Source of the DNA: Chloroflexota bacterium
GTDB lineage: Bacteria > Chloroflexota > Dehalococcoidia > JACPPY01
NCBI GenBank assembly: GCA_016190755.1
Contig: JACPPY010000065.1
Coordinates: forward strand, 1 to 46,293
Direction: 5' to 3'
Length of the DNA: 46,293 bases
Every line of letters starts with the position of its first letter. Positions within the stretch are counted from its first letter, which is position 1. This document shows positions 1 to 46,293 of this stretch, one piece after another. The translations under genes and the position numbers were made by a program. A model generated the notes under the pieces. It was not told the origin of the DNA, ran no database searches, and was given only the letters and a program-made list of their open reading frames with translations.

Positions 1-1
1 A

Positions 2-136
2 GGTACAACCTATACTGACTTGGGATCCGTATACTTCGACCAACACGACCGCCAGGCAGTAGAACGACGGCTTGTCAATCGGCTACACAGGCTCGGCTAC
101 AACGTGACTCTGGAGCCCCTGCCGGTTGCCGCCTGA
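2..136 (+). pseudogene. C-terminal end of a transposase (window-edge fragment)
   Basis: An open frame enters from the left edge and stops at TGA 134-136. Its 44 residues include the stretches YFDQHDRQAVERRL and LGYNVTLEP, which I recall from the C-termini of insertion-sequence transposases, probably of the IS110 group, though the family assignment is from memory. No start is visible, so it may be the end of an intact gene outside the window or a remnant. A repeat fragment follows 27 bases later (163-228), which fits a mobile-element edge. Confidence 0.45.
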
Positions 137-162
137 CATAGGCTTATTTTCAGAGCACCCTG

Positions 163-228
163 GCAGAACCCCGAAATCACCTTGACATAGCGTCACCTTA
201 CCATCAGTCCTTACTGTGCTATTGACTC
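163..228 (-). repeat. Fragment of MITE-like repeat R1
   Basis: The segment matches the right half of the full repeat at 31101-31269, in the orientation of the copy at 39881-40216. Shared blocks are CCCCGAAATCACC and TTACCATCAGTCCTTA. A 16-base insertion (TTGACATAGCGTCACC) separates the two blocks here and is absent from the other copies. Both ends of the element are missing. Confidence 0.7.
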
Positions 229-294
229 TGAACTGATTGGATACACAGGAATATCTACATATGCCCGAAATCGGCCGGGGTCTCCAAATACCCG

Positions 295-322
295 TTGACT
301 TTACCGTACTGCATGATAAAAT
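295..322 (+). promoter_or_regulatory. Predicted sigma-70 promoter for the RidA operon
   Basis: TTGACT (295-300) and TAAAAT (317-322) are separated by 16 bases. The -10 box is preceded by TGA, giving an extended -10. It faces the RidA gene at 522. The prediction rests on consensus match only. Confidence 0.5.
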
Positions 323-521
323 TTGGCGAATAACCTCGAAAACAATATCACGATAGGCAATTCAGCCAGAGATTCCGTGGCATCCCCGGCCAAGCTCTGT
401 TTCCGGCGAACCACGTACAGCTAACACCAGGCTCGAAACCCTGGAAGGCTTATCGTCAGGGGATAGATTATCCATTTACCATAGCAAGTTGTCCAGACAG
501 CCAAAATGAGGGAGGTGTCCG

Positions 522-1076
522 ATGAGCGATAGACTGCAAAAGATGATCAAGGAAGCCGCTGAGTACCCCTGCTTCACTGTATACCCCTTCTATCATGACA
601 ACGACAAGATGCCTTGGGCCGGGGCGGTGGAAGTGCATATGGACAAGGTAGAGCGTTTGATATGGTGCGGCGGCCACACCGGGCGCGATCCCAAGACCGA
701 CCGCCAGCCGAGAAACTGGGAGGAAGAGCGTCGAGGTGTGGGCAAAGTGGTGGGCGGAGTAAAAGAGCAGACCACAGCCGCCTGGACACGCATAAAAGAG
801 ATCCTGGAGAGCATGGGAGCCAGCCTGGAAGACATATTCCATGTGGATATCTTCCTCGTCAACCGTGAAGACTGGTGGGATATGTGGCAGGCTTACCACG
901 ATTTCTATGTCAAGAACTGCCCGGGTCTCGCGGAGCATCCACGAGCTGGAGTGTTGTTGAAGTACGCCAAGCTGGACCTGCCAGATATGCTGGTTGAGAT
1001 CGAGGTAATCGCGGCGGTCCCTAAGAGAAGGCCGGCCACGAAAGCCAGGCTGAAAGCGCCGGGACGCGGAGGCTAG
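522..1076 (+). CDS. RidA/YjgF-family protein, first gene of Mo hydroxylase cluster 1
   Basis: This 184-residue protein has a single RidA (YjgF/YER057c) domain. Family members hydrolyse reactive enamine/imine intermediates as homotrimers with active sites at subunit interfaces. The arginine that binds the substrate carboxylate appears kept (R141 in HPRAG), and the typical closing strand VEIEVIAAV is at about 158-166. The typical segment GASLEDIFHVDIFLV is at 99-113. It is about 55 residues longer than a minimal RidA, with a Trp-rich stretch and a basic tail. The ATG follows GGGAGGTG at good spacing. The FAD-subunit gene starts 2 bases after its stop, so it is co-transcribed with the molybdenum hydroxylase, suggesting that the enzyme makes or uses an imine-type N-compound (inference). 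Confidence 0.85.
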   Translation: MSDRLQKMIKEAAEYPCFTVYPFYHDNDKMPWAGAVEVHMDKVERLIWCGGHTGRDPKTDRQPRNWEEERRGVGKVVGGVKEQTTAAWTRIKEILESMGASLEDIFHVDIFLVNREDWWDMWQAYHDFYVKNCPGLAEHPRAGVLLKYAKLDLPDMLVEIEVIAAVPKRRPATKARLKAPGRGG

Positions 1077-1078
1077 CC

Positions 1079-1942
1079 ATGCACTTCAAATACCTGACCC
1101 CCAATACTATCCCTCAGGCTATGGCGCTTTTGGCGCGCCACAAAACAAGAGCCACGGTGATGGCGGGTGGCACGGACCTCGTCGTCAAAATGCGGTCTCG
1201 AGCGATCGACCCGGCCTATGTCGTTGACCTGTCCAACATCCCCGGCCTGGACTTCATAGATTTTAACCCAAGGGATGGTTTGAACATCGGCGCGCTGGCC
1301 AGCATACGGGCGCTGGAAACATCGACACTTGTGGGTAAGCAGTACCCGGTATTACAAAGCGCCGCGCATCAGCTTGCCTCACCCGCTATCCGCAACATGG
1401 CGACGCTGGGCGGCAACCTGTGCAACGCCTCGCCCTCGGCGGACATGGCCCCCGGTCTTATCGCTCTCGCAGCAAAGGCGAGGATCGCCGGTCCGGAGGG
1501 AGAGACTTTCATGCCGCTGGAGGAGTTTTTTAGCGGACCTGGCAAGACTGCTTTGAAAGCCGGGCAAGTACTGGTGGGGATACAGGTGCCCGCATCCCAG
1601 GCATCCATGCAAGCAGTCTATCTGAAGCATGCCCGCAGCTCGATCGAACTTGCTGTCGTGGGAGTAGCCGCCGGTGTAATACTGGACTCGGATGGCAGGT
1701 CTTGCAAGGATGTCAGGATTGTGCTGGGGGCGGTTGCTCCCACTCCGATGCGAGCCCGTAAGGCGGAGGCAGCGCTCCTCGGGAAAAAGCTCGACGATAA
1801 AGCTATTGTCGAAGCTGCTGAGATAGCTGCCGGCGAAGCCCGCCCAATATCTGACGTCCGTGCCTCCGCGGACTACCGTACCGAGATGGTGCGGGTCTTC
1901 ACCGGCCGGGCTTTGAGGGTAGCCGCGGGCATAGCGTCCTGA
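1079..1942 (+). CDS. Mo hydroxylase cluster 1, FAD-binding subunit (CoxM/XdhB-like)
   Basis: This 287-residue protein is the medium FAD subunit of a xanthine dehydrogenase-family enzyme. It passes electrons from the iron-sulphur subunit to an outside acceptor. The first FAD loop is seen as AGGTDLVVKMRS (about residues 29-40) and the second as TLGGNLCNASPSADMAP (about 111-127). The C-terminal CO-dehydrogenase flavoprotein domain follows, with an LGAVAPTPMRA stretch. The length is normal. ATG has GGAGG six bases upstream, overlapping the RidA stop region. No extra Fe-S insert is present, unlike the cluster 3 homologue. Confidence 0.92.
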   Translation: MHFKYLTPNTIPQAMALLARHKTRATVMAGGTDLVVKMRSRAIDPAYVVDLSNIPGLDFIDFNPRDGLNIGALASIRALETSTLVGKQYPVLQSAAHQLASPAIRNMATLGGNLCNASPSADMAPGLIALAAKARIAGPEGETFMPLEEFFSGPGKTALKAGQVLVGIQVPASQASMQAVYLKHARSSIELAVVGVAAGVILDSDGRSCKDVRIVLGAVAPTPMRARKAEAALLGKKLDDKAIVEAAEIAAGEARPISDVRASADYRTEMVRVFTGRALRVAAGIAS

Positions 1943-1958
1943 ACTTGGAGAGGGATAT

Positions 1959-2441
1959 ATGAAGCAGCGTGTCACTTTGAATATAAACGGGACAGAGGAA
2001 GAGGTGTACGCTGAGCCATGGTGGAGCCTGGCCCAGGTGCTGCGCGAAGAGTTCGGCCTGGGCGGCACCAAGATAGCATGCAATACCGGAGACTGCGGGG
2101 CCTGCACGGTGCTCCTGGATGGGAAGGCGGTGCGGAGTTGTCTGATATTGGCGGTGAAGGCCCAGGGGAGAAAGGTGGTTACTATCGAGGGCCTGCGCGG
2201 AAAGGACGGCGGCCTGCATCCGCTGCAGCAGGCTTTCATGGAGCATTTTGCCGTCCAGTGCGGATACTGTACTCCGGGCATGATCCTCACGGCCAAATCC
2301 CTCCTGGATGAAAACCCCGCGCCGACGGAAGAGGAAGTCAGGGAGGGCATGAGCGGCAACCTGTGCCGGTGCACCGGATATGCCAAGATAGTCGAGGCGG
2401 TAATGGCGGCCAGCGCCAGGATGAGAGGTGAGCACAGATGA
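1959..2441 (+). CDS. Mo hydroxylase cluster 1, 2Fe-2S subunit (CoxS/XdhC-like)
   Basis: This 160-residue small subunit carries two [2Fe-2S] clusters linking the Mo site to FAD. The plant-ferredoxin-type cluster uses C41, C46, C49 and C61. The second domain uses C101, C104, C136 and C138, the latter within the typical CRCTGY. All eight ligands are present and the length is typical. GGAGAGGG precedes the ATG. The stop overlaps the Mo-subunit start (ATGA), implying translational coupling and fixed stoichiometry. Confidence 0.95.
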   Translation: MKQRVTLNINGTEEEVYAEPWWSLAQVLREEFGLGGTKIACNTGDCGACTVLLDGKAVRSCLILAVKAQGRKVVTIEGLRGKDGGLHPLQQAFMEHFAVQCGYCTPGMILTAKSLLDENPAPTEEEVREGMSGNLCRCTGYAKIVEAVMAASARMRGEHR

Positions 2442-4798
2442 GTGAGCTCTCAGTGGTCGGCAAGAATGTTATCCGGCTCGATGCCTTGGAGAAGGTTACG
2501 GGGACGGCACTCTATGCCGCAGATGAGGCGCTGGGCGAACCGGGTATGCTGCATGGCAAGGTTCTCTGGAGCCCGCACGCTCACGCACGCATCATCAGTA
2601 TAGATATCTCCCGGGCAAAGAAGGTGCCGGGGGTTGAAGCGGTACTTACCGGCAAAGATGTGCCCGAGGCCAGGGTCGGCTCATGCGTGGATGACCAGCA
2701 TATGCTCGCACGGGAGAAGGTGAGGTTCGTGGGCGATGCCGTGGCGGTAGTGGCGGCGCGCACCCTCGAAGCTGCAGAAGAGGCGCTGGCGCTCATCAAG
2801 GTCAAGTATGAAGTCCTTCCGGCGGTCTTTGACGCCGAGGAAGCCATGAGACCGGACTGCCCTGTAGTGCTGCACCCGGGGCTATCGGGATACAAGAGAA
2901 ACATGTATCCCTACCTGGGCAACGACCTCCCCGGGCCCAACGTCCACACCCACCACAAGGTGCGCCGGGGCAATGTCGAGGAGGGGTTCCGGCAGGCTGA
3001 CCTTATCGTGGAGAATCGCTTTTCCACGGCCCGCATCTCGCATTGCCAGCTCGAACCGGCAAGCTCGGTGGCGCGCCCGAACGTGGACGGGACGCTTGTG
3101 ATCTCAACCTCTACCAAATCGGTCTATACTGGAGTCCAGGCGGAGGTGTGCCGTTTCTTCGGCCTGCCGCCCAGCAAGGTGCGTGGAGTGACGCATTACA
3201 TCGGCGGCAACTTCGGCTCGGCCCCGAGGGCCCACATCTTCGCGGCGCTGGCGGCGATCCGCACCGGAAGGCCGGTCAAGGTAGTCTTCAGCCGGGAGGA
3301 GTGCTTTTTCCGCGACCTGAACCGTCTGCCAATGGTCATCTATCTAAAAGACGGGGTCAAAAAAGACGGAACGTTGGTGGCGCGGCAGATAAAGCTCATC
3401 TGCAACTGCGGGGCTTATGCCCAAATTACTCCACTGGTGATCCGCAACGGCTCGTTCGGCTCATCACAGTACCGCATTCCCAACTTCAGGTGGGATGCCT
3501 ATGGCGTCTACACCAATGAGCCGCCTTCAGGGGCTTTCCGCGGCTTCGGCAACGCCCAGCCTTTCTGGGCGATGGAACAGCACATGGACATCATTGCCGA
3601 GAAGCTGAGGATGGATCCGGTGGAGCTGCGCCAGAAAAACCTCATCGCCGAGGGCGAAGAAAACCTCCGCGGCGAAAAGACTCACAGCATGGGTGCGGCG
3701 GAATGCCTGGACAAAGTCGCACAGTGGATAGGATGGGGCCGGCCTACCTCACAGCCTTCGAGCAATACTGTAAAGGTTGCCAAGGGGTTTGCGCTGGCGA
3801 ACAAATATACCCAGGTGGATACCATCGCCAGCGCGCTGGTCCGGTTCAACAAAGATGGCTTCGTGGACGTTTTCCACGGCTCGGATGAAATCGGCCAGGG
3901 TTCTCAAACGGTGCTGGCTCAAATCGCCGCCGAGGAACTGGGCGTGCCCGTGGAGAAGATCAAGGTCATATGGGGCGACAGCGCCAGGGTGCCCTACGAC
4001 CACGGCGCCATATCCAGCCGCACCACGATGTTTGTGGGCAATGCCATCCGTGCCGCCTGCCAGGACGTTAAACGGCTCATCTGCGCCACCGCCTCCCCCG
4101 TAATGGGGGCCGCACCGGAAGACCTGGAGGCCCGGGGCGGACAGATCTACTTCAGATCAAATCCGTCAAAGTCTATGCCGGTCAGCGATCTCTTCCTGCC
4201 CGGGCGGGCAACCTGCCTGCCGCATGACGCCGAGCTACTGGGACAGGGGACATTCTTCTACAAGGGCTACAGCGACGGCGACCCGGAGACCGGCCAGGGG
4301 ACGCGGCTTACCGCCAGCTACTGCTATACGGCGCATGCCGTTGAGGTGGCGGTGGATACCGAGACAGGCGAGGTCAAGGTCCTCCGGTTTTGCTCCGCGA
4401 CCGATGTAGGCCGCGCCATAAATCCCAAGCTATGTGAAGCGCAAAGCGAAGGAGGCATCGCCCAGGGCATCGGCAGCGCGCTGTATGAGGAGATGTTGCT
4501 GGACCGGGGCCGGGTGCTGAACTGTAATTTTCATGACTACGGCATGCCGCGTATGACCGAGTTGCCCGGCAACCATGATCTAAAATGCTTCCTGGTCGAG
4601 GCCAACCACCGGGAAGGGCCCTTCGGGGCTAAGGGAATGGGCGAGGGGGCGATGACGCCCTCTGCGCCTGCTATCGCCAATGCCATATACAATGCTACCG
4701 GAGTGAGGCTGATGGACTTGCCCATGTCGCCCGAAAGGCTGTTGAGGGCCCTCAAGGCACAAAACAAAGAGGCCGGGCATAAGTCCGGTCCTCTTTAG
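2438..4798 (+). CDS. Mo hydroxylase cluster 1, molybdopterin-binding large subunit
   Basis: This 786-residue catalytic subunit belongs to the xanthine dehydrogenase/CO dehydrogenase superfamily. The N-terminal a/b-hammerhead domain starts with the usual RLDALEKVTGTALYAAD pattern. Mo-cofactor elements include GGNFGS, PSGAFRGFGNAQP (the Arg next to the Mo site is kept), EIGQGSQT, and the C-terminal GAKGMGEGAM with the expected catalytic Glu. The form I CO dehydrogenase loop AYRCSFR is missing, so it should be a hydroxylase or dehydrogenase of an organic compound and not a CO dehydrogenase. The start overlaps the 2Fe-2S gene by 4 bases. The stop lies inside a hairpin shared with the convergent cluster 2. 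Confidence 0.93.
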   Translation: MSELSVVGKNVIRLDALEKVTGTALYAADEALGEPGMLHGKVLWSPHAHARIISIDISRAKKVPGVEAVLTGKDVPEARVGSCVDDQHMLAREKVRFVGDAVAVVAARTLEAAEEALALIKVKYEVLPAVFDAEEAMRPDCPVVLHPGLSGYKRNMYPYLGNDLPGPNVHTHHKVRRGNVEEGFRQADLIVENRFSTARISHCQLEPASSVARPNVDGTLVISTSTKSVYTGVQAEVCRFFGLPPSKVRGVTHYIGGNFGSAPRAHIFAALAAIRTGRPVKVVFSREECFFRDLNRLPMVIYLKDGVKKDGTLVARQIKLICNCGAYAQITPLVIRNGSFGSSQYRIPNFRWDAYGVYTNEPPSGAFRGFGNAQPFWAMEQHMDIIAEKLRMDPVELRQKNLIAEGEENLRGEKTHSMGAAECLDKVAQWIGWGRPTSQPSSNTVKVAKGFALANKYTQVDTIASALVRFNKDGFVDVFHGSDEIGQGSQTVLAQIAAEELGVPVEKIKVIWGDSARVPYDHGAISSRTTMFVGNAIRAACQDVKRLICATASPVMGAAPEDLEARGGQIYFRSNPSKSMPVSDLFLPGRATCLPHDAELLGQGTFFYKGYSDGDPETGQGTRLTASYCYTAHAVEVAVDTETGEVKVLRFCSATDVGRAINPKLCEAQSEGGIAQGIGSALYEEMLLDRGRVLNCNFHDYGMPRMTELPGNHDLKCFLVEANHREGPFGAKGMGEGAMTPSAPAIANAIYNATGVRLMDLPMSPERLLRALKAQNKEAGHKSGPL
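4766..4796. terminator. Bidirectional terminator between convergent Mo hydroxylase operons
   Basis: AAAGAGG-CCGG (4766-4776) pairs with CCGG-T-CCTCTTT (4785-4796) with one bulged T and an 8-base loop. The A-run on one side and T-run on the other suit termination in both directions. It overlaps the stop codon of the cluster 1 Mo subunit and sits 46 bases from the stop of the cluster 2 Mo subunit. Confidence 0.7.
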
Positions 4799-4842
4799 AC
4801 TTCTCGTCCGCTCTGGGACTGTCGAAGGGCTACCTGGCGCGC

Positions 4843-7263
4843 CTAACCCTTTTTGTTCTTCTCGTTGAGCGCACACAGGACCTTCTCGCGAGTCATCGGC
4901 AAGTCCTTGAGACGGACGCCCACGGCATTGTAAAGTGCGTTGCCGACCGCCGCGGCGAAGGGGATTATGGTTAGCTCTCCGACGCCCTTGGCCCCTTTGT
5001 AGGCCAGCGGGTGTGGTAGCGGGGATGAAATTAGAGAGGCCAGGTTATCGCCGCTGGGCACCTCCATAATGCTGGGTATGGCGTAGTCCACAAGGTTAGG
5101 GTTGAGGACAACTCCCTCATCAGAGATAAGCTCCTCGAAAAGGGCGGCACCCAGACCCTGCGCCATGCCGCCCTCGATTTGTGCTTCGACCATCTTGGGA
5201 TTTATGGCGCGCCCCACATCCACCGTGCCTACTACCTTTTCTACCCTGATCTCCCCGGTCTCGATATTCACTGCAATCTCGACCCCATATGACAAGTATG
5301 GGTGCGCCGCCCATTGCTTGGGCGACTGGCCGGTTTCCGCCTCGTACAGGGCCGAGTTATCGGCGAAAAACCCGTTACCCATGATTTCGCCGCCGGGTAT
5401 AGGAATGAAACCGGCAGGGCTGAACAAGGCGCCAAACTTTATCGCTGTCTCTGGTTTGCCCTTGACAAAGATGGTGCCGTTCCTCGTTTCCAGGTTATCA
5501 GGACTGGTGTTAAGCCTGGCGGCAGAGAGCGCGAAAAGCTGGCGCTTGGCGTCCTGGCAGGCGCGGGAGATGGAGTTAGCGGCGTAATAGGTGAAACGCG
5601 TTGCGGCGGTAAAGAACTCGTACGGCGTGAACTGGGTGTCGCGGGCGACTACTCTTATCTGGCTAACAGGGACATTGAACTCCTCCGCGGCCACCTGGGT
5701 GACCACCGTGTCACAGCCCTGACCCAGCTCAAAGCCGGTGTGACGTACCTCGATTATTCCATCCGGGTTGACCTTCACCTGTGCCCATGACGGCATATCG
5801 CTTACGACGAAATGTCCCGCTAGCGAAATGCCTTTGCCATGTTTCCAGGGCCCGGATTGCGGCCCGGCGGGGACCTTGCTGTGGCGCAGCCAGTCCGCAG
5901 AGGTCTCGATGCATTCCTCGGCGCCAATGCTGTGTATGGTCTCGCCGACCATGTCAGGTTCGCCTTCCTTAAGGATATGCTTCATCCTGAGCTGTACCGG
6001 GTCCATGCCGAGCTTTTCCGCAATGATATCCATTTGCTGCTCGATGCCCCAGTGCATGTCGGCGCTGCCCACGGATCGGAAGGCCGATCCGGGATGGTGG
6101 TTTGTATAGACGCCGTAACCTTTGTACCTGAAGTTGGGATATCTGTAAGTGGATACGACGCCGCCGGTGGAACCGCGCACATACCCTGCTGTGCCGTAAG
6201 GCCCACAGTAGGCCCCGAAATCGCTGATGGCGATGATCTCCCGGGCGATAATTGAGCCGTCTTTCTTGACCCCATCCTTGACATAGGTTATTCTGCCCGG
6301 TTTCTGTGGAGCGATGCTGAACTGCTCAGCCCGGTCGAGGCTCAAGCGGACAGGCCGGCGGCATTTCAGTGCGATGAGTACGGCCACCACCTCCGGCCAG
6401 CTACTGCAGAAGGGGCCGAATCCGCCTCCGATATAAGGCGCCATGTATCTGACCTTCGACATCGGCAGGTTAAAAACACTAGCGATCTTTGCGCGCGGAA
6501 TATGCATTGCCTGGGTCTTGCCCCGGAGATTGACGGTGCCATCCGGCTCGAGCCAGACGTCTATGATCATGGTCTCGATCGGTGTGGCGTTGCCCATGGG
6601 CGCAGAGTATCGATTTTCAACAATAAAATCGGCCTCCATGAAGGCCCTGTCAACATCCCCCTTGATGCACTTGTAAACCTGAAACACGTTCGGTCGTCCC
6701 TCGGCGCAAGGGGTGAAGCGGAAGTTCGGTTTGGGGAGCATCTCATAGTTTAGTAGGTCGGGATGCAGCACGATAGGACAATCGGCCTTCATCGACTCTT
6801 CCACGTCGAAGATGGCGGGAAGGGGCTCGTATTCCACGTCTATGAGCTCAATGGCGTCCCTGGCGATATCCTCGGTCTTCGCCACGACCGCGGCCACCGG
6901 CTCGCCTACGTAGCGAACCCTATCCCTGGCGAGGATATACTGGTCGGCGTAGATATCTCCATAGAGCTTGTTCTCCGGCACGCTGCCGGTTATCACGGTT
7001 ATCACTCCCGGGAGCGCCTCCGCCCGGGAAGTATCGACGCGTATTATCTTGGCGTGAGGATGCGCGCTGCCCAGCAGCTTGGCGTAGCAGAGGCCGGGCA
7101 TCTTGAAATCTCCGGTGAACTTGGCTTCACCTTTTACCTTGGCCACAGCGTCGACGCGGGTTACGCTATGCCCGACTGCGTTCAACCCTTCGCCATGGCT
7201 CTTTAGCTCCAGCGGTTTTTTGTCGATGACGACTGCCCCAGCGAAAGAACTATCTCTAGTCAT
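4843..7263 (-). CDS. Mo hydroxylase cluster 2, molybdopterin-binding large subunit
   Basis: This roughly 806-residue catalytic subunit is paralogous to the cluster 1 subunit. Visible elements are the N-terminal TRVDAVAKVKGEAKFTGD, GGGFGPF, PGSAFRSVGSADMH (Mo-adjacent Arg kept, but the usual FRGFG is changed to FRSVG), ELGQGCDT and GAKGVGELTIIP with the catalytic Glu. I chose ATG at 7263, which overlaps the end of the 2Fe-2S gene by 8 bases and has GGAG about 12 bases upstream. An in-frame TTG at 7290 would add nine residues but lies deeper in the upstream gene. There is no CO dehydrogenase-type Cys loop. It is the last gene of the dctPQM-Mo hydroxylase operon. Confidence 0.92.
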   Translation of the reverse strand: MTRDSSFAGAVVIDKKPLELKSHGEGLNAVGHSVTRVDAVAKVKGEAKFTGDFKMPGLCYAKLLGSAHPHAKIIRVDTSRAEALPGVITVITGSVPENKLYGDIYADQYILARDRVRYVGEPVAAVVAKTEDIARDAIELIDVEYEPLPAIFDVEESMKADCPIVLHPDLLNYEMLPKPNFRFTPCAEGRPNVFQVYKCIKGDVDRAFMEADFIVENRYSAPMGNATPIETMIIDVWLEPDGTVNLRGKTQAMHIPRAKIASVFNLPMSKVRYMAPYIGGGFGPFCSSWPEVVAVLIALKCRRPVRLSLDRAEQFSIAPQKPGRITYVKDGVKKDGSIIAREIIAISDFGAYCGPYGTAGYVRGSTGGVVSTYRYPNFRYKGYGVYTNHHPGSAFRSVGSADMHWGIEQQMDIIAEKLGMDPVQLRMKHILKEGEPDMVGETIHSIGAEECIETSADWLRHSKVPAGPQSGPWKHGKGISLAGHFVVSDMPSWAQVKVNPDGIIEVRHTGFELGQGCDTVVTQVAAEEFNVPVSQIRVVARDTQFTPYEFFTAATRFTYYAANSISRACQDAKRQLFALSAARLNTSPDNLETRNGTIFVKGKPETAIKFGALFSPAGFIPIPGGEIMGNGFFADNSALYEAETGQSPKQWAAHPYLSYGVEIAVNIETGEIRVEKVVGTVDVGRAINPKMVEAQIEGGMAQGLGAALFEELISDEGVVLNPNLVDYAIPSIMEVPSGDNLASLISSPLPHPLAYKGAKGVGELTIIPFAAAVGNALYNAVGVRLKDLPMTREKVLCALNEKNKKG

Positions 7264-7747
7264 GGCGAGGATTATCTCCTTCACGGACAATTCTGGCGGC
7301 GGCCAGAACGGCTTCGACGATCTTGGCGTAGCCGGTGCAGCGGCAAAGGTTGCCGATGAGGGCCCGTTTGACCTCCATCTCGGTAGGTGAGGGGTTCTCC
7401 GAAAGCAGCGCAGTGGCCGACAGGATCATACCGGGAGTGCAGAATCCGCACTGGACAGCGAAGTGGTCGACAAATGCCTGCTGCACGGGGCCGAGCCTTC
7501 CGTTATTGGCGATGCCCTCGATGGTGGTTACCTCTTTGCCCCGCGCCTGGCGGGCCAGCACCAGGCAGCTCTTCACCGCCTTGCCGTCGATGAGGTCGGT
7601 GCACGCGCCGCAGTAACCATCCTGGCAGCCTTCCTTAGTCCCCATTAGGTCCAGGTCTTCTCGCAGCACATCGCGCAGCAGTTTCGATGGCTCGGCAAAA
7701 ACCTCATGCTCTTCCCCGTTGACTTTCAGTATAAGTTGCTGTTTCAT
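7256..7747 (-). CDS. Mo hydroxylase cluster 2, 2Fe-2S subunit
   Basis: This 163-residue protein has the full set of ligands for two [2Fe-2S] clusters: C41, C46, C49 and C61, then C100, C103, C135 and C137 (CRCTGY). It opens with the ferredoxin-like strand pattern MKQQLILKVNGEEHEV, close to the cluster 1 paralogue. The ATG at 7747 overlaps the stop of the FAD-subunit gene by 4 bases. Its own end overlaps the Mo-subunit start, so the three subunits are translationally coupled. Confidence 0.95.
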   Translation of the reverse strand: MKQQLILKVNGEEHEVFAEPSKLLRDVLREDLDLMGTKEGCQDGYCGACTDLIDGKAVKSCLVLARQARGKEVTTIEGIANNGRLGPVQQAFVDHFAVQCGFCTPGMILSATALLSENPSPTEMEVKRALIGNLCRCTGYAKIVEAVLAAARIVREGDNPRHD

Positions 7748-8616
7748 CGCGCCCTCCCGACCTGTGCCCGTTGCCCGGCTTCCTTCAAGGCGTTGCGGAC
7801 GACCACCTGCAACAACTGGCGCTTGAAACTATCGGAACCATGCATATCGGTAGTAGGCGAAGCTTCTTCTGCCGCTATGGCTGCCGCTTCTTCGATGGCT
7901 GCATCTTCCAGGCAACGCCCAACCAGTGTTTTCTCGGCTTTTCTTGCGCGAAGTGGAGTCGGGCCGGCGGCCCCCAAGCCTATGCGGACCTCTTTTGCGC
8001 CTTTCCCGTTAGGAATGACGACTGCTGCCGCACTGGCGACGGCCATGTCATTAGCGCGGACGCTTTCCTTGATGAAGGCGGTGCCCGCGCGGGCTGGCAG
8101 ATTGGGAATGAAAATCTCTACCATCAGTTCGTCCGGGGCCAGCACAGATTCAAGATAGTCTTTAAAAAACTGTTCCAGCGGCAGCGATCTTGTGCCGCTC
8201 CTGCTTTTGAGTTTGACAATTGCATTAAGGGCCAATAGGCAGGGTGGAGGATCAGCAGCGGGATCGGCATGGCAGAGGTTGCCACCGATAGTGCCCCAGT
8301 TCCGGACCTGAACCGCCGCCAGGCGGTGCTCCATCTCGACGAGCAATGGGTACCTGGCGCCAACAACGGGGGAGGTTTCAATCGCCCTGTGGATGGTCAG
8401 GGCTCCGACAGCTATTCCACTTGGACGCTCCTTGATGTATTCGAGCCCGGATAGCCCCTTGATGTTGACAACGTAGTCCGGGGCAAGTAGACGGTTCTTG
8501 AGCATGGAGAGCAAGCTCTGGCCTCCGGCGATAACCTTGGCCTCGCCCTTGTACTTCGCCAGCAATGAGCACGCCGCGGACAGTGTCTCGGGCTCGAAGT
8601 ATTGGAAACCTCTCAC
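7744..8616 (-). CDS. Mo hydroxylase cluster 2, FAD-binding subunit
   Basis: This 290-residue FAD subunit has the two flavin loops AGGQSLLSMLKNR (about 31-43) and GTIGGNLCHADPAADPP (about 110-126), followed by the C-terminal flavoprotein domain. The start is GTG, with AGGAGG eight bases upstream. It lies 30 bases after dctM on the same strand, so it is probably read through from the transporter genes. No additional Fe-S insert is seen. Confidence 0.93.
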   Translation of the reverse strand: MRGFQYFEPETLSAACSLLAKYKGEAKVIAGGQSLLSMLKNRLLAPDYVVNIKGLSGLEYIKERPSGIAVGALTIHRAIETSPVVGARYPLLVEMEHRLAAVQVRNWGTIGGNLCHADPAADPPPCLLALNAIVKLKSRSGTRSLPLEQFFKDYLESVLAPDELMVEIFIPNLPARAGTAFIKESVRANDMAVASAAAVVIPNGKGAKEVRIGLGAAGPTPLRARKAEKTLVGRCLEDAAIEEAAAIAAEEASPTTDMHGSDSFKRQLLQVVVRNALKEAGQRAQVGRAR

Positions 8617-8646
8617 AGACTAATCCTCCTAGTTAAAGCTCCCCTG

Positions 8647-9966
8647 TCAGGCGATCCTCATAAGTCGTGGTAGCCAGAGGGCTACCTGGGGGAAGACCAT
8701 GATTATGACTATTGCCAGGAATCCCAATCCCAGGAAGGGCATGCTGAAACGGAAAACATCGCCCAGCTTTACATCCGGCGGGCTAAGGCCCTTCATGACG
8801 TAACAGTCCATCCCAAAAGGCGGGGATACGAGAGCTAGCTGCACGTTAATGAGCATGATGACCCCGAACCAGACCGGGTCGAAACCCAATGGGATGATGA
8901 TGGGTATGAAGATGGGCATGGTAATCATTATGATGCTATTCGGACCCATAAACATGCCCATGAAAGCTACCACAACCTGTGTAGCGAGGACGATGACTAT
9001 AGGGGCAACCGGCAGACCCGCGGCGATATTGACCACTCCTTTGATAGCACCACTGTAGCTTAGGAGACGGCTGAAGCTTACCGCCGCAGCGATTATCATG
9101 AAGATCATTACGGTTGTCTCGATTGCACTTATCCCTGATTTTTTAATCATTTCCCAGGTCAGTTTTCTTTCGATGGCGGCCAGCAGGTAGCAAGCAACCA
9201 CGCCCAGCGCCGCTGCCTCGGTGGGAGTGGCCACGCCGATTATCATGACTCCGATGACGGCGAAGACAATGATGCCGACAGGGAGTATGTGGCGGGCTAC
9301 CCCGTACAGCTTCTCGGACAGAGAGACTGAGGCGATCCTGTAATTCGGGGCTAGCTGTGGTTGCAGTGCGCAGCGGATAATGATGTAGGCCGCGAACAGG
9401 CTAGCCATGAGCAGGCCGGGCATGATGATAGCGATCAGGAGCTTGCCCACTGATATCTGACCTACTGCGCCGAGGAAGACCGCGAGGGCGCTGGGCGGAA
9501 TCATCGTAGCGAGCTGGCCGCTGCCAACAATCGGGCCAATACTCATTTCGCGTGAGTAACCCCGCTTCTCCATCTCCGGGACGAGGGCCCTTCCCAAGAT
9601 TGCGATACTGCCGGTGCTCACACCGGTGACGCTGGCGAGGACTGTTCCCGCGGCAACTGCTGTCAAGCTCAGCCTCCCCGGCACCCGGCCCAGCAATTTG
9701 TCGAGCGCGTCCACCATCAGGATACCTACGCCCGACTCGAAGATGATGGTGCCCATAAGTATGAAAAGCGGCAGGGGCAAGAAGACAAAAGAGGCTACAG
9801 AGCTGTAGATGCTGGTAACCAGTGTCTCGAAGCCTACCTGGCCTCCCCAGAAGAGATAGGCGCCAATCATGCAAGTGATCAAGAAAGCGAAGGTGATAGG
9901 TATACCGGTCGCCATCAGGAAAATCAGGCCACCGAGGATGAGGAGCAGCGCATACTGCCATTCCAC
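8647..9966 (-). CDS. dctM: TRAP transporter large permease (DctM family)
   Basis: This 439-residue, very hydrophobic protein of about 12 membrane segments is the sodium-driven translocating subunit of a TRAP uptake system. Typical family features are the N-terminal LILGGLIFLMATGIPITFAF and repeated Gly/Pro-rich helices such as IPPSALAVFLGAVGQISVGK. The start is GTG, 2 bases after the dctQ stop, so the two are coupled. Its place directly before the Mo hydroxylase genes suggests that it imports that enzyme's substrate (inference). Confidence 0.93.
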   Translation of the reverse strand: MEWQYALLLILGGLIFLMATGIPITFAFLITCMIGAYLFWGGQVGFETLVTSIYSSVASFVFLPLPLFILMGTIIFESGVGILMVDALDKLLGRVPGRLSLTAVAAGTVLASVTGVSTGSIAILGRALVPEMEKRGYSREMSIGPIVGSGQLATMIPPSALAVFLGAVGQISVGKLLIAIIMPGLLMASLFAAYIIIRCALQPQLAPNYRIASVSLSEKLYGVARHILPVGIIVFAVIGVMIIGVATPTEAAALGVVACYLLAAIERKLTWEMIKKSGISAIETTVMIFMIIAAAVSFSRLLSYSGAIKGVVNIAAGLPVAPIVIVLATQVVVAFMGMFMGPNSIIMITMPIFIPIIIPLGFDPVWFGVIMLINVQLALVSPPFGMDCYVMKGLSPPDVKLGDVFRFSMPFLGLGFLAIVIIMVFPQVALWLPRLMRIA

Positions 9967-9968
9967 GG

Positions 9969-10538
9969 CTATTGACCCCTATCCAGAGTTGCCGCGGCTG
10001 CCGCAACTGCCGCTTTTAGGCGCTTAGCTCTCCAGGCTTCGCTGCATTTGAAGGTCTTGCCGACTGCCTCTCCTGACATCAAAAGAAATCCCAGGGGCAT
10101 GATAAGCTCGATAGGCCACTTCGGAGGCTGCAAGACAGTCATGAAATGAGAATGCTGGACGAAGTCCTGCCAGGTGACGCGGGCTGAATACCACGTCAAG
10201 AGCACCAGAACGGCGGTACAGGCGCCAGAGGTCAAGACCTCGATGGCCATGCGGTGCCGCGCGGGCAGACGCGTGACAAGCAGGTCGACATTAACGTGTC
10301 CACCCTTCCTAAGCACCGCGGCCGTGCCCAGGAAGGTCATCCATAGCAGGCTAAACTCCGATATCTCGAACAGACCCCCGAAGGTCTTGTTGAAGAAGTA
10401 ACGTATCAAGACATCGACGGTTATGGCGAACGAAATAGCGATAAGGAGACCCGCGGCCAGCCATAGAAAAACATCTGTGGTCTTATGCCAGATAGCCGCG
10501 AATCTGCCTGCCGCCTGCAAGGCCTGCCTCCTTACCAC
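9969..10538 (-). CDS. dctQ: TRAP transporter small permease (DctQ family)
   Basis: This small membrane subunit of up to 189 residues has four predicted helices. The family signature region around FFNKTFGGLFEISEFSLLWM is visible. The GTG at 10538 gives the longest frame, but a textbook AAGGAGG sits six bases before an in-frame TTG at 10520 (residue 7), so the true start may give 183 residues. It lies between dctP and dctM with very short spacers. Confidence 0.9.
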   Translation of the reverse strand: MVRRQALQAAGRFAAIWHKTTDVFLWLAAGLLIAISFAITVDVLIRYFFNKTFGGLFEISEFSLLWMTFLGTAAVLRKGGHVNVDLLVTRLPARHRMAIEVLTSGACTAVLVLLTWYSARVTWQDFVQHSHFMTVLQPPKWPIELIMPLGFLLMSGEAVGKTFKCSEAWRAKRLKAAVAAAAATLDRGQ

Positions 10539-10549
10539 GATTCAAACTT

Positions 10550-11662
10550 CTACTTTGCGGTCATCAATTCCTTCATCTTCGTGGCGACCTCAGGCGCTCG
10601 CTTGATTTCGGCCGCCCATGTGGCCTCCCTGAAGGTGTCATACCACTTCTTCTCGTCCGCAGCAGAGTACTTAATGATCTGCATGCCTGAGGCTTTCATC
10701 TTTACCTGGGCATCCTCAACAGCCTTCTTGAAGATCGCGGGGTATTCTTTCTCAACCTCCATAGCTGATTGGACAATTATATCCTGCAGCTCCTTGCTGA
10801 GTTTGTTCCAGGTGCTCAGGTTAATCAGCGTGGAACTGGGCGAGGTCATGAATGGATGGTCGATAGAGGTCTTGGTCACCTTGTCCAGACCGAACGACGG
10901 AAGGTTCTCCGTCGATAGTGTATACCCATCGACTACCTTACGTTCGATGGCAGTAAAGTACTCGGTTAAGGCGACCGTCTGGGCCGTTGCTCCGAGGGCC
11001 TGGTAAAACGGGAACAGGGCGGGAGATGGCGCCGCGAGCTTAAGTCCGGAAACGTCCTCCGGCTTGGTGACCGCCTTATTGACATGCATGGTGGAGGAGG
11101 TCATCGGGACGACAGGCTTGGCGTGACCGATAAAGTAAAGGTTTTTCCCGGCCAGCAGCCCCTGGATGTAGCTCAACGCAGTGGCGCGGAACTTTTCGTA
11201 GCTGATTTCCTGGTAGTTTATCGTCGCCAGGCCCGGGATCATGCCGCCCAGCATACTGTTTAGAACATCGCCCATATCTATGGAGCCCTTGGAGATGGCG
11301 GTAGCGGCTTCGGTAGCGGGGAAGGACTCCGGGCCGCCGGCGAACACTATTGTCAGCGCGCCCTTGCTCTTCTCGTTCACCTTGCTGATAAGCATGCGAT
11401 ACGCTATGTTGCTCGGCGGCGTATCCGCGAAGTAGGCGATGTATTTGAGGGTGACCTTCTGGGCTGCCGTCGACGATGGCGGCGCCGAAGTAGATGGCTT
11501 AGCCGCGGGGCTCGACGTAGTAGTACTTGGCTTGGCAGCGACGCTCGATGCAGTGGTAGGCGGAGGCGGAGTGGAACTGGATTTCTTTGAGGAACATGCG
11601 CTTGCCAGGACTGAAAGCACCATTACGAGAACCAGGATAACGGCGAGTTTCCTTGTTGTCAT
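10550..11662 (-). CDS. dctP: TRAP transporter substrate-binding lipoprotein (DctP family)
   Basis: This 370-residue periplasmic-type binding protein begins with a lipoprotein signal peptide whose lipobox ends at C23 (LASAC). A 44-residue Ser/Thr/Pro/Ala tether precedes the DctP fold. The ATG at 11662 has GGAGGG upstream; the longer frame to a TTG at 11701 would place 13 residues before the signal and is rejected. Where most DctP proteins have Lys-x-Arg for binding a ligand carboxylate, this one reads GLKLAAPSPA (about residue 206), without the Arg. The ligand may therefore not be a simple carboxylate, or binding uses another residue. It is the first gene of the dctPQM-Mo hydroxylase operon. 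Confidence 0.9.
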   Translation of the reverse strand: MTTRKLAVILVLVMVLSVLASACSSKKSSSTPPPPTTASSVAAKPSTTTSSPAAKPSTSAPPSSTAAQKVTLKYIAYFADTPPSNIAYRMLISKVNEKSKGALTIVFAGGPESFPATEAATAISKGSIDMGDVLNSMLGGMIPGLATINYQEISYEKFRATALSYIQGLLAGKNLYFIGHAKPVVPMTSSTMHVNKAVTKPEDVSGLKLAAPSPALFPFYQALGATAQTVALTEYFTAIERKVVDGYTLSTENLPSFGLDKVTKTSIDHPFMTSPSSTLINLSTWNKLSKELQDIIVQSAMEVEKEYPAIFKKAVEDAQVKMKASGMQIIKYSAADEKKWYDTFREATWAAEIKRAPEVATKMKELMTAK

Positions 11663-11734
11663 TGCGTGCCCTCCATAAAGTTCTTTGGGACAAGTAATCA
11701 AGGGGGACGGTATCTGGGAATATGGCGCTGGCAG

Positions 11735-11764
11735 ATGTTAATCCTTTTCATGAGAATCTGTCAA
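11735..11764 (-). promoter_or_regulatory. Predicted promoter for the dctPQM-Mo hydroxylase operon
   Basis: On the minus strand TTGACA (11759-11764) and TAACAT (11735-11740) are 18 bases apart. The transcript would have a leader of about 65 bases before the dctP ATG. The -35 is perfect and the -10 matches four of six bases. Confidence 0.45.
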
Positions 11765-11820
11765 GAGGCTGCTATCGAACTAAAACGGTAGATAGTGAAC
11801 TAAGGGTAATATGTTTTGGC

Positions 11821-11849
11821 TTGACAAGTGCTGGGTGTTATGGTACAAA
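11821..11849 (+). promoter_or_regulatory. Predicted promoter for cluster 3
   Basis: TTGACA (11821-11826) and TACAAA (11844-11849) are separated by 17 bases. It faces the 2Fe-2S gene at 12006 and lies back to back with the dctP promoter. Confidence 0.45.
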
Positions 11850-12005
11850 CTGCAAACACCGTTCATTCAGGCTAGTAAATGGGGCAACGAGTGGCTCAAA
11901 CTCCTGATCAGGCGCGAAACAACTGGTGTCTCCCAAGATTTACACCATCCAACAGTTCAGGTGGTTATCCCCAATCTTTTCGTTTGAATCGGCAAGGAGA
12001 CTTCT

Positions 12006-12500
12006 ATGTCCGGCAAGGTGACCAGACTGGTTCTTACCGTTGACGGCCAGAAATACGAGGTAGTGGCTCGACCGGATGCGACCCTGGCGGCTGTGCTCCG
12101 TGAAGATATAGGGCTTACAGGGACCAAGGTCATGTGCGAGGGAGGGGAATGCGGCTCGTGCACTGTCTTGATCGACGGCAACCCGGTATTATCCTGCCTG
12201 ACCCTGGCTGTCGAGTGCCAGGGAAGATATATCGAAACTATCGAGGGGCTGGCTGACCCGATCAGCGGAGAGCTGCATCCTCTCCAGAAGGAGTTTGTGG
12301 AGCGCAGCGGCATGCAGTGCGGTATCTGCACCCCCGGAATGCTGATGACGGCCAAGGCCCTGCTGGCAGAGAACCCCGACCCCAGCGAGGACGATGTGCG
12401 CCAAGCGCTGGCCGGAAACCTGTGTCGATGCGGCAACTACAAACGCATCACCGAGTGCGTCCTGGCTGCGGCGAAAACTATGCGGGGAGGGGAACGATGA
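12006..12500 (+). CDS. Mo hydroxylase cluster 3, 2Fe-2S subunit (HcrC-like position)
   Basis: This 164-residue protein binds two [2Fe-2S] clusters through C44, C49, C52 and C64, and C105, C108, C140 and C142. The usual CRCTGY is CRCGNY here, a small departure from the paralogues in clusters 1 and 2. It is the first gene of a long plus-strand operon, and its end overlaps the Mo-subunit ATG by 4 bases. The gene order 2Fe-2S, Mo, FAD is the order I recall for hcrCAB of 4-hydroxybenzoyl-CoA reductase, and differs from clusters 1 and 2. Confidence 0.93.
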   Translation: MSGKVTRLVLTVDGQKYEVVARPDATLAAVLREDIGLTGTKVMCEGGECGSCTVLIDGNPVLSCLTLAVECQGRYIETIEGLADPISGELHPLQKEFVERSGMQCGICTPGMLMTAKALLAENPDPSEDDVRQALAGNLCRCGNYKRITECVLAAAKTMRGGER

Positions 12501-14827
12501 AGGAGCGGTTCGCGATAGTCGGAAAGCGCCTGCCCCGGAAAGACGCTTTGGCCAAGGCCAAAGGCGAAATCAAGTTCGCTTCCGATATCTTCTTGCCAGG
12601 GATGTTGTACGCCGGGTTTTTGCGCAGCCCCTATGCTCATGCCCGTATCAAGAGCATCGACACCTCGCGGGCAGATGCATTACCCGGCGTCAAGAAGATA
12701 ATCAGCTACAAGTCAACAGCACTAAAGGGAGGCCAGACCCTCGGCCAGATACGCGTCCCCCGCAAGTTCGAATGCCTGCTGAATGAGACGGTGCGCTATG
12801 CCGGGGAGGTGGTTGCGGTCGTCGCCGCTGTCGATGCCCAGACGGCGGAAGAAGCACTGGGCCTAATCGAGGTCCAATATGAGGTGCTACCCGCAGTTTT
12901 TGACAAAATGGAAGGCTGCCGTCCGGATGCCCCCAGGATATACCCCGATATGGACAGCAATCTGTACTGCTGCCCGCGCACCGTGAACGGTGTGCTGCCA
13001 CTTGAGTTTGGGGATGTAGAAGAGGGCTTCGCCCGGGCCGACCACATCATCGAGGGCATTTACGACTCCCCCATGCAGCATCCCGTGTCCCCCGAGCCGC
13101 TTTCGGTGGTCTGCGAATGGACTGGAGACAATCTTACCTGCTGGACTAGCAGCCAGCGTCCCCAGGGCACTCGCGAGGATATCGCTATTTCACTGGGCCT
13201 GCCGTTCTCCAGCGTCCGGGTCATCGCCACGAATACGGTAGGAGGCTATGGAGCCAAAAGTCCGGAGAAGATGGCGGCGCTGGTCGCTTTGTTGGCCAAA
13301 GCCACAGGGAAACCGGTCAGAGCGCTCTTCAGCCGGGCGGAGGACTTCGTAGGGACCCACCGCCGCATAGACGCCCGGGTTGAGGCGCGGGTAGGGGTTA
13401 AGGATGACGGCACCATCACAGCCCTTCATACGAAGCTGTATACTAATTTCGGCCGCGATTCCCGGCTTTCCTATTACATCCCCGCCACAGCGGCGGTGGA
13501 CACATGCTCGACACTTTACAAATACGAGACCTCCAAGTTCGAAGGCTATCACGTCATTACCAACACCGAAGATCACGGGGCCATGAACGGGTTTGGCGAC
13601 CCGGAATCCGGGTTCGGCATCGAGCGCCTGATGGATGAAGCGGCCGAGAGGATCGGGATGGACCCCGTCGACTTCCGGCTGAAGAACTGCATGCGCTATG
13701 GCGATAAGGGTATGGAGTTCTTCCCGGCCATGGTGGGGCCGGTGGAATGGGGCGTCGTCGGGCCGGACCTGGACAGCTTCCCGGAGTGCATTCGCCTGTC
13801 AGCGGAAAAAGCCGGGTGGAAGGCCAAGTGGAAAGGCTGGCGTATCCCCGTTGCGGTCAACGGGTCCAGGCGCAAAGGCATAGGCATCGCCATCGGGATG
13901 CACCATTGCATTGCCACCACCCCCGATTCGGGCAGCGTAAAAATGAACAAAGACGGCACCGTAGACGCTTTTTCCAGCGATCCCGAGATCGGGCAGGGCC
14001 TTAAAACGGCCGTAGCCCAGGTGGTTGCCGAGGAGTTGGGCGTGGCCTATGAGAGCGTCAACGTCGTCCTCTCGGACACCAGCATCACGCCATACGGCGG
14101 AGGCGTATTCGGCAGCCGCGGTACCCTCGCGGGCGTGGGTTCGGTCCACCGAGCCGCCCAGGAAGCTAAGCGTAAGCTCTTGGAGCTAGCGGCCAAGAAG
14201 CTGGGAGCCAGTCCGGAAGAGCTTGCCGCGAGGGACGGCTTGGTCTACGTAAAGGCCGATCCCAGACGAAGTATTTCTATTGCTGCCCTTTGTACAGAGG
14301 CTTACCAGATAGTCGGGAACGCCGTCCTGCCGTACCCGTGGACGGACGAGCGCAGCGGAAAGAATATCGTGCCCGTGAGCGTAGCCGTGGCTATCGCCGA
14401 GGTCGAAGTAGATACCGAGACCGGCCTGTTAGAAGTCGAACGTATCACGTCCGCCCACGACTGCGGGCGGGTACTGAATCCGACCATAGTCGAGAACCAG
14501 ATAAACCTTTCGATAACCATGGGTAACGGATACGTACGGAGTGAAGAGATCGTCATCGACAAGACCACCGGGGCTATCCTTAACCCCAATCTTCTGGACT
14601 ACAAGGTGATGACAATACTCGATATGCCCAAAAGTGAAAACGTCAGCGAAATTATGGTCGAGTTTCCCTGCCCCTGGGGGCCGTTCGGGGCGAAAGGTAT
14701 GAGCGAGACTGCCACCACCACTCAGGCCCCCGCAATAGCCAACGCCATCTACAACGCCACCGGGGTACGTATTCGGGGGGCCTTTCTGACCGCCGATCGG
14801 CTACTTGAAGCATTAGCTCGCAAGTAG
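12497..14827 (+). CDS. Mo hydroxylase cluster 3, molybdopterin-binding large subunit
   Basis: The 776-residue catalytic subunit starts at ATG 12497, overlapping the previous stop (ATGA) and preceded by GGGGAGGGG. A longer frame from 12317 reads through the 2Fe-2S gene and is not real. The N-terminus IVGKRLPRKDALAKAKGEIK is typical. The C-terminal active-site Glu is present (GAKGMSETATT). In the segment equivalent to GAFRGFG of xanthine dehydrogenases the sequence is GAMNGFGDPES, so the Arg next to the Mo centre is Asn and the Phe is Met. That may indicate a different substrate or reaction. The form I CO dehydrogenase Cys loop is absent. Confidence 0.92.
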   Translation: MKERFAIVGKRLPRKDALAKAKGEIKFASDIFLPGMLYAGFLRSPYAHARIKSIDTSRADALPGVKKIISYKSTALKGGQTLGQIRVPRKFECLLNETVRYAGEVVAVVAAVDAQTAEEALGLIEVQYEVLPAVFDKMEGCRPDAPRIYPDMDSNLYCCPRTVNGVLPLEFGDVEEGFARADHIIEGIYDSPMQHPVSPEPLSVVCEWTGDNLTCWTSSQRPQGTREDIAISLGLPFSSVRVIATNTVGGYGAKSPEKMAALVALLAKATGKPVRALFSRAEDFVGTHRRIDARVEARVGVKDDGTITALHTKLYTNFGRDSRLSYYIPATAAVDTCSTLYKYETSKFEGYHVITNTEDHGAMNGFGDPESGFGIERLMDEAAERIGMDPVDFRLKNCMRYGDKGMEFFPAMVGPVEWGVVGPDLDSFPECIRLSAEKAGWKAKWKGWRIPVAVNGSRRKGIGIAIGMHHCIATTPDSGSVKMNKDGTVDAFSSDPEIGQGLKTAVAQVVAEELGVAYESVNVVLSDTSITPYGGGVFGSRGTLAGVGSVHRAAQEAKRKLLELAAKKLGASPEELAARDGLVYVKADPRRSISIAALCTEAYQIVGNAVLPYPWTDERSGKNIVPVSVAVAIAEVEVDTETGLLEVERITSAHDCGRVLNPTIVENQINLSITMGNGYVRSEEIVIDKTTGAILNPNLLDYKVMTILDMPKSENVSEIMVEFPCPWGPFGAKGMSETATTTQAPAIANAIYNATGVRIRGAFLTADRLLEALARK

Positions 14828-14837
14828 GAGTAGTACA

Positions 14838-15812
14838 TTGGGCTGCTCGCAACACATCGATGCCACATCGGTAACAGAGGCGATATCCATCCTGCAGAGC
14901 CAGGGAGATAAAGCTGTTCTCGTTGCCGGGGGTACCGACCTGGTCGGCATGCTAAACAACCGTCTGATCTCTCCGGAAACCTTAGTAAATATCAAGACCA
15001 TACCGGGGATGGACTATATTCGCGAGTATAGCGGAGGGCTCAGGATAGGGGCATTGACCCGGATAAGGGATATCGAGACCTCGGCTATCATCAGGGAATA
15101 CTTCCCAGTGCTGGCTGAGGCCGCTGTCTCGGTAGGAAGCCCGCAAATACGGCGCATGGGAACGCTCGGCGGCAACTTCTGCCAGGAGGTCAGGTGCTGG
15201 TATTATCGCCGTTCTCCGGCTACCGGCAAGACTTTCACCTGCTACCGCAAGGGCGGCAACGTGTGCTATGCCACCTCGGGCGACAACCGCTATCATTCCG
15301 TCATTGGTGGAAAGAAGTGCTTCGCCGCGTGCCCTTCGGATATGGCCGTCGCGCTGGCCTCCCTTCACGCCCATGCGACTCTCGCTGGTGCAAGTGGCAC
15401 CCGCAGCGTCCCCGTCGAAGACTTTTTCATCCCTCTGGGAAACATTCTCAAGCCGGGGGAAATGCTCACTGAGGTTAGCATACCGGCCCTCAAGCCCGGT
15501 AGCCGTCAAAAATTCCTCAAGTTCCGCCATAGAAAGACCATCGACTTCGCACTTTGCAGCGTTGCCTCAGTCTTGGAGGTAGAGGCGGGAGTTGTCGCGG
15601 ATGCCAGCCTGGTCCTTGGCGGGGTAGCGCCGTTCCCATACCGTGCAAAGGCTGCCGAGCAGGTCCTCAAGGGGCAGCCTCTGACCGAGGACCTGGCCTC
15701 GGAGGCGGGCGCCGCCGCTCTCAGAGCGGCCAGACCCCTTAGCCTCAATGCATACAAAGTGACAATAGGCCGTGTCCTGGTCAAGAGGGCGATCCTTGGC
15801 GTGGATATGTGA
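14838..15812 (+). CDS. Mo hydroxylase cluster 3, FAD subunit with extra Fe-S insert (HcrB/PaoB-like)
   Basis: This 324-residue FAD subunit has the flavin loop AGGTDLVGMLNNR (30-42) and TLGGNFC (109-115). A Cys-rich insert of about 45 residues follows, absent from the FAD subunits of clusters 1 and 2: C115, C120 (RCWYYR), C135, C143, C161 and C165, ending in PSDMAVAL. HcrB of 4-hydroxybenzoyl-CoA reductase and PaoB (YagS) of E. coli carry an additional [4Fe-4S] cluster at this place, so one is expected here. The start is TTG with AGGAG seven bases upstream. A 4Fe-4S cluster can lower the electron potential and, in HcrB, supports reductive dehydroxylation; whether this enzyme reduces or oxidises is open. 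Confidence 0.9.
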   Translation: MGCSQHIDATSVTEAISILQSQGDKAVLVAGGTDLVGMLNNRLISPETLVNIKTIPGMDYIREYSGGLRIGALTRIRDIETSAIIREYFPVLAEAAVSVGSPQIRRMGTLGGNFCQEVRCWYYRRSPATGKTFTCYRKGGNVCYATSGDNRYHSVIGGKKCFAACPSDMAVALASLHAHATLAGASGTRSVPVEDFFIPLGNILKPGEMLTEVSIPALKPGSRQKFLKFRHRKTIDFALCSVASVLEVEAGVVADASLVLGGVAPFPYRAKAAEQVLKGQPLTEDLASEAGAAALRAARPLSLNAYKVTIGRVLVKRAILGVDM

Positions 15813-15839
15813 ACTTCCGTTCAACAACGATATGCCATC

Positions 15840-15869
15840 TTGACACAAATTGTCGTTCCGGTGTATCCT
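15840..15869 (+). promoter_or_regulatory. Predicted internal promoter before the TAXI transporter genes
   Basis: TTGACA (15840-15845) and TATCCT (15864-15869) are 18 bases apart, 27 bases after the FAD-subunit stop. It could give the binding-protein gene extra transcription. Confidence 0.45.
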
Positions 15870-15958
15870 AGCTCATCTCATAGGCGCGCTTTGATTAGGT
15901 ATTGTTGTGCCTTTTTGCATATTTCAACCGGCAATGTGTCAGAGGAGGAGAGTGTAAC

Positions 15959-17098
15959 ATGAAGCGAATCACAGGCATAGTAGTCGTTGTCCTGGTACTG
16001 GCGTTAGTGGCATTCGGTTGCTCATCGACCCAGAAAACAACTTCGAAAACTCAGGCTCCAACCAGCTCTACGTCCACGGCCCCTGCTTCCACTAAGGCAT
16101 CTTCTACGGCCAAGCCAACTTCTCAGGCGCCTACATCGTCCGCAACGTCTACGGCGCACGCCCCTGTGTCGGTCAGCCTGCTGAGCACAAGGAGCGGCAG
16201 CGGGGCCTACGCTCTGGCTTACGCTCTGGCAGATATTGTGAACAAGAACCATCCGTGGATGAAAATAACGGTCACAGATACCTTCGGCGGTCAGGATAAC
16301 CTGAAGCAGATGGTCAGTAAAAGCCCGAAAGAGCGCGAAACCACCATCTTCCTTCAGGACGACGGAGCCTACTTCGACGCCCTTGCAGGCAATCCGCCGT
16401 TCAACGCCAAGCTGCCGACCAAAGCCATAAACCATGTTTACTATCCCCAGACCGACACCTTCGCCGGGGTGGACAAGAACATCAAGACCTACAAGGACAT
16501 GATCGGTAAAAAGGTTGCCCTGGCGCAGGTCGGCCATGGGCTTGCCATCGTCGGTGAGGATATACTCAAGTCGTGGGGTATCATAGACCAGGTAAAAATT
16601 GTGCGTATGAACCTGCCGGACATGGCCCAGGCATTAATGTCGGGCTCGGTGGATTTGGCGCTGGTCCAGATCGTCACCGGCGGTGAAAATGGAGACAAGT
16701 GGGTGCTCTCCTCGGATTTTGTCCAGGTTACGAAACCGCTTTACTACATAAGCTGGACCCAGGAGTTCGCCGAGAAACAACCTGCGGTAACCGGTGGGCA
16801 TAACCGGCCTTCCATCACCATACCAGCGGGGACGCTGGCAAACCAGCCCGAACCACTGGGTGTGATGAGCGTCATGCTTAATTACGGCGCCTTCCCGGAG
16901 CTCAATCCGGAGATTGCCTATGAAATCGCGAAGATAACTACCGAAAAAGCTGCTCTTTTCGGTGATTATCATATGCTTGGCAGATCGGTCAAACACATTC
17001 CAAATGTACTGAAGACCGGCAAGCCGCTTGGAAGGGACGCCTTCAGTCCAGGCGCACTGAAATACTTCGACGAGAAGGGAATCGTTATCCCCAAATAG
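15959..17098 (+). CDS. TAXI-family TRAP transporter substrate-binding lipoprotein
   Basis: This 379-residue protein has a lipoprotein signal peptide with the lipobox ending at C21 (VAFGC), followed by a Ser/Thr/Ala/Pro tether of about 45 residues. The TAXI domain follows, with SGSGAYALAYALADIV near its start. The ATG at 15959 is preceded by AGAGGAGGAG; the 19 residues upstream in the same frame are not expected to be translated. TAXI binding proteins pair with a fused permease, which is the next gene. A strong hairpin separates the two. Confidence 0.9.
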   Translation: MKRITGIVVVVLVLALVAFGCSSTQKTTSKTQAPTSSTSTAPASTKASSTAKPTSQAPTSSATSTAHAPVSVSLLSTRSGSGAYALAYALADIVNKNHPWMKITVTDTFGGQDNLKQMVSKSPKERETTIFLQDDGAYFDALAGNPPFNAKLPTKAINHVYYPQTDTFAGVDKNIKTYKDMIGKKVALAQVGHGLAIVGEDILKSWGIIDQVKIVRMNLPDMAQALMSGSVDLALVQIVTGGENGDKWVLSSDFVQVTKPLYYISWTQEFAEKQPAVTGGHNRPSITIPAGTLANQPEPLGVMSVMLNYGAFPELNPEIAYEIAKITTEKAALFGDYHMLGRSVKHIPNVLKTGKPLGRDAFSPGALKYFDEKGIVIPK

Positions 17099-17136
17099 GC
17101 CTGAACACAAACCTCCCAACAGGGACAGTAGCAGCT

Positions 17137-17164
17137 TAGTGGCAGCGCCTTGGCGCTGCCACTA
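17137..17164 (+). promoter_or_regulatory. Perfect intergenic hairpin between binding protein and permease genes
   Basis: TAGTGGCAGCGCC (17137-17149) is followed after TT by its exact reverse complement GGCGCTGCCACTA (17152-17164). No T-run follows, so it is not a standard terminator. Such hairpins between a binding-protein gene and its permease often protect the upstream mRNA and give more binding protein than permease. That role is inferred. Confidence 0.6.
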
Positions 17165-17195
17165 ATTCAGTTAGCTCAGAAAGGCAGGTTTCATC

Positions 17196-19103
17196 TTGGA
17201 GGCAAGTGCCCGGCCCAAATCCAGGCTGCTGGATGGAGCAATACTGGCAATCTCGGTTGCCATGGTGATCTACCAGCTTGTTGCCAGCCAGCGCATCCTC
17301 CTCTCGCCGTGGCCCCACCAGGATGTACACCTGGCATTCGCCTTGGTACTGGTCTTCCTGTCCACAATGCGCAAGCACCGGAGCCGCTGGCCGCTTCTGC
17401 TACTCGCCGTGCTGCTAACCCTGTTGACCACTGGATACATTTTCCGCTACTACGAGCCTTTGCAGTTGCGTGTAGGTTCGCCAACAACATTCGATATTAT
17501 TGTCGGACTAGTGCTCGTAGCGATTGTGCTCGAAGCCGCCCGCGAGGCATTCGGGCTGGTCTTGCCCGCCGTCTCCTCAATATTCATTCTCTATTTCTTT
17601 CTCGGTCAATACCTTCCTCAGCCGTTTTTCCATCCCCCGATCAACCTGGAACGCATCACCACCTGGATGGCGATGGGCTTTTCCGGCGTATTTGGGTCAC
17701 TCCTGGGGGCTTCAGTGGATATCGTGTTCCTCTTTATCCTGTTCGGCTGTCTGATACAGGCCACGGGGGTGGACCGTTTCTTCATGGAAGTAGGAAAACT
17801 AGTGGGACGCAAGCTGGCAGGAGGCCCGGCACATACAGCGGTCACCGGCAGCGCCCTGATGGGTACGGTAACTGGGGCAGTGGCGGTCAATATCATGGTC
17901 GTCGGGAGCTTCACCATACCGTTAATGAAGAAAGCCGGGTACCGCGCCGAGCAGGCGGGCGCAGTCGAAGCAGCTTCGTCAACCGGCGGACAAATACTGC
18001 CCCCGGTGATGGGCTCGGTGGCATTCATTATGTCCGGGTTCACGGGGCTATCCTACGGACAGATAGCCCTGGCCTCGGTCATACCCGCCCTGCTTTATTT
18101 CTTTTCTATCGGCACGGCGGTCCAAATACAAGCGCTGAAACTACATATCAAGCCGACGCCAGAGAAAGTCGCCTGGCGAGAGATCCTCCTGCGGGGTCCC
18201 CAATTCATCATCTCTCTTGGGGTACTGGGGTTCCTTTTATTGCGGGGCTCAACTGCCGCCAACGCCGCTTTTTGGGGGATTGTCATATTAATTGGCTTGA
18301 ATATGCTGCGGAAAGAGACTCGTCCGTCGCTCAGGAACATAATCAAATCTTCCTCCGAAGGCGCCTTAATGGGCGCTCAGGTAGCGGTGACCTGCGCGGC
18401 GATCGGGCTGGTTACGGCGGCTCTGGATGCCACCGGCCTTGGCATCCGCCTCCCGACCATCGTGCTGGACTGGAGCCAGGGTCTCCTCCCCATCGCACTG
18501 ATTATCACCATGATAATTGCCATTCTGCTAGGGTGCGGTGTACATACCATTGCGGTGTATATCCTGGTTGCAGTGGTCTGCGCGCCGGTGTTGCTCAGGA
18601 TGGGTGTGCCACTCATGCCGGCACACCTCTTCGTCCTCTACTTTGCAGTTTTCGCATATCTCACGCCCCCTGTGGCCCTGGGCGCGCTAATCGCCTCTGC
18701 GGTGGCCAAAAGTTCATACACTAAGACCGCCTTCGAGACATTCAAACTGGTCTCTGCAAGCCTGATAGTACCCTTCGTCTTTGTAGTGGAACCGACTTTG
18801 TTGATGGCGTCATCGCCTGACCTGATAAGGGGCATATTGACTCTGGCTATCACTATCATCGGTATGTTCGCCATCCAGACCGTCGTCTATGGATTCTATC
18901 TATACCGCATGCACCTGCTGGAGATAGGAGCTATGGCGCTGGCGGTAGCCGGTCTGTTCTTCTGGGTCTTCAGCCGCAATTATCTTTTTCTCTCGCTTGG
19001 ACTCATACTTTTCGCGGTCGTCACAACGACCCAGCTATTAAAGCGCCGCAAGCTCGCGGCACAAGTGGCAGCGCCGGAGCAGCGGGCTACAGGCGCTCCC
19101 TGA
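17196..19103 (+). CDS. TAXI TRAP transporter fused permease (4TM/12TM, DctQM fusion)
   Basis: This 635-residue membrane protein is the fused small-plus-large permease typical of TAXI systems. The N-terminal part has about four helices, and a DctM-like part starts near residue 110. Family hallmarks include HTAVTGSALMGTVTGAVAVN, the segment SSTGGQILPPVMGSVAFIM and, near the end, YFAVFAYLTPPVALGALIAS. The C-terminus ends in three further hydrophobic segments and a basic tail. The start is TTG at 17196 with AGGCAGG upstream. It works with the preceding lipoprotein to import an unknown organic anion. Confidence 0.92.
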   Translation: MEASARPKSRLLDGAILAISVAMVIYQLVASQRILLSPWPHQDVHLAFALVLVFLSTMRKHRSRWPLLLLAVLLTLLTTGYIFRYYEPLQLRVGSPTTFDIIVGLVLVAIVLEAAREAFGLVLPAVSSIFILYFFLGQYLPQPFFHPPINLERITTWMAMGFSGVFGSLLGASVDIVFLFILFGCLIQATGVDRFFMEVGKLVGRKLAGGPAHTAVTGSALMGTVTGAVAVNIMVVGSFTIPLMKKAGYRAEQAGAVEAASSTGGQILPPVMGSVAFIMSGFTGLSYGQIALASVIPALLYFFSIGTAVQIQALKLHIKPTPEKVAWREILLRGPQFIISLGVLGFLLLRGSTAANAAFWGIVILIGLNMLRKETRPSLRNIIKSSSEGALMGAQVAVTCAAIGLVTAALDATGLGIRLPTIVLDWSQGLLPIALIITMIIAILLGCGVHTIAVYILVAVVCAPVLLRMGVPLMPAHLFVLYFAVFAYLTPPVALGALIASAVAKSSYTKTAFETFKLVSASLIVPFVFVVEPTLLMASSPDLIRGILTLAITIIGMFAIQTVVYGFYLYRMHLLEIGAMALAVAGLFFWVFSRNYLFLSLGLILFAVVTTTQLLKRRKLAAQVAAPEQRATGAP

Positions 19104-19136
19104 CTCGGCCCCCCACCGTTGTCCTAGGAGGTAATT

Positions 19137-19565
19137 ATGTACGCTTCAAACGTGTTGGACCTGGCGGAGGCCAAGGCGATAGGGGAGGCAGCTCTGGCCG
19201 AGGCTGCTAAGGACCCGGCGAGGCCAGTAGCTATCGCAGTCTCCGACGCTAACGGGACTCTTGTCTATTTCGTGCGCCAGGACAGGGCTTCGGCGCATTA
19301 CGCCATGCTGGCCATCAGCAAGGCGTACACATCGGCGCGCTGTAGAAGGGATACGGCCCTTGTTAAAGAACAGGTTGCAAGACTGGGTGGCGACCTGGGG
19401 GCCTTCGTTGACTCTCAATATACCACCCTGCCTGGAGGAATGTGCCTGAGAACCAAGGACGGGACGGTGGTTGGAGGTGTCGGAGTCAGCGGCCGCACTA
19501 TCGAGGATAAGATCCAGGACGTGGATATCGTCAAAGCCGGGCTCAAGGCTTTTAACCCGGCCTGA
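19137..19565 (+). CDS. GlcG/HbpS-family protein (DUF336)
   Basis: This 142-residue protein is a single GlcG/HbpS (haem-degrading-like) domain. It has VAIAVSDANGTLVYFVRQD (about 32-50) and a C-terminal VVGGVGVSGRTIEDKIQDVD stretch typical of the family. Members are small oligomeric proteins found in many catabolic operons; haem binding is shown for HbpS, but the role in catabolic clusters is unclear. ATG follows TAGGAGG. It lies 33 bases after the permease and 26 bases before ubiD. Confidence 0.88.
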   Translation: MYASNVLDLAEAKAIGEAALAEAAKDPARPVAIAVSDANGTLVYFVRQDRASAHYAMLAISKAYTSARCRRDTALVKEQVARLGGDLGAFVDSQYTTLPGGMCLRTKDGTVVGGVGVSGRTIEDKIQDVDIVKAGLKAFNPA

Positions 19566-19591
19566 ACCTGCTTCTGAAGGAGGGCTCAGCC

Positions 19592-21019
19592 ATGGACCTG
19601 CGCGAGTTTATTCAGAAAATCGATGAAATGGGGGAACTGCAGGTCATCGAGGGCGCGGACCCCAATCTTGAAATCGGCGCCGCGACCTACCTGGCGGCCA
19701 AAAACCAGGGCAACTTCCCGGCACTCATCTTCGACAAAATCCGCGGAATTCAGCCAGGCTTCAGGGTGATGACGCTGACCTATGCCACTGACCGGCGCAT
19801 GAACCTGCTCCTCGGCCTGCCTCAGGATACCAACCGCATTGGCATAATCAAGGCCCTGCGCGACAAAATATCCCAGCCCCAGAAGCTCATACCGCCTGTT
19901 GAGGTCAATACAGGCCCTGTTCTGGAAAACCTGATACCTGAGGAAAAGGTGGACCTCTCCCAGTTACCCTGTCCCAAGTGGCAGAGCCTGGATGGCGGGC
20001 CTTACATCGGCACCGGCGATATGGTCATCACACGCGACCCGGAGGAGAACTGGGTTAACGTGGGAACATACCGCATCCAGGTCCATGAGCGAAAGACGGC
20101 CACAATATTCATGGAACCCGGAAAGCATGCTGATTTCATCCGGCGGAAATATTGGGCCAAGGGGCAGGCCTGTCCGGTGGCGGTTACCCTGGGCGGGGAC
20201 CCGGTCCATATTTCGGTAAGCGGTACTACCCTGCCCTGGAAGGTCCCGGAATACGATTACATGGGGTGGTGGCAGGGCAAGCCCGTGGAGGTAATCAGAG
20301 GACCGGTCACAGGTTTGCCTATCCCGGCCAATGCCGAAATCGCCCTCGAAGGTGAGATGCTCCCCTTCGAGAAGGATTCACGCCTCGAAGGTCCATTCTC
20401 TGAGTGGACGGGCCATTACACCCCTGCCAGGCCGGAAGCCGCGTTCCACATCAAGGGCATTATCCACCGCGATAACCCCATTATACTGGGCCAGCTACCC
20501 TTCCTGGGCTGCGGCGTCGCCACCGGCTGGACATATCTGTTCAGAGCAGCGCGACTGTGGAGCCATCTGGATACGGTCGTCCCGGGTGTTAAAGGAGTTT
20601 GGAACCACCAGGAGTTCGGCGGTATGCACTGTGTCGTGGTCTCGATCGAGCAGAAGTACGGCGGACACGCCAAGCAGACCGCACTATCAGCGCTCGGGCA
20701 GTTCAACTATTTCCGCAAGTTCGTCATTATTGTTGATGAGGATATCGACCCGACAAATCTCAAGGAAGTCATCTGGGCCATCGGGATGCGTAGCGACCCG
20801 GGAATGTGGGATGTTGTCCGCGAGTGCTGGAGCGGCAACCTGAACCCCATACTGCCACCGGACAAGCGCGCGGTAAAGGACTTCACCCAAAACTCCATCA
20901 TGATTTTGGCCTGCAAACCTTATTACTGGAAAGACTCCTTCCCACCGCGCGTGGTTACCGACAACGAAATCGAGAGCCGCGTCAGGGCCAAATGGCCGCA
21001 GCTACAAGCCAAACCATAG
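19592..21019 (+). CDS. UbiD-family prenylated-FMN (de)carboxylase
   Basis: This 475-residue UbiD-family enzyme decarboxylates aromatic or alpha,beta-unsaturated acids using prenylated FMN. The catalytic Arg-Glu-Glu set appears intact: R161 in VGTYRIQV, and E266 and E271 in EGPFSEWTGHY. The length is usual for the family. ATG follows AAGGAGGG. No UbiX flavin prenyltransferase is present in the window, so the cofactor must come from a gene elsewhere. Co-location with a Mo hydroxylase carrying an HcrB-like subunit suggests a route through an aromatic or heteroaromatic acid (inference). Confidence 0.93.
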   Translation: MDLREFIQKIDEMGELQVIEGADPNLEIGAATYLAAKNQGNFPALIFDKIRGIQPGFRVMTLTYATDRRMNLLLGLPQDTNRIGIIKALRDKISQPQKLIPPVEVNTGPVLENLIPEEKVDLSQLPCPKWQSLDGGPYIGTGDMVITRDPEENWVNVGTYRIQVHERKTATIFMEPGKHADFIRRKYWAKGQACPVAVTLGGDPVHISVSGTTLPWKVPEYDYMGWWQGKPVEVIRGPVTGLPIPANAEIALEGEMLPFEKDSRLEGPFSEWTGHYTPARPEAAFHIKGIIHRDNPIILGQLPFLGCGVATGWTYLFRAARLWSHLDTVVPGVKGVWNHQEFGGMHCVVVSIEQKYGGHAKQTALSALGQFNYFRKFVIIVDEDIDPTNLKEVIWAIGMRSDPGMWDVVRECWSGNLNPILPPDKRAVKDFTQNSIMILACKPYYWKDSFPPRVVTDNEIESRVRAKWPQLQAKP

Positions 21020-21084
21020 CGGTTTAGCGGTCCATTGACCGGACAACGCACTCCAGGCACAAAACAAGAGAGAAGGCAAGACGC

Positions 21085-21534
21085 ATGTTGCTGGAAGGCA
21101 AGTTCATCGTTAAAGCGCCCATTCAACGCACCTGGGACTTTTTGCTTGACCCCGTGACCCTATTCTCATGCGTGCCAGGTGCCGAGAAGATAGAACGCCT
21201 TGACGACAAGACCTATAACTGCGTCATCAAACAGAAGGTCGGGCCTATAGGAGTGAAATTCAAGTTCAAGACCTTGTTGACCAAGGTCGAGGCGCCGAAG
21301 CATCTGGAGTTCTCGGGCGAAGGCGAGGAGGTGGCCCGGGCCGGGCATTTCGTGCAGAAGAGCTCCGTCGACCTGGTGGAGATACCGGGCGGCGTCGAGG
21401 TCACATACCGCTCAGAGGTCAGTATCTCAGGCCGTCTGGCCACCTTCGGCGACCGCATCATGCGGGCCAAGGCGAAGAGCGTGCAGGAAGAGCTTAGCCG
21501 CAACCTCGACGCCAAGCTGAAGGAACTGTCGTAA
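21085..21534 (+). CDS. CoxG-like SRPBCC protein
   Basis: This 149-residue protein begins MLLEGKFIVKAPIQRTWDFL and contains DPVTLFSCVPGAEKIE, both typical of CoxG (carbon monoxide dehydrogenase subunit G family), a START-like SRPBCC fold. CoxG proteins accompany Mo hydroxylases and are implicated in their membrane attachment or maturation. Here it is the only such gene for three Mo hydroxylases, so it may serve more than one. Confidence 0.9.
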   Translation: MLLEGKFIVKAPIQRTWDFLLDPVTLFSCVPGAEKIERLDDKTYNCVIKQKVGPIGVKFKFKTLLTKVEAPKHLEFSGEGEEVARAGHFVQKSSVDLVEIPGGVEVTYRSEVSISGRLATFGDRIMRAKAKSVQEELSRNLDAKLKELS

Positions 21535-21542
21535 GGGGGGGT

Positions 21543-22937
21543 ATGGTGGGAACGACGAGGATCACCGAATTCACAGCTAAAGCCACATTCGCTGATTTGC
21601 CGCCAGAGGTTGTCGTTGTCGCAAAGCGTGGCATTCTGGACTTCATGGGCGTCGCCCTGGGAGGCTCCCGTGAGCCGGCGGCGCTCATCATCCTGGATTA
21701 TGTCAAAGGTCTGGAGGCGAAAGGAGAAGCCTCAGTAATCGGCACTAGCTACCGCACTGCTTCCGAACTGGCGGCTCTCGCCAACGGCACCGCGAGCCAC
21801 GCACTGGACTACGACGATATCTTCGCCAACGCCACCGGATACAACCTTCATCCCTCGGTAGCTATTCTGCCGGCGGTGCTGGGGCTGGCCGACAAGCTGC
21901 ACAGCCCCGGGGAAAGGGTAATCACCGCGTATGTCGTCGGTCTCGAAGTCGCTTACCGGTTAGGGGCGGCCATTGGATTGACTCTCGCTGAAGTCGGCTG
22001 GCATTCGGCTTCGATACTTGGCACAGTGGGCGCAGCCGCGGCGAGCGCCAATCTCATGGGCCTCAACAAGGAGCAGGCTGAGGTAGCTCTGGGCATCTCC
22101 GGTTCCCTTTCAGGCGGGCTTATCCGCAACTTCGGGACGATGACGAAGCCCATGCACGCAGGCAATGGGGCAAGGGCAGGAGTCGTCGCAGCATCGCTGG
22201 CGGCGGGCGGGTTCAGCGCCAACACCAGCGTGATGGAAGACCGCAACGGGCTATGCGGGATGTTCACTGAGGGCCGACGCCAGGGTCTTGACGAGGCTGA
22301 CGCTGACCTGGGTAAGACCTGGGACATCGTTCAGCTCGGGCTAGCCTTTAAGCTACATCCTTCCTGCCGGTCGACCAACGCGGCGATCGATGCCGCTATA
22401 TACTTGCGGGAGAAGTTCGGACTCCGACCGGCAGACGTGCAGGAGATAACCTGCAAGCTCAATCCGATCCACCTTCAGCTAGCCCGTTTCATTAAGCCGC
22501 AAACCGGTTACCAGGCAAAGTTTAGTATCCCGTTCTGTATTGCGCTGGCCCTGGGGAACGGCAGGGTACTGCTCTCAGATTTTACCGATGAAAATGTGGC
22601 TGATGAAAGGCTACAGAACCTGCTTAACAGGGTCAAATTCGTGCATCCGAAGGGTTGGGGAAAGGGGCCTTTGGACCTGGCCACAGAGCTTGAGATCATG
22701 ACCAGGGACGGAAGGAAGTATTCGCACCTGGTGTCGCTGCCGAAAGGCGAGCCACAGAATCCCCTGTCAGACGAAGAGCTGGCGCGAAAATTCGAGATGT
22801 GCGCCTCGCTTGTTATTAAATCCGGAATTCTTCCATCGATACTTGACAGGCTCCAGAATTACGAGAAATTGCAGGATGCCAGTCACCTTTTGGCCCTGAT
22901 AGCAGCGAAGGTAGACAATAAAACGCATCAATCTTGA
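21543..22937 (+). CDS. MmgE/PrpD-family protein
   Basis: This 464-residue protein belongs to the MmgE/PrpD family, which includes 2-methylcitrate dehydratase, cis-aconitate decarboxylase and isomerase-like members. The segment LANGTASHALDYDDIFANATG (about 79-99, counted without gaps) and HPSVAILPAVLGLA match the family's conserved core. ATG follows AAGGGGGG, 8 bases after the coxG stop. The substrate is unknown. It is the last clear gene of the cluster 3 operon and runs up to a repeat fragment. Confidence 0.9.
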   Translation: MVGTTRITEFTAKATFADLPPEVVVVAKRGILDFMGVALGGSREPAALIILDYVKGLEAKGEASVIGTSYRTASELAALANGTASHALDYDDIFANATGYNLHPSVAILPAVLGLADKLHSPGERVITAYVVGLEVAYRLGAAIGLTLAEVGWHSASILGTVGAAAASANLMGLNKEQAEVALGISGSLSGGLIRNFGTMTKPMHAGNGARAGVVAASLAAGGFSANTSVMEDRNGLCGMFTEGRRQGLDEADADLGKTWDIVQLGLAFKLHPSCRSTNAAIDAAIYLREKFGLRPADVQEITCKLNPIHLQLARFIKPQTGYQAKFSIPFCIALALGNGRVLLSDFTDENVADERLQNLLNRVKFVHPKGWGKGPLDLATELEIMTRDGRKYSHLVSLPKGEPQNPLSDEELARKFEMCASLVIKSGILPSILDRLQNYEKLQDASHLLALIAAKVDNKTHQS

Positions 22938-23020
22938 AAAACGGTCGCTACTTCCCGGCCCAAATCCTCCTGGAGCGCTATTCGGTTTTGCCTGTGGCGC
23001 ATTTTGGTCAGGGTAAGGCA

Positions 23021-23071
23021 CTAGGCCAAGGCCAAGATGGGAACTACATTGCTGCTGTTGCAAGTAAGAGG
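23021..23071 (+). repeat. Left-end fragment of MITE-like repeat R1
   Basis: The segment is nearly identical to the left end of the full copy at 31101 (shared CCAAGGCCAAG, GGGAACTACATTGCTGCTGT and TGCAAGTAAGAGG). The match ends abruptly at 23071, directly against the coding remnant of a lipoprotein gene on the minus strand. Confidence 0.8.
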
Positions 23072-23195
23072 AACGGCGTCGATTGTCATTCTCGCCTTGA
23101 CCAGAGCAGCTCGCCAGCAGTAGCGCAGATGCCAACAACGTCCCCAGCATCACAGCCATCCATGGGCGCTTAATAGTATGACCTAGTTTATCCAT
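23072..23195 (-). pseudogene. Truncated lipoprotein gene cut by a repeat
   Basis: On the minus strand ATG 23195 follows GGAGGGG at good spacing. It encodes a convincing lipoprotein signal, MDKLGHTIKRPWMAVM then LASALLLASC. After about 41 codons the frame enters the R1 repeat fragment (23071-23021) and then the antisense of the prpD gene, with a stop only at 22767. The coding part seems to be a lipoprotein beheaded by the repeat. It overlaps the stop of the HMA-ferredoxin gene by 13 bases, so it was the third gene of the merR-like operon. Its original function cannot be told. Confidence 0.6.
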
Positions 23196-23683
23196 CGGAC
23201 GGACCCCTCCAGCCGCCGCGGCCGGCATATCAGGGCTCCATTTTGACAGGCCTTATGGCAGTGACAATCGCCGAGGCACGCTCCATCGTTAACCACCGTG
23301 GCCTTCCTAGACCCATCGACCTCGACCAGAGAGAAGACGTTCTGGCCGCAGGACCTCACACACTTGCCACAGCCATTGCATCTGTCCTTGTCTATAGCCT
23401 CGATATATGCCTGCACCCATTGTTCCCCGGACTTGGTACGGATTGACTGGAACGATCCCGCAGATTCCACGGAGTAGCCGGCGCCACGGATCGCTTCCTT
23501 GATGCCGTCGAGGCCTATTCTGGCGGGAAGGTAATCAACAATGGCCGTCCCCGAGGAGTGGCTCACCTCGGAGCTGATGACGCCGGATAGGCTTGAGAGC
23601 GCCTCCTGGATATGGGTAGCGCAGTAGGCACAGCTCATGCCGGCTACCGGCAATTGAACTTTGTTTCTGTCTTCTTCATCCAT
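23183..23683 (-). CDS. HMA domain fused to a two-cluster ferredoxin
   Basis: The first 70 residues of this 166-residue protein are a heavy-metal-associated domain with the metal site GMSCAYC (C18, C21). After a linker, residues 88-153 form a ferredoxin module: C102, C105, C108 and C112 in CNGCGKCVRSC, and C136, D139, C142 and C146 in ACLGDCHCHKAC. The second site has Asp at the usual second Cys position, as in some archaeal ferredoxins, plus an extra C140. The module, with its QAYIEAIDKD lead-in, resembles FdxB/ferredoxin III as I remember it. There is no signal peptide or membrane segment. It sits 83 bases after a mercury-type merR. A role in binding or reducing a metal ion is inferred; I know of no characterised protein with this architecture. 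Confidence 0.85.
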   Translation of the reverse strand: MDEEDRNKVQLPVAGMSCAYCATHIQEALSSLSGVISSEVSHSSGTAIVDYLPARIGLDGIKEAIRGAGYSVESAGSFQSIRTKSGEQWVQAYIEAIDKDRCNGCGKCVRSCGQNVFSLVEVDGSRKATVVNDGACLGDCHCHKACQNGALICRPRRLEGSVRWIN

Positions 23684-23766
23684 GCTTGGTCCTTACTGTT
23701 CTTTTGTCAGGTTGCTCCCCCCGGTCCGCGATGCACCAGCCGCCTTGTTCCTGGCACAGAAATCGG

Positions 23767-24174
23767 TCACGAGGCGTCGAGAGTCTCCAATATCGGGCAG
23801 CTCCGCGCAGAGCCATTGGAATCGCAGCAGGCGATAAGCGCACAGAGCGCCTCCCTCATTGCCACCAGTCGGTCAATCTTCCACTCTATCGCCTTGACCT
23901 TGGCTACGGCGGCCGCTCTCACATCGGCGCAGGGCGAAACTCGATCCTCCCTCAATTTGAGCAGCTCTTCGACTTCCGCAAGGGTGAAACCGAGTTCTTG
24001 GGCGTGCTTGATGAAGCGCACCAATCGCACTGTATCTGGCCCATAGGCCCGGTACCCCGAGGGCGTTCGAGATGGCGCTGGAACAAGCCCCGTGCGCTCG
24101 TAGTAGCGGATAGTTTGGACGTTCACCCCGGCCTCCGCTGCGGCTTTACCGATGGTCATCGTGGAGATGCTCAA
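23767..24174 (-). CDS. merR: MerR-family regulator with Hg(II)-type cysteines
   Basis: This 135-residue regulator has a MerR helix-turn-helix with VQTIRYYERTGLVPAP (19-34) and SGYRAYG, a dimerisation helix, and a metal loop. The three Hg(II) ligands of classical MerR line up exactly at C82, C117 and C126 (PCADV, ACCDSN, SCPIL); C111 and C116 are additional. I chose the TTG at 24174, which has AGGAGG six bases upstream. The ATG at 24210 lies inside the operator and has no ribosome site. No merA, merT or merP is visible in the window, so the regulated target seems to be the HMA-ferredoxin gene. Confidence 0.85.
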   Translation of the reverse strand: MSISTMTIGKAAAEAGVNVQTIRYYERTGLVPAPSRTPSGYRAYGPDTVRLVRFIKHAQELGFTLAEVEELLKLREDRVSPCADVRAAAVAKVKAIEWKIDRLVAMREALCALIACCDSNGSARSCPILETLDAS

Positions 24175-24191
24175 TCGAAACCTCCTGGCGA

Positions 24192-24223
24192 ATGTTAAAC
24201 TATGTACCATAGTATAAGGTCAA
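24192..24223 (-). promoter_or_regulatory. MerR-type promoter/operator, autoregulatory
   Basis: On the minus strand TTGACC (24218-24223) is the -35 and TAACAT (24192-24197) the -10, with a 20-base spacer; read as TTAACA the spacer is 19. A spacer longer than 17 is the mark of MerR-activated promoters. The spacer is nearly filled by a 23-base palindrome (24195-24217) with perfect ACTATG and CATAGT arms around GTA and outer TTA/TAA arms. Confidence 0.75.
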
Positions 24224-24493
24224 GCGGGTGAAAGAGGGAGGAGTCGCGGCAAGAACGGGGCGTTGTTGGACAGACAGCGGGACACCGCGCTAGCAAGAGT
24301 AAGCGTGGAACTTGGCCAAGTCCTCCGAGATTAGGTCAGCTAACTTTTGTAAATTTTTGCAAGCAGTAGGCCGTACAGGACAGTTCCCGAACTGAGATTC
24401 GAGAAGAAGCAGTTGGTGGCCTCCATTCGGCATCTCCTCACTTCGTCTGCCTGACCATTGATACTGTGCGGTCCCGACTGATAGCCTTGCGTG
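24224..24493. other. Intergenic region between merR and the XRE-ImmA gene
   Basis: No gene or RNA is recognised in these 270 bases. They separate two divergent regulatory genes, each with its own promoter at the border. I see nothing else that can be named. Confidence 0.4.
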
Positions 24494-24530
24494 GTTGACA
24501 ATTGCCAAGATATTGCATATAGTTGTCAAC
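24494..24530 (+). promoter_or_regulatory. Promoter with flanking inverted repeat for the XRE-ImmA/mazF operon
   Basis: TTGACA (24495-24500) and TATAGT (24518-24523) are 17 bases apart, a near-consensus promoter. The same span is bounded by an 8-bp inverted repeat, GTTGACAA (24494-24501) and TTGTCAAC (24523-24530). The arms overlap both promoter boxes, as expected for autorepression by a dimeric XRE protein. A GGGAGG ribosome site and the ATG follow closely. Confidence 0.7.
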
Positions 24531-24545
24531 TAGGGAGGATACATC

Positions 24546-25721
24546 ATGATCGGCAAACGTTTGAGACAGACCCGGCTGTCACGCAACCTTTCCCTGGATG
24601 CGCTGGCGGCCAAAATGGGAGGCATCGTCACGAAGCAGGCCCTTTCAAAGTATGAGCTTGACAAGGCGCAGCCATCTCCTGTGGTCTTGGGTAAGCTGTC
24701 TGCTGTCCTGGGGATGAAGGCCATAGACCTAACAGTGGAGCCCTCAATAACGGTGGAGTTCATCGCCTACCGGAGAACCTCGGGTCTTCTGAAGAGAGAC
24801 CGTGCCAGGGTCGAGAGCATTGTTGAGAAATCGTTGGAAGAACGGGTCCGTTTGCAGGAGTTGGCCGGACAGACCGATGGCTCTTCGATTCCGATAAAGG
24901 CGCTACCGGTCCGGAGCATGGAGGAGACAGAGGCTGCTGCCGAACGGATACGCGCTACGTGGCAGTTGGGGCTCAACCCGATAGCTGACCTCACCTCAAC
25001 ACTGGAGGATCACTTTGTGAGCGTGCTGGAAGTGGAAGCCGGTGAGGGATTCGACGGCATTGCCGCGATTGCCTATGACGCGGACCGGAAACCCAAGGCG
25101 GCTGCGGTCGTCACCCGAAGCGGCCTGCCGGGCGAACGCCAGCGTCTAAACCTGGCACACGAACTTGGCCACCTGGTGCTGGACATCTCCGAAGACGTTG
25201 ACGAAGAAAAGGCTGCCTTCCGCTTCGGTGGGGTCTTGCTCGCCCCAGCGGGTGATTTGCGCCGGGCAGTTGGATCCAAGCGGGCGCTCATACAGTCGGA
25301 AGAACTCGTTCTTCTCAAAAAGCGGTTCGGAATGAGCATCCAGGCACTCTTATACCGTCTCCGGGACCTGGACATTATTACCGAGTCGTATTACAAGCGC
25401 TGGTGCATTGAGATCAACAGGCGCAGTTGGAGGAGGCACGAGCCACACCCCTTGCCGCCTGAGAAGCCCCAGTGGATGGAAAGGAACGTGCTTCGAATGG
25501 CCGGGGAGGGACTGATGAGCCGGCAAGATGCCAGGAGGTTATTGGGAGATGCAGTTCCCTTGGAGGAGCCGCTTTCCGTGGTGGAACGACGCGCCTTCAT
25601 GAAGCTGCCGGCGGAAAAGCGCAGGCGCATCCTCGCTGATCAGGCGATGAAAATGGCCAAGCACTATGAGCAGGACACCGAAAGGAAGGAACTGCAGGGA
25701 GGCGACCTGATTGAGTACTAA
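24546..25721 (+). CDS. XRE-ImmA/IrrE metallopeptidase with MazF-antitoxin-like tail
   Basis: This 391-residue protein has three parts. An N-terminal XRE helix-turn-helix spans about 1-62. An M78 ImmA/IrrE zinc peptidase spans about 130-290, with HELGH at 205-209 and the following EEKAAFRFGGVLLAP providing the usual third acidic ligand. The C-terminal 45 residues (MKLPAEKRRRILADQ, then HYEQDTERKELQGGD and IEY) resemble the small stand-alone antitoxins that I recall beside MazF toxins in Cyanobacteria and Chloroflexota. The mazF start overlaps its last codons. It is probably a DNA-binding antitoxin and repressor that can be inactivated by, or performs, proteolysis. ATG follows AGGGAGG. Confidence 0.85.
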   Translation: MIGKRLRQTRLSRNLSLDALAAKMGGIVTKQALSKYELDKAQPSPVVLGKLSAVLGMKAIDLTVEPSITVEFIAYRRTSGLLKRDRARVESIVEKSLEERVRLQELAGQTDGSSIPIKALPVRSMEETEAAAERIRATWQLGLNPIADLTSTLEDHFVSVLEVEAGEGFDGIAAIAYDADRKPKAAAVVTRSGLPGERQRLNLAHELGHLVLDISEDVDEEKAAFRFGGVLLAPAGDLRRAVGSKRALIQSEELVLLKKRFGMSIQALLYRLRDLDIITESYYKRWCIEINRRSWRRHEPHPLPPEKPQWMERNVLRMAGEGLMSRQDARRLLGDAVPLEEPLSVVERRAFMKLPAEKRRRILADQAMKMAKHYEQDTERKELQGGDLIEY

Positions 25722-26067
25722 GCCTCCCAAACGCGGAGAGGTGTGGCTGGTCAACTTTGACCCGACGTTGGGGACCGAGATCAAGAAGACTCGACCGGCG
25801 GTGGTCGTTAGTTCGGATGGTGTCGGGATATTGCCGATAAGAGTCGTGGTGCCGATAACGAAGTGGAAGGATGCCTTCGCTGGCAACTTCTGGCACGTGA
25901 AGATAGAACCTGATGTGGCGAACGGTCTCACGTACGTGTCTGCAGCAGACGCCCTTCAAGTCAGAGGCGTTGATACCGAACGATTCGTTAGGAGATTGGG
26001 GGTACTACCACCCACCACGATGGACGAGATTGCGGCAGCCATTGCCATTGTCGTCGAGTATGAATAG
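25711..26067 (+). CDS. MazF/PemK-family endoribonuclease toxin
   Basis: This 118-residue protein carries the family signatures KRGEVWLVNFDPTLG (6-20), KKTRPAVVVSS (about 24-34) and a VVVPITKW strand. MazF toxins cleave mRNA at short sequences. The start is TTG 25711, overlapping the antitoxin gene by 11 bases and preceded by GGGAGG, so translation is coupled and toxin should be made at a lower level. The length is normal and no motif seems damaged, so it is likely to be active. Confidence 0.9.
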   Translation: MSTKPPKRGEVWLVNFDPTLGTEIKKTRPAVVVSSDGVGILPIRVVVPITKWKDAFAGNFWHVKIEPDVANGLTYVSAADALQVRGVDTERFVRRLGVLPPTTMDEIAAAIAIVVEYE

Positions 26068-26155
26068 GGACTCTGGAGTCTAAAGAGCGTAACGGAAGTC
26101 TCCGTAGCGAGACAATGCTTTATCCGGGCGCGAAGTGAACGTTCGAGTGCAAAGA

Positions 26156-29100
26156 ATGGACACCATATTCACGGTTCATAACACAGACCTCGAAAGACTC
26201 TCTGCGGAACAAGCAGTCGATCTGTTTCGGGAACTTCTTTGGGCCGAGGCGACGACCACCGGGATCGCGAAGAACCTGATAAACGTGCCGAGCGCAATCA
26301 CAGTCCAGGATGGCGGGGTAGATGCCGAGGTACAAAATGCCCCAATCGCCGGTGGCCAAGGGCTCATAAAGCAGGGTCTGACGCGCTATCAGATCAAAAC
26401 CGGCAGTTTCTCTCTGAGCGGCGATGCGCATGTGAAGGACATCCTGTTCCGCAAAGACGCTACCGATCTCAAACCCCGAATCAAATCCTGCCTGGACATC
26501 GGCGGCACCCTGGTTGTCGTGCTTTTCGGTTGGGACAATCCGGAGACACAAGACACTCAGGTCAAACAGAAGTTCATCCAACATTTGCGGGCGGCTGATG
26601 GACAATATGCGGACGCCAAGATCGAGGTCTGGCGCCAGAACAACCTGCGGAGCTTCCTCTCAAAGTTCCCTTCCCTAGCTCTCAGTGTGACGGGGCATGA
26701 CCACGCACTTCTTCAGTCCCATCGCAGCTGGTCTCGACAAGACGATATGCTCAGGGATTTCGTGGGAGGAGTTCCTCAGCACGAGTCCATAGAAACGCTA
26801 CGTACGGAATTGCGCAAGGAAACGCGGGCAGTGCACGTTCGTGTCTGGGGTGAAGCAGGAATTGGGAAGACGAAACTTGTGCTGGAAGCTACCCGCGCAG
26901 ACGACATATCTCCTCTTGTGGTGTATTGCGATGCCGCCAGCAAGTTCAGAGACAGCAGCCTAATGAACGAACTGATGAGAGAGGACAATAGTTTCTCGGT
27001 CGTCCTCGTCGTTGATGAATGTGACTCAGACAGCCGGTCCTACATATGGAACAAGTTCAAGCACTGCGGACCCCGGATCAAGCTGGTTTCTATTTACAGC
27101 GAATTAGACCCAGCGACAGGGGACCTCGTCTACATCGATGCTCCGCCCCTTGTGAAAGAGCAAGTCCTTGCTATCCTGCAAAGCTACGACCTTCCCAAGG
27201 ACCAGGCAGAAAGATGGTCCGATTTGTGTGGCGGCTCGCCGAGGGTTGCCCATGTCATCGGGGCTAACTCCAGGAACAACGGTGGAAACCTGCTCATGCC
27301 GCTGGATACGGTGAACGTCTGGGCCCGCTGGGTCGAGGGTTCGGACCCGCCGGACGCCGAAATCGTACGCCAGCGCAAGCTGGTCTTGCGATACATCTCG
27401 CTATTCAAGCGATTCGGCTATCGAAAGCCTCTGGTTGCCGAGGCCCAAGCTGTGGCCAAACTTGTTGAGCAGGCGGACCGGAACGTCACGTGGCCCAGGT
27501 TTCAAGAGATCATCACCAATTTGCGGCAGAGGAAGATCCTTCAAGGCGAGACCACGCTATACGTGACCCCAAGGGCCCTTCATGTATGGTTATGGCTGGA
27601 TTGGTGGACGATATACGGCGAAACCTTTGACTTCGATGAGTTCACCAAACAGTTACCTCCTGCGCTGGTCGAATGGTTCATGGAGATGTTCGTGTACGCA
27701 GCAGGCTCTGAGGCATCGGCGAAATCTGTCTCCGATCTCCTTGGCCCCCACGGACCGTTCAGGCATGAGGATTCCCTGAGGTCCGAGGCTGGTGCGCGGT
27801 TTTTTCTGAAGCTGTCCGAGGCGGATCCCAAGTCAGCCCTGGCATGCTTGAAACGAACAGTGGGGGAATGGAGCAAAGATAAACTGCTTCAGTTCACTGA
27901 CGGCAGGCGACAGGTGGTATGGGCCCTCCAGAACATCGCGGTCTGGAGAGACTTGTTCCACGAGGCCGTACTGCTCCTGCTGGCCCTTGGAGAGGCAGAA
28001 AACGAGCACGGCATTTCTAACAACGCAAGCGGGGTCTTTACCAGCCTATTTGCAGTTGGCCCTGGACCTGTTGCCTCAACCGAGGCTCCTGCCGAGGAAC
28101 GCCTGTCCATCATAAGGAACGCCATCTCCTCCGACTCAGGCGAACGACGGAGGCTTGCGATCGCCGCGTGCAGTGTGATGCTGGAGGCGCGGCATTGGGC
28201 CCGCTTTTCGGACCCGGAAAACCAGGGCCTTCGTCCAAAAGCCCACTTGTGGGTGCCGAAAACCTATGGCGAATGGTATGACGCCTGTCGCCTTGCCTGG
28301 CAGTTGCTGCGGGAGGCCATAGATAACCTGCCGGAAGGAGATCGGTCGTTAGCACTTGATAGGCTGATCGAGCGGGCTCGCGGCCTGACCAGCGTTCCCA
28401 ACCTCGCGGACATGGTCATCGACACGGTTCGAGACCTGGCTTCCAAGGACTATGTGGACAAGAAGAAGATCCTTGGGCAAGCGATCGAGATTCTTCACTA
28501 TGACGGCGAGGCTCTCCCGGACAAGACTAGGAAGAAGTGGGAGGAAATCAGGGACGAGCTTACCGGCAGCGATTTCAGTGCACTCATGAGACGCTATGTA
28601 GGTATGGATTTGCTCGAAGATAGGTTTGACGAACAGGGCAATCGAATAGACCAGGCTCAGCCGAAGATTGAGCGACTTGCACAGCAGGCTGTGGACGACG
28701 CGGGTCTCCTGATGGGCGAACTGCCATGGTTGGTAACGAGCGACGCTGAGAACGGCTTCGGGTTCGGATACGCATTGGGCGAGCGCGATGTAGCCTCAAA
28801 ATTCCTCCCCGTTTTACTGGACGCCCAAAAGAGTGCGGGCTCCACCTCAAGCCTCTACTTGCTGGGCGGTTACTTCCGTGCTCTCCGAGAGAAGGACGCA
28901 CAAGCATGGGAGAGTCAACTCGACGCTCTGGCACGGGACCCGCAAACAGTAGTTTGGGTGCCTGAGATCACCTGGAGATCGGGCACCCTGTCAGATATGG
29001 CAGCGAGACGGGTCCTGCAACTCGCTCAGTTAGGGACAATTGCCATCCGGGACTTCAGGATGTTTGCCTTCGGCGGCGTTATCCGGGGCCTTTCTAAGGA

Positions 29101-29947
29101 AATGTTCGAGGAGTGGATCTCTTATCTTCTTGATAGCCCAGTAGAGGTGGCAGTGCCAATCGCGCTGGACCTCTATACCATGTACTACCACGACAGAGCG
29201 CCCGGCACCGAATTGCCGGAGAAACTGACTTCGAGGCTGTTGACCCACGACATTCTCTTCCAAGCTGGCCCCTTCGGACGCTTCCACATGGAGGTTTACG
29301 ACTGGGCCGTGATAGGCAGGGGATTCCTGCGGGACCATCCCGAAGCATCACTGGTGGTTGCCGAGAAGATGCTCGAACACTGGGGAGAAGAGGGGAGTAT
29401 CATCGAGGGCTTCCATTCAGAAGCTAATACCCTCCTGAATGCCATTGCCCGGCGATTTCCCCGCGAAGTGTGGCTACTCGTCACGAGGTTTCTCGGTCCG
29501 CCCATCGACGCTCGCGCCTTTCACATTAGAGAGTGGCTGAGGGGAGACGATGCGTTCCAATCAGGAGCCGGGGGGATGCTGGAAGCTTTTCCGCCCGACG
29601 AACTCTGGCAGTGGGTTGACGGCGACGCGGACCGGAGAGCATGGTATGCGGCTAGCTTCGTGCCTGCGTCCCTGTTCCGAATTGATGGGAAAGTATGTCT
29701 CGCTCGGGAACTTCTCATACGTTACGGTGAAAGGGAAGAGGTACGCCGCAATCTGATGGCCAACTTCTCCACCGAAGGCTGGTCGGGCTCAGAGAGCGAG
29801 CACTATCGGCGTAAGAGAGACCAACTTCTGGATTTCGTTCGCGATGAGACCGAAGAACGGGTCAAGCACTGGATCGATGAGTACGTGTCAGGTTTGAACG
29901 AACAAATCAACGTGGCAGTTATCAGAGAGGAAAGAGAAGAATCCTGA
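26156..29947 (+). CDS. Putative anti-phage protein: Mrr-like nuclease, STAND NTPase, helical repeats
   Basis: This protein is about 1263 residues long. Residues 1-180 look like an Mrr-type PD-(D/E)xK nuclease: DGGVDAEV at 52-59 gives the acidic residue and YQIKTG at 78-83 the QxK. A P-loop NTPase follows with Walker A GEAGIGKT (232-239), Walker B VVLVVDECD (282-290) and a later GGSPRVAHVIG. The remaining 850 or so residues are mainly helical and probably form repeats that sense a target. Nuclease-STAND proteins of this plan (Avs group) recognise phage proteins and then degrade DNA. The frame opens at GTG 26135, but ATG 26156 fits better; neither has a strong ribosome site. It directly follows the toxin-antitoxin pair. 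Confidence 0.75.
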   Translation: MDTIFTVHNTDLERLSAEQAVDLFRELLWAEATTTGIAKNLINVPSAITVQDGGVDAEVQNAPIAGGQGLIKQGLTRYQIKTGSFSLSGDAHVKDILFRKDATDLKPRIKSCLDIGGTLVVVLFGWDNPETQDTQVKQKFIQHLRAADGQYADAKIEVWRQNNLRSFLSKFPSLALSVTGHDHALLQSHRSWSRQDDMLRDFVGGVPQHESIETLRTELRKETRAVHVRVWGEAGIGKTKLVLEATRADDISPLVVYCDAASKFRDSSLMNELMREDNSFSVVLVVDECDSDSRSYIWNKFKHCGPRIKLVSIYSELDPATGDLVYIDAPPLVKEQVLAILQSYDLPKDQAERWSDLCGGSPRVAHVIGANSRNNGGNLLMPLDTVNVWARWVEGSDPPDAEIVRQRKLVLRYISLFKRFGYRKPLVAEAQAVAKLVEQADRNVTWPRFQEIITNLRQRKILQGETTLYVTPRALHVWLWLDWWTIYGETFDFDEFTKQLPPALVEWFMEMFVYAAGSEASAKSVSDLLGPHGPFRHEDSLRSEAGARFFLKLSEADPKSALACLKRTVGEWSKDKLLQFTDGRRQVVWALQNIAVWRDLFHEAVLLLLALGEAENEHGISNNASGVFTSLFAVGPGPVASTEAPAEERLSIIRNAISSDSGERRRLAIAACSVMLEARHWARFSDPENQGLRPKAHLWVPKTYGEWYDACRLAWQLLREAIDNLPEGDRSLALDRLIERARGLTSVPNLADMVIDTVRDLASKDYVDKKKILGQAIEILHYDGEALPDKTRKKWEEIRDELTGSDFSALMRRYVGMDLLEDRFDEQGNRIDQAQPKIERLAQQAVDDAGLLMGELPWLVTSDAENGFGFGYALGERDVASKFLPVLLDAQKSAGSTSSLYLLGGYFRALREKDAQAWESQLDALARDPQTVVWVPEITWRSGTLSDMAARRVLQLAQLGTIAIRDFRMFAFGGVIRGLSKEMFEEWISYLLDSPVEVAVPIALDLYTMYYHDRAPGTELPEKLTSRLLTHDILFQAGPFGRFHMEVYDWAVIGRGFLRDHPEASLVVAEKMLEHWGEEGSIIEGFHSEANTLLNAIARRFPREVWLLVTRFLGPPIDARAFHIREWLRGDDAFQSGAGGMLEAFPPDELWQWVDGDADRRAWYAASFVPASLFRIDGKVCLARELLIRYGEREEVRRNLMANFSTEGWSGSESEHYRRKRDQLLDFVRDETEERVKHWIDEYVSGLNEQINVAVIREEREES

Positions 29948-30647
29948 CTGCCGGTCCTCGGCGGAGTGATGTTACTCCCGAGGTCTCCCCAAGGAGGACC
30001 GTCGTGGCTTGGCCGTAACGGCCATACTTTGCGCCTCAAGATCGTGCTCTCACCTCCAGAGCATGTGGCACTGGTTCTCGGGTAGTTCCAATCCTAAACA
30101 GGTGGGTATTGCGGTGAAGGTCTTTGTTCCCAAGGCAATACTACTACCGCATGACGGCAAGAAGAATAGCCAGCTTCGGTAATGATATTACCACTTGGTA
30201 GGCTGTACAGGATTCGAACCTGTGACCACCTGATTAAAAGGTTCGAGCCATACGTCCCGCAAGGTAAAGACATGTCACGCCAGCTGCCAATGAATCGGGC
30301 AACTAGATATGAAGTGTGCCATAACCGGGTGGGACCAAGGCATCAACAGAAGTTGGTTTGCAGAATCGTTCGCAGGGCACGAAGGCAGACAAAGGGGCCG
30401 ATGCTAATCTGCAAAGGAACGACTGCCGTCTTTGGCGGTTGGCATATAGATATTGTTCAATCTCATGTAGTCTTCAACAATGGATATGTAGGAAGAGCAG
30501 GACGCCAAGTGTGATGGGATTGACCGTGAAGGGGAGCACAGGGGGTATGGGCTCCTTTAAATAGAAACAACGCTTCTTTCGCCTTGGCTTCAGTCAGGTA
30601 TTACAATGAATACAGGTGGGTATCACCAAAAAAGGAGTAATACTGAC
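29948..30647. other. Gene-free stretch with a tRNA-Lys remnant
   Basis: About 700 bases lack a credible gene. Frames seen here cross the tRNA fragment and show no family features. The stretch holds a palindrome GGTAATGATATTACC (30178-30192) directly beside the tRNA-Lys 3' half (30196-30240). The rest, including 30241-30600, shows nothing that I recognise. Confidence 0.5.
30196..30240 (-). repeat. 3' half of tRNA-Lys(TTT): probable integration (att) remnant
   Basis: On the minus strand these 45 bases are exactly a tRNA 3' half: anticodon loop CTTTTAA (anticodon TTT), stem TCAGG, variable TGGTC, T-arm ACAGG-TTCGAAT-CCTGT, acceptor ACAGCCT, then ACCA. The sequence upstream does not form the matching 5' half. 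Similarity starting at the anticodon loop and ending at the 3' end is the usual footprint of tyrosine-recombinase att sites. No intact tRNA-Lys or integrase is in the window. Confidence 0.7.
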
Positions 30648-31037
30648 ATGTGGACAAGGCCTCGCGGCATTGGGATCGTCTCAGTCATGGCGTTGGTCTC
30701 CCTGCTCCTCGCTTCAACACTCCTCAGCCCCGGTTGCAGCAAGAGGGTGACCGCGAGCGGCGACTACGCAATAGACCCCGGACGCTCCATCACGACTCCC
30801 TTCGACCTTCGACAAGGCGATTCAGTCAAGCTGACCATAGCCGTAAAACAAGGTGACAACATAGGAGTCATGCTACGGAACCCGGACGGCAGTCCTCTCC
30901 TTTCGCCACAGACTGTTGGGTCAAGCGAGTACAAGCTGAAGATCAAGACCAGCGGGCCTCACTCTCTGGTGTTGGACAACACATATGCCTCGGCGGTCAA
31001 GTTAGTACATGTCGCCGTGGAATACCCGCAAAGGTGA
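30648..31037 (+). CDS. Small lipoprotein with GOLD-like domain
   Basis: The ATG at 30648 has AAGGAG upstream and gives about 129 residues; an in-frame ATG at 30606 would add 14. A signal peptide with the lipobox LSPGC leads to a beta-rich domain. Its end, PHSLVLDNTYASAVKLVHVAVEY, resembles the GOLD/emp24-like fold (a Phe/Leu-x-Leu/Phe-Asp-Asn strand then a long strand). It is probably surface-anchored; the function is unknown. No operon partner is present. Confidence 0.7.
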   Translation: MWTRPRGIGIVSVMALVSLLLASTLLSPGCSKRVTASGDYAIDPGRSITTPFDLRQGDSVKLTIAVKQGDNIGVMLRNPDGSPLLSPQTVGSSEYKLKIKTSGPHSLVLDNTYASAVKLVHVAVEYPQR

Positions 31038-31342
31038 TGTACCTCGATGCAGCACGGCTTCGACGCCGGAGCACGAAAAGAGCCGTCCCATTCCTGACTA
31101 CACCAAGGCCAAGGCGGGAACTACATTGCTGCTGTTGCAAGTAAGAGGAGGCTGCCCATACAGGGTCATCAATATCCCCTGATAGAAAGGGACACGGAAG
31201 TCAACAGCACAGTAAGGACTGATGGTAAGGTGATTTCAGGTTTCTGCGGGTTTCACCTTGGCTTTACTATAGGCGCTTCACGTGGAAGCCCGTGCTTCAG
31301 GTGAGAAGCGTGTCGTGATGTCCCGGCAGCAGGCTACGCATA
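31038..31342. other. Intergenic region filled by MITE-like repeat R1
   Basis: These 305 bases lie between the GOLD-like lipoprotein gene and the small membrane protein gene. The full R1 element occupies 31101-31269. The flanks show no gene. Confidence 0.6.
31101..31269 (+). mobile_element. Complete MITE-like element R1 (169 bp, TA-flanked)
   Basis: This is the one uninterrupted copy of a repeat seen four times. It starts CACCAAGGCCAAGG and ends CCTTGGCTTTACTA. The reversed end aligns with the start over 14 bases with 10 matches, giving imperfect terminal inverted repeats. TA lies on both sides (31099-31100, 31270-31271), as expected for a Tc1/mariner/IS630-type target duplication. There is no reading frame inside, so it is non-autonomous. 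Confidence 0.7.
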
Positions 31343-31588
31343 CTACCAGAGGAAGATGCTCATTATCAGCAGCACCGCACCTACTACCATGCCGACAACA
31401 CCCCCCATGGTCAACGTGTGACGCCAGGAGCGTGGTGGCCAGCCGGTGAGGAATTCCCTCATATCAGGACGACCGATAAGCTCGGCGCGGTATGCGTTCT
31501 CTTCCCTTATCCCGACTATCAGCAGGACAAGTCCGATGACGAAGAATGCAGCACCGAGTATTATCAGCGGGATGGGTTTTTCAGACAC
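31343..31588 (-). CDS. Small two-helix membrane protein
   Basis: This 81-residue protein has a helix at about 7-28 (IPLIILGAAFFVIGLVLLIV) and another at about 60-79, joined by a basic loop. The start is GTG with GGAGGGGG at proper spacing, so it is probably translated. No family is recognised. It lies after the ribosomal operon on the same strand, beyond a structured spacer. Confidence 0.65.
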   Translation of the reverse strand: MSEKPIPLIILGAAFFVIGLVLLIVGIREENAYRAELIGRPDMREFLTGWPPRSWRHTLTMGGVVGMVVGAVLLIMSIFLW

Positions 31589-31676
31589 GAAACCCCCTCC
31601 TTTCCCATGGCCATAGCAACCTATGTCTCAACATAGTTGCCTTAGCTTATACTCTCGGCGCCGCGATGTAAAGAGT

Positions 31677-31737
31677 ACACCGGCCGTATTCCATTTCGAA
31701 TGGCTGGGAGCCTACCGCAACGGAACAGGGCCGGTGT
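31677..31737 (-). terminator. Structured end of the rplJL transcript
   Basis: A 9-bp inverted repeat (ACACCGGCC at 31677-31685 with GGCCGGTGT at 31729-31737) encloses a second hairpin CCATTTCGAATGG (31691-31703). It starts 14 bases beyond the rplL stop. No long T-run follows, so termination by it is plausible but not certain. Confidence 0.45.
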
Positions 31738-31750
31738 GTTGAAATCCTGG

Positions 31751-32140
31751 TTACTTTACTTCTACTTTGGCTCCGGCAGCTTCAAGTTTTTCCTTTACGG
31801 TGGTGGCCTCAGCCTTGTTTACGCCCTCTTTGATCGGCTTCGGCGCGGCCTCTACAAGGTCCTTGGCTTCTTTCAGGCCAAGCGCTGTTACCTCTCGAAC
31901 TGCCTTGATGACGTTGATCTTGTTCGGGCCGACTTCTTTCAGAACGACGCTGAATTCCGTCTTCTCTTCGGCAGGAGCAGCAGCGGCAGCAGCCTGTCCC
32001 GCCGGGGCCCCGGGCGCCACGGCGACCGGCACGGCAGCAGAGACCCCGAACTCGCTCTCCAATGCCTTCACGAGATCGTTGAGTTCGAGCACTGTCATGC
32101 CCTTTATCGCGTTGATCAGCTCATCCTTTGTAATGGCCAT
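31751..32140 (-). CDS. rplL: Ribosomal protein bL12 (L7/L12)
   Basis: This 129-residue stalk protein recruits translation factors to the ribosome. The N-terminal dimerisation domain ([20 protein letters not shown]), an Ala/Pro-rich hinge and the conserved C-terminal globular domain with [20 protein letters not shown] are all present. The length is typical. It lies 74 bases after rplJ. Confidence 0.98.
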
Positions 32141-32214
32141 TGTACTTTACCTCCTGGCTCCTACGTTCTCTTATTTGAGTCTTTCCACAAGTCCTGCAAT
32201 AGTCCGTGCCCGCG

Positions 32215-32757
32215 CTACGACGCGGCGGGTTTGGCGCTTTCCTCCAGTTGTCTCGCCCTGGCCTGAAGTACGCCCATCAGACCCCTGAGAGGAGCACCCA
32301 GCATGATCACGATGCCGTTGATGGGTGATTTCATCCTGCCGGTAAGCATCGCCACCAATTGCTCGCGGGATGGCAGCGTTGTCAGGGCCGCTACCTCGCT
32401 GGGGCCGAGGACGCGGCTGCCGAGCACGGCGCCCTTGATGCGCAGCGCTGCACCGGATGTCTTCATGAAATCGGCGAGGACCTTGGATACCGTCACCTCA
32501 TCCTTGTACCCGAAGGCGATCGCCGTCGGGCCTTCCAGCATTGGCCTCATGGCTTCCTTGTTTGCCTTCTCGGCGGCAAAGAAGGTGAGGGTGTTCTTCA
32601 CCACTTTGTACTCAACTCCCGCCTGCCGGAACTGACGTCTCAGTTGCGTCATTGCGCTGGCCGGGACAGCTCGGAAGTCTGTCAGCACGGCGATCTTGCT
32701 ACGTGATAGGGAATCCGCGACTTCGTCGACCGCTTTAGCCTTATTCTCTTTGACCAT
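32215..32757 (-). CDS. rplJ: Ribosomal protein uL10
   Basis: This 180-residue L10 anchors L7/L12 dimers at the ribosomal stalk. It shows the typical KIAVLTDFRAVPASAMTQLR start region and VVKNTLTFFAAEK. Expression is probably controlled by the L10 leader and attenuator upstream, to which the L10-L12 complex binds. Confidence 0.97.
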   Translation of the reverse strand: MVKENKAKAVDEVADSLSRSKIAVLTDFRAVPASAMTQLRRQFRQAGVEYKVVKNTLTFFAAEKANKEAMRPMLEGPTAIAFGYKDEVTVSKVLADFMKTSGAALRIKGAVLGSRVLGPSEVAALTTLPSREQLVAMLTGRMKSPINGIVIMLGAPLRGLMGVLQARARQLEESAKPAAS

Positions 32758-32774
32758 GCCTCTTCTCCTGAATC

Positions 32775-32806
32775 AAAAAACCCTGTGCCATAGACAGACA
32801 CAGGGT
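32775..32806 (-). terminator. Attenuator hairpin before rplJ
   Basis: On the minus strand CCCTGTG and CACAGGG (32799-32805 and 32781-32787) form a stem around an 11-base loop, followed at once by six T. It lies between the L10 leader and the rplJ start, so it can end transcription before rplJL when the leader is occupied by L10-L12. Confidence 0.8.
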
Positions 32807-32810
32807 CGAA

Positions 32811-32885
32811 TGCCCTCACCAGGGCTATCGAATACCTCGGCGGGCTTGCATTAAGCCTTGCGGCGCCTGCTGTCTACGGTACAGA
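32811..32885 (-). ncRNA. L10 leader (ribosomal protein autoregulatory RNA)
   Basis: The minus strand reads CCGTAGACAGCAGGCGCC, a stem around GCTTAATGC, then CCCGCCGAGG. These are the conserved elements that I recall for the L10 leader (Rfam L10_leader). It sits in the rplA-rplJ spacer, just before the attenuator. Confidence 0.85.
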
Positions 32886-33011
32886 TATTCAATTAAGTCG
32901 TAGTATACAACATTCCGCTCCGCCCCGGAAAGCGGCGCGGAACCACGCCGGCAGGGTTTCAAAGTGGCGAGTTTTTCGGCTGCACACCGACGTAGCCCTG
33001 CTGGCCGTCTA

Positions 33012-33725
33012 CTAGGCAGCGCCGGCGAGTGCCGCCTCCCTGAGGTCGAGCTTGATTCCCGGGCCCATGGTGCTGGACAGATAACCGCTCTTTATGTACT
33101 GTCCCTTGGCACCGGAAGGCCTGGACCGCACTATGGCATCAAGTGCGGCATTGACGTTCTCGGCCAGCTTATCCTCTTCGAATGATACCTTGCCCACCGG
33201 TATATGGATTATCGCCGACCGGTCGAGCTTGAATTCGACACGTCCTTTGCGAGCGTCCTCGATCGCCCGTGGCAGGTCGGCTGCCTGAACAACGGTCCCC
33301 GACTTTGGGTTTGGCATGAGGCCCTTGCGTCCCAGTATTTTGCCAAGCTTGCCCAGTTTGCCCATCGTATCTGGTGTCGCTATGGCAACATCGAAATCGA
33401 TCCAGCCTTCTTCGATCTTCTTGACCAGGTCGTCGGCTCCGACGTGATCGGCCCCGGCTTCCTTGGCGGTTCGGGCGCCTTCACCCTGGGTGAACACCAG
33501 GACTCGTATCTTTTTGCCCAGCCCGTTGGGCAATATGGCAACGCCACGTACTTGCTGGTTGGAAGCGCGAGGGTCCACGCCCATTCGCAGGTGCAGTTCC
33601 ACCGTCTCATCGAACTTGGCGTGGGCAGCTTTCTTGGTGAGCTTTACCGCTTCCTGCACGCCATAGGCCATGGTCCGGTCAACCAGCTTTAGGGATTCAA
33701 GATGCTTTTTACCTGTCTCTACCAT
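33012..33725 (-). CDS. rplA: Ribosomal protein uL1
   Basis: This 237-residue L1 binds 23S rRNA at the tRNA exit side. Typical motifs are [20 protein letters not shown] and [15 protein letters not shown]. It is of normal length. It lies 10 bases after rplK and is separated from rplJ by the L10 leader. Confidence 0.98.
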
Positions 33726-33735
33726 ACCTGGAGCC

Positions 33736-34158
33736 CTACTTTACTTCGACGCCCATGCTGCGGGCAGTGCCCTCAACTATGCGCATGGCGCCCTCAATAT
33801 CAGCCGCGTTAAGGTCCTTCATCTTCATCTGGGCGATCTCGCGCAGCTTGTCCCGAGACACCGCGCCAGCCTTCTGACGATTCGGTACACCGCTGCCCTT
33901 CTCAACATTCAAAGCTCTCTTCAGCAGGTCCGACGCAGGAGGCGTCTTGGTGATGAATGTGAAACTCCTGTCCTCGTATATCGTGATCTCGACAGGAATG
34001 ATGAACCCGGCCTCTTTCGCAGTCCGGTCGTTGTACTCTTTGCAGAAGGCCATGATGTTGACGCCATGCTGGCCCAGTGCAGGTCCCACCGGCGGGGCAG
34101 GAGTCGCCTTACCGGCCGCTATTTGTAGCTTCACTATAGCTTTAACTTTCTTCGCCAT
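33736..34158 (-). CDS. rplK: Ribosomal protein uL11
   Basis: This 140-residue L11 forms the GTPase-associated centre with 23S rRNA. The N-terminal [20 protein letters not shown] and [15 protein letters not shown] are conserved. It lies 33 bases after nusG. Confidence 0.98.
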
Positions 34159-34191
34159 TGTACTAACCGCTCCCGCAAACCGGCTCCGGCC

Positions 34192-34752
34192 CTACAGCTT
34201 TTCCACCTGGAGGAAGTCCAACTCCACCGGCGTCTCACGGCCGAATAAGGATAGCAGGACCTTCACCTTGCCTTTCTCTGTGTTTATCTCCTCTATCTTG
34301 CCCACGAAATCAATGAAGGGACCATCGATCACACGCACGCTCTGTCCCTTGCTGAATCCAGCCTTGACCCTCGGTTCAGGGGTTTCCATCTGGGACAGTA
34401 TCTTCTTTACCTCTTGCTCGTCAAGCGGCACAGGCTTGTTGCCGCTGCTGACGAACCCGGTAACGCCCGGTGTATTACGCACCACGTTCCACGTCTCGTC
34501 GTCCAGGTCCATTTGGACCAGGAGGTAACCAGGAAACACCTTCTTGGATACCGTGCGGCGCTGGCCGTCCTTGATCTCGACCTCGTTCTCTCTGGGCACA
34601 ATTACCTGGTAGACCTTGTTTTCAGCGCCCATGAACTTGATGCGCTGCTTCAAGTTCTTCTCTACCCTGTCCTCGTAGCCCGAGTACGTGTGAATCACGT
34701 ACCATTTCTTTTCACCCAGTTCAACGTTTTTCTCTCCCTGCTTGGTGTCCAC
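34192..34752 (-). CDS. nusG: Transcription elongation factor NusG
   Basis: This 186-residue protein has an NGN domain starting KKWYVIHTYSGYEDRV and a C-terminal KOW domain with VRVIDGPFIDFVGKIEEI. The start is GTG, 3 bases after the secE stop. It modulates RNA polymerase elongation and couples it to translation. Confidence 0.97.
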   Translation of the reverse strand: MDTKQGEKNVELGEKKWYVIHTYSGYEDRVEKNLKQRIKFMGAENKVYQVIVPRENEVEIKDGQRRTVSKKVFPGYLLVQMDLDDETWNVVRNTPGVTGFVSSGNKPVPLDEQEVKKILSQMETPEPRVKAGFSKGQSVRVIDGPFIDFVGKIEEINTEKGKVKVLLSLFGRETPVELDFLQVEKL

Positions 34753-34755
34753 CGA

Positions 34756-34995
34756 TTAAGAACCTCCCAGTAGGGTAATGAGGCGGGTGAAAACAAAGTC
34801 GATGCCTCCCAATATTAAGCCCAGGGCTACCGTAATCGCGATCACTATAAGGGTAAGCCTCACGAGCTCTCTTCGAGAAGGCCATACCACCTTCTTGAAC
34901 TCGGAGATCATCTCGCCTATGAAAGCGAAAGACTTTTTCTGCTTGCCCTCGGCAGCAGGCGCCATGCTTCCTGGTTTCCGCTGAGCAGTCGTCAT
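34756..34995 (-). CDS. secE: Preprotein translocase subunit SecE
   Basis: This 79-residue single-helix SecE has the amphipathic segment [20 protein letters not shown] followed by one membrane helix. The extended N-terminus is rich in Lys and Ala. Its ATG overlaps the rpmG stop by 4 bases. Confidence 0.96.
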
Positions 34996-35162
34996 TTTGC
35001 TTCCTTATGCAGGGTATGACGGCGGTCTCGCGGGCAAAACTTTTTCAGTTCCAACCGCTGTGGGTCGTTCTTTTTGTTCTTGGTTGTAGTGTAAGTCTTC
35101 TCCTTGCATTCACTGCACTGGAGAGTGATTATTACCCTTGACTCACCCTTTTTCTTAGCCAT
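34992..35162 (-). CDS. rpmG: Ribosomal protein bL33
   Basis: This 56-residue protein starts [20 protein letters not shown] and ends [16 protein letters not shown]. Two Cys pairs (CSEC, and a single Cys in KFCP) give a near-complete zinc-ribbon: three cysteines are seen where the Zn-binding form has four, as the last pair reads CPRD. It lies between tuf and secE, the usual place. Confidence 0.95.
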
Positions 35163-35207
35163 GCCACTATCTCACTTACTGCGCTGTGGCGCCTGCGTTA
35201 TCCCTGT

Positions 35208-36407
35208 CTATTCCAGCACCTTGGTTATTACGCCGGAAGCCACGGTCTTGCCGCCCTCGCGGACAGCGAAGCGCAGCCCTTCTTCGAGGGCAACCGGGTA
35301 GATCAGGTCTAGCTTCATGGTTATGTTGTCGCCCGGCATCACCATCTCGACGCCGTCCGGCAACTTGATGGAGCCGGTAATATCGAGCGTCCGGATGTAG
35401 AACTGCGGCTTATAGCCATTGAAGAACGGCGTATGTCTGCCGCCCTCCTCCTTGGTAAGAACGTACACCTGGCCCATAGCCTTGTCATGCGGCTTGATCG
35501 ATCCGGGAGCAGCAAGTACCTGGCCTCTCTCGACATCTTCACGCTCGATGCCGCGTAGCAACGTGCCTATGGCATCCCCGGGTTCGGCGTCTTCCATCAG
35601 CTTGTGGAACATCTCCACGCCGGTCACCACTGTCTTCCGGGTGGGTTTGATGCCTACTATCTCGACTTCGTCACCTGTCTTGACCGTCCCACGCTCGACA
35701 CGGCCGGTCACGACGGTGCCGCGGCCCTTAATGCCGAAGACATCTTCCACAGGCATCAAGAACGGCTTGTCCTTGGGCCTGGGCGGGATCTCCACGTAGC
35801 TGTCAACGGCGTCCATCAACTTCCATATCCGGCCGCACCAGGGGCAGTCCCTCTTGCCGCATCCGCAGTCCAGCGCCTTGGTCGCGCTCACACGCACGAT
35901 CGGCACTTCATCGCCCGGGAACTGGTACTTTTTGAGCAGGTCGCGCATCTCCAGCTCGACCAACTCAAGCAGCTCCTCATCCTCCATGATGTCTACCTTG
36001 TTCAGGGCGACCACGAGCTTGGGCACCTGTACCTGGCGTGCCAGCAGGATATGCTCCCTCGTCTGTGGCATTGGCCCGTCCGGGGCGCTTACAACAACCA
36101 TGGCGCCGTCCATCTGGGCAGCACCGGTGATCATGTTCTTGATGTAGTCGGCGTGGCCCGGGCAGTCCACATGGGCATAGTGCCGTTTCTCAGTCTCATA
36201 CTCGATATGGGCGATGGCGATGGTCATGCCCCTCGCCTTCTCTTCAGGAGCGTTATCAATGGTGTCGAAGGCCCTGTACTGGGCTCCACCTGCCTTGGAC
36301 AGCACCATCGTTATCGCCGAGGTAAGAGTTGTCTTACCATGGTCTACGTGTCCAATAGTTCCCACGTTAACATGTGGTTTAGTGCGTACATATACTTTCT
36401 TGGCCAT
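35208..36407 (-). CDS. tuf: Elongation factor Tu
   Basis: This 399-residue EF-Tu has G1 GHVDHGKT (19-26), G3 DCPGH (81-85) and G4 NKVD (136-139). An insert in the G domain reads [17 protein letters not shown], with C181, C183, C188 and C191 placed as for a zinc site. I associate this insert with Chloroflexota EF-Tu. AGGAGG lies ten bases before the ATG. It delivers aminoacyl-tRNA to the ribosome. Confidence 0.98.
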
Positions 36408-36509
36408 CTCCTGGCTTCCTCCTTCTCGGTCCGGATATTAGTTCCGGCACCAACCTGTTAAGGGCACAAGCCCTCCTGTTTCATTTATCTCGACGATCTT
36501 TCTCAAGCG

Positions 36510-36585
36510 TGGAGCCCACAACCAGATTCGAACTGGTGACCCCGTTCTTACCAAGAACGTGCTCTACCGGCTGAGCTATGTGGGC
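36510..36585 (-). tRNA. tRNA-Thr(GGT)
   Basis: The minus strand gives a complete cloverleaf starting GCCCACATAGCTC. The anticodon loop is CTTGGTA (anticodon GGT), the T-arm has GTTCGAATC, and the acceptor end TGTGGGC is followed by T and an encoded CCA. Confidence 0.95.
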
Positions 36586-36636
36586 CCAATTGATGAGCCT
36601 TTGTCCCCAGCTCGCAAACGCGTAGGTACTTTCGAC

Positions 36637-36724
36637 TGGTGGAGGGGGGAGGATTCGAACCTCCGCAGCCATTTCAGGCGGCAGATTTACAGTCTGCTCC
36701 GATTAACCACTCCGGCACCCCTCC
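36637..36724 (-). tRNA. tRNA-Tyr(GTA)
   Basis: A class II tRNA with a long variable arm is seen on the minus strand, starting GGAGGGGTGCCGGAGTGG. The anticodon loop is CTGTAAA (GTA). The 3' end CCCCTCCACCA encodes CCA. Confidence 0.95.
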
Positions 36725-36743
36725 GGCATACCACGTAAGCCAG

Positions 36744-36816
36744 AGCCCGAGAGGGGAGTCGAACCCACTAACCTACCGATTACAAGTCGGTTGCGCTGCC
36801 ATTGCGCCACTCGGGC
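36744..36816 (-). tRNA. tRNA-Thr(TGT)
   Basis: The minus strand folds as a tRNA starting GCCCGAGTGGCGCAATGG. The anticodon loop is CTTGTAA (TGT). The acceptor ends CTCGGGCT; CCA is not encoded here, unlike its two neighbours. Confidence 0.93.
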
Positions 36817-36843
36817 ATTGTGCCCTCGTCGCAAAGCTAAATA

Positions 36844-36867
36844 GGCGAACAGCCATAGCTGCTCGCC
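36844..36867 (-). other. Leader hairpin before the tRNA-tuf transcript
   Basis: GGCGAACAGC and GCTGCTCGCC form a 10-bp stem with one mismatch around CATA. It lies between the promoter at 36876-36904 and tRNA-Thr(TGT) and could guide 5' processing. Confidence 0.5.
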
Positions 36868-36875
36868 GAAGTGGT

Positions 36876-36904
36876 AGTATAGAAGACCCCTTCATAAAAG
36901 TCAA
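36876..36904 (-). promoter_or_regulatory. Strong promoter of the tRNA-tuf-rpmG-secE-nusG-rpl block
   Basis: On the minus strand TTGACT (36899-36904) and TATACT (36876-36881) are exactly 17 bases apart, each one base from consensus. It lies 60 bases upstream of tRNA-Thr(TGT) and is the only good promoter seen ahead of this block. Confidence 0.75.
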
Positions 36905-37021
36905 GTTTGACCTGCGGTTACTTGCAGGGCCTTTCCATGAACAGACTTGTCAGCCTCTCACCCGCTCGCTAGCATCGAAAACGGAAGACCCTGCGCACGG
37001 CCTTGGCCTGTCCTACCCAGC

Positions 37022-38368
37022 TTACTTTTCGCCTTTTGACGAACTCCCTGGTACGAAGGCTATGAGCTCGTATCCAACTGTGCAGCTTGGGACCCACAAG
37101 TGACTGGCGGTGCGGAATATCGTTGTTGGTGGAAGCCCGTCGCCCAGGGCCTCTCTCCAGACCTCCTCGGCCTGGGCCAGCTCGTTAAGGTCGAAATGCA
37201 TGGCGCGCCTGCGGACCAAATTCCTGACCGATGTGCCACCTGCCTGGCAAATAGCGTCCACATTCTTCAGAATATACTCGACCTGGCGTGAGGCGCTGGA
37301 GGAGTGGAAGGGGAAGCTGGGGTCGACTCGTGCTTCCGGGGCTATGCCATGCCTGTAGTCGGTGGCCAGCTGTCCGGAAAGGAAGAGATAGGGGCCGGCC
37401 TTGATCGCGTGTGGCTCATGGCCGATCGGCTGTGGTACACCGGGCGAGAAGACCGTCTCTTTACGATAAGGACCCCGAGGATCGACGGCGAAGAGCTCGA
37501 TCTCAATGATTCCGTAGGGACTCGATTGGACCGTGGGTAAAATGGTCCGCGCCGGAGGGTCGGTGGGGAAGAACTTGCGCCATACTTCGTCCATGCCGGC
37601 GATATCTTTCATATCATTCATGTGGAGATCGGCCTTGACCACATGCTCCAGCGAAGCGCCCATATCCTGGAGCACAGATCTCAAATAGTTCAGAGCGTGC
37701 TCTGTGTGAAACTTGATCGGGTTGTCGCGGTAGGGGAAATCAGGATGCAGGATTCGGCCCCCCGGTGGGATACCTTGTTTATCAGCGAAGGCCAAGCTTG
37801 CAGGCCTTCCTTGAGTGAAGATAAAGCCACCTCCCCGGACCGCCTGTACGAATATCGGGTGGCCGTAGACATGGTCCAGCAATGGTCGAGTCTGGTCGGT
37901 CTTCTTGTGTAACGCCTCTCGATCCATCCTGGAGCCGGATGCCAGGGCTATCAAATCGTTGGTCACGGATGCGCCTCTGACCGCAGTCTCCGGGACTATT
38001 ACCAGCGTACTTGGAGGGGGTGTTTTCGCTCCGAAATAGTCCCTCCTGACACGGAGGGCCGCGTCTATCTCTGCGCTATTGGTGTGATATGAATTGATCT
38101 TCATACCACGTTTGATAGATGAGCCAGCCCTCTCTAACGTTTGTGCCATACTATCGTAAATGTAACGGAGCTGGCGATCTATACTGGAACCATGATACGG
38201 GTGGTGATGCAGAGGCTTGACTTCCTCCGGTACGCCTTTTACGGGATGTGCGGCAATACCTCCGGCGAAGAACACGAAATCACCAGCGCGAGCTGCCAGC
38301 GGCGGTACTCCAGACGGGGCATCAGCATGCCTGAAATACTGGACTTCCATTCCGTCATCCCCTGTCAT
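37022..38368 (-). CDS. Triple RidA-domain protein A
   Basis: This 448-residue protein holds three RidA (YjgF) domains in one chain, at about 8-145, 165-297 and 302-440. Each shows the domain pattern of a first hydrophobic strand (FVFFAGG, GFIFTQG, YLFLSGQ), a helix and a closing strand. The substrate-binding Arg of RidA is seen only in the middle domain (R274 in PPARTILP); domain 1 has PPPSTL and domain 3 LPPTTI. RidA normally works as a homotrimer, so this may be a single-chain trimer with one working site. The ATG at 38368 overlaps the end of the neighbour gene by about 20 bases on the far side of its stop; ATG 38350 is an alternative. Confidence 0.85.
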   Translation of the reverse strand: MTGDDGMEVQYFRHADAPSGVPPLAARAGDFVFFAGGIAAHPVKGVPEEVKPLHHHPYHGSSIDRQLRYIYDSMAQTLERAGSSIKRGMKINSYHTNSAEIDAALRVRRDYFGAKTPPPSTLVIVPETAVRGASVTNDLIALASGSRMDREALHKKTDQTRPLLDHVYGHPIFVQAVRGGGFIFTQGRPASLAFADKQGIPPGGRILHPDFPYRDNPIKFHTEHALNYLRSVLQDMGASLEHVVKADLHMNDMKDIAGMDEVWRKFFPTDPPARTILPTVQSSPYGIIEIELFAVDPRGPYRKETVFSPGVPQPIGHEPHAIKAGPYLFLSGQLATDYRHGIAPEARVDPSFPFHSSSASRQVEYILKNVDAICQAGGTSVRNLVRRRAMHFDLNELAQAEEVWREALGDGLPPTTIFRTASHLWVPSCTVGYELIAFVPGSSSKGEK

Positions 38369-38386
38369 AGTCCCTGGTCGAGGCGC

Positions 38387-39811
38387 CTAGCTTGTCATGC
38401 CCCATAGCTGTATTTCCAACCTTTCTCCTCCCCTCGACTTAGGCATATGTTGAGTGCGCTGGTGATATTGCCAGTAGAATGCCACTTCGTCAACTGGAAT
38501 TATGGTGGTGGGGGGGATATGCCCCCCAAAGACTATGTTGGCCACACTTTGTACTGCTGGCCACTCCAGCGGGTTGACCATGTACAAGGTCTGGTGAATT
38601 ACCTCCTCAGGCCTGGTCTGGATATTGTCGAGCATGTAGTGGTAGATGTGCCAGGCCTTTGCCATGATGGTTTCGTTGTCATCGATGCGGCTTTGCGCCA
38701 AAAAACGCCCCTCATCCTCGAGATCGCCGAACGACACAATGTGCTCCTGCTTCGCGATATCGACTGCGATCATACCTGCGGCGAGCCAGTAAGGCCCCCC
38801 TCTGGCCAGAGCCGAATATCTGCCTACCACATCGGTATCGCTGTACCTCAGCGATTGTTTTTTTATATCCCCCGGCAGCAAAGCTACCGCGCCCCTGATT
38901 ATCACCACATCGGATATGATGCTCAGGTTGCTAAGGCGGCAGCCGGTCGAGGGTGCTGACCGCTCAACCTTTTGGTGAAGCTTCCTTCTCAGGTACTCGC
39001 GCTCGGCAGCTTCCTTCATACCGTGCCGGTAATAGCCCCACGTGTGCAAGATGTCGTCCATGCTGGCTCCCTGGCTTTCCAGGATAAGCCTGAAGTATCT
39101 GTTGTACAGAAGCCAGAACTGGGCCTTCATCGCTTCCGACGTGGGGTCGATGTACAGACCTTCTAGCTCGCTCTTGGCCTCTTCGCCAACCTCATCCAGG
39201 GTCGTCACCGGACGCCCCGTCTGGGAATCGACGCCCCTTACGCCGTCGAAGAACAAGAGTTGGCCTGCCTTGACCGCGGCCGGGTATGGACCGAAAACTC
39301 TTTTTAGCTCCGGAAGATAGATGGTTTCCTTCCTCAGACCGCCAGCTTCTGGTACAAGGGCGATAACCTCCACCCAGATACGGACATCCTCATGTAGCCC
39401 ACGGTCGGGGACCCCCAGTATCAGCGTAACCGGCTTCTCCTCAGGGAAAAAAGTGAGCATGACCCTCTCCATCCACCCGACGTCGGAAATATCACGGAGG
39501 AAGATCCGCTGTCGAACTATGTCCCTTAACGAAGCGCCTTGCCTCTCAAGTATCCTGGACAGGTTCTGGTATATTGTCCACGTTTGAGCCATGATCGGGC
39601 TAACGTAGGCATTAAGGTGATGCGCCATCGGAATAGCGAGTTTCTTGCCGACGTCTGGCGGCAGGTCAACGAAGTCCCGAACTAGCTTTCCAGTGTCAAC
39701 GTCAACCGACGTCTGCGGAGACAGAAAGAGGAATTGGCCTGCCCGGGTGCCTGTGGGGACGGCGCCGGGTAATTCGGCCCGGGGTTGATGCCAGAAGTCT
39801 TGCCTGTTCAT
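38387..39811 (-). CDS. Triple RidA-domain protein B
   Basis: This 474-residue protein also has three RidA-like domains, at about 15-153, 158-312 and 317-472. Matching segments are FLFLSPQTSVD, LLFFDGVRGVD and YWLAAGMIAVD, each followed later by GASL/GASM-type helix turns. None of the three keeps the Arg that is typical for deaminase activity (KPVTLI, RLSNLS, PPTTII), so it may be a structural partner or bind another ligand. The stop is 18 bases before the protein A start; the two could form one complex. AGAGGTG precedes the ATG. The upstream spacer holds a repeat element. Confidence 0.82.
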   Translation of the reverse strand: MNRQDFWHQPRAELPGAVPTGTRAGQFLFLSPQTSVDVDTGKLVRDFVDLPPDVGKKLAIPMAHHLNAYVSPIMAQTWTIYQNLSRILERQGASLRDIVRQRIFLRDISDVGWMERVMLTFFPEEKPVTLILGVPDRGLHEDVRIWVEVIALVPEAGGLRKETIYLPELKRVFGPYPAAVKAGQLLFFDGVRGVDSQTGRPVTTLDEVGEEAKSELEGLYIDPTSEAMKAQFWLLYNRYFRLILESQGASMDDILHTWGYYRHGMKEAAEREYLRRKLHQKVERSAPSTGCRLSNLSIISDVVIIRGAVALLPGDIKKQSLRYSDTDVVGRYSALARGGPYWLAAGMIAVDIAKQEHIVSFGDLEDEGRFLAQSRIDDNETIMAKAWHIYHYMLDNIQTRPEEVIHQTLYMVNPLEWPAVQSVANIVFGGHIPPTTIIPVDEVAFYWQYHQRTQHMPKSRGGERLEIQLWGMTS

Positions 39812-39880
39812 GTAGCACCTCTTTTGAAATTTCTCTCCCTATCCGTTTCTTGGGTACCGAGGGAGAAAGAACTAATATTA

Positions 39881-40216
39881 TAGTAAGGCCAAGGTGAAAC
39901 CCGCAGGACCCCGAAATCACCTTACCATCAGTCCTTAGTGTGCTATTGACTTCCCTGTCCCTTTCTACCAGAGGATATGTGATAACCTTGTATGGGCAGC
40001 CTCTGGGTTTGGGGGGTGTCATTCTGGAGGAGTCCTTCCCTACTGGGTTTGAGGTGTCATTCTGGAGTCCCATCGGGACGAAGAATCTCAGGGAGGAGTG
40101 GGGTTTTGGTCCTCCCCGCCCTGAGATTCTTCCGCTTCACTGCGTTCAGCGTCCAGAATGACACCCCTCCTAACACCCGCACCAGCAGCCATGTAGTTCC
40201 CATCTTGGCCTTGGTG
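39881..40216 (-). mobile_element. MITE-like element R1, copy interrupted by a palindromic repeat
   Basis: The outer parts match the full copy at 31101-31269 on the opposite strand, from CACCAAGGCCAAGATGGGAA at the 40216 end to TTGGCCTTACTA at the 39881 end. TA flanks both ends (39879-39880, 40217-40218). About 165 bases (near 40005-40170) are inserted relative to the full copy, after the GTTAGGAGG equivalent. Confidence 0.7.
40016..40166. repeat. Palindromic REP-like repeat (GGTGTCATTCTGGA family)
   Basis: GGTGTCATTCTGGAGTCCC begins at 40049 and is matched in reverse by TCCAGAATGACACC ending at 40166. Inside, GAAGAATCTCAGG pairs with CCTGAGATTCTTC. A further head copy, GGTGTCATTCTGGAGGAGTC, starts at 40016. 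A half copy lies at 44626. Short repeats of this kind are spread through Dehalococcoidia genomes in my recollection. Confidence 0.75.
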
Positions 40217-40260
40217 TAGTGGACTCTTCCGTCACCCTGCTAGCTATAGTACGATACAGG

Positions 40261-41445
40261 CTACTTCTTGGCGCCTGTCAGCTCTTTCCAGAACTCACGG
40301 GATTTGTTCAGGTTTTCCGCGGTCATTACAGGGGTCATCATGAACGAGCCGATCCCTTTCTCTTTCAAAATGCGGTTCGCCGCTGTATCACCAGCCCCAG
40401 TATTCAGGGATGGGCTGAACATGATGCTCGTGAATATCGCAGCTCCCTCCGGAGAGGTCAGCCAGTCGGCAAACAACCGCGCCGCGTTGGGGTGGGGCGC
40501 ATCCTTCAGTATTCCTATACCGCTCGGTTTCGCTGGAAGCGGGGAAAGCGGGACCGGTGCCACCGGCAGCCCGCTAAGCTCCTTCTCCTTCATGGCAACA
40601 TTAGTTGCGGTATAGTTGAATACTTCGAACTCCCCCGCGCCGAGGAGCTTGGTGGGACCGGTGTACAGGTTCACGATCCTTGGCTCAGTATTCTTGAACA
40701 CCTCTCGCCAGAAGCTAAATGACCTGTCCCAGTCCAGCTTTCCGCCAGTCCCCCATATGGCCGCGAGCCCCAGTGGAGCTTCCTCAGCCGATAGACTGGC
40801 CGCCGACTTGCCCTTCCACTTCGGATCCTTGAGATCATCCCAGGACTTTGGCACATTGGCTCCGGTAAGTATCTTCGTGTTGTAAGCGGGCCCATTTAGG
40901 TTGAAATGTGTCCGTATGTAGAGGCCATTCCACTGCACTGCATCCGCAGGGTAGTACGAGGCGTTGGGCCAGTCGTGCTTTGCCAGCAGGGACTGAGGAA
41001 ACAGGAGCCAGACCTCATCAGCCATGCCCAGAACGTCAACGTTGTGGGCGCCCCCCTTGTTCTCGGCGATGACTTTCTCAGCAACCGTTGTATTGTCAGC
41101 CTGCCATGTCTCCACCTTCAGCCAGGGGTAGCGCTCTTTGAACTTGGTCAACCACTTATCGACATCGGTGGCAAAGGAGGCCCAGAAGATTATGCTTCCC
41201 TCTTTCCTGGCGCCGGCTTCAAGTTGCTGTTGTCGGCTGAGCGTCGTGGTCGGCGAGGGCGATGGCTTTGCCGTCGGCGAAGCAGATGTCGAGAGAGCTG
41301 AGGTTGACGACGACTTTGCCGCCTGAGAGGATGTGGTGGAAGGCTGAGTTGTTTGCTTAGCACAACCGACCAGCAGCGCCGGTAACAGCAAGACAGCAAC
41401 CAACGAAAGAACACCGGCCATTACTAACAGACTTTTCCTTTTCAT
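40261..41445 (-). CDS. ABC-type substrate-binding lipoprotein (orphan)
   Basis: This 394-residue binding protein has a signal peptide with lipobox LLVGC (C28), a Ser/Thr/Pro tether to about residue 70, and an extracellular solute-binding fold of the Fbp/family 1 type. Recognisable segments are ARKEGSIIFWASF near the start, SWDDLKDPKWKGK and HPNAARLFADWLTSPEG. No permease or ATPase gene is adjacent, so it must use a transporter encoded elsewhere or act as a receptor. Its ATG overlaps the nitrilase gene stop by 4 bases, with GGAGGAAA upstream. Confidence 0.9.
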   Translation of the reverse strand: MKRKSLLVMAGVLSLVAVLLLPALLVGCAKQTTQPSTTSSQAAKSSSTSALSTSASPTAKPSPSPTTTLSRQQQLEAGARKEGSIIFWASFATDVDKWLTKFKERYPWLKVETWQADNTTVAEKVIAENKGGAHNVDVLGMADEVWLLFPQSLLAKHDWPNASYYPADAVQWNGLYIRTHFNLNGPAYNTKILTGANVPKSWDDLKDPKWKGKSAASLSAEEAPLGLAAIWGTGGKLDWDRSFSFWREVFKNTEPRIVNLYTGPTKLLGAGEFEVFNYTATNVAMKEKELSGLPVAPVPLSPLPAKPSGIGILKDAPHPNAARLFADWLTSPEGAAIFTSIMFSPSLNTGAGDTAANRILKEKGIGSFMMTPVMTAENLNKSREFWKELTGAKK

Positions 41446-42482
41446 TTTCCTCCTCCAGAATCGCTTATTTGAATAGGCTGTCCACTTGGCTTCCTGGTAG
41501 ATCTGCGAACCCTCTCGTACTCTTTCTTCCAGGCCTCAAGGCCTTGCTTGTAGTAGAAGTAATCGTAGGCGTCCGGGTCCGGCTCTACGAGCTTGTGATA
41601 CAGGTCAGGGCGCCGAAGGTGTATCACACCAGGCTTGGTAGACCTTGGCCGGTGATCGGCAGACGGTGTGAGGGAATAGTCGTCCGCCTCCTCATACCTG
41701 GTCCTTAGACGCCATAGGCGCTCCATGTCAAGGGTGGCATAGACAATGCCGGCGCTTCGCGATGCCCCCAGTATCCCCTCTGGCCCGGCAACGAAGGAAC
41801 CCCGATGTTGCTCAGTTGAGAAGACATTTATTGTGGTAACAACGTAGAGGAGGTTTTCGGCAGCCCTGGCACGTGCGATGCACTGCGTGGTAGATAGGTG
41901 CCCGTCTGGCATTGGCCGGGCAAAGTCCTCTATTCTGTGCGATCCTCCAAAGGGAGCCAGAATGATCTCGGCGCCCATCAGCATCTCAACGCGGGCCAGC
42001 TCAGGTATGTATAGCTCAGTGCAGATCAGCAGCCCTATCCTGCCCAGCTCAGTATCAACTACCATCGGCCCGTCTCCGGGTAGCAGGTGCATCTTCCCAC
42101 CATAGAGGTGGGCGTTGGTGAACGGCTGTGTGGGCTGGCATCTCCTGTAGTTAGCCAGTATCTTACCTTTTGGCGAGATGAGCTTGTTAGTAAGGTAGTA
42201 GGCGCCGGAAAGGTCCTTGCTCTCCTCCAGATTGCCACAACTGATGTAGACGCCGTTGCGTTTGGCGCTATCGCACATCATTTCGACAGGGGTCTTGGCG
42301 AGATGACCTCCGCTATCCATCGGACCGAAGCTGGGGCCGGGATACCCCTCAGGAAAGCAAACCAGTTCAGCGCCGTTTTTCACCGCTTCGTCAACATAGG
42401 CCTCGGCCCGTCCAGTATTCTTGTACTCATCGTTCCCATCAAATGACGCCGTGGATACGGCAGCAACCCTCACTTCTTTCAC
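41442..42482 (-). CDS. Nitrilase-superfamily carbon-nitrogen hydrolase
   Basis: This 346-residue protein has the nitrilase fold. The catalytic Glu is seen as E45 (CFPEGYPG) and the nucleophile as C154 (LLICTELYIPELAR). The catalytic Lys normally found in a YRK motif is Arg here (NYRR, R114). That change would be expected to lower or alter amidase or nitrilase activity unless another Lys takes over. The start is GTG with AGGAGG five bases upstream. It is coupled to the following binding-protein gene, which suggests a nitrogen-compound substrate taken up from outside (inference). Confidence 0.88.
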   Translation of the reverse strand: MKEVRVAAVSTASFDGNDEYKNTGRAEAYVDEAVKNGAELVCFPEGYPGPSFGPMDSGGHLAKTPVEMMCDSAKRNGVYISCGNLEESKDLSGAYYLTNKLISPKGKILANYRRCQPTQPFTNAHLYGGKMHLLPGDGPMVVDTELGRIGLLICTELYIPELARVEMLMGAEIILAPFGGSHRIEDFARPMPDGHLSTTQCIARARAAENLLYVVTTINVFSTEQHRGSFVAGPEGILGASRSAGIVYATLDMERLWRLRTRYEEADDYSLTPSADHRPRSTKPGVIHLRRPDLYHKLVEPDPDAYDYFYYKQGLEAWKKEYERVRRSTRKPSGQPIQISDSGGGK

Positions 42483-42695
42483 TTGTTCCTCCTATAACCT
42501 TGTTGCCTTTGGCTACAACGCCTTTTGGCGAGGCCAGGTATCTGGTTAGTAGGCTAAATTACGCGGAATATCAGGTGCATGTCCGGTAGATGTGTTTTGC
42601 ACCAGTGAGGGCAGTCGCGATCGCCACCCTGAGACATTGCCGTTATTGTATCAGAGGCAGAACGTGCCTTACAATACATTGAGTTGAGCCATCAA

Positions 42696-44576
42696 TTACT
42701 GTTGCCGAAAATGATAGTGATGGTCGTGTTCATGCTCGCCGCGTAATCGCATCGCCACTCCCAGAGCGATCAGCACAAGGGACGTCACCAGCAGCAGCAG
42801 CGCCTGGCGCTGCAGGCCGGAGATAAATGAATCGATGGAGTTATGGGCTACTTCGACCGCCTTGACGGCTATCACTTGTTCGGCCCTGTGGCCTGAAGAC
42901 ATGGCTTCATTGATGATCCTATCGATATCAGGCCTTACCGTGGACGAGAACGCTGGCCCGATGGCCACGTACGTCAATACGGCGGTCGCCAGAAGGACCC
43001 CAGCCGCCCAGAGCAATCTAGTGCTCCACCTTCGGCCCGCGAGGAAGCCTATAGCGATGAGTACCAGGGCCGGTATCAGCCACAGCACCATCTTCCAGTG
43101 CCGGAACAGTCCCAGGTATGCGCGAGTACGATCGAAACTATTCAGCGTAGTCTGCTCTTGTCCGGTGTCTGAGCCATCTGCTATCCAGTCTCGTAGGTCT
43201 TGTTCAGTAAACACTACGCCGTTGGTAACCCACTGCCTTATGTCTTCTACGGATTGGAACTGGGGACCCAAATCCTGGCGCAGAGTTTCATCGCTGACCA
43301 CCCAGCCCTGGCGGACCAGGTCCCTGGCCCGGTCCAGAAACTCCTGGGCTCCGCCGAGTATATTGTGGAAGTCCTCCTGCGTGAGCACGATTCTGTCGGG
43401 CACAACAGCGGTCAGAACCGGCGCGATTTGCGACTGCACGTCGATACGTAGCAGGGTTTTCAACTGCTCATAGGAAAGGTCCAGCGGACGGCAACCCGGA
43501 AGACGTCCAACAGGCGGGTTGGCTATCATCTGTAGCGCATTCTCCGGCGTGCAGGCTGGAAGGGAATCGATATACGTCTGAAACTTGCGGTCGGCTAGGC
43601 TGGCCAGTGCACTTCCTATAGCTGATCTTTGGTCAGACAACGATACCGACACCTCCAGTGCACTCTTGTTGCCCTTAACATAGTCGAACATCTGGCTGAC
43701 CGCATCCTTGACCATAGACTGGTACCAATCGAGGCTCAGGCTGCTCTTCAACGCGTCTGACACCTCATCCCTGTTTAACACCAGGCCGACGGGCAACTGA
43801 AAGCCTCCGGAAGAGCTTTGCCCAATGGCCGCCGAGGCAATGGCATCCATGAGCCTGTCATAGTTCTCCCGCTTCTTGAGCACATCTACCACGACCGACT
43901 GCAGTGCATCAAGCCTCTGGGATATATCTATCCTGACGGAGAAGTGGTCCTTGTCCTTGGTGAAATATGGCACAGCCTGGTCAATGATGCCATCCATTTG
44001 CTGTTGCAACCAGTCTGCAGGCAGTATATTGCGAAATGCCGACTCGAGCTGCTGCCTGTCGATCATGAACAGGCTGTTACCATCGTTGTTGCCGGCCACA
44101 GCATCCACGAGCTGGGCCATAATCTGGTCATACAGGCTCGCAAAGATATCGGGCTTGTGCAGCGTTTCCTTGATCGCTGCTGCACCAGCTACTACCTGGT
44201 CTCTTATCGGTATCTTGACCTGGAAAGAGTTTGTATCCCCCAAGAGGTATGGCAAAGCCTTGCTTATTACTTGCTCAACCTGTAGTTGCAACCAGTCGGG
44301 CGGTATCGTTTTGCGTGCAAGGAATATAGCTTCCGGTTTGAGCACGGCTATGTTGCCGGCCACTCTGCTGTTGCTGTAAGCCTGAAGGTCATCCAGTTCA
44401 GCCTGCAATACTCGATCATACAGGAAGTTGTAGGCGTCGGCACGGCGCAACTGGTCAATGTAGAACGCCGGATTGCCCACCGTATCGTTGATACGAAAAA
44501 CAACAAGCAATGGGACGTACAGCACCACGAATAGCAAGGCGAGAACCAGCGCCACGGCCCTACGAAACCATATCAT
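42696..44576 (-). CDS. Membrane protein with three internal repeats and His-rich tail
   Basis: This 626-residue protein has one N-terminal membrane helix (about 7-27), a large outside region, and three C-terminal helices (about 507-525, 533-553 and 592-610). The outside region has three repeats of about 95 residues, marked by DWLQLQVEQVISKALPY (94-110), DWLQQQMDGIIDQAVPY (188-204) and DWYQSMVKDAVSQMFDY (283-299). The last 14 residues, HEHDHHYHFRQQ at the end, are His-rich. I do not recognise a family. A sensor or cell-surface role is possible. The ATG at 44576 lacks a strong ribosome site. Confidence 0.75.
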   Translation of the reverse strand: MIWFRRAVALVLALLFVVLYVPLLVVFRINDTVGNPAFYIDQLRRADAYNFLYDRVLQAELDDLQAYSNSRVAGNIAVLKPEAIFLARKTIPPDWLQLQVEQVISKALPYLLGDTNSFQVKIPIRDQVVAGAAAIKETLHKPDIFASLYDQIMAQLVDAVAGNNDGNSLFMIDRQQLESAFRNILPADWLQQQMDGIIDQAVPYFTKDKDHFSVRIDISQRLDALQSVVVDVLKKRENYDRLMDAIASAAIGQSSSGGFQLPVGLVLNRDEVSDALKSSLSLDWYQSMVKDAVSQMFDYVKGNKSALEVSVSLSDQRSAIGSALASLADRKFQTYIDSLPACTPENALQMIANPPVGRLPGCRPLDLSYEQLKTLLRIDVQSQIAPVLTAVVPDRIVLTQEDFHNILGGAQEFLDRARDLVRQGWVVSDETLRQDLGPQFQSVEDIRQWVTNGVVFTEQDLRDWIADGSDTGQEQTTLNSFDRTRAYLGLFRHWKMVLWLIPALVLIAIGFLAGRRWSTRLLWAAGVLLATAVLTYVAIGPAFSSTVRPDIDRIINEAMSSGHRAEQVIAVKAVEVAHNSIDSFISGLQRQALLLLVTSLVLIALGVAMRLRGEHEHDHHYHFRQQ

Positions 44577-44625
44577 TTATTCAACCGGTCCACACATTAG
44601 CATTACGTTGCTCTGCCTATACCGG

Positions 44626-44665
44626 TGTCATTCTGGAGTCCCGACTCGTTCAGGGCGAAGAAACT
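44626..44665 (+). repeat. Half copy of the GGTGTCATTCTGGA repeat
   Basis: GGTGTCATTCTGGAGTCCC is repeated exactly from 40049 onward, then GGGCGAAGAA replaces GGGACGAAGAA. The second, inverted half is absent. It lies in the spacer between the repeat-rich membrane protein and the PAS protein. Confidence 0.7.
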
Positions 44666-44764
44666 GTATCCATTGCCGTCGGAGGACGTCAGCCACAATT
44701 ATTGCCTCCGAGAATAACACACACTATTAGCTACTAGCAATAATCAGCCCCTTGGCCCGGGTCG

Positions 44765-44793
44765 TTGACAAAGGATGCTGCGGGGTTTAGGAT
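44765..44793 (+). promoter_or_regulatory. Predicted promoter of the PAS-protein gene
   Basis: TTGACA (44765-44770) and TAGGAT (44788-44793) are 17 bases apart. If real, transcription starts near 44800, which rules out a GTG start at 44794 and supports ATG 44845. Confidence 0.45.
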
Positions 44794-44844
44794 GTGCTCA
44801 ATCAACTTCCACCAGCACTGGGACACCGCCGGAGATTCACGCAA

Positions 44845-45561
44845 ATGGTTTTCAGGATGGTAAGGCAGAAGCGGGCGCAGGATGCTGCGGCGTATTCTAC
44901 ACAATTCTTAAAGACTGTCCTTGACAGCGTCAGCGACGCTATCAGCATCATAGATGTTAAAGATTTTAGGATCATTGGAGCCAATAAGGCCTTCCTTACA
45001 TTGTATAACCTTCCTGAAAAAGAGGCTCTGGGCAGGAAATGTTACGAATTGACTCACCGCCGGGATACACCATGTGAAGGTCCGGCTGATATTTGCCCTT
45101 TCGTCCAGATGCTAGAGACCAGAGAGCATTCTGCAGTGGAACACGTCCATTACGATTTGAAAGGTGCCAAGATGTTCGTGGAGGTAATCGCTTATCCGAT
45201 TTTTAATGATGAAGGCAAAATCACACAGGCTGTCCATCTTGGCAGAAACATAACAGAGCGCAAGAATATGGAAGACCGGTTGCACAGGAGGATAGAGGAG
45301 CTTCAAGCTGTGAACAACATGTTTCACAAGCAGCTCTCGGTAGCGTCGGAAACGAAGTCGGCTTGCGCCTCGCTGGCAACGAGCATCGGTGAGCTTTCCC
45401 ACGAGACGGAAAACCTTGTGAAGAAAGTGCGCTCACAGGATATGAAGGACCTGGCTGTTCTCGTGCAGGGATTTGTCGCGTTGCATGATGAGGTTAGCAA
45501 ACTGGCAAGCCAGGCGGAGGCTTTGGTTTCCAGGATGAGTCCGCCCCGTGCCGAAAGGTAG
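44845..45561 (+). CDS. PAS-domain sensory protein with coiled-coil tail
   Basis: This protein is about 238 residues from ATG 44845, which has GGAGA ten bases upstream. One PAS domain spans about 25-140, with DAISIIDVKDFRIIGANKAF and the usual HLGRNITERK exit. Inside it lies HRRDTPCEGPADICPF, a His and two Cys that recur in one group of PAS domains and could bind a metal, cluster or haem. The rest is coiled-coil. No kinase, GGDEF or methyl-accepting domain follows, so it must signal through a partner. No partner gene is adjacent. Confidence 0.8.
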   Translation: MVFRMVRQKRAQDAAAYSTQFLKTVLDSVSDAISIIDVKDFRIIGANKAFLTLYNLPEKEALGRKCYELTHRRDTPCEGPADICPFVQMLETREHSAVEHVHYDLKGAKMFVEVIAYPIFNDEGKITQAVHLGRNITERKNMEDRLHRRIEELQAVNNMFHKQLSVASETKSACASLATSIGELSHETENLVKKVRSQDMKDLAVLVQGFVALHDEVSKLASQAEALVSRMSPPRAER

Positions 45562-45692
45562 TGTGATTTTTCAAGGATACGACCCGCTTGCCTAGGGCCT
45601 TTTCGTTCTCCCTGAGCAGACTGCCTCCTCAGATGTGGTTTGGAACCATGACCTCCGCTCCCAGCGCTCCGGGGCTGTCCAGATGCGCACGG

Positions 45693-45720
45693 CTTGAGCC
45701 AGTTAACGGTGTGCTAAAAT
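45693..45720 (+). promoter_or_regulatory. Predicted extended -10 promoter of the DUF5752-like gene
   Basis: TAAAAT (45715-45720) is preceded by TGC, an extended -10, with a weak -35 (CTTGAG, 45693-45698) 16 bases upstream. An AAGGAGG ribosome site and the ATG at 45742 follow. Confidence 0.4.
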
Positions 45721-45741
45721 GATATTCAAGGAGGTCTCGCG

Positions 45742-46053
45742 ATGGTCATAGTCCGTATGACCAAGTCTATGGCCCAAGCCAGGCTTGCCGATGTTCCACC
45801 TGACAAGGTGTTTTATCTCCAGGGCGGGCGCGTCCTGAGGAACCTTGAAGACCTTGAGGCAGTGCTAAGGGAAATGCCTGAGGAAACTTTCCGCTATCAT
45901 TCTAATGAAGCGAAGAGCGACTTTTCTCACTGGGTTGGAGAGGTTATCGGCGATGAAAAGCTCGCTCGAGACTTGCAGAGAAGCATGAACAAGGATGAGG
46001 CGGCGAGAGCCGTGGCCGCACGCATCTCTTGGCTGCGAAGCAAACTTAGCTAA
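45742..46053 (+). CDS. DUF5752-like small protein
   Basis: This 103-residue protein contains FYLQGGRVLRNLEDLEAVLR, EETFRYHSNEAKSDFSHWV and GDEKLARDLQ, a pattern that I recall for DUF5752 (a small helical domain also found at the ends of larger proteins). There is no signal or membrane segment. The function is unknown. AAGGAGG precedes the ATG and a strong terminator follows 40 bases after the stop, so it is a single-gene unit. Confidence 0.75.
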   Translation: MVIVRMTKSMAQARLADVPPDKVFYLQGGRVLRNLEDLEAVLREMPEETFRYHSNEAKSDFSHWVGEVIGDEKLARDLQRSMNKDEAARAVAARISWLRSKLS

Positions 46054-46094
46054 TTTTCTCCATTTACAGATGGAAAGAACGGCAGGCTACAACA

Positions 46095-46135
46095 ACAGCC
46101 CGCAAACCCCGCTTCCGGGGCCGCGGGCTGTTTTC
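46095..46135 (+). terminator. Rho-independent terminator
   Basis: ACAGCCCGC (46095-46103) pairs with GCGGGCTGT (46123-46131), with an inner CCCC/GGGG stem around GCTTCC and four T at the end. It closes the DUF5752-like gene. The remaining 150 bases to the window edge show no supported gene. Confidence 0.85.
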
Positions 46136-46293
46136 GTATCCATCACCAGAACTTTCCTAAACAGGCCAGGGGAGGTCTTGACTAGGGTTAGTGTAAGTGG
46201 TATAACGGGCCCACAACGGGATGGGGGGATTAGGCCTCCCGCACCCGAATTTTATGTTCAGAAAGGAACAATTTTTAGGTGATGAACTCGCCC

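Follow-up and report, generated by a model that had tools for sequence, protein, structure and literature searches.

RidA is a widespread metabolite-repair enzyme, with active sites located between subunits. In the window, the whole stretch of 46,293 nucleotides analysed here from the genome of an uncultured Chloroflexota bacterium, apparently of the class Dehalococcoidia (2.09 Mb, 98 contigs), two neighbouring genes each encode three RidA domains in one chain. This locus raises the question of which of the six domains keep a RidA-type pocket, and whether the two chains belong to one system. The two genes, referred to as A and B, and the pair upstream of them lie on the same strand:

37022-38368, reverse strand: protein A ORF, 448 aa
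38387-39811, reverse strand: protein B ORF, 474 aa
40261-41445, reverse strand: solute-binding lipoprotein, SBP_bac_8 (Pfam PF13416, E 9e-17)
41442-42482, reverse strand: carbon-nitrogen hydrolase, nitrilase/amidase family (Pfam PF00795, E 5e-31)

B comes first in the direction of transcription, and 18 bp separate it from A. The solute-binding protein (SBP) gene is the next gene upstream of B, at a distance of ~450 bp. Its start is overlapped by 4 bases by the carbon-nitrogen hydrolase gene, whose best NCBIfam model, N-carbamoylputrescine amidase, scores far under the cut-off. Three tRNA genes lie downstream of A. Between the SBP gene and B, at 40000-40170, we notice an inverted-repeat-rich element. 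It has the look of a dispersed repeat, since pieces of it recur across the genome, with 14 matches when its own is counted. Because the gap of ~450 bp holds this repeat, co-transcription of B and A with the upstream pair is uncertain.

Three RidA domains in each chain

Pfam PF01042 matched A with E=4.2e-29 in three stretches and B with E=4.2e-20 in two stretches. In a scan extended to E 1, PF01042 was the only model on B, and A gave a sub-threshold NDUF_B5 match besides PF01042. Single pieces corresponding to five of the domains (A1, A3, B1, B2 and B3) were aligned by hhalign with a profile built from 19 single-domain RidAs, while A domain 2 holds the best PF01042 stretch of that chain. The six domains and the evidence for each are as follows:

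37928..38368, reverse strand: A domain 1, residues 1-147 (hhalign E 1.3e-12; Pfam stretch; AlphaFold2 secondary structure)
37469..37927, reverse strand: A domain 2, residues 148-300 (best PF01042 stretch 218-295; alignment to E. coli RidA)
37022..37468, reverse strand: A domain 3, residues 301-448 (hhalign E 7.4e-13)
39344..39811, reverse strand: B domain 1, residues 1-156 (hhalign E 3.9e-16; closest to PDB 3lyb)
38870..39343, reverse strand: B domain 2, residues 157-314 (hhalign E 2.1e-7)
38387..38869, reverse strand: B domain 3, residues 315-474 (hhalign E 1.9e-4, probability 48%; AlphaFold2 strand-helix order)

B domain 1 matches PDB 3lyb by phmmer (E 6e-14), and the same structure is its top Foldseek match. 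B domain 3 is strongly diverged and the weakest of the six, supported mainly by its predicted fold. The earlier note's reading of three RidA domains in each of two neighbouring proteins is borne out by Pfam, hhalign (E 4e-16 to 2e-4) and AlphaFold2. Both chains thereby carry the three tandem RidA domains of a 3x-RidA.

Three packed RidA-type units predicted in each chain

AlphaFold2 predicted three beta-alpha-beta-alpha-beta-beta units in A (pLDDT 80, pTM 0.86) and likewise in B (pLDDT 72, pTM 0.81). Searched by Foldseek, the single units match RidA structures. Chorismatases, which are related to RidA trimers, consist of one chain with pseudo-threefold symmetry. The chorismatases FkbO/Hyg5 (PDB 4bps, 5a3k, 5ag3) are the best whole-chain structural match of A, covering 395-401 columns with a target TM of 0.62-0.66; however, the identity is 13-16%, and the chorismatase family models of Pfam were not matched.

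The trimer-like single chain proposed in the earlier note stands as far as three tightly packed units are predicted per chain and A matches chorismatases over its whole length. Judging from the domain order and the models, one chain of A or B would probably form the ring normally built from three subunits. A sequence search of the PDB returned no full-length three-domain RidA, every RidA chain found being at most 165 residues long.

One substrate arginine among six domains

Using E. coli K-12 RidA as the pocket reference, we compared the residues at the site of Arg105 (also the TdcF/RidA numbering) and at Glu120. In A, the Arg105 site is occupied by S120 in domain 1, R274 in domain 2 and T415 in domain 3. 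In B, it is T129 in domain 1, a residue other than Arg at 287-289 in domain 2 (the exact position depends on the alignment) and T435 in domain 3.

37547..37549, reverse strand: R274 codon, CGG (sequence and alignments)

The alignments agree with the earlier claim that R274 is the only substrate-binding Arg of the six domains. The Arg of the imine-hydrolysing RidA subfamily is present in A domain 2 only, and this is also the sole domain having both the Arg and the equivalent of Glu120. According to the study that defined the RidA subfamilies, replacing Arg by Ala at this site nearly abolishes imine hydrolysis by RidA (PMC4433059). Given this effect and the distribution of Arg, we expect no RidA-type pocket in B and no more than one in A. 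The pocket that A appears to keep would have at its centre R274 and the Glu of domain 2 that corresponds to Glu120.

A domain 3 (37022-37468) has an arginine, R419, four residues past the Arg105 site (TTIFR). R419 is common to both orthologs in the genome G727 and to some relatives, and it could face the pocket instead.

Relatives and their arginine patterns

Scanning the named genomes with A alone as the query gave no relative. An alignment-based scan of these genomes gave 43 loci, distributed over Nitrospinota, Acidimicrobiia, Marinimicrobia, Pseudomonadota, Rokubacteria and Chloroflexota. In plasmids, nothing beyond short matches turned up, all to RidA genes of single-domain size. In the host's class three-domain RidA proteins are common, with about 10 genes in the genome G031, several of them in tandem, and seven in G727. 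Two loci of G031 (L041 4191-9778 and L040 6712-11009) contain an NMT1-type binding protein gene followed by two or three tandem R-R-M 3x-RidA paralogs.

Among 57 three-domain proteins, the residues at the three Arg sites fall into the types S-R-S/T/N, R-R-M/L, T/A-R-R and C-C-C, together with types lacking Arg. The R-R-M/L type is found in the G031 paralogs, in Rokubacteria and in one SAR116 gene. The Ser-Arg-Ser/Thr/Asn pattern is kept in the family of A across Nitrospinota, Actinomycetota, Pseudomonadota, Marinimicrobia (Fidelibacterota) and Chloroflexota. Some relatives of A have no Arg at any site (L044, L047, L048, L086), indicating that RidA chemistry is not universal among them.

In the tree, A groups with two G727 proteins of 55-58% identity with support 100/100. 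B could not be placed, its branch being very long at 2.5 changes per site.

Three-domain RidA genes often adjoin solute-binding protein genes

In about eight lineages, 3x-RidA genes adjoin same-strand SBP genes, which belong to five unrelated Pfam families: SBP_bac_8 (the window, L053 and L054), NMT1 (G031), Bmp (Acidimicrobiia and SAR116), TctC (Rhizobiales) and Peripla_BP_6 (Rokubacteria). A reference search in the host's class found an SBP gene in 0 of 39 same-strand neighbourhoods of single-domain RidA, and no binding-protein family is among the 25 commonest Pfam families of these 39. The comparison of 8 lineages with and 13 without the link against 0/39 gives a Fisher p of 8e-5, a rough figure: the lineages, counted by hand, lack full independence, genes in G+C-rich loci were called crudely, and neighbours were taken from slightly different windows in the two sets.

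Other neighbours of the relatives include CN_hydrolase, isochorismatase-type hydrolase, M24 (creatinase-like) and molybdenum hydroxylase genes. The clusters of Acidimicrobiia combine a CN_hydrolase, a cupin, ABC permeases and ATPase, a molybdenum hydroxylase subunit and an M24 (creatinase-like) protein. The window repeats the theme with SBP_bac_8 and CN_hydrolase. The closest orthologs of A adjoin CoA-transferase or housekeeping genes, not a transporter.

Elsewhere in the window, on the forward strand, we notice three further regions. A single-domain RidA protein of 184 aa is encoded at 522-1076, directly 5' of three molybdenum hydroxylase (xanthine dehydrogenase-like) gene sets (~1079-15812). 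UbiD-type decarboxylase, CoxG and MmgE/PrpD proteins are encoded at 19592-22937, preceded by a set of molybdenum hydroxylase genes and by an uptake system that includes an NMT1-like binding protein; this region suggests aromatic or heterocycle catabolism. At 24546-29947, a protein with an HTH and an IrrE-type peptidase is followed by a small ORF (25711-26064), MazF/PemK-like by eye, and then by a 1270-aa ORF, for which no Pfam match was found.

A possible function of A and B

The reading we favour, to which we give an even chance, is that A is a one-pocket RidA-type deaminase/hydrolase in a cluster for uptake and catabolism of nitrogen compounds, with B as a diverged paralog. The domains, the predicted folds, the pocket residues and the neighbouring genes are observed here, while the chemistry, the substrate, co-transcription and any contact between A and B are what we infer. 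Based on the gene neighbourhood, the upstream binding protein would take up a nitrogen compound, and the carbon-nitrogen hydrolase would act on it. A would most likely deaminate or hydrolyse an enamine, imine or similar compound arising from that breakdown. B, having no substrate Arg, probably has a related compound as its ligand or substrate and does not use RidA chemistry on it, or it may be under weaker constraint. The papers found report no activity or substrate for any 3x-RidA.

Could A and B instead have left RidA chemistry, acting as ring-opening or lyase-type hydrolases at a new site, like AtzD and the chorismatases from the same fold? The whole-chain match of A to chorismatases is consistent with such a change, as are the lack of Arg in most domains and the neighbours of nitrilase and isochorismatase type, together with molybdenum hydroxylases of heterocycle catabolism. 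AtzD provides a precedent, as it is proposed to be three RidA-like units concatenated into one chain whose centre has taken on a new role (PMC3758960). However, A domain 2 retains both the Arg and the Glu120 equivalent, and no AtzD- or chorismatase-specific Pfam model was matched. We regard this change of chemistry as rather unlikely.

Pairing of A and B

The earlier note had suggested a catalytic chain paired with a structural or regulatory one, and had called for a survey of how often the two genes co-occur. Neither of the two A orthologs in G727 (58% and 55% identity) is adjoined by B. Two partly overlapping samples, 400 genomes from the phylum and 393 from the class, gave only A-type or single-domain matches and no B ortholog. 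These results do not support the pair as a conserved system. Loss of Arg from two of three domains is, moreover, common to the family of A across phyla, so a partner chain is not needed to explain it.

Other pairs of 3x-RidA genes are built differently. Those in G031 are tandem paralogs of one type, and in SAR116 (L095) an S-R-S gene and an R-R-L gene flank isochorismatase and Bmp genes in one apparent operon. Since A orthologs occur without B and other pairs are built differently, the pairing would be a loose habit of 3x-RidA genes rather than a conserved A-B system.

That A and B nevertheless form one functional complex in this genome, A being the catalytic and B the structural or regulatory chain, seems to us improbable. 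The two genes are adjacent on one strand with 18 bp between them, the proteins differ in Arg retention, and SAR116 likewise places two 3x-RidA genes of different Arg type around isochorismatase and Bmp. Yet the partner in SAR116 belongs to the R-R-L type and does not resemble B, and same-type tandem paralogs are common (G031, L040-L041), making adjacency alone weak evidence; the orthologs of A without B and the undetected B orthologs also argue against a complex. It is equally hard to credit that B is a decaying or relaxed paralog without present function, as its very long branch, the absence of Arg from all its domains and the missing orthologs might suggest, because its ORF of 474 codons is intact and lies immediately before A, RidA features are recognisable in all three domains and the predicted fold is confident.

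Origin of the three-domain chains

In a tree of single domains, those of the A family tend to cluster according to their place in the chain, which a single ancient concatenation would produce. For L053, L055 and L045, each protein's own three domains cluster together. A single origin was rejected for all first, all second and all third domains (p 0.0007, 9e-35 and 5e-5, respectively); without L053, L055 and L045, that of the first domains was not rejected (p 0.20). A shared concatenation event for every 3x-RidA is rejected by these trees, which suggest either several concatenations or homogenised repeats.

The L053 gene (6758-7957, reverse strand) encodes a 3x-RidA in which each of the three Arg sites holds Cys, and it adjoins an SBP_bac_8 gene. 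Its domains are 74-80% identical to one another, and it is either a recent triplication or a homogenised repeat.

Relation to known single-chain RidA proteins

The name 3x-RidA was given by Niehaus et al. 2015 to presumably covalently linked trimer units, and fusions of two or four RidA domains are rare according to the same study (PMC4433059). The statement of the earlier note that no system of this kind had been described is therefore superseded, and AtzD is likewise a single chain (PMC3758960). The 3x-RidA architecture itself is not new; A and B add to it. The example EF_0115 of Enterococcus faecalis has the same three tandem RidA domains and the same covalent-trimer reading (PMC4433059). 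Compared with the published description of EF_0115, A and B differ in being a pair of adjacent genes that have diverged strongly, A having one substrate Arg and B having zero.

All six domains share fold and sequence family with RidA/YjgF/UK114 (PF01042; E. coli RidA, PDB 2dyy, 1x25, 3lyb), and A domain 2 has the substrate Arg and Glu of this family, but its known members are single-domain, unlike A and B. The AtzD/barbiturase 'Toblerone' fold is also one chain, proposed to be concatenated from three RidA-like subunits (PMC3758960). It has a central site with Ser-Lys dyads; A and B, however, gave no AtzD family match in Pfam or NCBIfam, and AtzD is absent from the top 50 structure matches of A.

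In the literature searched, we found no later work on 3x-RidAs and no report of their activity or structure, and a SAR202 pangenome paper does not mention RidA. The conserved asymmetry of the A family, the possible repeated concatenation and the SBP link seem unreported in that literature, which was mostly non-subscription.

We tentatively speculate, at somewhat less than even chance, that repeated independent concatenation in uncultured bacteria has produced asymmetric single-chain catabolic enzymes with fixed live and dead pockets, tied to dedicated uptake, of which the A family would be one single-site class in at least five phyla. The neighbourhoods of 3x-RidA genes point to transporter-linked catabolism of nitrogen compounds in uncultured bacteria. 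Single-chain RidAs let each site evolve separately, and may thus serve as natural experiments in how a symmetric enzyme becomes asymmetric.
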